From: Chloroflexia bacterium SDU3-3
GTDB taxonomy: Bacteria > Chloroflexota > Chloroflexia > Chloroflexales > Roseiflexaceae
NCBI GenBank assembly: GCA_009268125.1
Contig: WBOU01000002.1
Span: forward strand, 186,001 to 250,000
DNA: 64,000 nt
Reading direction: 5' to 3'
Made by a program: the position numbers and the translations under genes. Below, piece by piece: positions 1 through 64,000 of this stretch (positions are counted from its first letter, which is position 1; every line of letters begins with the position of its first letter). The notes beneath the pieces are model-generated. The model had not been told where the DNA came from, did not search any database, and saw only the letters and a program-made list of their open reading frames with translations.

Positions 1-495
1 ATCCAGCAGCTCCAGGCCGAGCGTGCCGGTGCCCTCCAGGGTGCGCTGGGCGTCGAAGGGGTGGATGTACGGGCTGCCCTGGGCTTGGGCGTGGGCCATG
101 GCCTGCTGGTGGGCGTCGTCCCAGTTGCGCCCGTAGGGCACCACCTGCGCGCCCCAGGCCGCGATCCTGGCCACGCGGTCGGCGCTGGCCTGCTCGGGCA
201 GGTAGATTGTGGCGGGCAGGCCCAGCCTGCTGGCGGCGTAGGCCACCGCCACACCGTGGTTGCCGCCCGAGGCCGCGACCACGCCGCGCTGGCGCTGCTC
301 GGGGGCGAGCTGGAGCAGGTGGTTGAACGCGCCGCGCGCCTTGAACGAGCCGCTGACCTGCAGATTCTCCAGCTTCAGCCGCAGGTTGGGCGGCATGTCG
401 CCGCGCAGGGCTGGCAGGGGCAGCAGCGGCGTGTGGCGAGTGTGGGGCGCGATGCGGCTGCGGGCCGCCTCGATGCTGGCGAGATCGAGGCTCAT
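1..495 (-). CDS. Threonine dehydratase-like PLP enzyme (partial, C-terminus outside window)
   Basis: The first 165 residues of a fold-type II pyridoxal-phosphate enzyme of the threonine/serine dehydratase family. The PLP-lysine motif SGSFKARGAFN lies near residue 50 and the phosphate/cofactor loop ASGGNHG near residue 76, both in the spacing usual for the family. Such enzymes deaminate threonine or serine to 2-oxo acids; serine racemases look alike, so the substrate is not settled. The ATG at 495 has AAGG seven bases upstream. It overlaps, as ATGA, the stop of an 11-codon reading frame (492-527) that has its own ribosome binding site. The gene lies downstream of the TMEM175 gene and is separated from it by a strong terminator. 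Confidence 0.85.
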   Translation of the reverse strand, partial: MSLDLASIEAARSRIAPHTRHTPLLPLPALRGDMPPNLRLKLENLQVSGSFKARGAFNHLLQLAPEQRQRGVVAASGGNHGVAVAYAASRLGLPATIYLPEQASADRVARIAAWGAQVVPYGRNWDDAHQQAMAHAQAQGSPYIHPFDAQRTLEGTGTLGLELLD

Positions 496-527
496 AGCCG
501 GGCCTTGGACATGGGGTCGTTCGTCAT
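492..527 (-). other. Possible 11-codon leader ORF coupled to the dehydratase gene
   Basis: ATG at 527 is preceded by GGAAAGGG at good spacing and encodes MTNDPMSKARL, then a stop that overlaps the dehydratase start codon (ATGA). It has no amino-acid run typical of attenuation. It could be a translational-coupling leader or chance; nothing shows that it is translated. Confidence 0.3.
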
Positions 528-578
528 AGCGTGCCCTTTCCTGGTGCAGATGGGTTGTTGGCGCAACGCGATTGTAGC

Positions 579-641
579 AAAAAAAGCCCCAGCGTCAGCC
601 CGCCCCACGACGGAATGTGCAGGGCGGGCTGACGCTGGGGC
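579..641 (-). terminator. Intrinsic terminator after the TMEM175 gene
   Basis: A perfect 20-bp inverted repeat (586-605 with 622-641, 16-nt loop) is followed on the minus strand by seven T residues (585-579). It starts 11 bases after the stop of the TMEM175 gene, so it ends the 11.4-0.65 kb minus-strand gene series before the dehydratase. Confidence 0.9.
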
Positions 642-652
642 GGGCTGTGGTG

Positions 653-1348
653 TTAGGCGCTGCGCGGCTGCAGCAGGTGCCGGAACGAGGCCAGCGGCAT
701 GGCGTAGAGCAGGCCCAGCAGTATGTAGCACGCCAGGCTCACCTCCACATTCCAGAAGGCCACCAGCGTGACCAAAAAGTACAGCACAGGCCCAAACATA
801 AACGAGTGCCTGAGCGCGCGCAGATGCACCGGGTTGCTCTTGCGATCGACCAGATTGGACGGGCCGGTGGCGTAGACCCAGATCAGGTTGAAGAACACAC
901 CGCCGATCGTCAGCACGCCGCCATACACCACCGCCGCCGTCTGCTCCTCGGGGCGCTGGATGTATTCGCCCAGCAGGGCCGAGGCGAACGGGATGGCCGC
1001 GATCCAGAACAGAAAGAGCAGATTGATCAGCAGGAACATATGATCGGTGCGCTTGATGTGGGCGAACATGGTGTGGTGGTTGGCCCATGTCACGCCGATG
1101 ATCATAAAGCTGACGATAAAGCTCAGGTATGACGGCCACTGGTTCAGCAGCGCCATGGTCAGCGCGGCGTTGCCGCCCTCCTCCACATGGGGCACCTTGA
1201 TCTCAAGCACCAGCAGCGTGATCACGATCGCGATCACCGCATCGCTAAAGGCCACAAGGCGCTCCGCCGAGGGCGTGCGCTTTTCCGAGTCTTCCACATC
1301 CTCGACATAGGTGGACAGAATCCGCGAGCTTTTGTGCCTGATGGTCAT
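653..1348 (-). CDS. TMEM175/DUF1211-family potassium channel
   Basis: 231 residues with about six hydrophobic segments. The family signature RLVAFSDAVIAIVITLLVLE lies at about residues 29-48; the FSD motif on the first helix forms the pore constriction in bacterial TMEM175 channels. Bacterial members are K+-selective leak channels built from six-helix subunits, and this length is normal. A charged 28-residue N-terminal tail precedes TM1. GAAGGAG stands just upstream of the ATG. The gene follows the RsbU-like phosphatase by 55 bases and is the last gene before a strong terminator, so it may be cotranscribed with the partner-switching genes. Channel identity is confident; its link to the regulators is inference. 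Confidence 0.85.
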   Translation of the reverse strand: MTIRHKSSRILSTYVEDVEDSEKRTPSAERLVAFSDAVIAIVITLLVLEIKVPHVEEGGNAALTMALLNQWPSYLSFIVSFMIIGVTWANHHTMFAHIKRTDHMFLLINLLFLFWIAAIPFASALLGEYIQRPEEQTAAVVYGGVLTIGGVFFNLIWVYATGPSNLVDRKSNPVHLRALRHSFMFGPVLYFLVTLVAFWNVEVSLACYILLGLLYAMPLASFRHLLQPRSA

Positions 1349-1403
1349 GAACGCTCCTTCTCTGCTCTGGATGGCGGTGCGGTGGTATCGGCGCTGCCCG
1401 TGC

Positions 1404-2639
1404 TCAGCGCGGCATCACGTGGGTCAGCGAGCCAGGGGCCATGTGCTCGACCACCAGCATAGTGATATCGTCGTACTGCTCGGCGTTGCCGATGTGCAGC
1501 GCCAGTTGGGTGGAGATCTGGGTCACGAGGTCGGCTGCCGACACGCCAGTGTGCAGCATCTCGATCAGGCGCTGCTCGCCAAACAGCCGCCGCTCGGGGT
1601 TGCGGGCGTCGGTGACGCCGTCGGTATAGGTGAAGAGAATGTCGCCTGGGTCGAGCTGGATGCGCTGGATGTCGAAGGTGGTGTTAGGGATGATGCCGAC
1701 CGCAGGGCCGGTGGGCGTAAGGCGGTGCTTGATGCCCTGATCGCCGACGATCAGCGCGGGCACGTGGCCACCATTCACATAGAACAGGCTTCCGTCGGAT
1801 GGGTTCAGTATACCAAAAAAGAGCGTCGCAAAATAGCCCTTGTCGCCGTGGTTGTCGATCACATAGTTGTTCACCAGGTTAAAGGTGTCGTAGAGCACCT
1901 GCGACTCCTGATCGCCTGGGTAGGGCGGCTGATCGGGGCTGGCAGGGATCTGCTGCTGGGCGGCGGCGCGGAACAGGCTGCGGAACAGCGCCATGAACAG
2001 GGCCGCGCCCACGCCCTTGTCGCAGACATCGCCGATGATCAGGCAGATATACTGATCGTGCATGGTGGTAAACACATCGTAGAGATCGCCGCCGACCTCG
2101 CGGGCGGGCTTGTAGAAATCGGCGATCTGCCAGGTGGGGAAGTCGGGCAGGTCGCGCGGCAGGAAGTCGGACTGGATGTCCTGCCCGATCTGCAGATCGT
2201 GCTCGATCTTGATCAGCAGCACCTCTTTCTCGGGGTTGACGCGGGTGGGGTTGTGCATCAGGCCGTACTGCAGGCACATGCGGATGCGGGCCTGCTGCAG
2301 CATGGGGCTCATCGAGGGGTGGATGTGGTCGTAGGCACCCAGCGACAGGCACTCCTCCAGGTGGGGGCTGTTGGAATGCTCGGTGATCATCATCACGGGT
2401 ATGGCGTGAAGGTCGGGGTCGCTCTTGATCGCCGTCAGCAGGTCGCTGCCGCGCATGTCGGGCAGATCGAGCGCGATCAGCACTAGGTCGCTCGGCTGCT
2501 TTCGGAGCATGCTCAGGGCCTGCTGAGCCTCGGGGATGCAGATCATGGTGTAGCCCGAGGATTCCAGGTGGGCGCGCAGCGAGTCGTAGATCTCGAAGTG
2601 GTGGTGTACCACCAGCAGATAGCCAAATTCACCAGGCAT
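1404..2639 (-). CDS. RsbU-like PP2C (SpoIIE-type) phosphatase with degenerate receiver domain
   Basis: 411 residues. An N-terminal receiver-like domain (about 5-125) leads through a short linker to a SpoIIE-type PP2C phosphatase (about 165-405). The phosphatase keeps the metal-binding pattern: EVGGD near 181, GDVCDKGVGAALFMA near 203, TDGVTDA and YDDITML. Such enzymes dephosphorylate STAS anti-anti-sigma proteins. The receiver has lost its chemistry: the acidic pair after VV is His12-His13, the phospho-Asp position is Ala56 and the conserved Lys position is His107, while Thr86 remains. It therefore probably senses through binding, not phosphorylation. ATG 2639 was chosen because GGAGG sits five bases upstream; a start at 2678 has no such site. 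It lies 91 bp downstream of the RsbW-like gene. Confidence 0.9.
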   Translation of the reverse strand: MPGEFGYLLVVHHHFEIYDSLRAHLESSGYTMICIPEAQQALSMLRKQPSDLVLIALDLPDMRGSDLLTAIKSDPDLHAIPVMMITEHSNSPHLEECLSLGAYDHIHPSMSPMLQQARIRMCLQYGLMHNPTRVNPEKEVLLIKIEHDLQIGQDIQSDFLPRDLPDFPTWQIADFYKPAREVGGDLYDVFTTMHDQYICLIIGDVCDKGVGAALFMALFRSLFRAAAQQQIPASPDQPPYPGDQESQVLYDTFNLVNNYVIDNHGDKGYFATLFFGILNPSDGSLFYVNGGHVPALIVGDQGIKHRLTPTGPAVGIIPNTTFDIQRIQLDPGDILFTYTDGVTDARNPERRLFGEQRLIEMLHTGVSAADLVTQISTQLALHIGNAEQYDDITMLVVEHMAPGSLTHVMPR

Positions 2640-2730
2640 GAGGGCCTCCAAATACGGCACGGACGCGCAGCGTGGCAATGCCCATGCTGCTGCGCGCCCA
2701 TGGCACGAACGTGCGGTATGGAATGGTTGC

Positions 2731-3153
2731 TCAGGTGGCCACCGGGGCCGAGACAGTGAACGAGTTGTAGTTGTGGCTGCCCGCGCGGCGGTAGGCGAAC
2801 GTGTCGATCGCGTGCCGCGCTAGGTAGATGCCCAGCCCACCAGGGGTGCGGGTGTGCAGGGCCTGGGCCAGGCTGGTGGGGGGCGGCTGCGCCAGCGGGT
2901 CGAACGGCACCCCCGTGTCGTCGAGCACGATGGTGAGGCTGCCGCCATTCAGCGACGCCGACACCGTGATCGAGCCATCGATCTGGTGCTCGCCATAGCC
3001 GTGGGTGATGATATTGGTGGCGATCTCGTCGACCGCCAGCCGCAGCCGATACGAGGTCTTCGCATCGAGCATGGCCACGCGCGCGGCCTCCTGCACATAG
3101 GCCGCGATGGCGGAGAGCGAGTCGAGATTGCCAGCGACGGTGAGCGGTTGCAT
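2731..3153 (-). CDS. RsbW-like anti-sigma factor / serine protein kinase (HATPase_c_2)
   Basis: 140 residues forming one GHKL ATPase domain. The N box is RLRLAVDEIATNIITHGYG (about 37-55), the G1 box DDTGVPFDP and the G2 loop GGLGIYLARH. In partner switching these proteins bind a sigma factor or other target and phosphorylate the STAS antagonist on serine. Two STAS genes and a PP2C phosphatase lie in the same strand series, so a full switch is present except for the final target: no sigma factor gene is in the window. The length matches the short SpoIIAB/RsbW class. Confidence 0.9.
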   Translation of the reverse strand: MQPLTVAGNLDSLSAIAAYVQEAARVAMLDAKTSYRLRLAVDEIATNIITHGYGEHQIDGSITVSASLNGGSLTIVLDDTGVPFDPLAQPPPTSLAQALHTRTPGGLGIYLARHAIDTFAYRRAGSHNYNSFTVSAPVAT

Positions 3154-3279
3154 AGGTCTACCTGATAGCCCTAGGGATGCTTGTCGGAAGACGAGATCGA
3201 CCGGCGCGGCGCACGATGCCGCCCCCTAGCTGCAGCATACGCCGCCGCGCCCGCCGTCTTTCGGCCAATCATCGGCGTG

Positions 3280-3317
3280 GCCTGCGCCGAGGGTGGCGGC
3301 CCGCCCTCGGCGCAGGC
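3280..3317 (-). terminator. GC-rich hairpin just after the second STAS gene
   Basis: A perfect 14-bp inverted repeat (3280-3293 with 3304-3317) begins two bases after the STAS stop codon. There is no T-run, so it may slow or partly stop transcription, or protect the 3' end, between the upstream glgX/STAS operon and the RsbW/RsbU genes. Confidence 0.6.
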
Positions 3318-3319
3318 CG

Positions 3320-3667
3320 CTAGGCCGCCTCGCGCTGCTCGATCTGCTCGGGGATGTACTGGTCGAGCAAGATCACGCTGTGCTGCACGCCGGTCATTGT
3401 GATCGCCTCCAGCACCAGTTCCTGCGTGCCCACCAGGTAGACATCCACGTGCGGCCCCATCTTCTGCTTCAGGAAGACCAGCTCGCGGATGCCCGCGCTG
3501 GACATGTAGGTCAGTTCGTTCATCAGCAGCACGATCCGCCGCGCGCGGTGCTGCTCGGCCTCCTCCACCAGGGTGCGGAAGCGCGGGGTCACGCTGGCGT
3601 CGAGCTCGCCCGCGAGCGAGATGCGGGCGACCCCATCGGTAAGCTCAAGGTTTGCAACGAAGGCCAT
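3320..3667 (-). CDS. STAS-domain anti-sigma factor antagonist (RsbV/SpoIIAA-like)
   Basis: 115 residues covering one STAS domain. The phosphorylatable serine lies in the motif LTYMSSAGIREL (about residues 53-64). The unphosphorylated form of such proteins binds an RsbW-type kinase and frees its target; phosphorylation ends the interaction. The gene begins 24 bp after glgX ends and is followed by a hairpin and then the RsbW-like gene. It and the STAS protein at 5757-6173 bracket glgX, an unusual arrangement. AAAGGAAC precedes the ATG. Confidence 0.9.
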   Translation of the reverse strand: MAFVANLELTDGVARISLAGELDASVTPRFRTLVEEAEQHRARRIVLLMNELTYMSSAGIRELVFLKQKMGPHVDVYLVGTQELVLEAITMTGVQHSVILLDQYIPEQIEQREAA

Positions 3668-3691
3668 GGCTGTTCCTTTCTGATCGGAGAT

Positions 3692-5824
3692 CTACTGGCC
3701 AATAAGGATGACGATCGAGCGCCCACCCACCAGGATGCTGCGCTGATCGGGAAGAAGCGGCTCGTCGCCGGGCATCGAGCAGTCGCCGGGCGACTCGGCC
3801 CCGGTGTTGGCGAACACCGACCACATGCGCCCCGCTGGCAGCGTCGGGATCTCGAAGCTGAGGGCATCCCAGTACATGTTGATCGCCACGTAGATGTTGC
3901 TGTCGCTGGCGGTACCGCCCTTGGCGTGCTTGCCGCAGAGCATGAAGGCCAGCACGCGGCTGCCATCCGACCAGTCGGCGTTCCAGGCCTGGGTGCCGTG
4001 CCATGTGATGTCGGCGAAGCCGCTGCCCATGTAGTCGGTGTTGCGAAAGTGCTGGTGGCTGCGTAGCGCCGGGTGGGCGCGGCGGAAGTGGATGCAGGCG
4101 CGGGCGAAGCGCAGCAGCTCGGCGTTCGACTCGACCATCGACCAGTCGAGCCAGTTCAGCTCGGAGTCGTGGCAGTAGGTGTTGTTGTTGCCCTGCTGGG
4201 TGCGCCCCAGCTCGTCGCCCATCTGGATCATGGGCACGCCCTGGCTCACCAGCAGCAGCGCCAGCGCGTTCTTGATCTGCCGCCGCCGCAGGGCCAGCAC
4301 GCCCGGGTCGTCGGTCGGCCCCTCCCAGCCGCAGTTCCAGCTGTTGTTGTCGTCGCCGCCGTCGCGGTTGCCCTCGCCGTTGGCGTCGTTGTGCTTCTGG
4401 TTGTACGACACCAGGTCGGCCAGGGTGAAGCCATCGTGGCAGGTGAAGAAGTTGACCGAGGCGGTGGGGCCGCGCCAGGCGTAGATGTCGGGCGAGCCCT
4501 GCACGCGCTGGCTTACCTCGCCCACCAGCCCGGCGTCGCCCTTCAGGAAGCGGCGCATGGCGTCGCGGTACTTGCCGTTCCACTCGGCCCAGCGCCCGTA
4601 GGATGGGAAGGTGCCCACCTGGTAGAGCCCGCCCGCATCCCATGCCTCGGCGATCAGCTTGCAGGTGCCCAGCACAGGGTCGTAGGCCAGCGACTCAAGC
4701 AGCGGCGGGTTCGAGAGCGGCGCGCCCGATGGCGCGCGGCCAAGGATGGCCGCCAGGTCGAAGCGGAAGCCGTCGATATGATATTCCGACACCCAGTAGC
4801 GCAGGCAGTCGCACACCAGATCGCGCACGATCGGGTTGTTGCAGTTGAGCGTGTTCCCGGTGCCGCTGAAGTTGTAGTAGTAGCCCTCGGGCGTGAGCAT
4901 ATAGTAGGTCTGGTTGTCGATCCCACGGAACGAGATCATCGGGCCGTGCTCGTTGCCCTCGGCGGTGTGGTTGAACACCACATCGAGGATGACCTCGATG
5001 CCGTTGCGGTGCAGCTCCTTCACCAGCGTCTTCAGCTCGTCGGCCTGCATGCCCAGCCGCGCGGTGGCGGCGTAGCCCGCCTTGGGCGCGAAGAAGCCGA
5101 CCGTGCTATAGCCCCAGTAGTTCAGCAGGGTCTCGCCGGTGGCGGGGTTGGGCCTGCTGTTCTCGTGCTCGTCGAACTCGAAGATCGGCAGCAGCTCGAC
5201 GCAGTTCACGCCCAGCTGGCGCAGGTAGGGGATCTTCTCGCGCAGCGCCGCGAAGGTGCCTGGGTGGCGGCTGCCCGAGGACGGATGGCGGGTGAAGCCG
5301 CGCACGTGCATCTCGTAGATGATCAGATCCTCCATCGGGATGCGCAGCGGCGTGTCCGACTCCCAGTCAAAATCATCGTAGATCAGGAAGCTGCGGTGCT
5401 GGAAGGCGTTGTCCCAGTCGGGCGGCTGGCCCCAGGTGTCGCGCCCGCTCACCCCCTTGGCGTAGGGGTCGAGCAAGATCTTGCTCGCGTCGAAGCGGTG
5501 GCCGCTTGAGGGGTCGTAAGGCCCCTCAAGCCGAAAGCCGTACTCGATCGTCTCGATGTCCAGGTCGAACACGATCATGGTGAACACGTCGCCGATGCGG
5601 AACTCGTGGGGGAACGGGATCTCGATCATGGGCTGCGGATCGCCGCGCTGGAACAGCACTAGGGTGCACTCGGTGGCGTGCCGCGAGTAGATCGCGAAGT
5701 TCACGCCGCTGGGCACCAGCGTGGCCCCGAACGGCAGCGGGCGGCCAGCGCGCAGCTTAAACGGACCGTAGCTGTGGGTCGGGTGCGAATCGATCCGCTC
5801 TCGGGCTGTTGTTACGGTAGTCAT
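3692..5824 (-). CDS. glgX: Glycogen debranching enzyme GlgX (isoamylase-type GH13)
   Basis: 710 residues. It cleaves alpha-1,6 branches of glycogen or limit dextrin in the cytoplasm. An N-terminal CBM48-type domain (GRPLPFGATLVPSGVNFAIYSRHA, about 28-51) precedes the GH13 barrel. Visible landmarks are LDVVFNHTAEG, the nucleophile Asp356 in DGFRFDLA, the acid/base Glu393 in IAEAWDAGG and the third carboxylate Asp464 in CHDGFTLADLVSYNQKHND. Length and order match GlgX/TreX. ATG 5824 has GAGG six bases upstream, and this start lies 68 bp inside the preceding STAS gene, so translation is probably coupled. No other glycogen gene lies next to it except the UDP-glucose pyrophosphorylase 20 kb away. 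Confidence 0.93.
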   Translation of the reverse strand: MTTVTTARERIDSHPTHSYGPFKLRAGRPLPFGATLVPSGVNFAIYSRHATECTLVLFQRGDPQPMIEIPFPHEFRIGDVFTMIVFDLDIETIEYGFRLEGPYDPSSGHRFDASKILLDPYAKGVSGRDTWGQPPDWDNAFQHRSFLIYDDFDWESDTPLRIPMEDLIIYEMHVRGFTRHPSSGSRHPGTFAALREKIPYLRQLGVNCVELLPIFEFDEHENSRPNPATGETLLNYWGYSTVGFFAPKAGYAATARLGMQADELKTLVKELHRNGIEVILDVVFNHTAEGNEHGPMISFRGIDNQTYYMLTPEGYYYNFSGTGNTLNCNNPIVRDLVCDCLRYWVSEYHIDGFRFDLAAILGRAPSGAPLSNPPLLESLAYDPVLGTCKLIAEAWDAGGLYQVGTFPSYGRWAEWNGKYRDAMRRFLKGDAGLVGEVSQRVQGSPDIYAWRGPTASVNFFTCHDGFTLADLVSYNQKHNDANGEGNRDGGDDNNSWNCGWEGPTDDPGVLALRRRQIKNALALLLVSQGVPMIQMGDELGRTQQGNNNTYCHDSELNWLDWSMVESNAELLRFARACIHFRRAHPALRSHQHFRNTDYMGSGFADITWHGTQAWNADWSDGSRVLAFMLCGKHAKGGTASDSNIYVAINMYWDALSFEIPTLPAGRMWSVFANTGAESPGDCSMPGDEPLLPDQRSILVGGRSIVILIGQ

Positions 5825-6173
5825 CCTGTGCCTCGAAGTTCTTGTGTAGCGCCACAAGCCCCAGGTCAAGCGTCTCCTCGATCTGGAGGTAGGCGAGGAA
5901 GCCAGTCTCGGCGAGGGTGTCGATCAGATCGGAGCTAAGCCCCACCATCACGATCCGCCCATTCAGCCCGGCGATCTGCCGGTTGAGCATCAGCAGCATG
6001 CGCAGGCCCGCGCTGGAGAGGTAGTTGACATGCTGCATGTCCAGCGCGATCTGGCAGCCCGGCGCGCACGCCTGGGCCAGCTGGGCCTGGATGATCGGCG
6101 CGGTCTTGCCATCCAGCTCGCCGTTGATCGTCACCACGGTCGCCGCATCAATTGTCTGAATAAAGATCTGCAT
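5757..6173 (-). CDS. STAS-domain anti-sigma factor antagonist, overlapping glgX
   Basis: 138 residues. The STAS core spans about 1-110, with the putative phosphoserine in VNYLSSAGLRMLL (about 49-61). A 25-residue basic, proline-containing tail (DDYRNNSPRADRFAPDPQ) is encoded entirely within the first codons of glgX in another frame. Such tails are absent from minimal SpoIIAA proteins, so it may exist only because the frame runs on into glgX. The gene lies 39 bp after the AGE-epimerase gene. Role: substrate of an RsbW-like kinase and a PP2C phosphatase, probably those at 2731-3153 and 1404-2639, though this pairing is inferred from proximity. Confidence 0.88.
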   Translation of the reverse strand: MQIFIQTIDAATVVTINGELDGKTAPIIQAQLAQACAPGCQIALDMQHVNYLSSAGLRMLLMLNRQIAGLNGRIVMVGLSSDLIDTLAETGFLAYLQIEETLDLGLVALHKNFEAQDDYRNNSPRADRFAPDPQLRSV

Positions 6174-6212
6174 GGCATATCTCTTCTGTGGTAGTGGGGC
6201 CAGGGCGTCGCG

Positions 6213-8036
6213 CTAGGCTACGGGTGCGATCCGCACCCGCACGCGCAGCGCCCGGTCGCTATCGGGTAGGGTCACGGTCAGCGCGGCGGGGTCGAAGTTG
6301 GCGTAGGGCTTGTCTTCGACCCACACCTGCTCCAGGCGAACGCTGCCAGCGGGCAGGATGTCGGGCTGGACGCGCAGGATCTGATCTTTGAAGCCGTTTG
6401 GCTGGGGCTTGAAGTGCAGATCGAGCGGCTGCTTGCTGATCAGCAGGTTGATGTACACCGCCGAGAGGTAGCACAGCTCGGTGGAGTGGTAGGCGCTCAT
6501 CGAGTGGTTGCCCTTCAGCCGCTCGTTGCCCAGCAGGTAGGGCATGCCGTTGGCCAGCACGTTGAAGTACACGCCGCCGTCGTCGTGATCGAGGAAGAAG
6601 GCGTTGTAGAACGATGCGGCCTCGCGGGCGTGGCGCAGCGACTCGGCGTCCTTCTGGTTGCCGTGCAGGATGAGGTAGGCCAGGATGGCCTGCTCCTGCT
6701 GCCACCAGGCCTTGCGGTCGTGCCAGACAAAGTGGGGCGCGGCCACATCGGCCTCGACGCTGCGCTCGACCACGTCGTACCAGCCGCCGCGCTGGCGGTC
6801 GCTGCCGAAGCCCGGCATGATCTGGCCGATCTTGCTGGCCAGCGCCGCGTACTCCTGCTTGGGCTTGAGGCTGTTCATGCGCATCAGGTTCCACGCGATC
6901 TTGAGGTTGTGGCCCACCACGGCGCGGTTCTGCTGCCAGCCCCAGGTGCTGTCGTGGCTCCAGTCCTCGAAGAAGCGCTCCTGCACGAACGGGCTATGGT
7001 CGTAGTCGGGGAAGTGCTCGACGATGGTGTCGAAGGTGCGCTCCAGCATCTCGGCGTACTGCGGCTCGCCGGTGGCCAGCCACAGGTTGATCAGGTAGGC
7101 CGGGGCGTGGTCGCCCACCGAGTTCCAGTTCTTGCGCGCGCGGTTGTGGGCCAGCGACTCGGCGCGCGGGTCGAGCGAGAGCGGGTCGATGTGCGAGAAG
7201 TAGCCGCCCTTCTCGCGGTCGATGTAGAAGCGGTCGAACAGCTTCACGGTGTGCTCGGCGTCCGAGAGGATGCGCGGGTCGCCGGTGATCCGGTAGGTCT
7301 GGATGGGGCCAGCCAGCGCGTAGATCTGCTCGTACATGGGGATGGAGTCGAAGTCGTCGCCGAACTCGGATGTCAGCAGCTTCTGCTCGCGCTCGCCCTG
7401 CACCTGGATGCCGTGGTACCAGTAGATCAGGTCTTCGTCGGGGTCGAAGAAGCGCATGTGCTCGCGCAGGTACTCGGTGCCGCGCTCGGCGGCCTCCAGG
7501 AAGCGCTCGTGGCCGGTGAGCATGTAGGCCGAGGCCATGCCGTAGACCATGCGCGAGATCGTGTCGGTCTCCTGCAGGTAGTCGCCGCGCTTCTCGCCCG
7601 CCAGGTGCAGGAAGGTGCGGTAGTTGCGGTAGTCGATCTCGCGCTGCGGGTAGCCGAACTGCCATTTCAGGTACGAGTCGGCGATCGAGTGGATCTGGTT
7701 GACCCACCACTGCGGCTCTTCGTGCCGATACTGCCCGACCTCCTCGCCGGGGAAGACCAGCGTCTTGGCCTCGAAGCGCAGCCCCGCGCCAGCCGGGGCG
7801 AAGATGCCGTACACGTGGGCATACTGGCCATCATCCAGCTTCTCGGCCACGCGCGCCGACACGTCCGTCACTGGCTCCTCAAGGTTCTCCATGATCCGGG
7901 AGAAGGTGGTGCCCGTCAGGTCGACGTGGAAGGTGCGCTGATCCGATGTGGTCAGGTCGAAGCTCATCTCGCGTCGGTCGAAGTTGCTGATGTAGCCCGA
8001 GATCGTGTCCGAGAAGGTGAACCGCAGATCATTCAT
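6213..8036 (-). CDS. AGE-family (N-acylglucosamine 2-epimerase-like) protein
   Basis: 607 residues. An N-terminal beta-rich stretch of about 110 residues precedes an (alpha/alpha)6-barrel of the AGE/cellobiose-epimerase superfamily. Evidence includes aromatic- and His-rich barrel motifs such as KNWNSVGDHAPAYLINLW, GHNLKIAWNLMR, GGWYDVVERS and HDRKAWWQQEQAILAYLI, whose His/Trp/Glu residues lie where the family has its active site. Members interconvert C2 epimers of sugars or isomerise aldoses and ketoses. The extra N-terminal domain and length over 600 set it apart from the usual 400-residue AGE enzymes, so the substrate is unknown. The gene follows a DJ-1/PfpI gene and precedes STAS-glgX, suggesting sugar metabolism under the same control. 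Confidence 0.8.
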   Translation of the reverse strand: MNDLRFTFSDTISGYISNFDRREMSFDLTTSDQRTFHVDLTGTTFSRIMENLEEPVTDVSARVAEKLDDGQYAHVYGIFAPAGAGLRFEAKTLVFPGEEVGQYRHEEPQWWVNQIHSIADSYLKWQFGYPQREIDYRNYRTFLHLAGEKRGDYLQETDTISRMVYGMASAYMLTGHERFLEAAERGTEYLREHMRFFDPDEDLIYWYHGIQVQGEREQKLLTSEFGDDFDSIPMYEQIYALAGPIQTYRITGDPRILSDAEHTVKLFDRFYIDREKGGYFSHIDPLSLDPRAESLAHNRARKNWNSVGDHAPAYLINLWLATGEPQYAEMLERTFDTIVEHFPDYDHSPFVQERFFEDWSHDSTWGWQQNRAVVGHNLKIAWNLMRMNSLKPKQEYAALASKIGQIMPGFGSDRQRGGWYDVVERSVEADVAAPHFVWHDRKAWWQQEQAILAYLILHGNQKDAESLRHAREAASFYNAFFLDHDDGGVYFNVLANGMPYLLGNERLKGNHSMSAYHSTELCYLSAVYINLLISKQPLDLHFKPQPNGFKDQILRVQPDILPAGSVRLEQVWVEDKPYANFDPAALTVTLPDSDRALRVRVRIAPVA

Positions 8037-8111
8037 CTCGCTTCTCCATGGGCGCGCGGCATCTGGCGCGCGGCCCGGTATAGGCGGCTATGCGTCGCAG
8101 GAAGGGCGCGT

Positions 8112-8687
8112 CTATCGGGTCTGGGCGTAGAGCATGTCGAGGATCTGCCGGGCCAGCAGGTGGCAGTGCGCCCCGGTGCGCGCGGTGACAAGGTCGCCGT
8201 CGACCACGAGGTCGCGGTCGGTGTAGCGCGCGCCCATGTTCAGGGCGTCGCCGATCAGGTTGTTGTGCACCGTCACCGGACGGTCGCGCACCAGCTCGGG
8301 GGTGCGCGCCACCAGCCACATGCCGTGGCAGATGATGCCCTTCACCACATCCGGCTGGGCGAAGGCCCGCCGCAGGAACGCGGTGGCCGGTGGGATGGCG
8401 CGCGGATCCTCGGTGTAGCGCAGCCGGTCGGCCACCATGCCCGAGGGCACGATGATCGCGGCGTAGCTACGCAGCTGATCGTCGTCGATCGACTCGAAGC
8501 TCTCGCCGCACACCAGCGGGGCGCGGTACTCGTGGCCGTGGAAGGTCTGCTCGGGCTGGCCCCACAGGCGGGTCAGGAAGTGCAGCTCGGCCCCCTCCTC
8601 GGCAAAGCGGTGCCGATAGTAGAAGATCTCATCTTCGTAGAAGTCGCTCTCGATCAGGACGCCGATCTTTTTTCCATCAAGGCGCAT
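8112..8687 (-). CDS. DJ-1/PfpI family protein
   Basis: 191 residues with the flavodoxin-like DJ-1/PfpI fold. It opens KKIGVLIESDFYEDEI, where the acidic residue of the triad sits, and has the nucleophile elbow GIICHGMWLVA with its Cys near residue 130. The family includes proteases, glyoxalases, deglycases and isonitrile hydratase-like enzymes; which one applies cannot be told. AGGAG precedes the ATG. It lies 54 bp after the TPP enzyme gene and 75 bp before the AGE gene, all in the same direction. A second, longer DJ-1 gene begins the series at 11361. Confidence 0.88.
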   Translation of the reverse strand: MRLDGKKIGVLIESDFYEDEIFYYRHRFAEEGAELHFLTRLWGQPEQTFHGHEYRAPLVCGESFESIDDDQLRSYAAIIVPSGMVADRLRYTEDPRAIPPATAFLRRAFAQPDVVKGIICHGMWLVARTPELVRDRPVTVHNNLIGDALNMGARYTDRDLVVDGDLVTARTGAHCHLLARQILDMLYAQTR

Positions 8688-8741
8688 GGTCGGTCTCCTT
8701 CTGCGCGGTGCCGCGGGCGCGCCGCGCTGCTCTGGCGGGCG

Positions 8742-10460
8742 CTAGATCGCCAGCGGGGCGTGGTGGGCCGGGTCGATCCGCTCGGGGTGCACATCGCCGG
8801 CCAGCACCAGGTCGATCAGCACTGGGCCGCCCGCCAGCCGGGCCTGCTGAATAGCGGGGCCGATCTCGTCGGGGCTGCTCACCCGCAGCGCGCCGACGCC
8901 CAGGGCGCGCGCCAGATCGACGAAGCTGATCGGCGGGAACGAGAGGTCGAAGCTAAGCGGGTACTCGTGCGCGGGGATCTCGCGCTCGGCCCAGTAGGTG
9001 TCGATGTTCGACTGCAGCAGCCGGTACGAGCCGTTGTTGCACACCACAAAGGTGACATCCACGTTGTAGCGGGCCGCTGTCCACAGCGCCTGGATGGTGT
9101 ACATGCTGCCGCCGTCGCCGCTGAAGCCGATCACGGGGCGGTCGGGGTTGGCCAACTTGGCCCCGATCGCGCCGGGGAAGCCGACCCCCAGCGAGCCGCC
9201 CCTGGTTAGGAAGTAGCTGCCGGTCTCTGCGGGCTGGGCGTAGCGGCCGATCGGCGGCGAGCTGGTGAGCGCCTCATCGAAGATCAGGGTGTCGGCGGGC
9301 AGACTGGCCGCCATGTCGGCCATGAAGCGCGACATGGGCATGGGCAGTCTGTCGCGCTGGGCTTGGTCGTGGGCGATGGCCTGGTCGCGGCGCTGCGCGG
9401 TGGCGCTGGCGATCTGCTCGGCCCGCCGCTGCGCACCCTCGCGCTGGGCTGGCGACATGGCGGCCTCGATCTGGTCGGCCAGCAAGCCCAGCCCTACCTT
9501 GGGGTCGCCCAGCATGGCGATGTCGACCGGGTGGTTTTTGGCGATCTCGTAGGCGTTGAGGTCGATGTGGATGACCTTCGCCCCTGGCGCGAAGATCGGC
9601 CCCAGCTCGGGGAATACCTCGGGCAACATGTAGGTGCCGCAGATCAGGATGGCGTCGCCCTTGGATGTGATCGGCCTGCTGGCCGCGCCGAACATGTGCC
9701 CTGTCATGCCCTGGTAGAGCGGGTGGCGGTAGCTGATGTTCACCTCGCCCGCATCCGACTCCCAGACCTCGGCCCCCACGAGCTCGGCCAGCCGCTCCAG
9801 CTCGGCGCGCGCACCCGAGTAGGCCACGCCATCGCCCACAAAGAACATGGGGCGCTGGGCGGATGCCAGGGCCTGCGCGGCCTCGCGGAGGAGGCCGGGG
9901 TCGGGCGCGACCCGCGTGGATGGGATGACGGTGGGGATGACCGCCTCGGTGTTCTCCTCGTCGAGCACATCCTGCGGCAGGCAGACGTACACCGGCCCCA
10001 TCGGCGGCGTCGCGGCGATCTTGATCGCCCTGCGCAGCACCCTCAGCACCGAGGATGCATCGTGCACCATGGTCGCCCACTTGGTCACCGGCTCGGCCAT
10101 GGCCACCAGGTCGGCGGCCATCTGCGCATCCATGGCCTGGTAGCGAATGCCCGCGTCGCCGCCGATCACCACCAGCGGCGCGTGGCCGCGCTTGGCCTGG
10201 TAGAGCGCCCCGATGGCGTTGCCCAGCCCCGGCGAGCTGTGGATCTGCACCAGGGCGGGCCGCTGGCGCGCGCGGGCGTACCCGTCGGCGATCATCACCG
10301 CCACCGTCTCCTGCAGCGTGAGGATGTACTTCATCTCGGGGTAGCTGCCCAGCGCATCCAGAAAGCCCTGCTCGACCGTGCCTGGGTTGCCGAACATATG
10401 GTCAATGCCGTCGGCCAGGAACTGCTCGATGATCGCGGCGTGCCCATTTCGTTTGCTCAT
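8742..10460 (-). CDS. Benzoylformate decarboxylase-like thiamine-diphosphate enzyme
   Basis: 572 residues with three domains: PYR (about 1-170), central Rossmann (about 190-330) and PP (about 375-540). The cofactor-activating Glu is in LTLQETVAVMIADGYAR (Glu51). An active-site-type His lies in QIHSSPGLGNAIGAL (His73), as in benzoylformate decarboxylase. The ThDP/Mg motif runs from GDGGSMYTIQALW to VVCNNGSY. The sequence is closer to 2-keto-acid decarboxylases than to acetolactate synthase, and the FGNPG serine position of the family reads Thr. The substrate is probably an aromatic or branched 2-oxo acid, but this is inference. ATG 10460 with GGAAAG upstream is preferred to a start at 10532. 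The gene is flanked by two DJ-1 genes. Confidence 0.85.
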   Translation of the reverse strand: MSKRNGHAAIIEQFLADGIDHMFGNPGTVEQGFLDALGSYPEMKYILTLQETVAVMIADGYARARQRPALVQIHSSPGLGNAIGALYQAKRGHAPLVVIGGDAGIRYQAMDAQMAADLVAMAEPVTKWATMVHDASSVLRVLRRAIKIAATPPMGPVYVCLPQDVLDEENTEAVIPTVIPSTRVAPDPGLLREAAQALASAQRPMFFVGDGVAYSGARAELERLAELVGAEVWESDAGEVNISYRHPLYQGMTGHMFGAASRPITSKGDAILICGTYMLPEVFPELGPIFAPGAKVIHIDLNAYEIAKNHPVDIAMLGDPKVGLGLLADQIEAAMSPAQREGAQRRAEQIASATAQRRDQAIAHDQAQRDRLPMPMSRFMADMAASLPADTLIFDEALTSSPPIGRYAQPAETGSYFLTRGGSLGVGFPGAIGAKLANPDRPVIGFSGDGGSMYTIQALWTAARYNVDVTFVVCNNGSYRLLQSNIDTYWAEREIPAHEYPLSFDLSFPPISFVDLARALGVGALRVSSPDEIGPAIQQARLAGGPVLIDLVLAGDVHPERIDPAHHAPLAI

Positions 10461-10539
10461 AGGTCTTTCCTTGGCATGGTGTGTGCGCCAAACGGTCGGG
10501 TGGTGGTGCAGGGTCTGTGCGGCCTGCACCACCGCGTGC

Positions 10540-11361
10540 CTACCAGCCCCAGCGGCGCAGGCCGCCCTCCAGCACCTCGATGATCTTCTCGCCCACTAGG
10601 CGCGAGTCCTGGGTCGAGCGCCCGGTGAGGAAGGGGTAGTCGAGGATGGTCGACTGGGTGCGCCCAACGCCGCCGTGGTAGCGGCCATCCGGTCCGGTCG
10701 CGTCGCGCAGGATCAGCTCCAGCGGGAAGAAGGGCGGGCCGACGTTGATGTCGGTGTTGAGGAAGCCGGTGCCATCCTTGTAGTCGTACTCAAGCGCGTG
10801 GCCGGTGACATGCTTGCCCCGGATGATGCTGCTACGCTCCACCCAGTCGCGGGCGAAGGCCAGGCAGGCCACGCCGTAGCACTCGGCGGCGATCAGCTTG
10901 TCCTGGGCGTGGAAGCCGAGGATGACGTCGTGCAGGCGCTGGTTGTTCACCATGTCGATCAGCGGCCCGCTGCCGCCCACCAGCAGCAGCGCGTCGTACT
11001 CGGCCAGATCTTGCCAGGCCTTGTCGCGCAGGCTGTAGTAGCGCTCCAGCTCGTGCCCGAAGTTGCGCGCGTTGAAGTAGGGGCGCTCGGGAAACCACGC
11101 GGCCAGGTTGACCGGCTTCTCCAGCCGAGGCGACGCGTCGATCTCACGGGTCTTGCGGGCGTAGTACTCGTCGGTCACCACCTTGTCGAGCGGCGGGTCG
11201 AGGTAGCCTGGCTCCATGCTGGGCGGCAATGCGTGCGGCCTGCGCCCGCGCGCGGTCATGAAGGTGCTCTCGTAGCCGTGGGCGTCCAGCACCTCAAGCG
11301 GGCCGACCAGCTCTTCCCCCCAGAATCCCCACTCGGAGAGCATGATAAGTACCTTGGGCAT
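10540..11361 (-). CDS. DJ-1/PfpI (class I glutamine amidotransferase-like) protein
   Basis: 273 residues, longer than the second DJ-1 protein because of an insertion after residue 35. It opens PKVLIMLSEWGFWGEELVGPLEVL. The nucleophile elbow reads LIAAECYGVACLAFA, with Cys near residue 157. Similar proteins are annotated as chaperone/glyoxalase III or amidotransferase-like; the reaction is not identifiable. AGGAGG lies four to five bases upstream of the ATG, which rules out the longer frame that starts near 11499. It is the first gene of the long minus-strand series. Its promoter carries two CTAAG repeats 11 bp apart that overlap the stop codon of the BTAD regulator gene. Confidence 0.86.
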   Translation of the reverse strand: MPKVLIMLSEWGFWGEELVGPLEVLDAHGYESTFMTARGRRPHALPPSMEPGYLDPPLDKVVTDEYYARKTREIDASPRLEKPVNLAAWFPERPYFNARNFGHELERYYSLRDKAWQDLAEYDALLLVGGSGPLIDMVNNQRLHDVILGFHAQDKLIAAECYGVACLAFARDWVERSSIIRGKHVTGHALEYDYKDGTGFLNTDINVGPPFFPLELILRDATGPDGRYHGGVGRTQSTILDYPFLTGRSTQDSRLVGEKIIEVLEGGLRRWGW

Positions 11362-11403
11362 AGGTCCTCCTGTTGTGATATGGCCTGGTGAGCGGTAATT
11401 ACC

Positions 11404-11436
11404 AGTGTAGCGAGGCCCCCTTAGATAGCACTTAGG
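11404..11436 (-). promoter_or_regulatory. SARP-type operator/promoter of the DJ-1/TPP/AGE/STAS/glgX series
   Basis: Read on the minus strand, CCTAAG (11436-11431) and CTAAG (11424-11420) repeat with an 11-bp period. Ten bases later comes a -10-like TACACT (11409-11404). The same arrangement and almost the same bases occur at 13695-13727. SARP/BTAD regulators are known to bind heptamer direct repeats at 11-bp spacing located about 8 bp before the -10. The first repeat overlaps the TAA stop of the BTAD gene. A start site near 11397 would give a 36-base leader to the DJ-1 gene. Confidence 0.65.
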
Positions 11437-12694
11437 CGGCGGCCAGCGCCAGCCCCTTGATCGACTCGTAGAGCTGGATGGTCTCGGGCAGCGGCTCAAG
11501 CCCCAGCTCGCTGCTGAGCGACTGCACGCAGCGCTCGTACTGCTGCAGCGCCTGCGAGCGCTGGCCGAGCGCGATATAGCAGTGCATCAGCCGCTGGTGG
11601 ATGTCCTCGCGGCTGCTGTCCTGCTCCAGCAGCCGCGCGCACTGGTCTATCGCCGCGCCGATGTTGCCGACCATCACATACAGGTAGCCTAGGCGCTCAA
11701 GCGCGCCCAGGTGCAGGTCGCGCAGCTGGGTCCGGCTGGCCTCGGCCCAGCTCTCGTAGCGGCTCTCGGGCAGAAATTCGCCACGGTAGATGGCCATCGC
11801 CTCAAGGTAGAGCGCGATCGCCTGCTGCACATGCTGCTGGCGCTCGGCGTGGCGCGCGCGTGTGATCAGCGCGCGGAAGCTGTCGGTGTCTATCCACACT
11901 GGCTGCTCGGGCGCGAACCCGTAGCGGCCCTCGCTGTGGGCGATCGGCAGGCCGTGCTCGCCGCAGGCGCTGGCCAGGCTGCGCCGCAGCGTGTGCATGG
12001 TGTAGTGGAAGCGGTTGCGGCTGATCTCGGGGTCGACCTCGGGCCAGAAGGTTTCGAGCAGCTCGTCGCAGTGCAGCATCTGGCCCTGGTGCGTGCAGAG
12101 ATACCGCAGCAGCGCGCCGCTGCGCCCGGTGGGCAGCCCGGCTATCGGCCTGCCGCCGATGCAGATGCCGAACCCGCCGAACGTGCTGATCCGGATCTCG
12201 GGCTGGGCGCGGGTGGGCAGCTGGCCGCCCTGCCAGCGCGCCGACTGGCGCTCGCTGGTGCGCACATGCCAGCACATGTCGGCGTGGGGCAGCTGGTTGA
12301 GCTGGATGTACTCCATCAGGCCCTCGTGCAGGCTGCAGAGCGACCGGATGATGATCCAAGGCGCGCTGGATGTGTCGGCGAAGAGCGCGCAGAGCGACTC
12401 GCTGCTGGTGCAGATCCCGGCCACCACCGGCTGCCCGAGCCGCATGGCGATACGGCTGGCCCGGCCAAACTGCTCGCGCGCGGCGCTGGCCTCGCCCGCG
12501 AAGGCGGTGCAGACCCCGATCTGCGCGGCGCTCCAGAGCACGGGCCAGCTGCTCTGGCTCGCGCCGACGTACTGGGTGGCGGCGGTCTGCAGCATCAGGC
12601 TCTCGCTGTAGTTCTCGAACTGCCAGTGCTGCGCGGCGGCCCGCATGGCCGAGCACCACGAGTGCTCAGCGGGCATGTCATGTCGAGCTTCCAT
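11432..12694 (-). CDS. SARP-like transcriptional regulator (TPR-like N-terminus, winged helix, BTAD)
   Basis: 420 residues. Residues 1-160 are helical and resemble the tail of a TPR array. An OmpR-type winged helix follows (about 165-265: IRISTFGGFGICIGGRPIAG ... LLRYLCTHQGQMLHCDELLETFWP ... LHTLRRSL-like helix). Residues 270-415 are a bacterial transcriptional activation domain (BTAD: DTDSFRALITRA ... YRGEFLPES ... LGLEPLPET). Such proteins activate neighbouring operons through 11-bp direct repeats, and repeats of that kind stand at both ends of this gene's neighbourhood. No clear ribosome binding site precedes ATG 12694; ATG 12676 is an alternative. It lies 162 bp downstream of the DUF5317 gene and could belong to the same transcript. 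Confidence 0.85.
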   Translation of the reverse strand: MEARHDMPAEHSWCSAMRAAAQHWQFENYSESLMLQTAATQYVGASQSSWPVLWSAAQIGVCTAFAGEASAAREQFGRASRIAMRLGQPVVAGICTSSESLCALFADTSSAPWIIIRSLCSLHEGLMEYIQLNQLPHADMCWHVRTSERQSARWQGGQLPTRAQPEIRISTFGGFGICIGGRPIAGLPTGRSGALLRYLCTHQGQMLHCDELLETFWPEVDPEISRNRFHYTMHTLRRSLASACGEHGLPIAHSEGRYGFAPEQPVWIDTDSFRALITRARHAERQQHVQQAIALYLEAMAIYRGEFLPESRYESWAEASRTQLRDLHLGALERLGYLYVMVGNIGAAIDQCARLLEQDSSREDIHQRLMHCYIALGQRSQALQQYERCVQSLSSELGLEPLPETIQLYESIKGLALAAA

Positions 12695-12856
12695 GGGTGT
12701 ATTTCACTTTGGTAGAGAGCGGATAGCCAGGTGGTGCCACAGAGCACGTCTTTCCTGGGGCCGAGGTGCGGGAAAGCTGGCTCTACGGCATTGTAGAGGG
12801 GTCATCGTCGAGGGAGAGCGACATCGCTGGGGTTCAGTTCTGCGGAGAAAGGGGCG

Positions 12857-13390
12857 CTAGGCGGTGCGGATGAGCGCTGTTTGGCGAATGGCCAGCCTGC
12901 GCGATATGCAGGCCCAGTAGATCACAGCGGCGGCGATCAGCAGGTCGCCCGGGCTTCCGACAAGGGTGAGCGATGGCAGCTGCAGCGGCATCCAGTCGCC
13001 GATCCACTGCCAGACATCCGCCGTCCCGATCACGTCTTTGCTATGGGCCAGCAGTGCGGGTGCGCCCAGATGCGGCAGCGAGGCTACCATATGCGGGGCC
13101 AGCGGCATCATGCCCTGGCTGTGCAGCATGGCCAGCACGTTCAGGCCAGCGCCGAACATCAGCAGCCGTGCGCCGGGGATCTGGCGGTTGGCCACGGCCC
13201 AGATCACCACCAGGCCCGCGCCGACCGCCGGTGCGTAGGCGATCCGGTGGTCGAGCAGCATCGGGATCTGGATGGCACCAGCGCCGATCAGCAGGGGCAT
13301 GCCAGTGATCTTGAGCGGGCGGTGCTGCCAGGGCGCTGCGACAATCACCACGATGGCGAGGAACGTGACCGCTAGGGCGATGATCTGCAT
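12857..13390 (-). CDS. DUF5317-like integral membrane protein
   Basis: 177 residues with five or six hydrophobic segments. The stretch GLNVLAMLHSQGMMPL and the later PSLTLVGSPGDLLIAAAVIYW match the pattern of DUF5317 proteins (a G-MP loop and an SxGD loop between helices), whose function is unknown. The start codon follows the stop of a 52-residue secreted-peptide gene by two bases, so the two are almost certainly cotranscribed. They lie behind a promoter with three 11-bp-spaced repeats. The pairing suggests that the membrane protein handles or senses the peptide; this is inference. Confidence 0.65.
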   Translation of the reverse strand: MQIIALAVTFLAIVVIVAAPWQHRPLKITGMPLLIGAGAIQIPMLLDHRIAYAPAVGAGLVVIWAVANRQIPGARLLMFGAGLNVLAMLHSQGMMPLAPHMVASLPHLGAPALLAHSKDVIGTADVWQWIGDWMPLQLPSLTLVGSPGDLLIAAAVIYWACISRRLAIRQTALIRTA

Positions 13391-13392
13391 GC

Positions 13393-13551
13393 CTAGCCTG
13401 CCACCGTCGGGGTCAGCGAGGGGGTCGGGGCTGGCGCGAAGCCAGGGTCGATGCCAGGGTCGCCCAGCGGCGCGGCGCTGCCCAGCACCAGCATGCCCAG
13501 AACCGCCACCACCGCCACGAACTGCGCCATCACGATCATTGCTTTCTTCAT
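13393..13551 (-). CDS. Small secreted or membrane-anchored peptide (52 aa)
   Basis: A 52-residue frame: MKKAMIVMAQFVAVVAVLGM..., a basic start and a long hydrophobic core up to about residue 25, then LGSAA and a Pro/Thr-rich tail (FAPAPTPSLTPTVAG). It looks like a Sec signal peptide with a mature peptide of about 24-26 residues, or a single-pass anchor. AGGAGAG stands five to six bases before the ATG. It lies two bases ahead of the DUF5317 gene and about 65 bases after a SARP-type promoter. No homologue is recognised by eye; a role as peptide signal or as a small subunit of the DUF5317 protein is speculative. Confidence 0.65.
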   Translation of the reverse strand: MKKAMIVMAQFVAVVAVLGMLVLGSAAPLGDPGIDPGFAPAPTPSLTPTVAG

Positions 13552-13621
13552 GGTTGCTCTCCTCATTTCTTAGGCCGATTCCAGCGGGTAGGTGCTGCGT
13601 TGTTGCTGCGGGTATGGCTTA

Positions 13622-13668
13622 AGCATAGCGATGCGCTGTGACACGGCTGTGAACATGCTGTGACATGC
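13622..13668 (-). promoter_or_regulatory. Three-repeat SARP-type operator/promoter for the peptide-DUF5317 genes
   Basis: On the minus strand the element (G/T)TCACAG occurs three times with exactly 11-bp period (plus-strand CTGTGA at 13636, 13647 and 13658). The last repeat is followed by 8 bp and then TATGCT (13627-13622), a good -10 box. This is the textbook SARP layout. The repeat sequence differs from the CTAAG repeats of the two neighbouring operators, so a second regulator, perhaps the one at 17869-21030, may read it. Confidence 0.7.
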
Positions 13669-13694
13669 CCGATCATTTTCCGCAGTCAGCCTAA

Positions 13695-13727
13695 CCTAAG
13701 TGGGATCTAAGCACGGGGCGCTACGAT
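13695..13727 (+). promoter_or_regulatory. SARP-type operator/promoter of the EthD operon
   Basis: CCTAAG at 13695 and CTAAG at 13707 repeat with 11-bp period, followed ten bases later by TACGAT (13722-13727). It is nearly identical in sequence and spacing to the operator at 11404-11436 (shared CCTAAGTG, ATCTAAG and GCTAC). A start near 13734 would leave a leader of about 49 bases before the EthD gene. The two shared operators point in opposite directions and flank the BTAD regulator and DUF5317 genes. Confidence 0.7.
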
Positions 13728-13782
13728 GCCCGCGACGACATGACGACAGCCGCTACATCAGACTGCAGGCAGGAGAAGCGAC

Positions 13783-14478
13783 ATGATCCACCAGTTTATC
13801 TTTGCCCACCCCAAGCCGGGAATGAGCGAGGCCGACTTTCAGGATTACTGGCTGAATGTCCACGCGGTGCAGTACGCCAGCAAGATCCCGCAGATCCGGC
13901 GCTACCAGATCGACACGCGGGTGCCCTTTGGCCCCGAGCCAGCCGACCCGCTGTTCAGCGGTGTGGCCGAGATCTGGCTGGCCAACGAGGAAGAGCAGCT
14001 GGCCTCGCTGCAGACCAAGGAGTTTCTAGAGGGCGCGCGGCTCGATGAGCCGCGCTGGGCGGCGTTCTGGCGCACTGTAGGGCTGGACACCACCACCCAC
14101 GTGCTGAAGGAGGGGCCGCCGCTCGCCCGCGAGTCGCAGATGCTGAAGGTGTTTACCCTGGTGAAGCGCAAGGCTGGCAGCGAGCTAGAGGACTTCCGCC
14201 GCTATGGGCTGGAGGAGCACGCGGCCAAGGTGCTGGCCATCCCCGGCATCCAGCGCTACTACCAGTGCTATGCCCGCGATGGCCTCTACACCCTCGGCGA
14301 GACCCTGCTCGATGGCATCTCGCTGATGTGGTTTGAAAATAGCGAGGCGCTGGCTGCCGCCGCCCTGTCGCCCGAGTGGCAGCAGGCCCAGGATGATCTG
14401 AAGACCTTCGTCGAGCCGCGCTACATCCAGCGCTTTGTCACCACCGAGCACTGGATTATTGGCCCCGAGAGCCGCTAG
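13783..14478 (+). CDS. Tandem EthD-domain protein
   Basis: 231 residues made of two EthD (dimeric alpha-beta barrel) repeats, about 1-105 and 115-220. The first opens MIHQFIFAHPKPGMSEADFQDYWLNVHA and the second MLKVFTLVKRKAGSELEDFRRYGLEEHA. Both keep the helix-1 W/Y and the HA of the family. EthD proteins help in degradation of ethers and in oxidation or cyclisation of polyketides, and most are single-domain, so a fused pair can act as a pseudo-dimer. AGGAGAAG precedes the ATG. It is the first gene of a plus-strand series (EthD, NTF2-like, ankyrin, isomerase-like, lipoprotein). Confidence 0.82.
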   Translation: MIHQFIFAHPKPGMSEADFQDYWLNVHAVQYASKIPQIRRYQIDTRVPFGPEPADPLFSGVAEIWLANEEEQLASLQTKEFLEGARLDEPRWAAFWRTVGLDTTTHVLKEGPPLARESQMLKVFTLVKRKAGSELEDFRRYGLEEHAAKVLAIPGIQRYYQCYARDGLYTLGETLLDGISLMWFENSEALAAAALSPEWQQAQDDLKTFVEPRYIQRFVTTEHWIIGPESR

Positions 14479-14511
14479 GCTTGGGCGCACCCCACAGCCA
14501 GAAAGGGCAAG

Positions 14512-14943
14512 ATGATGACCGAGCAAGCCTACGAGGATACCTACGCGGTGGCGAAGGGTTGGTTCGATGCCCTGACCCACGGCCAGTTCGACACGGCGCT
14601 GGGCCTGCTCGACCCCGAGGTCGAGTGGATCAACTACACGGTCGTGCCCGGCATGAACGATGTGATGCCGTGGATCGGCACCTACCACGGCCCCCAGCAG
14701 GTGCTGGAGACCCTGCAGATCTTCACCGGCCTGGTCAGCGTCCAGCGCGAGGAGCTAGTGCGCCTGCTGGTGCAGGGCGATGAGGCGGCGGGCGTGATCC
14801 ACGAGCAGTCGGTGGTGAAGGCCAACGGCCAGCCGTTCGAGATCGAGTTCATCCAGTGGCTGACGATCCGCAACGGCAAGATCGTGCGCTGGAAATCCTA
14901 CACCGACCCGTCGCCGATTATCGTGGCGCTGCGCGGCGCGTGA
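14512..14943 (+). CDS. SnoaL/NTF2-like protein (ketosteroid-isomerase fold)
   Basis: 143 residues: an N-terminal helix pair (YEDTYAVAKGWFDALTHGQFDTALGLLDPEVEWINY) and the curved sheet typical of SnoaL-like cyclases/isomerases (QPFEIEFIQWLTIRNGKIVRWKSYTDPSPI). The pocket carboxylates of delta-5-3-ketosteroid isomerase cannot be assigned by eye. It starts 33 bases after the EthD gene and ends 20 bases before the ankyrin gene, so it belongs to the same operon. ATG 14515 is an equally good start. Function could be a small-molecule isomerase or cyclase, or just ligand binding. Confidence 0.8.
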   Translation: MMTEQAYEDTYAVAKGWFDALTHGQFDTALGLLDPEVEWINYTVVPGMNDVMPWIGTYHGPQQVLETLQIFTGLVSVQREELVRLLVQGDEAAGVIHEQSVVKANGQPFEIEFIQWLTIRNGKIVRWKSYTDPSPIIVALRGA

Positions 14944-14963
14944 TCGCCAGAGGGAGAACCGCC

Positions 14964-16016
14964 ATGGAACAACAGCTGATTCAAGCGGTGCGGGCGCATA
15001 GCCTCGCCGATGTGCAGGCGCTCACCCAGGCCGGGGCAAGCCCCAGCGCCCGCGACGCCGAGAGCGGCCTGACCGCGCTGATGCTGGCCGCATGCCAGGC
15101 CGACACCGCGATCGCGCTGCACCTCATCCAGGCCGGTGCCGATGTGTTTGCGGTGGACAGCCGCGCGGGCGCGTCGGCGCTGCACAAGGCCTGCCAGGGC
15201 GGCAGCATCGAGATCGTGCGGGCGCTGGTGGGCGCGGGGGCCTTTGTCGACCAGGTGGCGGTGACCACCGGCCACACCCCGCTGATGGACGCGCTCTGGT
15301 TCAAGTGGCCCGAGATCGTGGGCTTTCTGCTCGACAGCGGCGCGACGCTGCACCTCAGCACGCACTACGGCTTCTCGCTGCTTGAGCACTTCCAGTACGA
15401 GCTGAATGTGACCGTGATCGGTAAGGAGCGGCTGTTCCAGGCCGATGCGCTGCTGAAACAGCGCCAGCAGGATGACCAGCAGAAGATCGATCGGCAGCAG
15501 CTGATGGCGGCGGTGGTCGCCGATGATCTGGCCGAGGTGCAGCGGCTGCTGGCCGCAGGCGCGGCGGTCGACGAGCGCTACCCGCTAGTGAATAGCTTTA
15601 ACGACGGCCACACCCCCCTGCTGGTGGCCGCGCGCGATGGCCGCACCGCGATTGTGGCCGCGCTGCTGTGGGCTGGGGCCGATGTGAACGCCACCGAGCC
15701 GACCTTTGGCGCGGTGCCGCTGCACAAGGCCGTCTACAACGGCCACGCCGAGATCACCCGCATGCTGGTGCGCCAGCCGGGCGTGCTGCTCGACTTCCAA
15801 GGGGCCACCAATGGCTACACACCCCTGCACGACTCGCTCTGGCACGGCTTCGACGAGTGCGCGACGGCGCTGGTCACGGCGGGCGCGCGGCTCGACCTGC
15901 GTGGCCACGACGGCAAGATGCCGCTCGACCTGGCGCGCGAGGTGTTTGGCCCGCAGCACCCGATCGTGTCGCTTATCCGCGCACATGTCGAGCCGCTAGT
16001 CGATATCATGGTGTAG
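14964..16016 (+). CDS. Ankyrin-repeat protein
   Basis: 350 residues without a signal peptide. Seven or eight ankyrin-like repeats occur in two blocks (about 10-150 and 180-330), for example GLTALMLAACQADTAIALHLIQAGADV, ASALHKACQGGSIEIVRALVGAGA, HTPLLVAARDGRTAIVAALLWAGADV and YTPLHDSLWHGFDECATALVTAGA. A lysine/glutamine-rich linker (LLKQRQQDDQQKIDRQQ) divides the blocks and looks like an internal duplication point. Ankyrin proteins bind other proteins, so this may scaffold the EthD, NTF2-like and isomerase-like proteins encoded beside it (inference). GGGAGAACCGCC precedes ATG 14964, which replaces the longer frame from 14856. Confidence 0.85.
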   Translation: MEQQLIQAVRAHSLADVQALTQAGASPSARDAESGLTALMLAACQADTAIALHLIQAGADVFAVDSRAGASALHKACQGGSIEIVRALVGAGAFVDQVAVTTGHTPLMDALWFKWPEIVGFLLDSGATLHLSTHYGFSLLEHFQYELNVTVIGKERLFQADALLKQRQQDDQQKIDRQQLMAAVVADDLAEVQRLLAAGAAVDERYPLVNSFNDGHTPLLVAARDGRTAIVAALLWAGADVNATEPTFGAVPLHKAVYNGHAEITRMLVRQPGVLLDFQGATNGYTPLHDSLWHGFDECATALVTAGARLDLRGHDGKMPLDLAREVFGPQHPIVSLIRAHVEPLVDIMV

Positions 16017-16057
16017 TTAGGGATTACCATCCGACAAGGGAACTAGAGGAGGCCGCT

Positions 16058-16366
16058 ATGCTGTTCTATGTTCAGATGCGCTGGAACCACGAGGGACGCC
16101 TCTCGCTCGACGAGCTGTGGGATGTGGAGAAGAAAGAGACCGAGCACGCCCAGCAGACCATCGACGACCATCTGGTGGTGGGTATCTGGAAGGTTGCGGC
16201 GCAGCGCCGCGTGATCGCGGTGGTGGACATGCCCTCGGCAGAGGAGCTGGACCGCACCGCGCTGGGGCGGCTGCCCATGCGCGAGTACCTGGAGTTCGAG
16301 GTGGTCTGGCCGCTGCGCGACTACCTGGGCTTCGCCAAGGATGTGGATGCCCACTACCGCGTCTAG
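16058..16366 (+). CDS. Muconolactone delta-isomerase-like protein
   Basis: 102 residues. The start MLFYVQMRWNHEGRLSLDELWDVEKKETEHAQQ and the later GIWKVAAQRRVIAVVDMPSAEELDRTALGRLPMREYLEFEVVWPL match the muconolactone isomerase ferredoxin-like fold, which is about 95 residues in known enzymes. Those catalyse a step of the catechol beta-ketoadipate pathway, but no other enzyme of that pathway lies nearby, so a related isomerisation or a structural role is as likely. GAGGAGG lies six bases before the ATG. It follows the ankyrin gene by 41 bp. Confidence 0.72.
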   Translation: MLFYVQMRWNHEGRLSLDELWDVEKKETEHAQQTIDDHLVVGIWKVAAQRRVIAVVDMPSAEELDRTALGRLPMREYLEFEVVWPLRDYLGFAKDVDAHYRV

Positions 16367-16448
16367 AGCTGGTAGCGCCTGCGACATAGCGCACCCCTAT
16401 CGGCGGGCCGGAGATTCGCGCTCCCCCGCCCCGAAGGAGCCGAGCCAT

Positions 16449-17027
16449 ATGTCTCGATCACACCGTAGGATGGCTGTCCGCCTGGTGTGGCTAGGGGTTA
16501 CTGTGGCCAGCTGGGCCGCGCTGGCGGCCTGCGCCGCTGGCCCCACCGCCAGCGCGGCCCAGGGCAGCGAGCCAGCCGCCGCGCCCACCCAGCCCGCCCA
16601 GGCCCCGACCACCACCGCAACCTTCCTGCCGCTGGTCACCCAGCCGCAGGCCAGCGAAGGAGAAACCCCCGTGCCGACACACGCGCCGACCGCCACCGCC
16701 ACCGCCGATCTGCTCGCCCAGCCGCAGTGCTACTTCGACGCCGTCGCCAGCGAAGATCTGGATGCGCTGGGCGAGTGCTTCACCCCCGACGCCGAGATTA
16801 TCGATGTGGGTCGCCACATCCGCGGGGTCGATGCCATCCGCACCTGGGCCGACAACGAGGTGCTGGGTGGCCGCTACAGCATCCTTGAGCGCACCGCCAC
16901 CGGCGCGCAGCAGGTGCGCATGCTGGTGCGCTTCACCCCGCCTGGCTCCTCGGGGGGCTTCCGCGCCTACTACACCTTCGATCTGGCTGGCGGCAAGATT
17001 ACCCGCGCCGATCTTCAGTACGCCTAG
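16449..17027 (+). CDS. Lipoprotein with SnoaL/NTF2-like domain
   Basis: 192 residues. A lipoprotein signal (basic MSRSHRRMAVR, hydrophobic core, lipobox LAAC with Cys near residue 29) is followed by a Pro/Thr/Ala-rich linker of about 55 residues and a C-terminal NTF2-like domain (about 92-190: CYFDAVASEDLDALGECFTPDAEIIDVGRHIRGVDAIRTW). Thus the operon makes one cytoplasmic and one cell-surface NTF2-like protein. GAAGGAG lies upstream of ATG 16449. The downstream SDR gene starts 138 bp later and may have its own promoter. Confidence 0.78.
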   Translation: MSRSHRRMAVRLVWLGVTVASWAALAACAAGPTASAAQGSEPAAAPTQPAQAPTTTATFLPLVTQPQASEGETPVPTHAPTATATADLLAQPQCYFDAVASEDLDALGECFTPDAEIIDVGRHIRGVDAIRTWADNEVLGGRYSILERTATGAQQVRMLVRFTPPGSSGGFRAYYTFDLAGGKITRADLQYA

Positions 17028-17165
17028 CGCACCCCAGGCTTGCGCCTGCTGCCTCGGCCTTGGTGTCGCTCTGCTGGCTCCGCCACCAGAGCGCGCCAGG
17101 GCCGTGATTCGTCGTATGCTATGCTGCACCCAACCTTCCTTTTTGTGAGATGAAGAGGTTCCCCT

Positions 17166-17867
17166 ATGAGCGAAAAGACGGTAGCGCTGGTCACCGGTGC
17201 GAATCGTGGGATCGGGCTGGAGGTCTGTCGGCAGCTTGCCCAGCGCGGCATAACGGTGCTGCTTGGGTCGCGCGATCTGCGCAAGGGCGAGCAGGCGGCT
17301 AGCACCCTAGCCCGAGCTGGCGGCGAGATCTACGCGCGCCAGCTCGATGTGGCCGACGAAGATTCGATCCGCGCGCTGGCGCAGTGGGCCGAGGCCGAGC
17401 TGGGCCATATCGACATTTTGGTCAACAACGCGGCGATCTTCTACGACACGTGGCAGCACGCCTCCCACGCCGATCTGGCGATCGTGCAGGCCGCCTTCGA
17501 CACCAACACGCTTGGGGCGTGGCGCATGTGCCGCAGCTTCCTGCCGCTGCTGCGCCGAAGCGGCGGGGCGCGGATCGTAAATGTGTCGAGCGGGGCGGGC
17601 GCGCTGGGCGACCTGAGCGGGGCGACCCCAGCCTACGCGATCTCGAAGGTGGCCCTGAACGCGCTCACGATCATGCTGGCCGCCGAGCTGCGGGGCAGCG
17701 GCATCCTGGTGAACGCGGTCTGCCCGGGGTGGGTCGCCACCGAGATGGGCGGCGCGGGCGGGCGTCCGGTGTCCGAAGGTGCGGCAGGCGTTGTCTGGGC
17801 GGCCACGCTGCCCAGCGGCGGGCCATCCGGCGGCTTCTTTCGCGATGGCCGCCCGATCGCGTGGTAG
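17166..17867 (+). CDS. Short-chain dehydrogenase/reductase (carbonyl reductase-like)
   Basis: 233 residues of classical SDR fold. The cofactor motif TGANRGIG is at about 10-17, followed by NNAA near 90 and the catalytic Ser-Tyr-Lys in VNVSSGAGALGDLSGATPAYAISKVAL. SRD after strand 2 suggests NADPH preference. Such enzymes reduce carbonyls of quinones, aldehydes or polyketides. GAAGAGG precedes the ATG. Its stop codon lies one base from the stop of the opposing regulator gene (17869), so the two transcripts converge with no room for a terminator between the coding regions. Confidence 0.88.
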   Translation: MSEKTVALVTGANRGIGLEVCRQLAQRGITVLLGSRDLRKGEQAASTLARAGGEIYARQLDVADEDSIRALAQWAEAELGHIDILVNNAAIFYDTWQHASHADLAIVQAAFDTNTLGAWRMCRSFLPLLRRSGGARIVNVSSGAGALGDLSGATPAYAISKVALNALTIMLAAELRGSGILVNAVCPGWVATEMGGAGGRPVSEGAAGVVWAATLPSGGPSGGFFRDGRPIAW

Positions 17868-17868
17868 C

Positions 17869-20800
17869 CTAACCCGCGATCTCCTGGTAGAGCTGCACCA
17901 GCCACGGCGAGGGGTCGGCCCCCAGCTCCTCGATCAGCCGCGAGCAGAACTTCTGGTAGATGCTGATCGCGTGCTTTCGGTCGCCCAGCTGGGCGCTGCA
18001 GCGCATCGCGCCTGCGGTGGCCACCTCGCGCATGCCGTCCTCTTCCAGCACCTGGCTGTAGATCTGGAATGCCTCGTGCGGGTGCGTTTTCTCCTTGATC
18101 AGCGCCAGCGCCTCGCGCAGGGCCAGCACCCGCCGATGCAGGGCGATGCGCCGCTGGTTGAGCCAGCGCGACTCGTGGTGGATGTGGCTGAGGAAGCTGC
18201 CGTGGTACAGCGCGATCTTTTCCTGTAGGCCCTCGATCTGATGGTAGGTCAGCGGCTCTTCGAGCCGCCAGACATCGTAGTCGACGAGGTTCCAGTCGAG
18301 CGTCAGCTGGCAGTGCCCCTGGTGCAGGCGGATGGGCAGCATCGTGCTGCGTCGCAGGCGGCTGAGCGACTGGCGCAGCGCGTCGGATGAGTAGTCTTGG
18401 TCGCCCCACACATCCTCCCACAGCCGCAGCGCCGCGATCCCCGCCGCGCCCGCCTCCAGCAGCCGCATCATCACCAGCAGGTCGAGCGGGCGCGGTGCCA
18501 GCGGCACCTGCTGGTGATTGTGGGCCAGCGCGCAGCTGCCCAGCGCAGAAAACCTCCACACCGGTGCAGCCTGCTTGCCGCTGGCTGCCTCCGCTCGCAC
18601 AGGAATGGCTGGCAGCGGCGGACTGTCGGCCTGGCTGTGCGCTATCGCTGGGCTGCCAGTCAGCTGCCCCAGGATCTTGCTGGCCAATGGGCTTGGGGCG
18701 GCGGCAGCCAGCAGACCGCGAGCGCGCTGGCACTGGATGGCCAGCAGCGGGTGCAGATGCGCCACTGGCGCGGCGCGCTCAAGCTGCGCCCAGTAGTTCT
18801 TTGCCGCTTCCCAGCCGCTCAGCTGGTAGGCCGCCAGCGCCTGCAGCAGCAGCAGCTGGGCCTTGTCGTGGCGGGCGGTGGTGGCATCCACGCCGATCGC
18901 CTGTGCGATCGCCAGCTGGTCGTGCGGGTCGGGGCTGGCGATCGCCTGTGCGATCTGCTGGGTGTACTGATGTGGGCTGGCCTGGCCATGGGGCAGCGCG
19001 CTCAGCTGCGCCTGCCACAGTTCTATGCTGTGTTGATCGCCAAGCAGCGCAGCGCAGCGTAGCGCCCCGGCGATCGCGTAGCTGTGCTCGTGCGGCATGT
19101 TCTGCTGCGCGGCGTAGCCCGCCGCTTTCCGGTAGCGCTCGTGCGCCTGCACGAGATCGGCCTCGATCAGCGCCAGATCGGCGAAGGTGTTCAGCACCAG
19201 CAGCCTGCCGCGCACATACATGTGGCACTCGGCCAGCTCATAGGCTAGCTCAAGGTAGCGGCGCGCATCGGCCATGTTGCCCTTCTCGATCGCCACCCAG
19301 GCGCTGTTGTTCAGCGTGATGATCCGCCGGTGCGGGTACCTTAGCAGGTTCCAGGTCGCCTGGGCCTGGTCGAGATAGTATGCTGAGTCTGCTAGGTTTC
19401 CCGCCTCGGCAAATACCAGCCCCAGCAGGTCGTAGAGGTGCGCCAGCGTGATCGGCTCGCGCCGTGTGGAGTTGATGCTGTGCTGGCTGATCGCCTGCTT
19501 GAGGTGGGCGATCGCGCCCGCGCGATCGTGCTGGATCAGCGCCACGCGGCCAGCAAGCTCGTAGTACAAGCCCAGCAGGTGCGCTGGCAGCGCCGCCAGA
19601 TCGATCGCCTGCAGCAGGCTCTGGGCGCGCGCCTCGCGCTTCAGGCAGGCGATCAGCACCTCGTAGAGCGTGGCCTCCACGATCAGGTCGGGGTTGCCGC
19701 TGACCATGGCCTGCTGGATGAACATATAGGCGGTGTTCCAGTCCACGATCTCGATCGCAAGCCGGATCTGCAGCAGGATGATCGCGACGGGCAGCGGTGC
19801 CATGGCGCGCAGCTGCATGATCCACTGGATCAGCTGGGTCTGCCTGCCCTCGCGCCGCATGTCGGGCGCGATGCAGATCACCAGCTCGTGCAGCCGCTCG
19901 ATATCCTGCAGCAGCAGCAGGGTCGCGAAGGCGTAGGCGCACTCGCCCCACTGCTGGTAGCACACGGCGGCCCGCCGCAGCAGCGCCTCGCCGTGCTCGC
20001 CGCTGCGTTTGAGCATGCCGATCAGAAACTGGCCGAAGAGCGGGTGAAAGGTGTGGAAGTCGTGCTGGATATCGATGAACAGGTTGTGGTGCTCGATCTC
20101 GCTGATCAGCTGCGCCGAGTCTTGCTGCGCGCGCAGCTGGTCGCAGCGCGCCGCGCTGAAGCGGTTGAGCGCCGCAATATCGATCAAAAAGGCCTGCAGC
20201 GGCGCGGGCAGCGTATTGAAGACATGCTCGCGCAGAAATGTGACCACTTGGGTATGCCCTACCCGCTCAAGGATGTTCTCTAGGTTGGCCCGGCCGCTGC
20301 TGCGCTTCCAGTCCTCTAGCGCCAGCACCAGCGCCACTGGCCACCCGCGCGACCAGTCGGCCATGCGCTGCGCGATCGCCGTGTCGATATGCAGCATATA
20401 GCGGGCCTGCCCAAGCTCGATGATCTCGTCGGGGGTGAAGGCCAGCACATCGGTGTTCAGAATGCGCAGGTAGCCCTGGATCTGCAGGTTGACCATGAAC
20501 GGCATGACGGTGCGCGACAGGATCACGATCCGCAGCTGCTTCACATGCTGCACCAGCAGCAGCAGCAGGCTGCAGATCGCCTGAATCTGTGGCGGCGTGG
20601 CGGTGGCGATGTGCCGGAAGTTGTCGAAGATAAAGATCAGTGGGTGCTGCTGCGGCCCCAGCTGGCCGATCAGCTGGTGGATCAGCGGGCGGAGCGCGCT
20701 ATGCTGGTGCTGCTGGGGGAGCTGCGCCTGTAGCTGGTCGTGGAGCGCTTGCAGCTGGGGGTGGTGTGGTCGCAGCTCGCCGATCAGCGAGGAAAGAAAA

Positions 20801-21030
20801 ACAAACGGGTCATGGTCGGCCTCCTCAAGCGAGATCCAACAGAAAGAGGTGTTGGCTTCGCTGCCTTGGTGCGACCAGTTGACGAGCGCTGTGGTCTTGC
20901 CCCACCCTGGTGGTGTCGCAAGCACCGTGATCGGTGCCTCGCCCAGGGCGCTATCAATCTCACGCACCAGCCGCTTGCGTTCAAGGGAGTATGGCACCAT
21001 AGGGGGCGGCTCAAGTTTTTGATAGAGCAT
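17869..21030 (-). CDS. Large MalT-like ATPase regulator with C-terminal BTAD domain
   Basis: 1053 residues. A STAND/MalT-type NTPase occupies about 15-330, with the P-loop LATPPGWGKTTALVNW near residues 36-51 and WISLEEADHDPFVFLSSLI typical of the class. Residues 340-790 form a long TPR-like array. Residues 815-905 resemble a winged helix (RFSALGSCALAHNHQQVPLAPRPLDLLVMMRLLE...), and 910-1050 are a BTAD domain (YHGSFLSHIHHES ... YQKFCSRLIEELGADPSPW). Architectures of this kind gate transcription by ligand and nucleotide binding. ATG 21030 is taken as start, without a strong ribosome binding site. The promoter region is an AT-rich island with two palindromes. Confidence 0.85.
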   Translation of the reverse strand: MLYQKLEPPPMVPYSLERKRLVREIDSALGEAPITVLATPPGWGKTTALVNWSHQGSEANTSFCWISLEEADHDPFVFLSSLIGELRPHHPQLQALHDQLQAQLPQQHQHSALRPLIHQLIGQLGPQQHPLIFIFDNFRHIATATPPQIQAICSLLLLLVQHVKQLRIVILSRTVMPFMVNLQIQGYLRILNTDVLAFTPDEIIELGQARYMLHIDTAIAQRMADWSRGWPVALVLALEDWKRSSGRANLENILERVGHTQVVTFLREHVFNTLPAPLQAFLIDIAALNRFSAARCDQLRAQQDSAQLISEIEHHNLFIDIQHDFHTFHPLFGQFLIGMLKRSGEHGEALLRRAAVCYQQWGECAYAFATLLLLQDIERLHELVICIAPDMRREGRQTQLIQWIMQLRAMAPLPVAIILLQIRLAIEIVDWNTAYMFIQQAMVSGNPDLIVEATLYEVLIACLKREARAQSLLQAIDLAALPAHLLGLYYELAGRVALIQHDRAGAIAHLKQAISQHSINSTRREPITLAHLYDLLGLVFAEAGNLADSAYYLDQAQATWNLLRYPHRRIITLNNSAWVAIEKGNMADARRYLELAYELAECHMYVRGRLLVLNTFADLALIEADLVQAHERYRKAAGYAAQQNMPHEHSYAIAGALRCAALLGDQHSIELWQAQLSALPHGQASPHQYTQQIAQAIASPDPHDQLAIAQAIGVDATTARHDKAQLLLLQALAAYQLSGWEAAKNYWAQLERAAPVAHLHPLLAIQCQRARGLLAAAAPSPLASKILGQLTGSPAIAHSQADSPPLPAIPVRAEAASGKQAAPVWRFSALGSCALAHNHQQVPLAPRPLDLLVMMRLLEAGAAGIAALRLWEDVWGDQDYSSDALRQSLSRLRRSTMLPIRLHQGHCQLTLDWNLVDYDVWRLEEPLTYHQIEGLQEKIALYHGSFLSHIHHESRWLNQRRIALHRRVLALREALALIKEKTHPHEAFQIYSQVLEEDGMREVATAGAMRCSAQLGDRKHAISIYQKFCSRLIEELGADPSPWLVQLYQEIAG

Positions 21031-21600
21031 GCTCAAAGCTACGCCCTAGATTGGAGATAGGGTATCTTTCGCAGCAATTTTTGCCGCAGATAAGTTAGAA
21101 AAGAATGATATAAAATATATATATTAACACGAATTAAATGAAAGGCGCCTTTTTATCGGCGCAATCAAGCCTATATATTTGATATATAGGCTTGATTTAT
21201 TGGATTATAGAAAGTTTGGATGAATTTATGGTGATACTATACAGTAAAACGGGTAGTCAAAAAATCAGTCTTTTGTATTATGTTATAGGAGTGTAATTTA
21301 CTTTGCGTCAAAAAGTAAATTTTATTTAGGGACACTTAATAATGCAAGTGTAGAAAATTCATGACATTGATAATTTTAGCCTATAAGGAACGAATCAATA
21401 CTACACCTTTAAATTAACCTTGTCAAGATGTATAGGAATGTGATGTGGAAGTATATAGTATGGTGTTATCGTTATGATATTTACCTGAAAAGGACTTTTG
21501 TATATGTAAAAAACAACGTATAAATGCCCTTTTTAATTTCTCTTGGGGCTAGGCTTTTGCGCTGTTCTGCCCATAGCTATGCCTATATCCCGCTGCTTTG
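21031..21600. other. AT-rich intergenic island with palindromes
   Basis: Roughly 480 bases (about 21060-21545) are strongly AT-rich, in sharp contrast to the GC-rich surroundings. No convincing gene is seen. It holds a perfect 16-bp inverted repeat with 3-base loop (21163-21178 with 21182-21197), a 10-bp one (21295-21304 with 21312-21321) and a short GCGCC/GGCGC hairpin at 21146-21162. It is the upstream region of the large ATPase-BTAD regulator and the downstream flank of the homoserine dehydrogenase gene. It could be a regulatory region, a small-RNA locus or a remnant of foreign DNA. Confidence 0.7.
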
Positions 21601-21606
21601 ATAGGC

Positions 21607-21647
21607 AGCCCGTGGCGGCGAATCGGCACGATTCGCCGCCACGGGCT
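21607..21647 (-). terminator. Perfect hairpin after homoserine dehydrogenase gene
   Basis: A 19-bp perfect stem (21607-21625 with 21629-21647) with a 3-base loop lies 15 bases after the stop codon of the dehydrogenase gene. No T-run follows, so it may terminate weakly or protect the 3' end. Confidence 0.65.
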
Positions 21648-21662
21648 GGCCGCTTGGGCGGG

Positions 21663-22718
21663 CTAGGCCACCATGTCCCGCGTCACCTCGATCAAGTCGC
21701 GCAGCATGGCCGCCGCCGTGGGCTGGGGGCCGCGCTCCAGGGTCTGGAAGCTAAGCCGCCCGGCGATGTCGGTGTGGAACACCACGCCCATCTCGTCGGC
21801 GCTCATGCGGGCCAGCGGGTGCTCCAGCGGCAGCGCGGTGGGGCGCACGCTCAGGTCGTAGCGGCCATGCTCGCCCACGGCGGCGCGGCACAGCAGCACC
21901 ACGCGCATGCCGCGCTCCTGGGCGGCGGACAGATCCTGCGCGCCCAGCCGCGTGATGCCCATCACCTCCACATCATCCAGCGTGGTAGGCTGGCCCAGCA
22001 CGGCGTTGGCGAAGATCACCAGCTTGTTGGCCGCATCCCAGCCTTCGATGTCCAGCGTGGGGTCGGTCTCGGCCAGCCCGCGCTGCTGGGCGTCGCGCAG
22101 CGCGTCGGCGAAGCTGCCGCCCTGCTCCATGGCGCGCAGGATGATCTGGGTGGTGCCGTTGAACACCGCCTCCACCTGCACGATGTTGGTGCCGCGCAGG
22201 TCGCGCCAGCCCACATTCACCGAGGGCAAGAAGCCGCCCACGCAGGCGCTGAAGCGCAGCCGGGGGTTGCTGGCCACGCCGCCCAGATCGCTGCGGGTGG
22301 CCAGCTCGCCGTAGGCCAGCGCCACCGGCCCCTTGTTGGCGATCACCACGTGCATGCCAGCGGCCAGCGCGGCGCGGGTGGTGTCCAGCCCTGGCTGGGC
22401 CGTCTTCAGATCCACCGGTGTGGCCTCCATCAGCACGTCAGCCTTCACGGCGGCGATCAAGGCCGCGCCGCCCAGGCCGGGCCGCCCCACGCCGGGCAGG
22501 CTGGCCACGCTCTGGCCCGCCTGCTTGGCCGCCACCAGCGCCTCTAGATCCAGCCCCTGCGGCTCCACCGCAGCCCCGCCCGAGTCGCTTGCGCCCACCA
22601 CCGCGATCTTCAGCCCGTAGCGCTCCTCCAGCAGCCGCCGCTGGTGAAAGAAGATCGCGATTAGGCTGCGGTTCACATTGCCCAGCCCAGCCAGCACAAG
22701 TCGTACAGTCCTTGCCAT
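21663..22718 (-). CDS. hom: Homoserine dehydrogenase
   Basis: 351 residues: an NAD(P)-binding Rossmann domain (VRLVLAGLGNVNRSLIAIF at the start; IANKGPVALAY in the middle) and a catalytic domain with FNGTTQIILRAM and TDPTLDIEGWDAANKLVIFAN, the homoserine dehydrogenase signature. It reduces aspartate semialdehyde to homoserine for threonine and methionine synthesis. There is no C-terminal ACT domain, so this is the short, probably feedback-insensitive type. AAGGAGAG precedes ATG 22718. An EamA exporter gene lies directly upstream on the same strand, so exported products may be homoserine or threonine (inference). Confidence 0.88.
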   Translation of the reverse strand: MARTVRLVLAGLGNVNRSLIAIFFHQRRLLEERYGLKIAVVGASDSGGAAVEPQGLDLEALVAAKQAGQSVASLPGVGRPGLGGAALIAAVKADVLMEATPVDLKTAQPGLDTTRAALAAGMHVVIANKGPVALAYGELATRSDLGGVASNPRLRFSACVGGFLPSVNVGWRDLRGTNIVQVEAVFNGTTQIILRAMEQGGSFADALRDAQQRGLAETDPTLDIEGWDAANKLVIFANAVLGQPTTLDDVEVMGITRLGAQDLSAAQERGMRVVLLCRAAVGEHGRYDLSVRPTALPLEHPLARMSADEMGVVFHTDIAGRLSFQTLERGPQPTAAAMLRDLIEVTRDMVA

Positions 22719-22739
22719 GGTGCTCTCCTTCAAACATGG

Positions 22740-22781
22740 TGCGCCGCGCCGCTGGCAGCCCTCTGCCGTCGGCGCGGCGCA
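22740..22781 (-). terminator. Hairpin between the EamA and hom genes
   Basis: A 12-bp outer stem (22740-22751 with 22770-22781) encloses a 5-bp inner stem (22754-22758 with 22763-22767). It lies about 50 bases after the EamA stop and 22 bases before the hom start. No T-run follows, so it may be a terminator or a leader structure of hom. Confidence 0.5.
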
Positions 22782-22830
22782 TCTACCGCAGCATCTTAGC
22801 GGATTTTCACACCCGCGCAAGGCAGGCGCG

Positions 22831-23766
22831 CTAGGCGGCCCTGCGCCCGATCACGCCGTTGGCCAGCAGGATGCCTAGCACCACCAGCAGCAGCCCGGCG
22901 ATCGTGTTGAGGTAGACCGGCTCGCGCAGGATGGCCGCGCCATAGATCAGGGCCAGCGGCGTGACCATGTAGGTGACCATGCTGGTGCGGGTCGCGCCGA
23001 TGTGGTCGATCAGCCAGTAGTAGAGGATGTAGGCCACCGCCGTGCAGAACAGCGCCAGCGCCACCACCGCGCCCAGCGGCCCCGCTGGCGGCAGCTGGGT
23101 GGGCAGGCCGTGCCGCAGCAGCGCTATGGGCACCAGTGCCACCGCCGCGCACACGAACTGGCCCACCGCCACCGTGCGCGCCGGGATGCCCGCGAAGGCG
23201 CGGCGGGTGTAGATGCCGCTCACGCCATAGCAAAACGCCGCGCCCATCACCGCCAGGTGGCTCAGCAGGTTGCTGCCGATCGTCAGGTTCTCAATGCCCA
23301 CCGCCACCACCACGCCCACGAAGCCCAGCGCCAGCCCGAACAGCTTCAGCGGCGAGAATCGCTCGCCGCGCATCCAGAAGTAGGCGATCAGCGCGGTGAA
23401 CAGCGGCGTGGTGCCGTTGAGGATCGAGGCCATGCCGCTGGAGATCTCCTGCTCGCCCCAGGTGATCAGCGAGAACGGGATGGCCAGCCCCACCACGCCA
23501 GTCACGGCGAAGTCGCGCCAGATCTTCCAGCCCCTGGGCAGGCGCTCGCCGCTGGCGCGGGCCACGCCCAGCAGCACGATGGCGGCGATGGTAAGCCGCG
23601 TGGCCACCAGCGCATCCGGCGGCATGCCGGTGACGCCGATCTTGATGAACAGGAACGACGCGCCCCACAGCAGCGCGAGGCCGATAAAGGCCAGCAGGGC
23701 TGGCGAGAGCGCTTTGCGCAGGGCTGATGTGGGGGCGGCGGCGTAGGGGGTATCTTGAGCCTTCAT
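22831..23766 (-). CDS. EamA-family (DMT) transporter
   Basis: 311 residues with ten hydrophobic helices in two EamA repeats. The first opens PALLAFIGLALLWGASFLFIKIGVTGMPPDALVATRL; the second includes GALGAVVALALFCTAVAYILYYWLIDHIGATRTSMVTYMVTPLALIYGAAILREPV, the usual closing motif. Members export amino acids and other metabolites. ATG 23766 is preceded by AAAGGA; a longer frame to 23892 lacks support. Neighbours are hom downstream and a small membrane protein and an Lrp/AsnC regulator upstream, a context that fits an amino-acid exporter. Confidence 0.85.
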   Translation of the reverse strand: MKAQDTPYAAAPTSALRKALSPALLAFIGLALLWGASFLFIKIGVTGMPPDALVATRLTIAAIVLLGVARASGERLPRGWKIWRDFAVTGVVGLAIPFSLITWGEQEISSGMASILNGTTPLFTALIAYFWMRGERFSPLKLFGLALGFVGVVVAVGIENLTIGSNLLSHLAVMGAAFCYGVSGIYTRRAFAGIPARTVAVGQFVCAAVALVPIALLRHGLPTQLPPAGPLGAVVALALFCTAVAYILYYWLIDHIGATRTSMVTYMVTPLALIYGAAILREPVYLNTIAGLLLVVLGILLANGVIGRRAA

Positions 23767-23820
23767 CCTTGGTCCTTTCTGGGGTCTGCGGCATGCCGAA
23801 GCAAAAAGAAGAAATAGCGA

Positions 23821-23877
23821 AGCGGGGCCGTTTCGCCCCACCAGATTGTACCTCTGGTGGACGAAAGCGGCCCCGCT
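23821..23877 (-). terminator. Long imperfect hairpin after the 80-aa membrane protein gene
   Basis: The outer arms (23821-23830 with 23867-23877) and inner arms around 23839-23846 with 23853-23860 pair with small interruptions. On the minus strand the hairpin is followed by a T-rich stretch (TTTCTTCTTTTTG), consistent with intrinsic termination upstream of the EamA gene. Confidence 0.6.
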
Positions 23878-23928
23878 GGCGTCTGGCCCCATAGGTGGCG
23901 GCCAAGGATTGCGCTGTGTGGGCGCGCG

Positions 23929-24171
23929 CTAGATCATCGAGACGATCGAGCCGACGATGGCCAGCACGAACAGCGCCACCATGCCCAGCACGATCAGGTT
24001 CAGCGGGTTGCTCCAGCGCCAGTGGCCCTCGGTGTCCAGCGGCATGTTCGAGCTGTGGATGAGCTCGTGCTGAGCTAGGCTCTCGGTGTGCTCAAGCATC
24101 AGCGAGTCGAGGATGTTCTGGCTGGTCTGGGCGGTCTCGGCGTAGCGCGGCATCGGGTTTGCGTTGATCAT
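23929..24171 (-). CDS. Small single-pass membrane protein, unknown function
   Basis: 80 residues. The first 53 are hydrophilic (acid, His and Gln rich: ILDSLMLEHTESLAQHELIHSSNM), followed by one strong C-terminal transmembrane helix (LNLIVLGMVALFVLAIVGSIVSMI). This is a tail-anchored layout with no recognised family. AAGGGAG lies seven bases before the ATG, which supports a real gene. It stands between an Lrp/AsnC regulator and an EamA exporter with its own terminator hairpin. It could be a small modulator of a membrane complex. Confidence 0.6.
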   Translation of the reverse strand: MINANPMPRYAETAQTSQNILDSLMLEHTESLAQHELIHSSNMPLDTEGHWRWSNPLNLIVLGMVALFVLAIVGSIVSMI

Positions 24172-24249
24172 TGTAAAACTCCCTTGTTTTCCCTGCTCAT
24201 CGCAGTGGTAGTAGTTGACATATAGTGGGTGAGGCTCGTAGGGTGTGTG

Positions 24250-24717
24250 CTACTCGCGCTCGGGAATGGGTACGTTTGGCGTCTCAAAGGGCGACGATGT
24301 GGCCAGGATGGTGAGCGTGCGCCGCACCCCGTGGGTGTGGCGGATCTGGCGGTGGAGGATGTCCTCCAGCGACTGCGGGCTGGTGGCGCGCACCTTCAGC
24401 AGAAAGCACCACTCGCCGATCAGGTTGTGCAGCTCCTGCACGCCCGAGATCTTGCAGAGGTTCTTGCCGACCTCCTCAAGCTCGCAGCCTGCAACCGACT
24501 CGATGAAGATGAAGGCCGTGACCGGCAAATTCACCCGCAGCGGGTCGAGGATGGCGGTGTAGCCTTTGATGTAGCCCGCCTCTTCGAGCAGCTTGACGCG
24601 GCGCTGAACCGTGGGCGGCGTCAGTTCGACTTTCTGCGCCAGGTCGGTGATCGACATACGCCCGTCGCGCTGCAGCGCCTCAAGAATGGCCCGGTCAATG
24701 TCATCGAGACGATCCAT
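24250..24717 (-). CDS. Lrp/AsnC-family transcriptional regulator
   Basis: 155 residues: an N-terminal helix-turn-helix (LDDIDRAILEALQRDGRMSITDLAQKVELTPPTVQRRVKLLEEAGYIKGYTA) and the RAM/AsnC ligand-binding domain (VTAFIFIESVAG ... VQELHNLIGEWCFLLKVRATSPQSLEDILHRQIRHTHGVRRTLTILA). Proteins of this family sense amino acids. Members next to EamA-type exporters often control them, and an EamA gene lies two genes downstream. The C-terminal tail ends in FETPNVPIPERE. The upstream 190 bases are relatively AT-rich and probably hold its promoter. Confidence 0.9.
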   Translation of the reverse strand: MDRLDDIDRAILEALQRDGRMSITDLAQKVELTPPTVQRRVKLLEEAGYIKGYTAILDPLRVNLPVTAFIFIESVAGCELEEVGKNLCKISGVQELHNLIGEWCFLLKVRATSPQSLEDILHRQIRHTHGVRRTLTILATSSPFETPNVPIPERE

Positions 24718-24910
24718 AGAACGTGCTACCTACCTTGTTTCTCTCGCCGTTCTCGCAACCAAGGGTAGTATAGCACCTTTTGAATAAAATAAGAATAGGT
24801 CGAAAGTTGCAGTTTTATAAGAAAATAGTGACGAATCTCCTTTTTTATCCTGAAGGCTTGTTCGATTCATGCATCATTCGACCTCTTGTCATACCAGCGC
24901 TTTGAAGTCG

Positions 24911-26386
24911 CTAGACCAGCGGCAGGTACTGGCGGTTGCCTACCGGGCTATAGCTGCGCCGCTGGATCTGGCCCTGAAGCAGATCGCCCAGGATCTTGGT
25001 TACCTCGCGCAGCACCTCGGGCGGCTGCGCACTGAACGAGAGCCGCATGTAGGGGCCAGGGGCCTCGCCCGCAAAAAAGAAGGTGCCGGGCGCAAAGGCC
25101 ACGCCCTGATCGATCGCGGCCAGGTACAGGTCGCTCACCGACACATGGGCTGGCAGGCGCACCCAGGTCGAAAACCCGCCCTCGGGCATGGTCCAGCGTG
25201 TGTCGGATGGGAAATGCCGCGCCATAGCATCCAGCAGCGCGTCGCGGCGCTCGCGGTACACCGGCAGCACCCGGCGCAGGTGCGCGGCGTAGTGCCCGCG
25301 CTCGACAAACAGCGCCATCGCGCGCTGCAGCAGCGGCGGCGAGCAGAGGTCGTCGGCCTGCTTGAACACCAGCAGCCGCTGGATGAGCGTGGGGTGCGCC
25401 ACCACATAGCCCACCCGCGCGCCGGGGATGGCCGTCTTCGAGAAGCTGCTCAGGTAGATCACGAGATCGGCGGGGTCTTGCGCCTTGAGCGATAGCGGCG
25501 CGGGCCGGTCGAGCGCGATCTGGGCGTAGATATCATCCTCCACCACCGGCAGGTTGTAGCGCTCGGCCAGCTCCAGCACCGCCGCGCGCCGCTCGGGCGT
25601 ATAGCAGATGCCGATCGGGTTGTGAAACGCGGGCACGCAGTAGAAGAAGCGCGGGTTGTAGGTGCGTACCATCGCCTCCAGCGCGTCGGGCAGCACGCCC
25701 TGGCTGTCGGTGGGCACGCCCACCAGGCGCAGGCCCTGGCGCGACAGCAGGTTGATTGCGCCCACATAGGTGGGGTGCTCCACGAGCACCACATCGCCTA
25801 GCGCGGCCATGGCCCGCGCCAGCAGCGCTAGCGCCTGGGTCACGCCGCTGGTCACCAGCACCGCATCTGGCCCGGCCACCACGCCGCGCTGCCGCACCAT
25901 GTCGGCCAGCACTATGCGCAGCAGCGGCTCGCCCTGGGCGGTGGTGTAGCCCAGCACCGCCTGGCTGTCGTGGGCCAGCGCCTCCTCGATCGCGCGGGTG
26001 AACTCGCGGGTGGGGTAGTGCTCCTCGGCGGCGCTGGCCATGGCCAGCGTGCGCATGCCGGGGAGCTGGGCCATCCACAGCATGTCGCTCACCATGCCGT
26101 GCGGCGAAAGGTCGCTGCCCAGCGAGGTGCGCTGCACCGCCTGGTCGCGGCGGGCCGACACAAAGGTGCCCTTGCCTACCGTGGCCTCCAGCCACCCCGC
26201 GCTCTGCAGCTCGCTATAGGCCGTGTGCACCGTCAGGCGCGTCACGCCCAGCTGCTTGGCCAGCTCGCGCACGGTGGGCAGCCGCGCCCCTGGCGGCAGC
26301 GCGTTCGATTTGATCAGCTGCTGGATCTCGTGCATCAGCTGGCGGTAGATCGGCTGGGCGCTCTGTCGATCAAGCTGAAGGTGCAT
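24911..26386 (-). CDS. MocR/PdxR-type GntR-aminotransferase regulator
   Basis: 491 residues. A GntR winged helix (about 1-75: QPIYRQLMHEIQQLIKSNALPPGARLPTVRELAKQLGVTRLTVHTAYSELQSAGWLEATVGKGTFV) is fused to a fold-type I aminotransferase domain (about 110-480). The PLP lysine is in YLSSFSKTAIPGARVGYVVA, with the helper motifs FYCVPAFHNPIG and EDDIYAQI. Such proteins regulate vitamin B6, GABA, taurine or amino-acid genes; some have real transaminase activity. AGGAGG lies eight bases upstream of ATG 26386. The target is not evident; the Lrp gene is the nearest downstream gene. Confidence 0.88.
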   Translation of the reverse strand: MHLQLDRQSAQPIYRQLMHEIQQLIKSNALPPGARLPTVRELAKQLGVTRLTVHTAYSELQSAGWLEATVGKGTFVSARRDQAVQRTSLGSDLSPHGMVSDMLWMAQLPGMRTLAMASAAEEHYPTREFTRAIEEALAHDSQAVLGYTTAQGEPLLRIVLADMVRQRGVVAGPDAVLVTSGVTQALALLARAMAALGDVVLVEHPTYVGAINLLSRQGLRLVGVPTDSQGVLPDALEAMVRTYNPRFFYCVPAFHNPIGICYTPERRAAVLELAERYNLPVVEDDIYAQIALDRPAPLSLKAQDPADLVIYLSSFSKTAIPGARVGYVVAHPTLIQRLLVFKQADDLCSPPLLQRAMALFVERGHYAAHLRRVLPVYRERRDALLDAMARHFPSDTRWTMPEGGFSTWVRLPAHVSVSDLYLAAIDQGVAFAPGTFFFAGEAPGPYMRLSFSAQPPEVLREVTKILGDLLQGQIQRRSYSPVGNRQYLPLV

Positions 26387-26704
26387 CGGCCATACCTCCT
26401 CGCGGTGTGTGGCGCTACTATACCGGAATAGCCTAGGCCTGAAGAGGGACAAGTGAGGACAAATTGATGTGACAATGATTCGATTCTGCAACCATGATTG
26501 CCACGCCTTCGTCCATTCTACTGAGCGCAGTATCTCTGTCGGTAGCGATAGAGAAATAGCGCATGGGGATCGGATAAAGTTGAGAACTGGTTAATCTATG
26601 TGGCTCTAAAGAAAATGTCAGGAAGTGGCGAGATCGGCATGATATAATGCCATGCATGCCAAAACTGGCCTGGTTTCGACAACATAAGAGCAAAGGGATG
26701 GCGC
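26387..26704. other. Divergent intergenic region with putative promoter
   Basis: About 320 bases between the divergent MocR-type and UDP-glucose pyrophosphorylase genes. A TATAAT at 26643-26648 lies 57 bases before the pyrophosphorylase start; no good -35 box was found at 16-18 bp. Short frames on the minus strand here lack ribosome binding sites and are not accepted as genes. Confidence 0.5.
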
Positions 26705-28147
26705 ATGGCCTCCACCTCGACTCCTGATTTCGCACCCTTCCGCGAGAAGATGCGCCGCGAAGGGCTTGCTGATCTTGTCATCGACAATTTTCACTACTAC
26801 TATACAACCCTTGCCGCTGGCGTCACAGGCGTCATCAGCGAAGCCGATATTACCCCCGTCGAATCGGTTGCCAGCCAGAGCGAGCTTGCCAGCTACGAGC
26901 CTGCGGGCCGCGACGCCATAGGCCGCGCCGCCGTGCTGAAGCTGAACGGCGGCCTGGGCACCAGCATGGGCCTCGAAAAGGCCAAGTCGCTGCTGCCGGT
27001 GCGCGATGGCCTGTCCTTTCTCGACATCATCATCCGCCAGAATCTGCACGCCCGCCACGCCCACGGGGCGCAGGTGCCGCTGCTGCTCATGAACAGCTTC
27101 AGCACCGCCGCCGACACCGAGGCGGTGCTGGCCCGCTACCCCGAAGTTGCCCAGCAGCCTGTGCCGCTCACCCTGATGCAGAACAAGGTGCCCAAGGTGC
27201 TCTGCGACACGCTGGCCCCCGCCGAGGCCCCCAGCGCGCCCGACCTGGCCTGGTGCCCGCCCGGCCACGGCGAGCTGTACGTGGCCCTGCAGACCTCGGG
27301 GATGCTGCGGGCGCTGCTGGATGCTGGCTACGAGTACCTGTTCATCTCCAACGCCGACAACCTGGGCGCATCGCTCGATCTGGCCATTCTGGGCTACGTC
27401 GCCGCCGAGCAGGTGCCCTTCCTGATGGAGGTGGCGGCCCGCACCGAGGCCGACAAGAAGGGCGGGCACCTGGCCCAGCGCGCCGACGACGGCAGGCTGC
27501 TGCTGCGCGAGGTGGCCCAGTGCCCCGAGGCCGACATGGCCGCCTTCCAGGACATCCAGCGCCACCGCTACTTCAACACCAACAACATCTGGCTGAACCT
27601 GCGCGCGCTGGCCCAGGTGCTGGCCGAGCAGGGCGGCGTGATCAAGCTGCCCATGATCCGCAACAAGAAGACGCTCGACCCGCGCGAGCCGCAGTCGCCC
27701 GCCGTCTACCAGCTTGAGACGGCCATGGGCGCGGCGATCGAGGTGTTCGCCAATGCCCGCGCCCTGCTGGTCGACCGCAGCAGGTTCATGCCGGTGAAGA
27801 CCTGCAACGACCTGCTGGCGCTGCGCTCCGACATCTTCGAGCTCGGCGATTCCTACCAGATCCGCCAGCGCCCACAGCGCACCCTGGGCACGATCAAGAT
27901 CGAGCTTGACGACGCCTACTACAAGCGGATCGACGATTTTGAGGCACGCTTCCCGCTGGGCGCACCATCGCTTGTCGATTGTGCGCGCCTGACGGTTGTG
28001 GGCGATGTGCTGTTTGAACAAGAGATAGCAATGAAAGGAGCTGTAGCTATCACGAATCCATCTGCCGAGCAGATCCGCCTACCACGTGGAACGGTTCTTG
28101 CAGATGCAAGCTTCACCTCGGAAGGTGAAGCACCTGGTACTGAGTAA
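26705..28147 (+). CDS. UTP-glucose-1-phosphate uridylyltransferase, eukaryote-type (UDPGP family)
   Basis: 480 residues. The nucleotide-binding motif AVLKLNGGLGTSMGLEKAKSLLPV (about 77-100) and YLFISNADNLGASLD (about 212-226) mark the UDPGP family that includes eukaryotic UGP and bacterial homologues, not the GalU family. It makes UDP-glucose from UTP and glucose-1-phosphate. The closing beta-helix domain (VSFEQEIAMKGAVAI-like repeats) is present, so the length is complete. AAAGGGATGGCGC precedes the ATG. It is the only nucleotide-sugar gene in the window and could share a glucose-phosphate pool with glgX. A hairpin starts one base after its stop. Confidence 0.9.
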   Translation: MASTSTPDFAPFREKMRREGLADLVIDNFHYYYTTLAAGVTGVISEADITPVESVASQSELASYEPAGRDAIGRAAVLKLNGGLGTSMGLEKAKSLLPVRDGLSFLDIIIRQNLHARHAHGAQVPLLLMNSFSTAADTEAVLARYPEVAQQPVPLTLMQNKVPKVLCDTLAPAEAPSAPDLAWCPPGHGELYVALQTSGMLRALLDAGYEYLFISNADNLGASLDLAILGYVAAEQVPFLMEVAARTEADKKGGHLAQRADDGRLLLREVAQCPEADMAAFQDIQRHRYFNTNNIWLNLRALAQVLAEQGGVIKLPMIRNKKTLDPREPQSPAVYQLETAMGAAIEVFANARALLVDRSRFMPVKTCNDLLALRSDIFELGDSYQIRQRPQRTLGTIKIELDDAYYKRIDDFEARFPLGAPSLVDCARLTVVGDVLFEQEIAMKGAVAITNPSAEQIRLPRGTVLADASFTSEGEAPGTE

Positions 28148-28179
28148 CGTTTTCGAGCCGGTCAATTGCGCCGAAAACG
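28148..28179 (+). terminator. Hairpin directly after the pyrophosphorylase gene
   Basis: CGTTTTCG (28148-28155) pairs perfectly with CGAAAACG (28172-28179) around a 16-base loop, starting one base after the stop codon. No T-run follows; a weak terminator or processing site. Confidence 0.4.
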
Positions 28180-28355
28180 AAGCATCGGCGCTTGCGGATA
28201 TGCGCAATGGGCTGGCCTGATGACCTCTAGACCTCGCACTAAGGCCTAGCAGGTGTGCCTGTTCTGCTTCGTCCGACAAAGGAGCCGTACGTTGTTGATG
28301 GCCTGCCGTAGCTGCAATGGCGCAGATACGCAGCCCTAACAGGAGTCCTACATTG

Positions 28356-29198
28356 ATGATCAAAAACTTCCGAGATGCCACCAGCAGCGTCGCCGGTGGG
28401 GTGGCCAATGAAGGCCAGGGGAAGTTCGGGCTGGTGCCGGATCGTGCCGCCAGCTTCCCGCAGATACGCGCCGCACACTCTGCGCCGCGCAGCACAGCAG
28501 ATGCTGCCCTTCTGGAACATGTGATTACGTACATCCAGTCGGCGCAGCCGCTTTTCTCACGATCACTGATTGAGTCCTACTATCGCGCGCTGGCCGCGTT
28601 CCCGCTCGTCGTCCTGACGGGCAGCGACCTGCGCGCTGCTGCCGAGCTGTCGCGGCTGTTCGCCGAGGCGGTGGTGGGCAGCGGCTCGGGCCAGGCGCTT
28701 TTGGCCAGCGGTGCGGCGTGGCACCAGGCCACAGGCGAGGACGAGTACTTCCACGCGGTGCAAGAGCGCTTCTGCCGCATGCGCTGCCAGGGCCTGATGC
28801 AGGATGCCGCCGACCCGCAGAACAGCGGCAAGGCCTACTTCCTCAGCTTCGAGTCGATCTCGGCGCAGGCGCTGCTGGCCCAGGCGCGTGGCTTCTGGCC
28901 CGGCGATGGCCTTGAGTCGCTGGCGATCAGCGCCACCATGGACATGCGCGAGCTGCCCATGGTGCTGGCCACCCTGGGGGCCGAGCATGTGGGGATCGTG
29001 GATGTCCACGCCCCCATGGTGGTGTCCGAGTCGCGCCACCACGCGCTGCCGCCGGTGGGCTATCAGCGCCAGTGGCTGCGCACCCGCGCCGCGGCGCTGC
29101 GCCACGGCAACTCGCCCTGCGACGACCACGCGCTGCCGCCCAATATGTGCCCCTCGGTGCTGCGGGTGCGCGAGTTGCTGGCCCGCCGCGCGGCCTAA
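28356..29198 (+). CDS. McrB-like protein lacking AAA+ nucleotide-binding motifs
   Basis: 280 residues. Residues 69-220 can be laid along the McrB-type AAA+ domain: RSLIESYYRALAAFPLVVLTG resembles the strand before the P-loop, but where GISGTGKT should stand it reads GSDLRAAA, then ELSRLFAEAV. YFLSFESISA occupies the Walker B position (LDEMN in McrB), and LAISATMDMRELPMVLATLGAEHVGIVDVHAP resembles the sensor-1/arm region. Both catalytic motifs are therefore gone. It may be a non-catalytic adaptor or a product of decay held intact. The start ATG 28356 follows AGGAGT. It ends before a strong terminator, and no McrC or nuclease gene is near. The family assignment is by eye and moderate. Confidence 0.5.
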   Translation: MIKNFRDATSSVAGGVANEGQGKFGLVPDRAASFPQIRAAHSAPRSTADAALLEHVITYIQSAQPLFSRSLIESYYRALAAFPLVVLTGSDLRAAAELSRLFAEAVVGSGSGQALLASGAAWHQATGEDEYFHAVQERFCRMRCQGLMQDAADPQNSGKAYFLSFESISAQALLAQARGFWPGDGLESLAISATMDMRELPMVLATLGAEHVGIVDVHAPMVVSESRHHALPPVGYQRQWLRTRAAALRHGNSPCDDHALPPNMCPSVLRVRELLARRAA

Positions 29199-29215
29199 CA
29201 ACACCGCTTGAGCGA

Positions 29216-29257
29216 AAACAAACGCGACGGACAGTAGCCTGTCCGTCGCGTTTGTTT
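29216..29257 (+). terminator. Bidirectional-type terminator after the McrB-like gene
   Basis: A perfect 19-bp stem (29216-29234 with 29239-29257) with a 4-base loop. The arms start with A-rich and end with T-rich sequence, so it can act in both directions. It lies 17 bases after the stop codon. Confidence 0.85.
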
Positions 29258-29555
29258 GATTATACCAACCCTCCCCCGCTAATTGCCGCAAAACCCGCGC
29301 AAATTCGATTGAACCGAATCGCGGCCAACGGTGTGTTATATGTTAAACCTCATATAGAAGTGACAAACAGCAGCGTGTTCCACGGCGAACCTATTGCAAC
29401 GATGCATGGTCTTTTCCCTGTTTTTTGGCATGTGATGCTCGGGCGGCGGCCTATTTGGGCCGCACGCTAGGCAGAGAAACACCCAAGGCCCGGCGGATTA
29501 AGATAGGTTTGACAATAGGTAAACGCCATGTTAACATTCGACCACCACCAAAGCT
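29258..29555. other. Intergenic region without recognised genes
   Basis: About 300 bases, less GC-rich than the surroundings. Short frames have no convincing start or composition. It probably carries the promoter of the mini-protein gene at 29556 and of the first peptide transporter. Confidence 0.4.
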
Positions 29556-29852
29556 GTGTCACCACATATCGACGACGATACGAGCAGTAAACGGATTCTA
29601 GAAGAATATCGCCATGACAGCGATATCGATGTGCTGCTGCACAACGCTTTGCGCTATCCTAAAATAGGGGATCTCGCCTATAGCAGGGTATGGAACCGCA
29701 TCCGGCGGCGCATCACCGAGAATCCGCAGGCGAGCAGGCCACGGCGGCCATGGAAACTTGCTGAACTTGGGGCACGTTACACCCCGGATCTTTTCGGTGA
29801 ACATCTTATGCTTGATATTCTGCTTTTTCCCGCATTTCGACCGATACGCTGA
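29556..29852 (+). CDS. Mini-protein upstream of first peptide-binding protein gene (98 aa)
   Basis: 98 residues from a GTG start; the start is uncertain because no good ribosome binding site is visible. The segment DSDIDVLLHNALRYPKIGDLAYSRVWNRIRRRI aligns with SDEVDVLFRRALREDADHAPDYGRVWAAIREQA of the protein encoded at 34180-34434, which stands in the same place before the second binding-protein gene. This repeated placement, with shared residues V/I-D-V-L, A-L-R, Y-R-V-W and I-R, is the evidence that both are real. No transmembrane helix is clear. The motif recalls the short N-terminal helices of anti-sigma factors, but the function is unknown. Confidence 0.5.
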   Translation: MSPHIDDDTSSKRILEEYRHDSDIDVLLHNALRYPKIGDLAYSRVWNRIRRRITENPQASRPRRPWKLAELGARYTPDLFGEHLMLDILLFPAFRPIR

Positions 29853-29985
29853 GCGCGCCACGGCAGTCTGCACCACTGCCGTTGTGTTTTTCCCTCGGGC
29901 GAAAGGCCGTAGCAATCTACGGCACAGGCCAAGGCACCTATCGAGCATAGGCTATTCATAAGGCGATGAAGGGTTTATGTGGGAG

Positions 29986-30015
29986 ATCCGTGAACGACTA
30001 CGGATACAGATGCTT
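29986..30015 (+). promoter_or_regulatory. Conserved leader hairpin before first binding-protein gene
   Basis: ATCCGT (29986-29991) pairs with ACGGAT (30000-30005), followed by ACAGATGCTT and then AAGGAG before the start codon. The same order, CCGT hairpin, CAGATGCTT, AAGGAG, is found at 34560-34590 before the second binding-protein gene. A shared 5' regulatory leader is likely. Confidence 0.5.
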
Positions 30016-30035
30016 TCAGAAGGAGTTCAGCTTAC

Positions 30036-31835
30036 ATGAAGCGCTTTAACCTTCACAGCGGCGTCGCCTCGGCGACACTGCTGGCGCTGGCCCTGCCGCT
30101 GTTCGCGGCTTGCGGCGGCCCCGCAAACACGACCGCCCCTGCTACCACCGCGCCCGCCGCATCGGCTGCCGCCGAGGCACCGGCCACCACCGAGGCCCCT
30201 GCCGCCGCCACCGAGGCCCCTGCTGCCGCCACCGAGGCCCCTGTTGCCCCCGTCGCCGGTGCCCTCACGGGCAAGGTGCTGCGCATCCAGCAGATCAGCA
30301 CCCCCGACGTGCTCGACCCCCAGAAGTCCTCGGTCTCGAACGAGATCGCCCTGCTGGAGCTGAACTACGAGGGCCTGACCAAGCTGGACGATAGCCTGAA
30401 GCCCGCCCCGGCCGCTGCCGAGAAGTGGGAGTTCAACGAGGCTGGCGACCAGATCACCTTCACCCTGCACGACGGCCTGAAGTACAGCGACGGATCGGCG
30501 CTGACCTCGAAGGACTTCGCCTACTCGATCGAGCGCACCTGCGACCCGGCCACCGCTGGCGAGTACCAGGCCATCCTGTTCGAGATCGTCGGCTGCCAGG
30601 ATTTCGCCTCGGCCCCGATGACCGACACCGCAGCGCTTGAGGCGGGCCGCACCAAGCTGACCACCGAGGGTGTGCAGACCCCCGACGACAAGACCCTGGT
30701 GCTGAAGCTGACCAACCCGGCCCCCTACTACCCCTACATCGCCGGCCTCTGGGTGATGTACCCGGCCAAGAAAGACCTGATCGCCGCTGGCGGCGAGGCC
30801 TGGTGGAAAGACCCGACCAAGCAGATCGGCAACGGCCCGTTCCAGATCGTGACCTATGACGAGGGCCAGCTGGCCGCGTTCAAGGCCAACGAGAACTACT
30901 GGAGCGGCAAGCCCAAGCTCGATGGCATCGAGTTCATCTACCAGGGCGACACCTCGGTGGCGCTGGAGGCCTACAAGGCGGGCCAGCTGGACATCATCCA
31001 GCCCGACTCGACCCAGCTCCCGGCCATCAAGGAGGATACCGTCCTCAGCAACGAGCTGAAGATCTACCCTGGCGCCAACACCTACGCCTGGGGCTTCAAC
31101 CTGAAGATCGCGCCGTTTGAGGACAAGAAGGTCCGCGAGGCCTTCGCCTACGCCTTCGACCGCGACACCTTCTGCGAGACGCTGCGCAACGGCGACTGCG
31201 TGGCCGCCTACAGCTGGCTGCCCACCGACCTGGCGGGCGCGATCACCGATCAGCCCTACAAGTTCGACCCCGAGAAGGCCAAGCAGGCCCTCGCCGAGTC
31301 GACCTACGGCAGCGCCGACAAGCTCCCCGAGATCAAGCTGAGCTACAACGCCGACGACCCGGCGGTGACCCCCCGCATCGAGTGGCTGGCTGGCCAGCTG
31401 CGCGATATCCTGGGCGTGAACGCCACCCTGGATCCCCAGGAGGGCAAGGCCATCAACGCCGCCCGCAAGGACAACGCCACCTACCCGCAGGTCTGCCTCT
31501 TCTGCACCAACTGGTTCCAGGACTACCCGGATGCCCAGAACTGGCTGACCACCTACTGGAACAGCGAGGCCTTCGCCAAGCGCATTGGCTACAGCAGCCC
31601 CGAGCTGGATGCGCTGATGAAGCAGGGCGATGTCGAGCTGGATCAGGCCAAGCGCGTCGAGCTGATCAAGCAGGCCGGCCAGATGCTGATCGACGATCTG
31701 CCCTCGCCCTTCGCCTACAGCAACGCCAATGTCTTCCTGGTCAAGCCCGAGGTGACGGGCTACAAGACGACCTCTGCCGACTCGGAGTTCCCGGGCCAGT
31801 GGGGTTCGCTGCTGACCCTGGACGTTAGCCGCTAA
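30036..31835 (+). CDS. ABC importer substrate-binding lipoprotein (SBP family 5, peptide type) 1
   Basis: 599 residues. A lipoprotein signal ends in the lipobox FAAC (Cys near residue 26), followed by an Ala/Pro/Thr/Glu-rich linker with repeats of EAPAAAT (about 35-70) and a type-5 solute-binding domain: LNYEGLTKLDDSLKPAPAAAEKWEF ... FTLHDGLKYSDGSALTSKDFAYSIER ... NGPFQIVTYDEGQLAAFKANENYW. Family members bind oligopeptides, dipeptides, nickel or sugars. An AAGGAG site lies ahead of the ATG. Two permease genes follow, but no ATPase gene until the end of the second transporter cluster. A GC-rich hairpin after the gene may raise binding protein over permease levels. Confidence 0.9.
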   Translation: MKRFNLHSGVASATLLALALPLFAACGGPANTTAPATTAPAASAAAEAPATTEAPAAATEAPAAATEAPVAPVAGALTGKVLRIQQISTPDVLDPQKSSVSNEIALLELNYEGLTKLDDSLKPAPAAAEKWEFNEAGDQITFTLHDGLKYSDGSALTSKDFAYSIERTCDPATAGEYQAILFEIVGCQDFASAPMTDTAALEAGRTKLTTEGVQTPDDKTLVLKLTNPAPYYPYIAGLWVMYPAKKDLIAAGGEAWWKDPTKQIGNGPFQIVTYDEGQLAAFKANENYWSGKPKLDGIEFIYQGDTSVALEAYKAGQLDIIQPDSTQLPAIKEDTVLSNELKIYPGANTYAWGFNLKIAPFEDKKVREAFAYAFDRDTFCETLRNGDCVAAYSWLPTDLAGAITDQPYKFDPEKAKQALAESTYGSADKLPEIKLSYNADDPAVTPRIEWLAGQLRDILGVNATLDPQEGKAINAARKDNATYPQVCLFCTNWFQDYPDAQNWLTTYWNSEAFAKRIGYSSPELDALMKQGDVELDQAKRVELIKQAGQMLIDDLPSPFAYSNANVFLVKPEVTGYKTTSADSEFPGQWGSLLTLDVSR

Positions 31836-31852
31836 ACCCAATTGTTCGTGTC

Positions 31853-31893
31853 GCGCCCCTCTTCCTTCCCGTACTGGTGGGGAAGGGGGGCGC
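31853..31893 (+). terminator. Hairpin between binding-protein and permease genes
   Basis: Imperfect hairpin with the GCGCCCC arm at 31853-31859 and the GGGGCGC-type arm ending at 31893, pairing CTTCC with GGAAG inside. No T-run; likely a partial terminator or mRNA-stabilising structure, common after binding-protein genes. Confidence 0.5.
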
Positions 31894-31922
31894 TCACGTA
31901 GTTGTAAAAACAGAGGCCGCGC

Positions 31923-32939
31923 ATGTTTCAGTTTTTTGTGCGACGAACGCTGTGGATTTTCCCAGTGCTCTTGACGGTCGCCGTTGTGACATTCATCTTG
32001 ATGCACCGTGCGCCTGGCGGGCCATGGGATACCGAAAAACCTCTCGCGGCTTCGACAAAGGCTGCCCTTGATGCGAAATTTGGCCTCGACAAGCCCGCGT
32101 GGGTCAACCCCGACGCGGTGGGGCAGAAATGGGCCAGCGGCGAGCGTAACCCGTTTGTTTTGGGTCGCTCGTATGTTGATTCTCAGTTTTTTAACTATTT
32201 GTTCAATGCTGTTCGGGGCGATCTTGGCCCCACCTTTTCCTCGAAGGGCACCGAGGATGTGCAGGATGTGATCCAGCAGCGCTTCCCCTTCTCGGTGAAG
32301 ATCGGCCTCGTGGCCGTGCTGTTCGCCGTGCTGGTCGGCCTGCCGCTGGGTATCCTCGGCGCGCTGCGCCAGAACACCTGGGTAGACTACATCAGCCTAT
32401 TTCTGGCCACCATCGGCGTCTCGGTCCCCACCTTTATCATCGGCGTGCTGCTGGTGATCTTCCTCAGCTCGGTGTTTAGCGTGCCGCCCCTGCGCCGCCC
32501 CGAGGAGTGGCAGGGCTTTGGCGTGGCCTACCTGCTGCCCGGCCTGGTGCTGGGCCTGGGCACCATGGCCTACATCACTCGCCTGACCCGCAGCAGCATG
32601 CTTGAGGTGAAGCGCCAGGACTACATCCGCACGGCCCGCGCCAAGGGCCTGGCCGACCTGCCGGTGATCGCCCGCCACATGCTGCGCAACAGCCTCATCC
32701 CTGTGATCACCATCCTCGGCCCCGCGATCGCCGACCTGGTCACGGGGTCGTTTATTATTGAAAATATCTTTGGCGTGCCCGGCCTGGGCTACTCGTTTGT
32801 GGATTCGATCCGCAGCCGTGATTATTCGTTGATCATGGGTGTGACCCTGTTCTACGCTTTGCTGGTTGCGATTGCGAACCTCACGGTCGACCTGAGCTAC
32901 GGTGTCCTCGATCCACGTATTCGTTCGCAGCGCTCGTAA
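31923..32939 (+). CDS. Peptide-type ABC transporter permease (DppB/OppB-like) 1
   Basis: 338 residues with six transmembrane helices. The N-terminal FVRRTLWIFPVLLTVAVVTFILMHRAPGGPWD is the standard opening of the DppB subunit family. The cytoplasmic EAA loop reads EVKRQDYIRTARAKGLADLPVIARHMLRNSLIPVITI. A large extracytoplasmic insertion (about 35-105) separates TM1 and TM2, as usual for this subunit. It pairs with the DppC-like gene that starts 12 bases after its stop. Confidence 0.92.
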   Translation: MFQFFVRRTLWIFPVLLTVAVVTFILMHRAPGGPWDTEKPLAASTKAALDAKFGLDKPAWVNPDAVGQKWASGERNPFVLGRSYVDSQFFNYLFNAVRGDLGPTFSSKGTEDVQDVIQQRFPFSVKIGLVAVLFAVLVGLPLGILGALRQNTWVDYISLFLATIGVSVPTFIIGVLLVIFLSSVFSVPPLRRPEEWQGFGVAYLLPGLVLGLGTMAYITRLTRSSMLEVKRQDYIRTARAKGLADLPVIARHMLRNSLIPVITILGPAIADLVTGSFIIENIFGVPGLGYSFVDSIRSRDYSLIMGVTLFYALLVAIANLTVDLSYGVLDPRIRSQRS

Positions 32940-32951
32940 GGAGTGGACACG

Positions 32952-33953
32952 ATGGTTACCCCCTCGCAGACAGCTGTTGGTAGCGGCGAGCCAGCCGTAG
33001 CGACGCTTGAGCCAACCCGCAAGCCACGTAGCCTGTGGAGCGATGCGCTCCGGCGGCTGCGCAAAAATAAAATGGCCATGGTTGGCATTGTCTATATCAT
33101 CTTTCTGGCCTTCGTGGCGATCGGCGCTCCCGCGATCGCGCCGCACAACCCGGTGAAGAGCGACAACGTGCGCGAGGCTGGCCAGTACCGTAAGGCCGCC
33201 TGGATCGAGGACAAGAACCCCATGCGCGCCGGCGACTGGAAGTATCCGCTGGGCACCGACTCGATCGGGCGCGATGTCTACAGCCGCCTGATCTTCGGCA
33301 CCCGCATCTCGCTGATCATCGGCTTTATCCCCATGCTGCTCACGCTGCTGTTCGGGGTGACGATCGGGCTGGTGGCGGGCTTCAGCGGCGGCTGGGTGGA
33401 TGATGTGCTGATGCGCATTGCGGATGTGGTCTACGCCTTCCCTGCGCTGCTGTTCTTCATCATTATGCAGATCTCGTTCCGCGATACACCCTTTGGCAAG
33501 ATGCTGAACGGCCTGGTGCTGCTGTTTGTGACGCTCTCGATCGTAAACTGGACGGGCGTGGCCCGCCTGGTGCGCGGCCAGATCCTCTCGCTGAAGGAGA
33601 AGGAGTTTATCGAGGCGGCGCGCACGATCGGCACCACCAACTCGCAGATCATTCTACGCCACCTGTTCCCCAACACGCTGGCCCCGATCATTGTGGCGGG
33701 CGCGCTGATCATGCCGGGCGCGATCATCACCGAGGCGACGCTCAGCTACCTGGGCATCGGCGTGGTGCCCAGCAGCGACCCGGCCAACCCTTTCCCTTCG
33801 AGCTGGGGCAATATGATCTTGGATGGCTCGAAATCGTGGCAGTCGCAGCCGTGGATGCTGATCGCGCCGTGTATCGCGGTGGCGATGCTGACCATGGCAT
33901 TTACCTTTATTGGCGATGGTCTGCGCGATGCGCTTGACCCGCGCGAGAGCTAG
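32952..33953 (+). CDS. Peptide-type ABC transporter permease (DppC/OppC-like) 1
   Basis: 333 residues. The N-terminal segment RKPRSLWSDALRRLRKNKMAMVGIVYIIFLAFVAIGAPAIAPHNP is the OppC N-terminal motif, and YPLGTDSIGRDVYSRLIFGTRISLIIG marks the start of the core. The EAA loop is LKEKEFIEAARTIGTTNSQIILRHLFPNTLAPIIV. ATG 32952 is chosen because AAGGAG lies eight bases before it; GTG 32943 sits directly on that site. No ATPase gene follows; the next genes are a mini-protein and a second binding protein. Confidence 0.92.
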   Translation: MVTPSQTAVGSGEPAVATLEPTRKPRSLWSDALRRLRKNKMAMVGIVYIIFLAFVAIGAPAIAPHNPVKSDNVREAGQYRKAAWIEDKNPMRAGDWKYPLGTDSIGRDVYSRLIFGTRISLIIGFIPMLLTLLFGVTIGLVAGFSGGWVDDVLMRIADVVYAFPALLFFIIMQISFRDTPFGKMLNGLVLLFVTLSIVNWTGVARLVRGQILSLKEKEFIEAARTIGTTNSQIILRHLFPNTLAPIIVAGALIMPGAIITEATLSYLGIGVVPSSDPANPFPSSWGNMILDGSKSWQSQPWMLIAPCIAVAMLTMAFTFIGDGLRDALDPRES

Positions 33954-34179
33954 GCTTCTGTTGGCTGAGCTGGCTGGCCGCCATCGCCGCATCGTGCTGT
34001 AGCGGCGATGGCGAGAGGACGCTGCAGGTCTTCCTTCAGTACATCTCTCAACTGTGATGCCCACAATACCGCCTGGCAGGGTGTTTGCCATCGAAGGTAG
34101 ACGCTCGGCTTTGATATAGGCTTATGGCCTGGTACGGTGGCGCTGGCTGCTCATTGTGCGCTTCATCATAGGGTTTTCT

Positions 34180-34434
34180 ATGGGGACAAACAGTGGCTCA
34201 GATGAGGTAGATGTGCTGTTCCGCAGGGCCCTTCGCGAGGATGCCGACCACGCGCCGGACTATGGCCGGGTCTGGGCGGCCATCCGCGAGCAGGCGAGGG
34301 GCTATCGGCAGCGCTGCGATCAGGATCTGCTGTGGTCCTACACATCGTTTCATGTTCATCGCGAGTGGCAGCTGCGCTGCCAGTGGCACACGCTGGAATT
34401 CACCCAGTTTATGAGCATGAGCCCGGTGCGATAG
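34180..34434 (+). CDS. Mini-protein upstream of second peptide-binding protein gene (84 aa)
   Basis: 84 residues: MGTNSGSDEVDVLFRRALREDADHAPDYGRVWAAIREQARGYRQR, then an aromatic- and basic-rich C-terminus (LLWSYTSFHVHREWQLRCQWHTLEF). It aligns over about 30 residues with the protein encoded at 29556-29852. GTG 34156 would add eight residues; neither start has a strong ribosome binding site. It ends about 170 bases before the second binding-protein gene, as its relative does before the first. Function unknown; a regulator of the following transporter is conceivable. Confidence 0.5.
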   Translation: MGTNSGSDEVDVLFRRALREDADHAPDYGRVWAAIREQARGYRQRCDQDLLWSYTSFHVHREWQLRCQWHTLEFTQFMSMSPVR

Positions 34435-34559
34435 CGCCCGACGCGCCTGCGTCGCTGAGATATGCCGACTGCGCCCCCCAGCTGGGGCTGCTAGATGATG
34501 GGAGGATCGAACTCGCCCACCACATATTGGCACGATGACCGCAGATTGAATCAGGGTTT

Positions 34560-34583
34560 CCGTAGAGCTACGGACAGATGCTT
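34560..34583 (+). promoter_or_regulatory. Conserved leader hairpin before second binding-protein gene
   Basis: CCGTAG (34560-34565) pairs with CTACGG (34568-34573), followed by ACAGATGCTT and AAGGAG, the same series as at 29986-30026. The preceding GGGTTT is also shared. The match across two genes with otherwise different flanks suggests a functional RNA leader. Confidence 0.5.
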
Positions 34584-34604
34584 GAACGAAGGAGCTGATA
34601 GTCT

Positions 34605-36443
34605 ATGAAGCGACTTACTCTTCGCGGCGGGCTTGCCTCGGCAACCGCAGCCGCGCTGATGCTGCCGCTGCTGGCCGCCTGCAGCGGCGGTGGTAGCGCA
34701 TCCACCCCCGCCACCAGCGTGCCGGCCGCCACCACCGGGGCCGCCGCCACCGAGGCCCCCGCCGCCACCGAGGCCCCCGCCGCCACCAGCGAGGCCGCCG
34801 CCACCGCGGCCCCCACCACCGGCGGCACCGAGGCCGCGCACGAGCCCGGCGTGCTGCGCTACAACCTGGGCGGCGAGCCTTCGACCGCCGACCCGCAGGT
34901 GATGTCGTTCAGCGACGAGATCACGTTCGGCATGATGAACTACCAGCCGCTGATGAGCTTCGACAAGAACCTCGAGCCGGTTCCTGGCCAGGCCGAGAGC
35001 GTGGATGTCTCGGCGGACGGCACGGTCTACACCTTTAAGCTCCGCCCTGATTCGAAGTACTCCGATGGCAGCCCGCTGACCATGAAGGACTTCGAGTACG
35101 CGTGGAAGCGCCTGGCCAACCCCGAGCTGGCTGGCCAGTACCAGTGGATCGGCTGCGGCCTGATCAAGGGCTACAGCGAGTACGCGGTGACCAGCTGCGC
35201 CGATGCCAGCGGCTCGACCAAGACCATGACCGACGCGCTGGAGCTTGACCTGCAGGCGCTGCGCGACGGCGTGGGTGTGAAGGCGGTGGATGACAGCACC
35301 CTTGAGGTCACACTCAACGCCCCGACCCCCTACTTCCTGTCGATCGCGGCCCTGTGGGTCGGCGCTCCGGTTCGCCAGCAGGATGTGGAGACGGGCGAGA
35401 ACTGGTGGTACGAGCCCGAGACCTTCATCGGTAACGGCCCCTTCAAGCTGGTAGAGTGGGACCACAACAACGAGGCCGTGTGGGAGCCGAACCCCAACTA
35501 CAACGGCCCGCTTGGCCCGGTGAAGCTCAAGAAGGTCGTACACAAGATGATCACCGAGGGCCAGGTGGCCTTCGAGGCCTACAAGAACGGCGAGCTTGAT
35601 ACCGTGGGTATCTCGCGCGAGGACCTGACGGCGGTCGAGGCCGACGCCACGCTGAAGAGCCAGCTGGAAGACGCCAAGCCGCGCTACTCGTACTACCTGG
35701 GCTACAACACCAAGGTCGCGCCCTTCGACAACAAGGGTGTTCGCCAGGCCTTCTCCTACGCGTTCGACCGCGAGTCGTATGTGAAGGACGTGCTGGGCGG
35801 CATCGGCATCCCGGGCTACACCTTCATCCCGCCGGGCATCCCCGGCCACCTGGAGGGCGAGAAGCCCTACGCCTTCGACGCCGCCAAGGCCAAGGAGCTG
35901 CTGGCCGCCGCTGGCTACCCCGAGGGCAAGGGCCTGCCCGAGATCAAGCTGACCTACAACCAGAGCGCCCGCAACCAGGCGCGCTTCGAGTGGATGGCCA
36001 ACCAGCTCAAGCAGAACCTCGGCATCGACGTGAAGCTTGACCCGGTGGACCCCAACGCCTACTCGGCGCTGTTCGACTCGCCCGAGACCACCCCGCAGAT
36101 GTTCTTCCTCGGCTGGGGCCCGGACTACCCAGATCCGCAGAACTACTACTCGTCGGTGTTCAAGACCGGCACCTCGTCGGCCAAGGATACCAGCTTCTCG
36201 AACGCCGAGTTCGATAAGCTGACCGAGCAGGCCGACCGCGAGGATGACCCCACCAAGCGCGCCGCCCTCTACAAGCAGGCCAGCGATATCCTGCTGGATG
36301 AGGCCCCGGTGACGTTCATGTACTACTCGTCGGGCAAGAACCTGACCAAGCCGTATGTGAAGGGCATCGCCACCGCCGACACCACGCCGCTCGACTTCAT
36401 GCCCGGCGGCTACAACCTGCCGAACGTTGAAGTGACCGAGTAG
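34605..36443 (+). CDS. ABC importer substrate-binding lipoprotein (SBP family 5, peptide type) 2
   Basis: 612 residues. Lipobox LLAAC (Cys near 26), a linker with EAPAAT-type repeats (about 40-75), then an SBP_bac_5 domain: VLRYNLGGEPSTADPQVMSFSDEITFGMMNYQPLM ... TFKLRPDSKYSDGSPLTMKDFEYAWKRLANPEL, close to oligopeptide-binding OppA proteins. NGPFKLVEWDHNNEAVWEPNPNYNG is the typical lobe hinge. It is clearly a paralogue of the protein at 30036-31835 (shared MKR start, linker and domain order). It heads the complete transporter cluster with two permeases and two ATPases. AAGGAG precedes the start. Confidence 0.9.
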   Translation: MKRLTLRGGLASATAAALMLPLLAACSGGGSASTPATSVPAATTGAAATEAPAATEAPAATSEAAATAAPTTGGTEAAHEPGVLRYNLGGEPSTADPQVMSFSDEITFGMMNYQPLMSFDKNLEPVPGQAESVDVSADGTVYTFKLRPDSKYSDGSPLTMKDFEYAWKRLANPELAGQYQWIGCGLIKGYSEYAVTSCADASGSTKTMTDALELDLQALRDGVGVKAVDDSTLEVTLNAPTPYFLSIAALWVGAPVRQQDVETGENWWYEPETFIGNGPFKLVEWDHNNEAVWEPNPNYNGPLGPVKLKKVVHKMITEGQVAFEAYKNGELDTVGISREDLTAVEADATLKSQLEDAKPRYSYYLGYNTKVAPFDNKGVRQAFSYAFDRESYVKDVLGGIGIPGYTFIPPGIPGHLEGEKPYAFDAAKAKELLAAAGYPEGKGLPEIKLTYNQSARNQARFEWMANQLKQNLGIDVKLDPVDPNAYSALFDSPETTPQMFFLGWGPDYPDPQNYYSSVFKTGTSSAKDTSFSNAEFDKLTEQADREDDPTKRAALYKQASDILLDEAPVTFMYYSSGKNLTKPYVKGIATADTTPLDFMPGGYNLPNVEVTE

Positions 36444-36451
36444 TCTTTTGG

Positions 36452-36496
36452 CCAGGGGCGTGGGCCTGCCCGCGTCCCTGGTATCCTGCTTTTTTG
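36452..36496 (+). terminator. Terminator-like hairpin after second binding-protein gene
   Basis: CCAGGGGCGTGGGC pairs with GCCCGCGTCCCTGG through G-U pairs (36452-36481), followed within ten bases by six T residues. It probably acts as a partial terminator that keeps permease levels below binding-protein levels. Confidence 0.7.
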
Positions 36497-36581
36497 TGGG
36501 CGTATATCCGCCACCTGCTCGATAGGCCGGAAACCCATAGGGAAGCCGATTTCATTTCACGCAAACACCGAGGGAACACCT

Positions 36582-37589
36582 ATGACGGCATATATTATTC
36601 GTCGCCTGCTATGGTTTATACCTGTGCTGGTCGTGGTCGGTCTGGTCACATTCACCATGGCGCAGATCACCCCTGGCGGGCCTTTTGATCGCAACCCCGA
36701 GCAGGGGCGCAGAATGAACCCCGGCACCGAGCGTGTCCTCCGCGCAAAATTTGGCATGGATCTGCCGGTCTGGCGGCAGTTTCTGCGCTACATGTTCTTT
36801 GATGTAGAGAAAGATACCAAGACTGGCCAGAACAAGGTGGTGTGGGGCGCGATCAGCGGCAACCTTGGGCCGACCTACCGCTCGCAGGGCCGCCGCACCG
36901 TCCAGGATGAGATCTTCAAAGGGACAAAAGAGAAGCCAAGCAAGTTCTACTACTCGGCGCGTCTGGGCATCCAGGCATTTATTTTTGCGCTGCTGATAGG
37001 CGTTCCGCTGGGGGTTCTGGCTGCTCTGAAACAAAATACTTGGATTGACTATATTGTTCTGTTTACTGCCACCGCCTTCTACTCGCTCTCATCGCTGATC
37101 TTGGGATACCTGCTGCTGCTGGTGTTTGCCAGCTGGCTCAATTGGTTCACGGTGCTCTCCAACTGGGATGACCCGATACGCCCGTGGATCTTGCCCACGC
37201 TCACGCTGGGCCTCAGCTCTATGGGCTATATCGCCAGGATCGCCCGCAGCAGCGTGCTTGAGGTGAAGCGCCAGGATTACGTGCGCACGGCGCGCGCCAA
37301 GGGCCTGGCCGACATGCGCGTGGTCTGGGGCCACATCGTGAAGAACGCGCTGCTGCCGATCATCACCATTTCCGGCCCGATGCTGGCCGGCCTGGTGACC
37401 GGCACGCTGTTCACCGAGCTAATCTTCCAGGTGCCCGGCATGGGCCGCGACTTTGTGGCGGCGGTGGGCGCGCGCGACTACTCGATGATCCTGGGCATGA
37501 CCCTGTTCTACTGCTTCATCCTGATCCTGATGAATCTGATCGTCGATCTGCTGTACGGCGTGGCCGACCCGCGCATCTCACTCTCGTAG
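36582..37589 (+). CDS. Peptide-type ABC transporter permease (DppB/OppB-like) 2
   Basis: 335 residues, six helices. It opens TAYIIRRLLWFIPVLVVVGLVTFTMAQITPGGPFDRNPEQ and has the loop EVKRQDYVRTARAKGLADMRVVWGHIVKNALLPIITI. The extracytoplasmic segment between TM1 and TM2 is longer than in the first DppB-like protein (about 35-125). It ends nine bases before the DppC-like gene. Confidence 0.92.
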   Translation: MTAYIIRRLLWFIPVLVVVGLVTFTMAQITPGGPFDRNPEQGRRMNPGTERVLRAKFGMDLPVWRQFLRYMFFDVEKDTKTGQNKVVWGAISGNLGPTYRSQGRRTVQDEIFKGTKEKPSKFYYSARLGIQAFIFALLIGVPLGVLAALKQNTWIDYIVLFTATAFYSLSSLILGYLLLLVFASWLNWFTVLSNWDDPIRPWILPTLTLGLSSMGYIARIARSSVLEVKRQDYVRTARAKGLADMRVVWGHIVKNALLPIITISGPMLAGLVTGTLFTELIFQVPGMGRDFVAAVGARDYSMILGMTLFYCFILILMNLIVDLLYGVADPRISLS

Positions 37590-37598
37590 AGGAAGCAT

Positions 37599-38576
37599 AT
37601 GGCAACAGACGCACGGGCGCTCTCTCAACCGAACTTTGTACAGGCCGAGCGCAAGCCTCGCAGCCTCTGGCGCGACGCGTGGCGGCGGCTCACCAATAAC
37701 AAGGCCGCCGTGGCCGGCATGGTCTTCATCGCTCTGATGATCCTGGTGGCGATCTTCGCCGACCACCTGACGCCCTACAACCCGGTGCACCAGGAGTCGG
37801 GCAATAGCCTGCGCCCGCCCATGTGGGTGAATACCGGCAACCCCGCCACCTCGGGCAGCCCGGCCTACCCGCTGGGCACCGACGCCCTGGGCCGCGACCT
37901 GCTGACCCGCCTGATCTTCGGCACCCGCGTGTCGCTGATCGTGGGCCTCATCCCCACCACCTTCGTGCTGCTGATCGGCGTGACGGTGGGCCTGATCGCG
38001 GGCTTCGTGGGCGGCTTCACCGACAACTTCTTGATGCGGCTTACCGATATCGTCACCGCCTTCCCCGACCTGCTGTTCCTGATCACCGTGAACGTGGCCT
38101 TCCGCGAGACGGCGATCGGCCAGACCTTCAACGGCCTGCTGCTGGTGTTCCTGGCGCTGGCGGCGGTGGGCTGGACGGGCCTAGCCCGCCTGGTGCGCGG
38201 TCAGGTGCTCTCGCTCAAGCAGAAGGAGTTTATCGAGGCGGCCCGCACCATCGGCGTGTCGCGGCGCAACATCCTGTTCAAGCACCTGCTGCCGAACGCG
38301 CTTGCGCCGGTGATCGTCTCGCTGTCGTTCGCCATCCCGGGGGCCATCCTCTCCGAGGCCACCCTCACCGTGATCGGCGTGGGCATGCGCCCCTCGGTGG
38401 ATGAGGCCAACCCCTTCCCCACCAGCTGGGGCGTGCTGCTCAACGATGGCTACGCCAGCATCACATCCAACCCGTGGCCGCTGGTCTTCCCGGTGATCTG
38501 CATCTCGCTGACGATGCTGGCCTTCACCTCGATCGGCGATGGCCTGCGCGATGCGCTCGACCCGCGTGACTCCTAA
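37599..38576 (+). CDS. Peptide-type ABC transporter permease (DppC/OppC-like) 2
   Basis: 325 residues. N-terminal motif RKPRSLWRDAWRRLTNNKAAVAGMVFIALMILVAIFADHLTPYNP, core YPLGTDALGRDLLTRLIFGTRVSLIVG, EAA loop LKQKEFIEAARTIGVSRRNILFKHLLPNALAPVIV. Strong similarity to the first DppC-like protein shows that the two clusters arose by duplication. GAGGAAG lies upstream of the ATG. Confidence 0.92.
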   Translation: MATDARALSQPNFVQAERKPRSLWRDAWRRLTNNKAAVAGMVFIALMILVAIFADHLTPYNPVHQESGNSLRPPMWVNTGNPATSGSPAYPLGTDALGRDLLTRLIFGTRVSLIVGLIPTTFVLLIGVTVGLIAGFVGGFTDNFLMRLTDIVTAFPDLLFLITVNVAFRETAIGQTFNGLLLVFLALAAVGWTGLARLVRGQVLSLKQKEFIEAARTIGVSRRNILFKHLLPNALAPVIVSLSFAIPGAILSEATLTVIGVGMRPSVDEANPFPTSWGVLLNDGYASITSNPWPLVFPVICISLTMLAFTSIGDGLRDALDPRDS

Positions 38577-38586
38577 CAGCATTTCC

Positions 38587-38617
38587 AACAGCAGGCCCCG
38601 CGCGCCGCTGCTGTTTT
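38587..38617 (+). terminator. Hairpin between permease and ATPase genes
   Basis: AACAGCAG (38587-38594) pairs with CTGCTGTT (38608-38615), followed by TT. Possibly a weak terminator or RNA-processing site between the permease and ATPase genes. Confidence 0.4.
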
Positions 38618-38641
38618 GACCGTACGATAAGGACTGCTGCA

Positions 38642-39658
<1,017 letters not shown>

Positions 39659-39739
39659 CCGCATGGCCGCGCTCGTGTACAATGGAAACCAGTTGAAATC
39701 ACATCTGAGGGATTGCTACCCTCAATCGAGGTTACGTAC

Positions 39740-40825
<1,086 letters not shown>

Positions 40826-40845
40826 CGCGCACGGCTGTGCGGCAG

Positions 40846-40872
40846 GCGGGGGCCTATGGCCCCCGCTTTTTT
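40846..40872 (+). terminator. Intrinsic terminator of the peptide transporter cluster
   Basis: A 9-bp GC stem GCGGGGGCC/GGCCCCCGC (40846-40854 with 40858-40866), 3-base loop and six T residues directly after it. Confidence 0.93.
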
Positions 40873-41323
40873 GCGCCCTACATCCCCAGCGCGGCCAGCA
40901 GATCGGGGCGGCGGCGCAGCTGGCTGCGGGCGATAGGTGGCGGGCTTCTTTTTCATAGTGCTTGTTGTGGGTCAGGGCGATCGTGTGCGTGTATGATGAT
41001 GGTGGGTTTTCGTGGAGAGTGGGTGCGTGCCCTGCGCGGGCGGCGCACAGGGGCCAGCCCCTGTGAACCCCGCCAGGGGGCGATGCCCCGTTGGAACCCC
41101 CAATGTTGAGCGTTCCTCTGCTGTTCGCTGGCGGCTGGTGTTGGTGCATATGGCCAGTTTGTGTGAGTGGCACCTTCGCCGCATGGGCCGGGTGGGTAAA
41201 GCTGGCGCGTTGCCATAATTCATCTGGGAGTCGTGGTGGTAAAAAGCTTCGTGCCTTCGCGTCTTCGTGGTTAATGGTTCCCTTGGAGTCGTGGCGGTAA
41301 AACTGTGTGCCTTTGTGTGATGT
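40873..41323. repeat. Intergenic region with short direct repeats of a dispersed element
   Basis: No gene is recognised in this stretch. GGAGTCGTGG(T/C)GGTAAAA occurs twice, 59 bp apart (41227-41244 and 41286-41303). Between them lies CTTCGTGCCTTCGCGTCTTC-type sequence that resembles the element beside 42763-42796 (CTTGGTGTCTTGGCGTCTTGGTGGTAAA). This looks like an eroded intergenic repeat family. Confidence 0.5.
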
Positions 41324-41352
41324 TGCGGCCCGCCGCGACGCCGTGCTATAAT
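41324..41352 (+). promoter_or_regulatory. Sigma-70-type promoter of the sugar-type binding protein gene
   Basis: TTGCGG (41324-41329), 17-bp spacer, TATAAT (41347-41352) preceded by TGC. A GGCGACA/TGTCGCC hairpin follows in the presumed 5' leader (41356-41377). Confidence 0.65.
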
Positions 41353-41455
41353 CCGGCGACAAACCCTTCTGTCGCCGCGCGACACGCCTGCGGAAGCAGC
41401 GCCACGCTTGCCGTGGGGCTGCCTTTTTGTGCGCGCTGGCCATTGGAGCTGAACT

Positions 41456-42736
41456 GTGGCTGTTTCCCACCATGTCCGATCTGCCTTGCTGCTGTTTGTG
41501 CTGCTCGCCGCGCTGTCGGGCTGCGCGGGTGGGGGCGCTGGCCCGGCCCCGGCCAGCACCAGCCAGCCCGCCGCCAGCGCCACGCTGGTGCTGTGGCACG
41601 GGCTGGCGGGGGCGCAGCGGCAGGCGCTGGCCCGCCTGGTGAGCCGCTACAACCAGCAGCACCCGGCCAGCCGCGTGTTTGCGCAGTCGGTGCCGCTGGC
41701 CTCGTTGTCGGGCGACATGCGGGCGGCTAGCGCGGCGGGCAGCGCGCCGCACATGGTGCTGCTGCCCAGCAATATGGTGGGCGCACTGGCGGATGATGTG
41801 CTGCTGCCGCTGGATGCGCTGGTGGGCGAGGATGCCCAGCGGGGGCTGGTGCCTGCGGCGCTGGGCGCGGCCAGGGCCACAGGGCGCGATGGTAAGCTGC
41901 ACCTGTACGGCCAGCCGGTGGCCTTCGATACGCTGGCGCTGCTCTACAACCGCGCGAATGTGCTGGCCGTGCCCGCCACCACCGCCGACATGCTCGATCT
42001 GGCCCACGGCCTGAGCGACCCGAGCGCCGCGCCGCCGCGCTGGGGGCTGGCGCTGAACCTGTCGGTCGAGGCCACGATCGGCTACCTCTACGCCTTCGAT
42101 GGGCGGCTGTTCGATGACGCGGGCGGGGTGGCGCTGGCCAGCAGCGGGCGGGCGGGGGCCGAGCGCTGGCTGGCCTGGGTGGCTGGCCTGAACGCCGACC
42201 AGCGGGCGATGGCGCGACCCTACAGCAATATCGAGATCGACCGCGCGATCAAGAACGGCCAGGTGATGATGACCTTCGGCTGGGCGCACCAGCTGGCCGA
42301 CTACCGCCAGCTATGGGGTGACCAGCTGGGGGTGGCCGCGCTGCCCGCGCTCAGCGAGACGGGGCGTGCGCCGGTGCCGTATGTGCAGAGCACGGTGCTG
42401 GGCATCTCGGCTCGGGCCAGCGCCGCCGACCAGCGGGCCGCCGCCGAGTTCCTGGCCTACATGGCCAGCGACGAGGCCCAGCGCGAGCTGCTGGGCGCGG
42501 GGATGCAGCCCGCCAGCTCGGCGCTGAAGCTGGATGGCGACGACGCGCTGCTGGCGGCGGCCAGGGTGTTCCGCCAGCAGGCCGAGGCGGGCCAGCCGCT
42601 GCCCAACACGCCCAGCCAGGATGCGCTGCGCGACGAGGTGTGGCAGATGCAGCGCCAGGTGCTGGAGGGCCGCATGCCGCCCGCCGACGCGGTGAGCGCC
42701 GCCGATGCGCGGCTGCGGCAGGTGCTGGGGCAGTAG
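41456..42736 (+). CDS. Extracellular solute-binding lipoprotein (family 1, sugar type), orphan
   Basis: 426 residues from a GTG start with GGAG eight bases upstream. Lipobox LSGC (Cys near 23) and a short Gly/Ala/Pro linker precede a family-1 binding domain: LVLWHGLAGAQRQALARLVSRYNQQHP at the start and IDRAIKNGQVMMTFGWAHQLADYRQLWGDQLGVAALPAL near the end. FLAYMASDEAQRELL is the usual C-terminal helix. Family-1 proteins bind oligosaccharides or other polar solutes. No permease or ATPase gene adjoins, so its transporter lies elsewhere or it has a sensory role. Confidence 0.85.
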   Translation: MAVSHHVRSALLLFVLLAALSGCAGGGAGPAPASTSQPAASATLVLWHGLAGAQRQALARLVSRYNQQHPASRVFAQSVPLASLSGDMRAASAAGSAPHMVLLPSNMVGALADDVLLPLDALVGEDAQRGLVPAALGAARATGRDGKLHLYGQPVAFDTLALLYNRANVLAVPATTADMLDLAHGLSDPSAAPPRWGLALNLSVEATIGYLYAFDGRLFDDAGGVALASSGRAGAERWLAWVAGLNADQRAMARPYSNIEIDRAIKNGQVMMTFGWAHQLADYRQLWGDQLGVAALPALSETGRAPVPYVQSTVLGISARASAADQRAAAEFLAYMASDEAQRELLGAGMQPASSALKLDGDDALLAAARVFRQQAEAGQPLPNTPSQDALRDEVWQMQRQVLEGRMPPADAVSAADARLRQVLGQ

Positions 42737-42762
42737 GGCGGCGCAGAAGACGCGAAGACACG

Positions 42763-42796
42763 AAGACACCAAGATTCTTTTGAATCTTGGTGTCTT
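42763..42796. terminator. Bidirectional terminator hairpin within a dispersed repeat
   Basis: A perfect 15-bp stem (AAGACACCAAGATTC 42763-42777 with 42782-42796) and a TTTT loop lie between two converging genes. Flanking GAAGACGCGAAGACAC and GGCGTCTTGGTGGTAAA extend the imperfect symmetry and resemble the sequence at 41227-41303. Confidence 0.6.
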
Positions 42797-42820
42797 GGCG
42801 TCTTGGTGGTAAAGCGGCCC

Positions 42821-44068
42821 CTAGCGGCGGGCCTGCTGAAAGTCGCGCCAGAGGCGGGCGCACTCGTGTGCGGGGTCGTGCCAGTAGCGCTCGATGTCGA
42901 TCGGCTCGGGCAGGCCGGGGTCGGCGGTGGGCGCGGCCAGGGCGGCCTCGCGCACGGCGGCGGCGGCGGGCTTCTCGCGCCCGGCGGCGTCGATCAGGCC
43001 CAGGGCGCGGGCGCGCAGGCTGCGGTCGAGCGGGGGCGTGGCCCAGTGGGCGCTGGGGTAGTCGCTGGCGTCGGCCAGGGCGACGAGCGGCGCGCCCATG
43101 CCGCGCAGCCGCGCCACCATGGCGGCCAGCAGCTCGGCCTGCTGGTCGTGGGTGGCCAGCGCGGTGGTGGTGGACCGGCCATAGAGCGTGTCGGCCACCA
43201 TGGCGGGCTGGCCGACCGCCGTGGTGGGCTGGCCTAGGCCCAGCGCGGCCAGCGGTCGGTCGGCCAGGGCGCTGGCCAGGGCGTGCAGGAAGGTTAGCGC
43301 GTCGCGGCTGCTCAGCCGGAAGCCCTCAAGCGGCAGCGGCTCATCCAGCGTGATGGCGGCCATGTCGAAGGCCGAGGCCACCTGGTCGGGGCGCGGCCCG
43401 GCCTGGCCCAGCAGGGCCTGGGGCGCGATGGCCCCCACCAGCGCGGCCTTGGCGTAGGCGCTGCGGGCCTGCTCGTCCATGGTGCGCAGCCACTCGGCCA
43501 CCGCCGCCGCGTGCTCGGGCGGGTGCAGGCGCTCCAGCCCCTCGCCGATCTGCCAGCGCGCCGCCGCCGGGTGCGGCCCGAAGTAGCCCAGCACCTCGCG
43601 CACTAGGTAGCACTGCGCGGCGATCATGCCGGTGTCGCGGAACATGTCGTGGGGGCTGCCGCTGCGCACCGCGCCCTCGTAGAGCACGGGGATGGCGCGG
43701 GCCACCTGGGCGGCGCTGTGCCCCGGCCCGAAGCGCAGCAGGTCGGGCAGCAGGTCGGGGTGGGCCACCCAGCGCGGCGCGGCCAGCGCCCCGCCCAGCG
43801 CGGCGGGCAGCAGCGTCACATGCGCGCGCAGCCCGCAGCCGCCGATCTCCTCCAGGGCCTGCTCGAAGCGGTCCAGCACGGCGGCGCTCACCTTCTGCGG
43901 CGCTGGCTGCACGTCCTCCCACCCCAGCGCGATCCGCACCTCGCGGAAGCCCAGCGCGGCCAGCTGCTGCATATCCTCGCGCAGCTCGCCGCGGTCGAAC
44001 ATGGCCCACCAGCGGTAGGCGGTGCGGCGCGGCCAGTAGGCGACGCTCAGCGTGAAATCTTCGGCCAT
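42821..44068 (-). CDS. TIM-barrel glycoside-hydrolase-like protein, unknown function
   Basis: 415 residues. The start LSVAYWPRRTAYRWWAMFDRGELREDMQQLAALGFREVRIALGWEDVQPAPQKVS is typical of clan-A glycoside hydrolases (GH5/GH42-like: strand 1, then the W-x-D/E-x-x-P loop). WQIGEGLERL stands where the family has W-x-x-NE with the acid/base Glu. Near the C-terminal part, LAALGLGQPTTAVGQP stands where E-x-G-x-P/S-T carries the nucleophile, and no Glu is there. It may be an inactive relative or a different hydrolase. No signal peptide. It overlaps nothing and lies 12 bp downstream of the menA stop. Confidence 0.5.
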   Translation of the reverse strand: MAEDFTLSVAYWPRRTAYRWWAMFDRGELREDMQQLAALGFREVRIALGWEDVQPAPQKVSAAVLDRFEQALEEIGGCGLRAHVTLLPAALGGALAAPRWVAHPDLLPDLLRFGPGHSAAQVARAIPVLYEGAVRSGSPHDMFRDTGMIAAQCYLVREVLGYFGPHPAAARWQIGEGLERLHPPEHAAAVAEWLRTMDEQARSAYAKAALVGAIAPQALLGQAGPRPDQVASAFDMAAITLDEPLPLEGFRLSSRDALTFLHALASALADRPLAALGLGQPTTAVGQPAMVADTLYGRSTTTALATHDQQAELLAAMVARLRGMGAPLVALADASDYPSAHWATPPLDRSLRARALGLIDAAGREKPAAAAVREAALAAPTADPGLPEPIDIERYWHDPAHECARLWRDFQQARR

Positions 44069-44079
44069 GCGCGTTTCTC

Positions 44080-44979
44080 CTACAGCACCAGGCCTAGCGC
44101 CAACAGCAGGCCGAACAGCAGCTCAAGCTGGCCGGTACCCTTCAGGGCGCGGTTGAGCGTGGGGCCGGACTCGCTGAGCATGGTGCGCACCAGGCGCACG
44201 GCCAGCGGTGCGGTGAGCAGCGGCAGCAGCACCCAGGGCGTCGCGCTGCCCGCCAGCCAGATCACCGGCAGCAGCAGGTAGGGCGCGACCACCAGCGCGG
44301 CGTACTCGGCGCGGGCGAAGCCGGGGCCGAAGATCACCGCCAGGGTGCGCTTGCCCGCCACGCGGTCGGTGGCCACGTCGCGCAGGTTGTTCACCACCAG
44401 GATGGCCGTGACCAGCGCGGCGATCGGCAGCGAGGCCAGGATGGCCAGCGGCGGCACCGCGCCCGCCTGCACGTAGGCCGTGCCGCACACCGCTACCAGC
44501 CCGAAGAACACGAAGCTGAACACATCGCCCAGGCCGTTGTAGCCCAGCGGCCACGGCCCGCCGGTGTACAGCACGCCCGCCGCGATCGAGAGCACGCCCA
44601 CCACCAGGATGGGCCAGCCGCCCACCGCCACCAGGTAGAGGCCCACCAGCGCGGCCAGGGCGAAGGTGGCGATCATGCCGTTGCGCACCGTCTCGGGCCT
44701 CAGCAGCCCGCTCTGGGTGGCGCGCGTCGGCCCGATGCGCTCGGCGGTGTCCGCGCCCTTCTTGAAGTCGAAGTAGTCGTTGGCGTAGTTGGTGCCGATC
44801 TGGATGAGCAGCGCGCCCAGCAGCGCGGCCAGGGCGGGCAGCGGTCGGAAGCTGCCGACGGCGGCTGCGGCGGCGGTGCCCACCAGCACCGGCGCGGCTG
44901 CGGCGGGCAGGGTGGCGGGTCGGGCGGCCATCAGCCAGACCCTGGCGGGGCTGGGGGCCGGGGGTTGTGTCGTGGTCAT
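44080..44979 (-). CDS. menA: 1,4-dihydroxy-2-naphthoate polyprenyltransferase MenA
   Basis: 299 residues with eight or nine transmembrane helices. The UbiA-family aspartate motifs are [23 protein letters not shown] (about 62-84) and [22 protein letters not shown] (about 198-219). The first, with ND-x-x-D and the following GADT, fits MenA rather than UbiA or chlorophyll synthase. It attaches the prenyl tail to 1,4-dihydroxy-2-naphthoate in menaquinone synthesis in the membrane. Its start lies three bases after the S41 peptidase stop, so they are cotranscribed. Confidence 0.88.
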
Positions 44980-44982
44980 GGG

Positions 44983-46968
44983 TTATTTGTCCGTTGTGTT
45001 GCTCGCATCAAGCAGGGCATCCTCGGCGGCCTTCAGCACCTCGTCATCATCCGAGAGCAGCGTGTCGCGGTTCTGCGGCACCACGATTGTGGGCTTCACG
45101 CCAGCGCCCTCAAGGAACAGCGTGCCGTCGGCGTTCACGAAGCGCCCGGTCGGGATCTGCAGGTAGATGTCGTCGGGCAGCTTGAAGCTGCCCTCGGAGA
45201 CCTCGGCCTCGACCCCGGCGGTGGGGCCGTAGCCCACCACCTGCGCGCCCGGCAGCTTGCTGAATCCATAGGCCTCCAGCTCGCAGGCGCTGAAGCAGGC
45301 TGGCCCCACCAGCAGCGCGATGTGGTCGAAGTGGTACTGCTGCTCGCTGGGCTGCACCTCTTCGATGTACAGGTCGCCCTCGCCATCCTCGAAGTGGCCG
45401 GTGATCGGGTTGAAGTAGACCAGCCCGGCCAGCGGGATGCTTTCTTTGCTGAGATAGCCCGCCAGATCGAGGTTGGTGCCGCCGCTGTTCTGGCGCATGT
45501 CGATCACGATCCCGGGCACCTCATTATACTCAAATGACTTGAGCGCCCGCTCGAACAGCTCGTCGATCAGGTCGATGTCGTCATCATTGGAGTTGACGCG
45601 CACATAGCCCAGGCCCGACTCCAAGATCCAGTACTCCACCGGCGGCGCGGTCGGGTCGCTGCCGCGGTAGATCGAGGTGTAGCTCAGGCTGCTGTACTCA
45701 TCCACCGCCGTGAGCAGGGTGGTCTTCGCCGCGCTCTCGTCGGGGTTGGTGTAGGTCAGCTGGGCGGTCGCGCCCACAGGCCCGCGCAGCAGGTAGCGCA
45801 CTTGGTCGTAGCGCAGGGCATCCTGGGTGGAAAAGGGGCCGGTGGGCGGGCTGATGGTCTTCAGCCTGTCCTCTACCGGCTTGGCGTCGTAGCGATCAAG
45901 CGTCGCGCCGCGCTTGATCCCGGCCTTGTCGGCGGGGCCGTCCTCCTTCACGTAGACCACCACAAACGCCCCGTCGTCGGTCTCGCGGATGGCCAGCCCG
46001 TAGCCGCCGCCGTAGTTTTTGTCGTTCAGGTCGTCCTCTAGGCTACCGCCGCTCACGGCGGTGTGGCCGTCGGGGATGCCGTTGGCGAAGGCGCGGATGG
46101 CTGCGAAGAACAGGGCGGGGTCTTTTTTCTGCTGGGCCTCGATCACCATGGGCGCGATCGAGCGGAACAGCGCATCCCAGTCCGGCTCTTTGCCGGCCAC
46201 CTCGTTGAAGGCATAGCGCTGGCGGGCCTCGACGAACAGCCGCTCGAAGGCCTTGCGGTACGAGAGCGCCGAGAGATCCTGGGTGCCCTGGTTCTGGCCC
46301 TCGTAGAGGTCGACCAGGCCCTCGGTGTCGCGGCTGATGCCAAACGGCCGTGTGCTCAGGTCGATCACCGAGTAGCCCGCAGGCAGCGGCTGCAGCGGGT
46401 CATCTTTGGTGAACAGCAGGCCGTCGCCGCCGAAGTCGCTGGGGATCTGCTGGCTGGCGTCGGGCGCCCACGCCACCAGTTTGCCGCCCTTCACCACGTC
46501 GCCCTGGCCCGATGTCAGCTGGAGCGAGGTGATGTAGGTGGGCCAGCCGTGGATGGTGTCGTCGTCGTGGAACGGGTCGGACCAGTAGGCCACGGTGTAC
46601 AGCTTCACCCCGCCCTTGCCGTCGCCGTCCAGGTCGTTGCTCTCGCCATCGGGGCGCAGCGGCAGATCGATCTGGTAGGTGGCCTCGCGCTGCTCGCGGT
46701 CGATCTCCAGCCGCCCGAACTGCAGCGACTCGGGCGGCACCCGCCACGCCGGGTTGTGGCTGGCCAGGCCGTGCAGATCCACCAGGGCCACGGCGTGGCG
46801 CTGGTAGTAGGTGAGGAAGATGCCGTTGGTGTAGTGGAAGCTGCCGTGCAGCGTGAAGGGCTGCTGGGCGGTGATCGTCTCGGCGCTGGGCGGCGTCTCG
46901 GCGGCGGTGCAGCCCGACAGGGCGAGCATGGTCAGTGCGACGAGAAGCGGGCGGTGGTGCGACATCAT
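44983..46968 (-). CDS. S41-family peptidase lipoprotein with PDZ domain
   Basis: 661 residues. Lipobox LSGC (Cys near 20). An N-terminal domain of about 240 residues (FTLHGSFHYTNGIFLTYYQRHAVALVDLHGLA...) of unknown type precedes a helical segment, a PDZ domain (GGYGLAIRETDDGAFVVVYVKEDGPADKAGIKRGATLDRYDAKPV, about 320-370) and the tail-specific protease domain. The S41 core reads VPGIVIDMRQNSGGTNLDLAGYL and the catalytic Ser lies in LLVGPACFSACELEAYGFSKL. The Lys usual in C-terminal processing peptidases at Ser+4/5 is not evident (Glu/Leu there), which fits the tricorn/retinoid-binding-like subgroup better. Sits on the outer face of the membrane. Either of the two adjacent start codons is possible. 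Confidence 0.82.
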   Translation of the reverse strand: MMSHHRPLLVALTMLALSGCTAAETPPSAETITAQQPFTLHGSFHYTNGIFLTYYQRHAVALVDLHGLASHNPAWRVPPESLQFGRLEIDREQREATYQIDLPLRPDGESNDLDGDGKGGVKLYTVAYWSDPFHDDDTIHGWPTYITSLQLTSGQGDVVKGGKLVAWAPDASQQIPSDFGGDGLLFTKDDPLQPLPAGYSVIDLSTRPFGISRDTEGLVDLYEGQNQGTQDLSALSYRKAFERLFVEARQRYAFNEVAGKEPDWDALFRSIAPMVIEAQQKKDPALFFAAIRAFANGIPDGHTAVSGGSLEDDLNDKNYGGGYGLAIRETDDGAFVVVYVKEDGPADKAGIKRGATLDRYDAKPVEDRLKTISPPTGPFSTQDALRYDQVRYLLRGPVGATAQLTYTNPDESAAKTTLLTAVDEYSSLSYTSIYRGSDPTAPPVEYWILESGLGYVRVNSNDDDIDLIDELFERALKSFEYNEVPGIVIDMRQNSGGTNLDLAGYLSKESIPLAGLVYFNPITGHFEDGEGDLYIEEVQPSEQQYHFDHIALLVGPACFSACELEAYGFSKLPGAQVVGYGPTAGVEAEVSEGSFKLPDDIYLQIPTGRFVNADGTLFLEGAGVKPTIVVPQNRDTLLSDDDEVLKAAEDALLDASNTTDK

Positions 46969-47115
46969 GCTGTATTCTCTAACCTCGCAATGGGCGCTAG
47001 GAAGCGGAGATCGAGGGTATATGATCGGCTGGCAGCGGTATTATACAAGATATCGCTGGGTGCGACCCAGCCCATCTCAACAGGTTTGTATCCCACATAT
47101 CACAGAATCATCACG

Positions 47116-47142
47116 TTGGGCGCAAAGGGGCTATGCTATAAT
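47116..47142 (+). promoter_or_regulatory. Putative promoter of the acyltransferase-like gene
   Basis: TTGGGC (47116-47121) and TATAAT (47137-47142), spacer 15 bp, with the same TGC before the -10 as at 41347. The spacing is short, so the -35 box is doubtful. Confidence 0.5.
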
Positions 47143-47188
47143 GCGTCGTAGCTTTCTGTGGCGCGGGCACGATACCCCATACAGCATT

Positions 47189-49798
47189 ATGACAAAAGTT
47201 GCATCACGTGATGTGGCGCACGCTCGCGCTGTCCACGAGACACGCCAGGCGCTTGATACTATTGATGATACAAGCCTTGTGTCAGTAACACGCCTTGGAA
47301 TCACTCAAGTGCGCGCGCTGAAGCAGGAGGTAGCCGAGATCTTCCCGGCCTCCAACCTCCCAGCCTTTTTGCTTCAGGGCCTGCTCCAGCTGGAAGACCG
47401 CACGCTGCGACAAGACAAAGTTGCCGCCGATCTTCGTGTACTCTTCCGCGGCAGCGCCCAGATCGGCATCTATGGCGCGCTGCTTGCCGCCCCCGCCACC
47501 ATCCTCTACGGCTACCAGAAGCTGCTGTCGCTCTCGGGCAAGGATGTTGAGAGCGCCTTCCCCGACGGCCTCTGGCAGTTCTACACCGAGTTCGGCCTGC
47601 GCGAGGATGCCGCCCGCCACTGCGTCGAGTCGGTCGGCTTCCAGCGCGCCGCGCCCGCCGCCAGCGAGATCGACGCCGCCGCCAGCTGGGTGCTGGCCGC
47701 CATGGAGATGCTGCACAGCTACGACGAGCTGCTGGCCAGCGAGTGGGACGAGAAGGTCATGCCGCGCGTGATCGATGCGGTGCTGCCCGAGTACGCCGCC
47801 GCCCAGCTGGGCAAGAAGCTGCCGCGCCGCGCCGCCGACCGCGAGCAGCTGATCGCCGAGCGCGTCGAGCGCATGCGCGCCGACTACCACCTACAGGGCT
47901 TCGAGCGCGGCTGGCTCGACGAGCGGCCCTACCGCATCCCGGCAGGCGAGCGCGAGCAGAGCTTCGCCCGCTACCGCCGCGCCCAGTTCCAGCAGTATGT
48001 GCAGAAGCACCTGCGCCGCGCCCCCGCCGACCTGCGCGCCCAGATCGAGTCGCGCTTCGCCGACCGCCGCGCCGAGGATCTGCCGCGCTACCGCAGGCAG
48101 CTGGCCATGACCATGACTCTGCAGCCCGAGCAGCACCGCGAGTATCGCGCCACCCTGCCGCTGCACATGGTCAAGATCGCCCTAGTGGTGGGCGGGCGCT
48201 ACCACCTGATCGACGCCTGCGCCTACGACGCCGACGGCACGCTGCTGGTCTTCCCGCTGGATGGCGGGGGCGAGGGCACGCCGCTGGTGCTGAAGCGCGC
48301 CGACGACAGCACCCTGCGCGACCGCTACGGCCACGTGGTCGACATCGACCACGCCGGGCGCGTGAAGGTCGAGGGGCGGCTGATCGGGCGGCTGCGCCCG
48401 CCCTCGGTGGGCCAGGTCAAGGCCCAGGTTGCGGCGATCATCCGCCAGGCCGCGCGCGACCACAGCGCCCCCAGCGACACCGACATGCTGCTGGTCGAGT
48501 CGCCCCGCGCCCGCCAGCCCGAGCTGCGCGCCATGCTCTCGGACGCCACCAAGTCCGAGCTGGTGTCGCTGCAGTATGCGCCGATCATCATCAACTGGGA
48601 TGAGCACCCCAGCGCCACGCCGCTGCCCGAGGTGCGCCGCGCGCGTCGCGGCACCGGCGACCACGCGCTCACCATGATCCGCACCGACCGCAGCATGGTC
48701 TTCGATATGTCGCATATCTTCTGCGATGCGGTCTGGGGCATGGCGCTCACCGAGATCATCACCGGCTACGCCGCTGGCTTCTACCCCGAGGTCAGCGCCA
48801 CCCGCGCCAGCAAGGCCGAGCCGCCCGCGCCGCTCAAGCTGCTGGCCGCTATGAACGTGCGCGCCGCCGCCGCGAGCGATGCCAACGACCAGCCGATCGA
48901 GTGTGCCGCCGAGACCACCGCCATCGATGTAGACGCGATCGGCAAGCTGCGCCGCAAGCTGGCCGGCATCCAGCTGCCCCTGACGGTGAACGACCTGCTG
49001 CTGCTGGGGCGCTTTGTGCACGCGGCCAACTACGCGCCTGGGCCGCGCGCCGAGCAGGCCTTCGAGGCCATGGTCTCGCTCCCCAACGGTGCGGCGCTGA
49101 GCGAGCAGATCGTGCGCTGGCTTGAGGAGCAGCGCATCCACAACCCATCGCTGCTCATCCCCATGGATGCCAGCAACGCCGACCCGCGCCTGCGGCTCTA
49201 CCCGGCCACCTTCCGCAACCCGCTGCCCAACCTCATCCCTCGGCTGGAGCGCTGCGAGAACTATGTGCGGGCCCTGCGCCGCAGCGGCGACGCTGGCGTG
49301 TCCCGCGCATTTGATGCCGAGCGCAAGGAGCTGTATAAAGAGCTGCAGGTCTTCGCCGAGCTGCTGCGGGCGCTCAAGCAGGTGACCATGCGCGGCGAGA
49401 GCTTTAGCGCGGCGGCGCTGAAGCTGATGGGCCACCTGCCCGGCTCGCTGCAGAACCTGGTCGATATGATCCCGCAGAAGGTCGGCATTCTAAACGAGAT
49501 CCTTAAAGGCCGCGAGGTCTTCTCAAACGTGGGGCGCGTGGCCCCCGAGTCCTCGATCGTGCGCTTCTCCAGCGCCCGCGACGATGGCTCGACGAAGCTG
49601 CTTGTCTGGGGTATCATGACCGATGCCAGCGGCAGGATGACCGTGACCCTGCGCGACTTCCGCCCACATGTGGCTGTGCTGGCACGGCACAGTCGGCCCG
49701 AGCTAGCCCAGGCCATCGCCTCGGACTACCTAGAGGCCTACGCCACATCGGTCAATGAGCTTGTCACCCGCATCCACCGGGTGCTATCGCAGAAATAG
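47189..49798 (+). CDS. Large protein with condensation/wax-ester-synthase-like acyltransferase half
   Basis: 869 residues, no signal peptide or membrane helix. Residues 1-420 are mostly helical and of no recognised family (notable: DGLWQFYTEFGLREDAARHCVESVGF). Residues 470-869 read like the CoA-dependent acyltransferase (condensation) fold: H509-x3-D513 in MSHIFCDAVWG, LPLTVNDLLLLGRFVHAANY as in the wax-ester synthase helix, LLIPMDASNADPRLRLYPATFRNPLPNLI, and REVFSNVGRV (779-782) where the family has SNV-P/G. The Gly after the catalytic Asp is Ala. It may acylate an alcohol or amine or make an ester. The start is placed after a TATAAT; it lacks a ribosome binding site. A Ser/Thr kinase gene follows by 66 bp. 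Confidence 0.55.
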   Translation: MTKVASRDVAHARAVHETRQALDTIDDTSLVSVTRLGITQVRALKQEVAEIFPASNLPAFLLQGLLQLEDRTLRQDKVAADLRVLFRGSAQIGIYGALLAAPATILYGYQKLLSLSGKDVESAFPDGLWQFYTEFGLREDAARHCVESVGFQRAAPAASEIDAAASWVLAAMEMLHSYDELLASEWDEKVMPRVIDAVLPEYAAAQLGKKLPRRAADREQLIAERVERMRADYHLQGFERGWLDERPYRIPAGEREQSFARYRRAQFQQYVQKHLRRAPADLRAQIESRFADRRAEDLPRYRRQLAMTMTLQPEQHREYRATLPLHMVKIALVVGGRYHLIDACAYDADGTLLVFPLDGGGEGTPLVLKRADDSTLRDRYGHVVDIDHAGRVKVEGRLIGRLRPPSVGQVKAQVAAIIRQAARDHSAPSDTDMLLVESPRARQPELRAMLSDATKSELVSLQYAPIIINWDEHPSATPLPEVRRARRGTGDHALTMIRTDRSMVFDMSHIFCDAVWGMALTEIITGYAAGFYPEVSATRASKAEPPAPLKLLAAMNVRAAAASDANDQPIECAAETTAIDVDAIGKLRRKLAGIQLPLTVNDLLLLGRFVHAANYAPGPRAEQAFEAMVSLPNGAALSEQIVRWLEEQRIHNPSLLIPMDASNADPRLRLYPATFRNPLPNLIPRLERCENYVRALRRSGDAGVSRAFDAERKELYKELQVFAELLRALKQVTMRGESFSAAALKLMGHLPGSLQNLVDMIPQKVGILNEILKGREVFSNVGRVAPESSIVRFSSARDDGSTKLLVWGIMTDASGRMTVTLRDFRPHVAVLARHSRPELAQAIASDYLEAYATSVNELVTRIHRVLSQK

Positions 49799-49864
49799 CG
49801 TCTTTTCGTGCGTCGGCGCGCCTGGCAGGAACCGCAGGCCCGCGCCGCTACCAACCCACAACAT

Positions 49865-51130
<1,266 letters not shown>

Positions 51131-51154
51131 CACACACCAGATCTAGAGACTTAG

Positions 51155-51183
51155 AGCAGGAGCCGCCGCGCTCCTGCTTTTTC
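51155..51183 (+). terminator. Intrinsic terminator after the kinase gene
   Basis: AGCAGGAGC (51155-51163) pairs with GCTCCTGCT (51170-51178), followed by a T-rich tail (TTTTTCTTTG). Confidence 0.9.
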
Positions 51184-51293
51184 TTTGTTTTATGGCTATA
51201 CCCGCACGCTTTCTGGCCCCTATGTTGCATAGCAGGCTCTAGCAACATATCGCTTCTACCCCGCCGCAGCGCGGGAGAGAAAGGGTCGACAGC

Positions 51294-52091
51294 GTGGATA
51301 CGGCAAAACCTTTTGCGGTGGTGACTGGTGCCTCCAGCGGCATCGGCTACGAGCTAGCTCGGCAGTTTGCCGAGCATGGGTACGATCTGCTGATCACATC
51401 GGGCGGGCCTGCGATCGAGGAGGCCGCGCACTCGCTTGCCCAGCTCGGCGCGCAGATTCAGACGGTGCAGGCCAATCTGGCCACCTACGACGGTGTGGAG
51501 GCGCTGTATGGGCGCATTATCGAGATCGCGCGGCCCATCGATGCGATCGCGATTAACGCCGGGGTGGGCGTCGGCGGCGATTTCACGCGGCAGACCAGCC
51601 TGCAGGATGAGATCGAGATGATCAATCTCAACGTGGTCTCCACCGTGCACCTCGCCAAACGTGTGCTGCCCGACATGGTCCAGCGCGGCAGCGGGCGGGT
51701 GCTGTTCACCTCCTCGATCGCTGCCCTGATGCCGGGCGCATTTGAGGCGGTGTACGCGGCATCCAAGGCGTTCATCCAGTCCTTCGCCGAGGCCATCCGC
51801 AACGAGCTGAAGGATACCGGCGTGACGATCACCGCGCTTCAGCCTGGGCCGACCGATACCAATTTCTTCAGCCGCGCCGAGATGGATGATACCCGCGCTG
51901 CAACTGGCCATAAAGACGATCCGGCGGATGTGGCCCGGCAGGGCTTCGAGGCGCTGATGGCCGGGAAAGATCATGTGATCGCCGGTTCGCTCAAGACCAA
52001 GGCCATGGGCGCAGTCAGCAGGGTGCTGCCCGAGACGGTGAACGCCGAGCAGCACCGCAAGCTGGCCGAGCCAGGTTCGGGCGACAAGTAG
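51294..52091 (+). CDS. Short-chain dehydrogenase/reductase
   Basis: 265 residues from a GTG start; AGAAAGGG lies upstream. Cofactor motif TGASSGIGYELARQFAEHGYDLLITSGG near residue 11, INAGVGVGG where NAG is expected, and catalytic Ser-Tyr-Lys in VLFTSSIAALMPGAFEAVYAASKAFIQSFAEAI. The GALQPGPTDTNFF-like stretch (TALQPGPTDTNFFSRAEM) matches DltE/YqjQ-type classical SDRs. Substrate unknown. The gene is alone between a terminator and a convergent hairpin. Confidence 0.88.
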   Translation: MDTAKPFAVVTGASSGIGYELARQFAEHGYDLLITSGGPAIEEAAHSLAQLGAQIQTVQANLATYDGVEALYGRIIEIARPIDAIAINAGVGVGGDFTRQTSLQDEIEMINLNVVSTVHLAKRVLPDMVQRGSGRVLFTSSIAALMPGAFEAVYAASKAFIQSFAEAIRNELKDTGVTITALQPGPTDTNFFSRAEMDDTRAATGHKDDPADVARQGFEALMAGKDHVIAGSLKTKAMGAVSRVLPETVNAEQHRKLAEPGSGDK

Positions 52092-52102
52092 CGGGAGCGC
52101 AG

Positions 52103-52133
52103 ACAGGGCCTGGGGTCGCACCCCAGGCCCTGT
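52103..52133. terminator. Hairpin between converging SDR and alpha-2-macroglobulin genes
   Basis: Perfect 14-bp stem ACAGGGCCTGGGGT (52103-52116) with 52120-52133 and a 3-base loop. No T-run on either side; possibly a shared 3'-end structure. Confidence 0.6.
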
Positions 52134-52160
52134 GGCTTGCGACAATAGGCGCGGATGGGG

Positions 52161-55100
52161 CTACTTCACGGTCAGCACCGCGCCGTCGGCGCGCCCGTAC
52201 ACATCGGGGAAGTACATCTCGTAGGCCGTCGTTGGGATGGCGCGGTACTCGCCCGCCTGCGTGGCCCGGATGGTATAGCTGAAGGTGTACGCACCCTTGC
52301 CCAGGTAGTCGCTGAACAGCGCCACCTTCTCGTCGCGCAGCTCGGTGCGGGCATACCAGCGCTCCCACGGCAGGATGAATCGCTTGGCTGTGGGCGCGAC
52401 CACGCCCACGGCATCATCCAGCGGGATGATCTCCGGCCCGCCGGTGCTCGGCCCCTCGGCCAGCACGCTGGTGGTGGCCAGGTTCGGGTCGATAGCCTCG
52501 AAGCCCGCAGGCAGCGGATCCTCAATCGCCAGGTAGTGCAGGTCGCTCGCTGCCACCACCGAAAGCTCGACCCGCACCACATCGCCCGCCTTCACCTCGC
52601 GCACCTCGGGGCAGGGCTGCTCGCCAGGGGTGCAGCTGGCCAGGGTATAGCGCCGCTGCACGCTGATGCCCCGGTCGAGCGCCTTGATCTCGGCCACGGG
52701 CAGGAAGGCCCGCAGCTGCGCGCTGTAGTACAGCTGGCCCTGCCCATCGCCCCGCCCGATCAGCAGCTGGTTGCTGGCGTCGCGCAGTAGGTCGGCCACC
52801 TGCACCTGCGTCACCACAGGTGTGCTCACCTGCTCGGGCGTGATGCGCCCCGATGCGATCGGCTTGCCGTTGAGCTGCACGCCGTAGTCGTACTCGCTCT
52901 TCAGCTCGCCGGTCTGCCGCATCCAGCTGGTCAGCGCCATCAGCGACCACGCGTTCTCTTGGGTGGTCTGCCAGATGCCGCCCTTGCGCGCCACCATCAG
53001 CCAGCGCACCACCTGGGCGTTGATCTGGCTGCTCGGCGCGAGCCGTGTCAGCGCCTCAAGCGTGATCGCGGTGCTGCGCGTGTCGGTGTTCATGCTCCAC
53101 CAGTCGCGGTTTTCCTCCTCCCAGTGCGCTCCGGTGGCGCTCATGATCGCGCTGGTGTTCAGGTCGGCCAGCAGCGCCTTGATCTGGGCGTCGTCGGCGC
53201 TCGCGCCGCTGGAGCGCAGCGCCATGGCCAGCAGCGATCGGGCGTAGGTGGCCAGCTTCTCGCGCACCTGGGCCAGCTCGCCCGCCTTGGCGCGGTCGCC
53301 TTTGCCGCTCTCGGCCAGCGCGAATAGCAGGAACGACTGCTGGTTGGCGTCGGCCTCGCTCAGCGCGAGCCGCTCCTGGTCGTTGGATGTGGCTTTGAGC
53401 TGGCCCGCTAGGTAGTCCTGCCCACGGCCCAGCAGCTCGTCGGGCACGGCGTAGCCAGCGGCGCGGGCCTTGGCTAGGCCCAGCACCACGTAGGCGCTGA
53501 TGTGGGCGTTGCTCTGGCCCTGCGGCCACCAGCCCCAGCCGCCGTCGCTGTTCTGTTGGGTGGTTAGGCGATCCACACCATCGGCCACCAGCGCGGGCAG
53601 CCGAGCCTCTAGCTCGGCGTTGGGGATGCCCAGTTCCTTCAGGGCCTGCGCGGTGAGCACGTTGGGCAGGAAGCGCGAGACGGTCTGCTCGGCGCACTCG
53701 TACTCGTAGTGCTCCAGGTAGGTGAGGCTGTCGCGCATGCCCGCCGCCAGCGACGGGTCGATCCGCACGGTCAGCTCGCCTTGGCTGGCGTCGATATTGG
53801 GCGGCAGGGCGATGGCCTCGCCGCGTGATCCGGCCTGGCTGATCTGCCCGCCGGTCACCGCCATCTCGGGCGCGCTGTAGCGGTAGATCGGCAGCAGCCC
53901 GCCGTTGGCGCTGGCCAGCGGCGGCTTGCTGGCGTCGCTGTACTGCCCAGCCACGGCGCGGAAGGTCAGGTCAGCCCCAGCGGCATCCTGCGCGCTGGCC
54001 AGCCATGTCACCTGGGCCTCGCCGCGCGCGGGCACCTGCACGGTTTTGGTTAGCTCATCGGTGAACGTTAGGCCTGTCGCGCTGATCCCGACCGTAGCAT
54101 CCAGCGGCGCGTCGGTGTTGTTGCTGATGTTGGCCGCCAGCTGCGCGCGGTCGCCCACCGTGAAGAAGCGCGGCGTCACCGGGCGGATGAGCAGGCTCTT
54201 GGTGGCGACGATGTTCGATATGCCCTCGCCCACCTTGCTGTCGGATGTGATGCCGACGCCGCGCATTACCCATGTGGTCAGGTTGTCGGGCAGCTTCAGC
54301 TCGATGTGGGCCTTGCCCTGGGCGTCGGTCGTCACCACGCCGTTCCAGTAGGCGGTGTCGGCGAAGTTCTCGCGCACGGTCGGCGCGGCGGCCTGCGGTG
54401 CCTGGGATCGGCCCTTGGCAGCGTCCGCCGATTCGGCCATGGGTGCTGCTGCCGCTGCGGTTGGCGCTGCCCCCCCGGCTAGGTCGCCCACAGGGCCGCT
54501 GCCTTGGGCCAGATTGCCTGGCCGGGCAACCTGCTGCCACAGCCGCTCCGACGAGAGCGAGAGCGCGCTGGCGGTGGAGACGCCCAGCCCGCGCTTGGCG
54601 TAGAGCGTCTCGCCAATGTCGTTCGCGCGGCGCGGCGCGAGGCTCAGCACGCCCTTATCGACCAGATCGAGCGATAGCTCGGCGGCCACGCCCTGCCCCG
54701 CCGCGTTGGTTACGCTCACGTCGTAGCCCACCGCAGCGCCCGGCTCGGACTGGGGCGCGCTGGGCACCACCTGGATGCCCAGCGTCTGCTGGGCGGTCGA
54801 GACCGTGATCGGCAGCACGCCAAACTTGATATCGGCCAGCTGGTCTGCTTCGCCGCCCTTGAACAGTGTGACCGCGATATAGATGTTCGGGGCCATCTCG
54901 GCGCTGATCGGCAGCTGGTAGATGATGCTGTTGCTCTCAACCTTCCGCACCTCGTAGCTGCGCACGCCCGCGCGCTCCACCGTGATCAGCGCCCAGTGCT
55001 GGCCCTGGAATGGCGAGGGGATGAGCACGCTGGCGGTCTCACCTGGCGCGTAGCTGGTTTTATCAGACACCAGCGTGATCCGCTCGCTGCTGCCGCGCAT

Positions 55101-58100
55101 CCACGGGATGTAGCTGCTGTCGGCCACCCAGATGCTCAGCACGCTGCGCGTCTCGCGCCCGCCCGCATCGCTGGCCCGCGCCACCACGCGGTACGAGCCG
55201 CCGCTGGCCGGGGTGAATGTGGCGGTGGCCTGCCCGCTGCCGTCGGTCGTCACATTTTGGCTGCCAGCAGGCTCGACCTTCTCGATCGACTCCCAGCGTC
55301 GCCCTTGTGCGTCGTTCACCTCGCGGTTTTCCCAGGTCACCCGCTGGAAATCCAGCGCGATGGCCTGGTTGGGCCGGGCGGTGCCGCCGCTGCTGGCGGC
55401 CACCAGATCAATGCTCTGCGGCTTGCCCGCCTGGCCAAGGTAGTTCTGCGCGGCCAGCCCCACATACACATCGGCGGTGTGCACCACCACCTCGCCCCGC
55501 CCGGCGATAGCCTGGTTGTCGCGCCCGGTCGCCACGGCCTCGATCGTCAGCTTGGCGCTGAGCTTCGAGTCGCCCAGCGAGCCGTTGGTGGTGCGGTTTT
55601 TGGCCCAAGTGTCGAGCGCGCTCGCGGGCACCTCGATATGCAGCTTGCCCTGCGAGTCGGTGGTGCCGCTGCCGCTGAGGATCGGCTCGGGCTGCGGCAT
55701 CGGTCGCCACCAGCAGTCGAAGCAGAACACACCGCCGGTCTGCTCGTCGCCAAACTGATAGCGGCTGGCCCAGTCGGGTGCGAATTGGTACGGTTCGGCC
55801 AGCACATTCCACGAAACCTGCGCGCCCGCCACCGGCCCGCCGAACAGGTAGGTCGCGGCCACATTGGCGCTGGTGGTCTCGCCGCGGAACGCCTCGGCCT
55901 TGCCAGGTGTCACCGCCACCTCGAACTCGGGCGCGCGGTAGGCGGCCACCTCAAATGCGTACGAGAAGCCACGGTCGCCGATCTGCACGCCGATCTGGTA
56001 GCTGCCCAGCGCCGCGCTCGCGCCCAGCGCCAGCTCGCCGGTGAACGTGCCCGTGGCGCTCAGCTGCACATCTTTGGTGAAGATGCTCTCGCCCGTGGGC
56101 GAGCTGACCGTGACGGTTGCGCTGGCCTGCTTGGGCATGCTGAAGCTCGCATCGCGCTGGTCGCGCACCAGGCCCTTGAAGTGAACCTGCTGCCCTGGCC
56201 GGTAGATCGGCCTGTCGGTGTAGACATAGGCGTACGCCCCTGGGCTGAAGTCCTGGCCGCCTGGCTGGAACTCCCAGCGGCTCACTGCCTCGGACCAGCT
56301 GTTGCCCATTGCGGCAAACGGCGCTTTGGCGATGGCGATCAGGCTGGTGTCGTCGCTGCGGCTCAGCGCCAGCTGGCCCACGCCATCTGCGCCGGTGGTC
56401 AGGCTGCCCAGCAGCTGCGCGGGCTGGCCTTCCTGGTAAATGTCCACCGCCAGATTGGCCACCGGCGCGCCGCCCTGCACCTGGTTGGCCCACACCAGCG
56501 CGCCTTCCTGGCTGGCCTTCACCGTCAGGTTGATCGGCGAGACAATAAAGACGATATTGGCCGCCGAGTTGGCGGGCGATTTGATCTGCACGAGGTAGAT
56601 GCCCGGCTCAAGCGTGCCGCCCTGCTCCACCAGATCGACTGCATTCATCGTTGGGATGTCTGCTGGAGCATTGAGCTGGGCCTGCCAGCTGCGGATCTGC
56701 TGCGCTCCGCTGGGGATGTCGCTGTAGAGCGTGTAGAGCTGCTCTTTCAGCACATCCTGGCTCAGACGGAAGAGCGCTAGGTCTACGGTGCTGGTGTTGG
56801 TGGCCTGCAGCCGGATCTGCGCCCGGGTGCTGGGTGTGAGCGTGGAGACCGTGGGGTCGAGCGCGTAGATGCTGGCGGGCAGCGGCGCGGTGCGGAAGCG
56901 CACCGTCAGGCTCTGGTCGATGGTGTTGCCAAATGGGTCGCTGATCCCTGGGCTGATCTGCACCGTCACATCGGTGGATGGCATCTGCCCAAGCCCGATG
57001 TGAAAGGCGTTGTTGCCGGTATCGAAGTAGGTGTACACCTGCGTGGCCGAGATCTGTGGGGTGAACTGCAGGTGCGGCATCACCGTGTCGGGGTCGATAG
57101 GCGCGTTGAACAGAATGGCGAAGTCGCTCCAGGCCGAGACGTTCTGCGCGCCATCGACGGGCGTGGTGCCGATGATCTTGGGCAGCGGCGCGGTGCGGAA
57201 AGTGCTGACAAAATCCTGATTCAGCCCAGCGCCACCAGCGCTTGCTGCTGCGCCAGCGGGTATGAAGACCTGATAGCTTGTGTCAAACGCCAGCCGCTGC
57301 TCTGGGGTTAGCACCACCGTGTCGGTCAGGTAGCGCGAGCGGAAGGGCACCGCGCCGCCATCGGGGCCGCGCAGCACCAGCGCCTGCTGGATTCCGCTCT
57401 CGACTGGGCCGCTGAACTGCACCTGGATGCTCGGCTCCACCGAGACGCCGCTTGCATCCTGCTGTGGAGAAATGGTGAGTACCTGTGGACGGGCGGTGGA
57501 GAACGACCACGAGAACGCGCCGTTCATGGGGTTGCCCAGCGCATCCTTCAGGTCGGGGGCCACACGCGCGGTGTAGCTGGCCCCGCTGCGCAGCGGCTGG
57601 CTGGGCGTAAAGGTGTAGATCGCCGTGTTCACCCAGCGCCCGCTGCCCGCGATCGGCGGGTCGAAGCTCAGCGGCTGCGCCAGGCTGCCCTGCTGCTCGG
57701 CCAGGGTCAGCGGCACCACCGGGCGGGTGAACACCACTGTGATCGCGCTGGTTGTCGCCGCATCTGCCGTCCCATCGGCGGGGATGACCTGCCCCACCTC
57801 TAGGTAGCCGCTGGTGTCGAACTGGAACCGCACGGGGTCGGCCAGCGCGGTGCCATCCTGGCCGCGCGCCTCGGCCCCCAGCGCCACCCGGTACGAAGCG
57901 CCGCGCGGCAGCGGCTGGGCGGGCTGGAACACCACTGTGCGCGCGTCGGGCCAGGTGGCCTTGCCCGCCACCGCAGGCACGATCTTCAGCGCCGCCTCCA
58001 CCGAGCTTCGCTCCATCGGGCGGTCGAAGGTGAGCATCACCGCGCCGTCGGGCTGCAGCGCCTCGCCCTGCGCTGGCGAGCGCTGTACGACCGTGGGGGC

Positions 58101-58259
58101 TGCCGCGGCGGGCGTCGGCAGGGTGAGGTTCGTGGCCTGCGGTGTATCGGTTGGCTGCTCAGGGGTTGGCATAGCTGGCCTCCGTAGCGCCACAAAGCTA
58201 CCAGCGATGACGGCAACCAGAACAACCGCCGCGACAGTGGCAACAGTGCGACGATTCAT
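52161..58259 (-). CDS. Bacterial alpha-2-macroglobulin with Ig-like repeats and thioester motif
   Basis: 2032 residues. An N-terminal membrane anchor (TVATVAAVVLVAVIAGSFVAL, about 5-25; no lipobox Cys) leads through a Thr/Pro linker to about four or five Big_5-type Ig-like repeats (for example SPAQGEALQPDGAVMLTFDRPMERSSVEAALKIVP, about 64-98). Then come the MG2 region (AYVYTDRPIYRPGQQVHFKGLVRDQ), the A2M core (VRENFADTAYWNGVVTTDAQGKAHIELKLPDNLTTWVMRGVGITSD) and the thioester domain with C1522-A-E-Q1525 in YECAEQTVSRF, followed by the alpha/alpha toroid. It should trap proteases by covalent thioester bonding outside the membrane. No pbpC gene adjoins, unlike many Gram-negative loci. It ends in a domain after PCPEVREVKAGDVVRVELSV. 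Confidence 0.9.
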   Translation of the reverse strand: MNRRTVATVAAVVLVAVIAGSFVALRRPAMPTPEQPTDTPQATNLTLPTPAAAAPTVVQRSPAQGEALQPDGAVMLTFDRPMERSSVEAALKIVPAVAGKATWPDARTVVFQPAQPLPRGASYRVALGAEARGQDGTALADPVRFQFDTSGYLEVGQVIPADGTADAATTSAITVVFTRPVVPLTLAEQQGSLAQPLSFDPPIAGSGRWVNTAIYTFTPSQPLRSGASYTARVAPDLKDALGNPMNGAFSWSFSTARPQVLTISPQQDASGVSVEPSIQVQFSGPVESGIQQALVLRGPDGGAVPFRSRYLTDTVVLTPEQRLAFDTSYQVFIPAGAAASAGGAGLNQDFVSTFRTAPLPKIIGTTPVDGAQNVSAWSDFAILFNAPIDPDTVMPHLQFTPQISATQVYTYFDTGNNAFHIGLGQMPSTDVTVQISPGISDPFGNTIDQSLTVRFRTAPLPASIYALDPTVSTLTPSTRAQIRLQATNTSTVDLALFRLSQDVLKEQLYTLYSDIPSGAQQIRSWQAQLNAPADIPTMNAVDLVEQGGTLEPGIYLVQIKSPANSAANIVFIVSPINLTVKASQEGALVWANQVQGGAPVANLAVDIYQEGQPAQLLGSLTTGADGVGQLALSRSDDTSLIAIAKAPFAAMGNSWSEAVSRWEFQPGGQDFSPGAYAYVYTDRPIYRPGQQVHFKGLVRDQRDASFSMPKQASATVTVSSPTGESIFTKDVQLSATGTFTGELALGASAALGSYQIGVQIGDRGFSYAFEVAAYRAPEFEVAVTPGKAEAFRGETTSANVAATYLFGGPVAGAQVSWNVLAEPYQFAPDWASRYQFGDEQTGGVFCFDCWWRPMPQPEPILSGSGTTDSQGKLHIEVPASALDTWAKNRTTNGSLGDSKLSAKLTIEAVATGRDNQAIAGRGEVVVHTADVYVGLAAQNYLGQAGKPQSIDLVAASSGGTARPNQAIALDFQRVTWENREVNDAQGRRWESIEKVEPAGSQNVTTDGSGQATATFTPASGGSYRVVARASDAGGRETRSVLSIWVADSSYIPWMRGSSERITLVSDKTSYAPGETASVLIPSPFQGQHWALITVERAGVRSYEVRKVESNSIIYQLPISAEMAPNIYIAVTLFKGGEADQLADIKFGVLPITVSTAQQTLGIQVVPSAPQSEPGAAVGYDVSVTNAAGQGVAAELSLDLVDKGVLSLAPRRANDIGETLYAKRGLGVSTASALSLSSERLWQQVARPGNLAQGSGPVGDLAGGAAPTAAAAAPMAESADAAKGRSQAPQAAAPTVRENFADTAYWNGVVTTDAQGKAHIELKLPDNLTTWVMRGVGITSDSKVGEGISNIVATKSLLIRPVTPRFFTVGDRAQLAANISNNTDAPLDATVGISATGLTFTDELTKTVQVPARGEAQVTWLASAQDAAGADLTFRAVAGQYSDASKPPLASANGGLLPIYRYSAPEMAVTGGQISQAGSRGEAIALPPNIDASQGELTVRIDPSLAAGMRDSLTYLEHYEYECAEQTVSRFLPNVLTAQALKELGIPNAELEARLPALVADGVDRLTTQQNSDGGWGWWPQGQSNAHISAYVVLGLAKARAAGYAVPDELLGRGQDYLAGQLKATSNDQERLALSEADANQQSFLLFALAESGKGDRAKAGELAQVREKLATYARSLLAMALRSSGASADDAQIKALLADLNTSAIMSATGAHWEEENRDWWSMNTDTRSTAITLEALTRLAPSSQINAQVVRWLMVARKGGIWQTTQENAWSLMALTSWMRQTGELKSEYDYGVQLNGKPIASGRITPEQVSTPVVTQVQVADLLRDASNQLLIGRGDGQGQLYYSAQLRAFLPVAEIKALDRGISVQRRYTLASCTPGEQPCPEVREVKAGDVVRVELSVVAASDLHYLAIEDPLPAGFEAIDPNLATTSVLAEGPSTGGPEIIPLDDAVGVVAPTAKRFILPWERWYARTELRDEKVALFSDYLGKGAYTFSYTIRATQAGEYRAIPTTAYEMYFPDVYGRADGAVLTVK

Positions 58260-58325
58260 TGAGCGACTCCTTCTCTTTCGGGTGCTGTGTAGAGTGACGT
58301 CGCTCCCCGCTATTCAGTTCCACAT

Positions 58326-58363
58326 GCAAAAAGGGCGCGGCGCTTGTTCAAAGCGCCGCGCCC
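58326..58363 (-). terminator. Intrinsic terminator after the nucleotidyltransferase-like gene
   Basis: GGGCGCGGCGCTT (58333-58345) pairs with AAGCGCCGCGCCC (58351-58363); on the minus strand five T residues follow (58332-58328). It separates the nucleotidyltransferase-like gene from the alpha-2-macroglobulin gene. Confidence 0.88.
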
Positions 58364-58384
58364 TCTATTCAAAAAAGCGCGATC

Positions 58385-58924
58385 TTACACGTTCACGCCC
58401 AGCTCGGCCAGCGCGGGCGCAAAGCTGCTCGCATTCATCCGCTCCATGCGCGTGCGCAGGTAGTCGAGGTCGAGCTGCTGGCGGCGGATGACCCCGCGCG
58501 CATCGGCCATGTCGTGCTTGCCCTGCTCCTGCCCACGGTTCAGGATGACCTTGTGCATCAGCACATCCTCGGGCGCGAGCACCGCCACAGGCGCGCCCAG
58601 CAGCGGCATGCGGCGCAGCTTCGAGATCGCCAGCTCATCCAGCTGGAAAGGGTGGGTGATCGCCTTGCGGATCGCGAGATCGTCGAACACCTTAATGCCG
58701 CGCCACAGGATACGCTGGCCATCGAACTGCACCGCCTTCTGCTGCTGCTGGAGCAGCTTCACCACGGTGGGCAGCTGGCCGGAGATCACGATCAGGTCGA
58801 CATCTTGGATGGGCCGTCGATCGCCGTAGAGGTGTGCCGCTGCCCCAGCGCAAACGGCCCAGGGCATCTGCTGTCCGTCCAGAAGGCGTGCGACCACTCC
58901 AAGATTTCCTGCAATCAGCGACAT
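58385..58924 (-). CDS. Nucleotidyltransferase-fold protein (MNT/AbiEii-like)
   Basis: 179 residues. The motif AVCAGAAAHLYGDRRPIQDVDLIVI (about 23-47) is the G-x-A-x(n)-R-x-T/I-x-D-x-D core of minimal nucleotidyltransferases with DVD as metal ligands. The downstream pattern VFDDLAIRKAITHPFQLDELAISKLRRMPLLGAPVAVLAPEDVLMHKVILNRGQEQGKHDMADARGVI resembles proteins that handle antitoxin- or phage-defence-linked nucleotidyltransfer. No toxin partner is adjacent. Alone between two unrelated genes, with its own terminator. Confidence 0.75.
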   Translation of the reverse strand: MSLIAGNLGVVARLLDGQQMPWAVCAGAAAHLYGDRRPIQDVDLIVISGQLPTVVKLLQQQQKAVQFDGQRILWRGIKVFDDLAIRKAITHPFQLDELAISKLRRMPLLGAPVAVLAPEDVLMHKVILNRGQEQGKHDMADARGVIRRQQLDLDYLRTRMERMNASSFAPALAELGVNV

Positions 58925-59023
58925 GACACCCTCTTAAATGCAATGTAATGAAGAGGCTGGAGGCCTTTCCAGCCGCCTTGTATAGTACGATCTCTCGTCT
59001 GTTTTGGCAACTATCTATTAGTC

Positions 59024-60223
59024 CTACCTGCCCGGTAGGTCACTCCCAACCCCTTCTGCCGAGCTGCGCCTGGTGTTGAGGAAGGGGCGCTCGGCAGCGC
59101 GGTAGAAGCCATAGGCCAGGGCCACCACGCAGGCCAGCCCCACGGTGCTGGTCAGCACAAAGGCCGCATCGCCCTGGATGCCCAGCGGTATCACGATGTA
59201 CTGCAAGAACAGTACGATAAAGGGCACGTGCATCAGGTACAGGCTGTAGGAGAACCCGCCGACTGCCACCAGCGGGCGTGCGCCCAGCGTCCGCCCCAGG
59301 CGGCTGGCCGGCATGCTGGCCAGCAGGATGGTCGCGACGGTGGCCACGGCTGTGGGCAGATCGTAGTAGATAAACTGCGCCGAGGCGTTTTCCCAGCCCC
59401 ACAGCGCCATCAGCTCGATGATCACCGCTACCGCCATAGCCAGCGCCGCCAGCAGCCATGGCCGCCAGCGCTCGGCGAGCTGGTTTGGGTAGCGCTGCGC
59501 CACAAACGCGCAGCACATGCCCAGCGCGAAGAAGCCAAAGAAGTGCAGGTTGGCCCGCCCCACCCGCGAGTCGAGCAGCAGCAGCTGGGCGGCGTAGCCC
59601 ACGCATATTGCCAGCGCCGCCGTCCGCATCGGCCCGATGCGTCGAAACAGCAGCAGAATGAGCGGGAAGGTGAAGTAGAGCCACCACTCGGTCGCGATCG
59701 ACCAGAACACATAGTTGATCCGGCCAGTGCCAAAGATGTTCTGGAGCATCAGGTAGTGAGCCAGCACATCCTGCGGGCGGAAATCGAGCGCGGTGTCCCA
59801 GTGGGTGCCCATGGGCCTGCTCAGGATGGTGAGCGCCAGACCCAGGCTAAGCGTGAGCGCGATATAGTAGGGCGGCAGGATGCGCCGCGCCCTGCGCTTG
59901 ATGAAGCGCTGGAACCCGCCTACCATCGCGCCGCCGTTGTTCACCACCGGGATGGCCAGGCAGAACCCCGAGATGACGATGAACACCGTGACCGCCAGGT
60001 GCCCCAGCACCATGAAGTAGCTGGAGAGGCCCAGCAGCCCCGATGGCGTGCGGCCCTGTTCGGGCGGGAAGACCTCGGCGTAGATGTGGTTGAACACCAC
60101 CACCAGCGCGGCTAGCGCGCGCATGCCTTCAAGAAAGGGGAAATAGCGTAGCTTCGCCTGTGGGGCGCTGCGTTCGGCTGTGGCCTCGGCATGCGCCTCG
60201 GGATTCTGTGCAACCGCGCTCAT
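59024..60223 (-). CDS. Acyltransferase family 3 (OafA/YrhL-like) membrane protein
   Basis: 399 residues with ten or eleven transmembrane helices. RYFPFLEGMRALAALVVVFNHIYAEVFP opens the domain with the conserved R-x10-H of the family (His near 51). KRRARRILPPYYIALTLSL is the typical cytoplasmic basic loop, and WSIATEWWLYFTFPLILLLF carries the conserved E. Such proteins move acetyl or other acyl groups across the membrane to polysaccharides or lipids. ATG 60223 follows AAGGCAGATT; a start at 60241 is less likely. Stands alone. Confidence 0.9.
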   Translation of the reverse strand: MSAVAQNPEAHAEATAERSAPQAKLRYFPFLEGMRALAALVVVFNHIYAEVFPPEQGRTPSGLLGLSSYFMVLGHLAVTVFIVISGFCLAIPVVNNGGAMVGGFQRFIKRRARRILPPYYIALTLSLGLALTILSRPMGTHWDTALDFRPQDVLAHYLMLQNIFGTGRINYVFWSIATEWWLYFTFPLILLLFRRIGPMRTAALAICVGYAAQLLLLDSRVGRANLHFFGFFALGMCCAFVAQRYPNQLAERWRPWLLAALAMAVAVIIELMALWGWENASAQFIYYDLPTAVATVATILLASMPASRLGRTLGARPLVAVGGFSYSLYLMHVPFIVLFLQYIVIPLGIQGDAAFVLTSTVGLACVVALAYGFYRAAERPFLNTRRSSAEGVGSDLPGR

Positions 60224-60437
60224 AATCTGCCTTACGACCACCCCAGCGAGGAGCTATGGGAGGGTGCGGGTGAATGTGGCGCAGGGCACAAGCACCTGCG
60301 TCTGGTGACTCAATTATGGCATCAAGCGCGGAGAGAAGACAAGTAACACTTTTGTCACGTGGTGGCGGCAGGCGGGTGTGGCCCCGCATTGGGGCGCGGG
60401 ATCGCAGTCACCCTTCCAGCGGCCCAGGTGAGGATTG

Positions 60438-61040
60438 CTACATCTGCTGGTGCAGCTGCGGCGAGCGCTGCAGCCACTCCTGCCGGGGCAGCTCCATCTC
60501 GAAGAACTGCACATCCACATAGCGCGGCCCCTGGCGGAAGTACTTGCGCACGGGCTCGTAGAGCGGCGATTCCAGCAGGCGCGTGTTGAAGCTCTGCCCG
60601 GCGGTGCGCCAGTCGGTGCCCACGTGGCTAAAGCCCAGCCGCTCGTAGCAGCGCACCGCGCGCACATTGGGAGCGGCCACATCCAGCACCATCAGCTGAA
60701 AGCCCAGCTCGCTGAAGTAGTAGTCGAGGAACAGCGCCATGGCCTCGGTGCCCAGCCCGCGCCCCACAAAGGGCGCGCCAAATGTCACCCCCAGCCGCGC
60801 GCTGCTACGCCGCTGGTCGATCTCGCGCAGCGAGATGCGCCCGGCCAGCTGCCGGTCGATCGTATCGACCGCCCACGCCCGCCTCATCGGGCTGAAATCG
60901 AAGCCGCCCCACCCGCCCGACATCCTAGGAAGATTCCAGATCGGCTCCAGCGGGTCATTATACGGCGGCCAGGCGTCGGCCTCGATATCGTCGCGGTGCT
61001 GCCAGTAGCGGATGCGGACCCTAGCGCTATGCAGGTCCAT
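60438..61040 (-). CDS. GNAT-family N-acetyltransferase (RimJ/RimL-like)
   Basis: 200 residues. The core SARLGVTFGAPFVGRGLGTEAMALFLDYYFSELGFQLMVLDVAAPNVRAVRCYERLGFSHVGTDWR contains the acetyl-CoA loop (G-R-G-L-G-T-E-A) and the N-x-R-A-x-x-x-Y-x-x-x-GF helix of the family. Target unknown (protein N-termini, small amines or nucleotides). ATG 61040 is preceded by GGAG and overlaps the stop of the DUF402 gene by 14 bases, so translation is coupled. The last gene of a three-gene set with DUF402 and a sirtuin-like protein; acetyl transfer beside a deacylase fold is suggestive. Confidence 0.85.
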   Translation of the reverse strand: MDLHSARVRIRYWQHRDDIEADAWPPYNDPLEPIWNLPRMSGGWGGFDFSPMRRAWAVDTIDRQLAGRISLREIDQRRSSARLGVTFGAPFVGRGLGTEAMALFLDYYFSELGFQLMVLDVAAPNVRAVRCYERLGFSHVGTDWRTAGQSFNTRLLESPLYEPVRKYFRQGPRYVDVQFFEMELPRQEWLQRSPQLHQQM

Positions 61041-61530
61041 TCGGTCTCCAACTGTACGCATTGCCGTCGAAGGGCGGCGCGCGCTTTGCGATCAGCGCCC
61101 GCACGTCATAAGTGCTTTCCCACGCCTGCGCGATCAGCTCCTGGGGATAGCCGTACTTGATCTGGTGCTGCTCGAACTCATCTTCGTCATCCAGCACCAC
61201 CCGCCCGTTGGCGAACCACACCACATCGAGGTCGAGGTCGATGAAGCGTAGCGTGCCATCGTGCCAGGTGGCTGGCGTGGCGATGTTGACATAGTGCATG
61301 CGCGGCTTCCAGTCGGCATACCAGACCACGCTCATATTATAATAGTGCTTCGACCAGTAGAACTCAAGGGTGTGATATTTGGCCGGGAACGACCCGCGGT
61401 AGCCGCTCATCGGCTCGCCTGGGGCCTTGTAGAGCAGCATAAAATCTGGCTCTTCGCGGATGATCTGCGCCTGGTAGCGATAGTGGTCGCCGCCGTCATA
61501 TTTGGTTGAGTGTACGTTGAAAAGCTTCAT
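61027..61530 (-). CDS. DUF402-family protein
   Basis: 167 residues. KLFNVHSTKYDGGDHYRYQAQIIREEPDFMLLYKAPGEPM at the start and YVNIATPATWHDGTLRFIDLDLDVVWFANGRVVLDDEDEFEQHQIKYGYP with the conserved D-x-D-L-D pattern fit DUF402 (fold of FAU-1/Ntdp). Relatives include nucleoside tri- and diphosphatases and a ribonuclease-associated domain, so nucleotide or RNA 5'-end hydrolysis is a fair guess. It lies 42 bases downstream of the sirtuin-like gene and overlaps the GNAT gene. Start ATG 61530 begins the conserved domain; its ribosome binding site is weak. Confidence 0.8.
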   Translation of the reverse strand: MKLFNVHSTKYDGGDHYRYQAQIIREEPDFMLLYKAPGEPMSGYRGSFPAKYHTLEFYWSKHYYNMSVVWYADWKPRMHYVNIATPATWHDGTLRFIDLDLDVVWFANGRVVLDDEDEFEQHQIKYGYPQELIAQAWESTYDVRALIAKRAPPFDGNAYSWRPNGPA

Positions 61531-61572
61531 ACGGTAGCCGCCACTTCTCACTACAGCGTCGGGATGGCATGC

Positions 61573-62319
61573 CTATGCCCCGCCGGTGATCTCGCTCACC
61601 AGCGCAGGCATCACATCGCCCAGCTTCTCGGGTATCACATAGTCGGCCAGCAGCGCATAGATCGAGTCGTCGTCGGAGATCGAGATGACCATCGCACCCA
61701 CGCGCCGCGCCACGAAGGGGAACGACGAAATTGGCTCGATCGCGTTGATCTCGCCCACGCACAGCAGCACGTCGCACTGCTCTACGGCCTGCCGCGCCCG
61801 CCGCAGCTCGCTGGCTGGTACGCCCTCGCCGAACATCACCACATCGTGGCGCAGGATGCTGCCGCAGTGCGGGCAGCGCGGCGGGATCTCGTTTTCCTCT
61901 TCCCACGAGGCGATCAGGTGCCCGGCCTCGAAGCAGCGCCCGCGGCGCAGGCAGCCGTTGAGCTCTACCAGATCGCGCGTGCCAGCGCGCCAGTGCAGGC
62001 CATCGATCGATTGGGTGATCAGGGTGAACGCGGGGTAGTGCTGCTCCAGATCGACCAGCGCGTAGTGCGTGGGGCTCGGCTCGGCCTGCTCGGCCAGCTT
62101 CCGCCGGTGGTCGTACCACTGCCAGACGAGGCGTGGATTGCGCACAAAGCCCTGCTGGGTCGCAAGCTCGCTGACATCATATTTGGCCCACTCGCCCGAT
62201 CGGGCCTGGCGGAAAGAGGGGACTTGGCTTTCGGCAGCGAGGCTTGCGCCGGTGATCGCAACAACATGTCGGGCAGATCGGAGGCGCTCCAGCGCGGGCT
62301 GCGGCAGCGGCAGCGACAT
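61573..62319 (-). CDS. Sirtuin-like protein with substituted catalytic residues
   Basis: 248 residues with clear sirtuin order: ITGASLAAESQVPSFR (22-37), ITQSIDGLH (101-109), VELNGCLRRGRC (118-129), CPHCG (149-153) and RHDVVMFGEGVP (157-168). Active Sir2 enzymes have GAG, S-G-I-P, TQNID, ELHG and GTS. Here these read GAS, SQVP, TQSID, ELNG and GEI (189-191), so the catalytic His is Asn121, the ribose-binding Asn is Ser104 and the GTS loop is lost. It is thus probably not a deacylase; it may bind NAD or ADP-ribose. GAGGAG precedes ATG 62319. Forms an operon with DUF402 and GNAT genes. Confidence 0.85.
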   Translation of the reverse strand: MSLPLPQPALERLRSARHVVAITGASLAAESQVPSFRQARSGEWAKYDVSELATQQGFVRNPRLVWQWYDHRRKLAEQAEPSPTHYALVDLEQHYPAFTLITQSIDGLHWRAGTRDLVELNGCLRRGRCFEAGHLIASWEEENEIPPRCPHCGSILRHDVVMFGEGVPASELRRARQAVEQCDVLLCVGEINAIEPISSFPFVARRVGAMVISISDDDSIYALLADYVIPEKLGDVMPALVSEITGGA

Positions 62320-62673
62320 TGCGTAACTCCTCGTATGCATGGCCAGGGCGAACATACATACACAGCCCCTATAGCGCACCAGCCAGAGGCGTTGGGCAGA
62401 AGGTTCCCAACCATATGCGCCGGTGCAGTGCTCTGACGATCGCTATAAGTATGGTGAATCTTATCAGATATTGTACCATGGTCTGTGGTGTTCTTCGGTA
62501 TCGCTTTTTTCGCTAGCCCACCTAACAGCAGGGCTGTGGGCCATGCACATGGCTCACAGCCGCAACCCTCGTTCTGTTCTGAGCGTATATGTTATCAAGG
62601 TCTAGGCGTTCGCCATCCGCTTGCCGAATGCGCATCGGTGTGCTACGCTACCGCAAGCGCAGGAGGGACATTC
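62320..62673. other. Divergent intergenic region with a dyad
   Basis: 354 bases between the divergent sirtuin-like and kinase genes. A near-perfect dyad lies at 62534-62559: CTGTGGGCCATG against CATGGCTCACAG around CA, with one mismatch. It could be an operator for the kinase gene or an end structure. Small frames here (for example 62423-62605) lack ribosome binding sites and typical composition. Confidence 0.4.
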
Positions 62674-64000
62674 ATGGCGCGCATCCAGCCACTCGAAGAT
62701 GATATCAGCGCCGAACCTGTCGAGCATATTCTCTGCCCGATCTGTCATCGGCAAAATATACCGCGCGCGCGCTTTTGCCAGCACTGCGGGCGCGACATTC
62801 TTCTGAATAACGACGGCATGGCCCAGGGGACGGTCTACCGCATCACCCGGATCATTAAGCAGGGCGGCCAGGGCGCGGTCTACGAGGTTGTAGGCGAGGA
62901 TGGCCTTCGCTACGCAGTGAAGGAGATGATCGAGCGCTCGCTCGACCCCAAGGAGCTGGACGAGGCGCTGGCCCGCTTCGAGCTAGAGGCCAACTTGCTT
63001 CAGCGCCTGTCGCACCCTCGCATCCCCAAGGTGTACGCCCACTTTAAAGACGAAGGCCGCAGCTACCTGGCCATGGATTTTGTGCGCGGCCAAGATCTTG
63101 AGGATGTGCTGCGCCAAGGCGCTATGCCCGAGGAGCGCGTGCTGGTGCTGGCCGATCAGATCTGCGATGTGCTGGGCTACCTGCACCAGAACGGGCTGAT
63201 CTACCGCGATATGAAGCCATCGAACGTGATGCTGGAGGATACGGGGGCGATCAAGCTGGTCGATTTTGGTATCGCCAAGGTCTTCCAGAAATCCGACCGC
63301 GCCACCCAGATCGGCACGCCTGGCTACGCCCCGCCCGAGCAGTACCAGGGCATCGCCACCGTCGAGTCCGATATCTACGCGCTGGGCGCTACGCTTCACC
63401 ACATGCTCACGGGCCGCGACCCGCGCGACGAGGCGCCGTTCTCGTTCCCTGCCATCACGGCGCTTGCGCCCATGGTCTCGCGGCGCACCGCCGATGCGAT
63501 CGCGCGGGCGCTGCAGATGCGCCCCGAGGATCGCTTTCACTCGGTGGCCGAGCTGCGGGCCGAGCTGCGGCCCATGGCTCCAGCGCAGCAGGTGCGCCGC
63601 CAGCCCGCCCAGCAGCCTGTGGCCATGGCGGCGCGCACCCAGCAGGCCCAGGTGGCGCAGGCCCAACCCGCTCAGCCCCAGCCCAGCGTGCCGCCAGCGC
63701 CAGCCCGCCCCAAGCCCGCGCCGCTGCCGCAGGCGGCGCAGCCGATTCAGCCTACCCAGCCCGCCCAGCCCGCCCAGCCTGTACGCCGCCGAGGCGGCTT
63801 CTTGGCCGCGATCGGGCGCTTTTTCCGCAATCTGATCGCCACGGCGGTGCTGCTGCTGGCGCTGACTGTAGCCGGGTGGTTTTTCGCCCCCAGCTATGTG
63901 CAGCCGGTGCTTAGCCCCTACCTGCCTGCGGCGATCACCAAACTGCTGCCCTCGCCTACCCCGCTTCAGCAGCGGCTGCAGAAGGTGTCGCTAGAGGTGA
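62674..64000 (+). CDS. Zinc-ribbon Ser/Thr protein kinase (partial, C-terminus outside window)
   Basis: 442 residues visible. A zinc ribbon (LCPICHRQNIPRARFCQHCGRDI, about 20-42) precedes the kinase domain (about 52-305): Gly loop IKQGGQGAVYEV, VKEM lysine, YRDMKPSNV catalytic loop (Tyr in place of His of HRD), DFGIA and APPEQ. A Gln/Pro/Ala-rich stretch (about 308-370, PAQPAQPAQP-like) leads to RRRGGFLAAIGRFFRN and a transmembrane helix (LIATAVLLLALTVAGWFF, about 388-405); an outer domain begins before the window ends. AGGAGG precedes the ATG. Compared with the kinase at 49865 it has the ribbon and probably a true outer domain. Confidence 0.9.
   Translation, partial: MARIQPLEDDISAEPVEHILCPICHRQNIPRARFCQHCGRDILLNNDGMAQGTVYRITRIIKQGGQGAVYEVVGEDGLRYAVKEMIERSLDPKELDEALARFELEANLLQRLSHPRIPKVYAHFKDEGRSYLAMDFVRGQDLEDVLRQGAMPEERVLVLADQICDVLGYLHQNGLIYRDMKPSNVMLEDTGAIKLVDFGIAKVFQKSDRATQIGTPGYAPPEQYQGIATVESDIYALGATLHHMLTGRDPRDEAPFSFPAITALAPMVSRRTADAIARALQMRPEDRFHSVAELRAELRPMAPAQQVRRQPAQQPVAMAARTQQAQVAQAQPAQPQPSVPPAPARPKPAPLPQAAQPIQPTQPAQPAQPVRRRGGFLAAIGRFFRNLIATAVLLLALTVAGWFFAPSYVQPVLSPYLPAAITKLLPSPTPLQQRLQKVSLEV

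Follow-up and report, generated by a model that had tools for sequence, protein, structure and literature searches.

Within the window, i.e., the whole stretch of 64,000 nucleotides (186001-250000 of contig C2) from Chloroflexia bacterium SDU3-3 analysed here, the gene for a SARP-type regulator lies between two similar promoter-like sites, one facing a DJ-1 gene and the other an EthD gene (Table 1). This raises the question of whether the two sets of genes answer to a single regulator, and what they have in common. To our knowledge the study of SARPs has been limited almost wholly to antibiotic clusters of actinomycetes, and no paper on SARP operators in Chloroflexota was found in the literature searched.

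Table 1. Predicted features of the locus (window positions).
Feature	Position	Strand	Remarks
Receiver-SpoIIE phosphatase (response regulator receiver)	1404..2678	-	
HATPase_c_2 (RsbW-like) protein	2731..3153	-	
Second STAS protein	3320..3667	-	
GlgX glycogen debranching enzyme	3692..5824	-	Exceeds NCBIfam cut-off
STAS protein	5757..6173	-	
N-acylglucosamine-2-epimerase-family protein (AGE)	6213..8036	-	
Second DJ-1/PfpI protein (DJ1b)	8112..8687	-	
Thiamine-pyrophosphate enzyme (TPP)	8742..10460	-	Nearest models benzoylformate decarboxylase/acetolactate synthase, below their cut-offs
DJ-1/ThiJ_like protein (DJ1a)	10540..11361	-	First gene of minus arm
Putative operator-promoter 1	11404..11437	-	Faces DJ-1; DRup GCCTAAGTGCT, DRdown ATCTAAGGGGG, gap CCTCGC, -10 TACACT
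SARP-type regulator, 420 aa	11432..12694	-	N-terminal ~160 aa, fold unknown; ODB winged helix ~167-260; BTAD 268-412
DUF5317 gene	12857..13390	-	Between the operators
Small ORF, 52 aa	13393..13551	-	Between the operators
Putative operator-promoter 2	13694..13727	+	Faces EthD; DRup ACCTAAGTGGG, DRdown ATCTAAGCACG, gap GGGCGC, -10 TACGAT
EthD-family protein	13783..14478	+	First gene of plus arm
SnoaL_2-like protein	14512..14943	+	
Ankyrin-repeat protein	14964..16016	+	
Muconolactone delta-isomerase-family (MIase) small protein	16058..16366	+	
Second, large regulator, C-terminal BTAD, 1055 aa	17869..21036	-	Far end of plus arm; alternative binder candidate

Geometry and rarity of the twin sites

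The twin sites are real. Two CTAAG repeats with a period of 11 bp, followed by TACACT or TACGAT, exist exactly as the original prediction had them; the DJ-1-side site (11436-11404, minus strand) reads CCTAAGTGCTATCTAAGGGGGCCTCGCTACACT, the EthD-side site (13695-13727, plus strand) reads CCTAAGTGGGATCTAAGCACGGGGCGCTACGAT, and CCTAAGTGnnATCTAAG-N8-GCTACnnT is common to both. Set against the AfsR afs box (-40 to -19), the two sites come into register: CTAAG takes up positions 3-7 in every 11-bp repeat, and 8 bases separate the 3' heptamer (CTAAGGG at site 1, CTAAGCA at site 2) from the -10 (TACACT and TACGAT, respectively). According to the published work on AfsR, the direct repeats of a SARP site recur every 11 or 22 bp, the one at the 3' end lies 8 bp from the -10 element, and two AfsR protomers occupy -40 to -19 next to each other, in overlap with the -35 element (PMC10936776). 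The two window sites agree with this rule to the base. Their repeats also overlap the -35 position, so that the SARP-type architecture ascribed to them earlier is borne out. Both promoters appear to have a fair -10 and no usable -35; AAGTGG is found 17 bp before the -10 of the EthD site, within the repeats, and on a reading of the sequence only is no good -35. Transcription is predicted to start near 11397 for operator-promoter 1 and near 13734 for operator-promoter 2, ahead of the DJ-1 start at 11361 and the EthD start at 13783.

The sites were said to flank the BTAD gene and to face the DJ-1 and EthD genes, which they do, although the DUF5317 gene and the small ORF that also lie between them had gone unmentioned. 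As had likewise been noted, site 1 overlaps the end of the regulator gene, the stop codon TAA (11434-11432) falling within the upstream CTAAG of DRup. When autoregulation was looked for, no CTAAG repeat was found upstream of the regulator gene. A PHO-box-like triple 11-bp repeat at 13622-13666 on the minus strand (ATGTCACAGCA/TGTTCACAGCC/GTGTCACAGCG, with the words TGTCACAG/GTTCACAG/TGTCACAG, then N6 and TATGCT) faces the 52-aa ORF and DUF5317, back to back with the EthD operator.

The motif is rare. In the whole 6.76-Mb genome the full shared motif, with up to three mismatches allowed, matches these two sites alone, and CTAAG-N6-CTAAG occurs three times, two of the occurrences being the window operators. 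When a following TANNNT was also required, a scan asked for beforehand, the genome returned the two window sites only and 100 dinucleotide shuffles of the window returned none. A generic scan for any 7-mer repeated at 11 bp (6/7 alike) and followed by a -10 found exactly one site in each upstream region, where 0.8% and 0.6% of shuffles gave a match. The identity between the twin sites (24/34) is by itself less striking, i.e., moderately rare, as it was equalled in 9 of 2000 shuffle pairs; the agreement is confined to the repeats and the letters of the promoter core, with differing letters elsewhere. What carries conviction is identity, period, spacing, uniqueness and placement taken together.

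The regulator and other candidate binders

The 420-aa protein encoded between the sites has a BTAD domain (PF03704) at 107.6 bits against a cut-off of 22.1, and directly before it an OmpR-type winged helix that is indicated by a Trans_reg_C match at residues 190-243 (25 bits, just under the cut-off of 26.2), by the structural model and by Foldseek. Built on 18 sequences, the AlphaFold model is confident for the part beyond about residue 165, with pLDDT mostly above 85 in the winged-helix part and low confidence for residues 1-160. The top PDB folds found by Foldseek were EmbR and the AfsR chains of the initiation complexes 8hvr and 8k60, the match to AfsR having a TM of 0.78 by target length. 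The SARP module begins near residue 167 rather than at the N-terminus, which is an architectural variant; the BTAD domain is also C-terminal in some other BTAD proteins of Chloroflexales. The AfsR residues that contact DNA (W74, P79, T88, R92, R94, and K95) were compared in an alignment that is weak in places; the tryptophan, R94 and a basic residue at K95 are kept, while T88 is replaced by Y and R92 by T. The specificity of AfsR can therefore not be transferred to this protein, and the loss of T88 and R92 would fit the differing letters of the repeats, although it proves nothing. Among 60 relatives no close ortholog of the regulator was found (identity at most 38%), and operator and regulator can for this reason not be traced through near relatives.

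The geometry is not restricted to the twin sites. The genome holds 10 BTAD genes, and the sole operator copy with one mismatch, CTAAG-N6-CTAAA-N10-TACGAT at 133621-133652 of contig C7 (L185; in the promoter frame CTCTAAGACTC, TTCTAAAAAAG, CTGTGG and TACGAT), has a SARP-AAA-TPR gene (977 aa) on one side and on the other, transcribed divergently, the acyl-CoA dehydrogenase gene that it faces. With so few BTAD genes, less than 1% of the genome is as near to one as this copy is. At two mismatches 15 matches were obtained compared to 36 for a reversed-pattern control, and since the control exceeds them, all but the two perfect sites and the one-mismatch site are background. On contig C11 (L179, 5349-5393) three near-perfect tandem 11-bp repeats (CCGTGACGCTG, CCGTGACGCTG and CCGTGACGCCC, followed by CATCGC and TAAGAT) lie between a 309-aa SARP gene and a divergent GH5 cellulase (CBM64) gene, and face the cellulase; this is a classical three-repeat SARP site whose letters are unlike CTAAG. 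When periods of 5-30 were searched in the DNA around the 10 BTAD genes, 11 bp gave five matches and was equalled only by 22 (also five). One of the five is the PHO-like repeat, which leaves four SARP candidates.

The operators could also be SARP-type and be bound by the other BTAD protein, of 1055 aa, or by both proteins. We regard this as improbable. The large protein is encoded where the plus arm ends, its BTAD exceeds the cut-off, and proteins of its fold family would read repeats of this 11-bp geometry too; on the other hand its gene is 4 kb from the nearer operator whereas the 420-aa gene lies between both and overlaps one, its match to the BTAD profile is partial, and the protein scan gave no winged helix over threshold.

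The PHO boxes of the response regulators PhoB and PhoP are likewise built of direct repeats at 11 bp, with the letters TGTCA/GTTCAC, and the domain that reads them is an OmpR-type winged helix. A response regulator of the OmpR/PhoB type as the binder of the twin sites is a still weaker candidate, and an improbable one by a wide measure. The OmpR-type and SARP DNA-binding domains have a common fold, and the triple repeat on the opposite strand of the same intergenic region means that such regulators may act here. However, the CTAAG letters differ from the PHO type, PHO boxes have no link to a SARP gene, whereas the motif is found at two genomic places only, both flanking a SARP gene, with the best near-match adjoining another, and the distance of 8 bp between the 3' repeat and the -10 is the SARP rule (PMC10936776).

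One conserved cluster in two arms

The two operons had been called otherwise unrelated, and this is wrong. Relatives of EthD were searched and the window genes were then run by tblastn against their loci; at an EthD identity of at least about 40% a DJ1a relative (53-61% identity) was also present in 19 of 24 loci, which usually also hold genes for TPP, DJ1b, AGE, a GlgX-type protein, SnoaL, ankyrin or MIase, compared to 0 of 56 loci with weaker EthD matches. The named records come from Alphaproteobacteria (Rhodoplanes, Sphingobium, Roseicyclus), one betaproteobacterium, Desulfarculus, Actinobacteria (e.g., Actinoplanes), Clostridiales and Lachnospiraceae, and several loci (L083, L089, and L093) have DJ1a, TPP, EthD and the remaining genes in an unbroken run on a single strand. 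Judged by this co-occurrence, DJ-1/TPP/DJ-1/AGE/STAS/glgX and EthD/SnoaL/ankyrin/MIase are one cluster that is kept across about five phyla; the view of two unrelated operons was discarded, and the twin operators are best understood as what holds the two halves of a split cluster to a common control. The presence of DJ-1 proteins together with a TPP decarboxylase-like enzyme suggests carbonyl or 2-oxo-acid chemistry. When full texts were searched for these gene names in combination, no paper describing the cluster came up in the literature covered.

The cluster (window 1404-17027; loci L083 and L089-L105) is missing in the other members of the family to which the window belongs and was for that reason probably gained horizontally. 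The genes around GlgX, i.e., STAS, STAS, RsbW-like HATPase and receiver-SpoIIE phosphatase (1404-6173, minus strand), resemble a partner-switch module. As the minus arm ends in these genes, partner switching may be one input to the system, which is a lead only.

In the three species of a sister genus (g21) DJ1a/TPP is divergent from a small ORF with AGE/STAS/GlgX, and a BTAD-AAA protein of 717 aa is encoded near the cluster. The intergenic region between DJ-1 and AGE carries TTAATG-N5-TTAACG-N10-TATAGT toward DJ1a (ATTAATGCTGG, TTTAACGCTCA, CCGAAC and TATAGT), a pattern that proved unique in each of the three genomes when searched, and TGAACG-N5-TTAACG-N9-CATACT toward the other arm (TCTGAACGATC, ACTTAACGGCT, TCGCGC and CATACT). 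The repeats are invariant and the spacers variable across the three species. The promoters of both cluster halves thus seem to have the layout of the window operators in different letters (TTAACG), although the species are close relatives and count as one independent lineage, not three. A further relative, G063, has a BTAD-AAA gene and DJ1a in divergent orientation; no clear 11-bp pair was found at its cluster, and the single TTAACGAT words there were not counted. In G067 the EthD-ankyrin genes stand behind a sigma-70-like promoter, TTGACA-N18-TACAAT, with no 11-bp repeats found upstream of EthD (on an EthD contig of 3.4 kb); no BTAD gene was found in the 8-10 kb or so examined around the DJ-1 cluster. 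The TPP gene of G067 (L075, 9233-10947) is broken into two frames (1-235 and 236-557), perhaps by a frameshift or through an error of sequencing.

The original prediction that the two operons form one regulon is strengthened by the recurrence of the layout at other SARP genes and in the sister genus, and has to be narrowed in view of G067. As G067 keeps the genes and lacks the repeats, an outcome named beforehand as counting against the regulon, the claim is confined to lineages with a cluster-linked SARP, and within the order SARP control of the cluster would be common and not universal. A general-stress sigma factor was considered for the cluster elsewhere; no consistent matches were found to the promoter patterns tested, i.e., the EcfG-type GGAAC-N16-18-CGTT in alphaproteobacteria and the SigB/F-type GTTT-N-GGGTA in actinobacteria. 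That the twin sites arose by chance or by recent duplication and have no regulatory role, to which their only moderately rare identity and the lack of the sites in G067 might point, is very improbable, as the identical letters are restricted to repeats and promoter core, the full motif is unique in the genome to the two sites, and the geometry recurs beside further SARP genes and, in a second genus, at this cluster.

A probable SARP switch outside the actinomycetes

The computed sites are rare and have operator geometry, a geometry that other SARP loci share; the protein folds like EmbR and AfsR, and the cluster is conserved. On these grounds we consider it likely that the twin sites are SARP-type operator-promoters, both most probably bound by the 420-aa regulator, which would co-activate the two arms of the cluster. 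The protein would bind as a side-by-side dimer on the two 11-bp repeats of each site, presumably in response to a trigger signal, and recruit RNA polymerase to promoters with no -35 as AfsR does. Both arms would be switched on at once, DJ-1/TPP/DJ-1/AGE/STAS/GlgX (and perhaps STAS/RsbW/SpoIIE) to the left of the regulator and EthD/SnoaL/ankyrin/MIase to the right, the transcripts extending through each arm. The cluster, contiguous in many other bacteria, is here split around its regulator, and most likely the twin operators keep the halves co-expressed.

The nearest known system is AfsR at the afs box of the Streptomyces afsS promoter (8hvr, 8k60; PMC10936776), which like the window sites has two 11-bp direct repeats at -40 to -19, overlap with the -35, a suboptimal promoter and an ODB-BTAD fold in its activator. 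There the repeats are of CGTTT type, whereas they are CTAAG here; the SARP module of AfsR is N-terminal and followed by NOD/TPR, whereas here it is C-terminal after an extension of 160 aa; and in place of afsS or antibiotic genes the presumed targets here are a metabolic cluster in Chloroflexota. Some Streptomyces SARPs that are encoded within a cluster bind between divergent genes (SanG, PolR, CcaR, ActII-ORF4, and DnrI; reviewed in PMC10972967). They are similar in that the regulator gene lies inside the cluster it is thought to control and that two or three heptamers overlap the -35. Those, however, are antibiotic clusters in actinomycetes, whereas the window cluster carries genes for DJ-1, TPP, AGE, GlgX, EthD and ankyrin proteins, and the part examined contains neither a polyketide nor a peptide synthase. 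The mechanism is ordinary for a SARP and the place, a non-antibiotic cluster in Chloroflexota, is unusual.

Concrete SARP-type operator sequences are now available from one genome, with three examples independent of each other, and from a sister genus, with a pair, and 11-bp repeats with a fixed distance to the -10 can for that reason be used to predict SARP targets in Chloroflexota. As a by-product a conserved cross-phylum cluster of uncharacterised enzymes has been recognised, together with a putative switch by which its function may be tested. It is tempting to speculate, as a possibility that we hold somewhat short of even, that this cluster has repeatedly come under cluster-linked SARPs in Chloroflexales, each with its own letters and the same geometry, and has a role in carbonyl/carbohydrate metabolism or stress and not in antibiotics. 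If true, SARP control outside the actinomycetes would serve carbonyl/carbohydrate or stress metabolism rather than antibiotic production.
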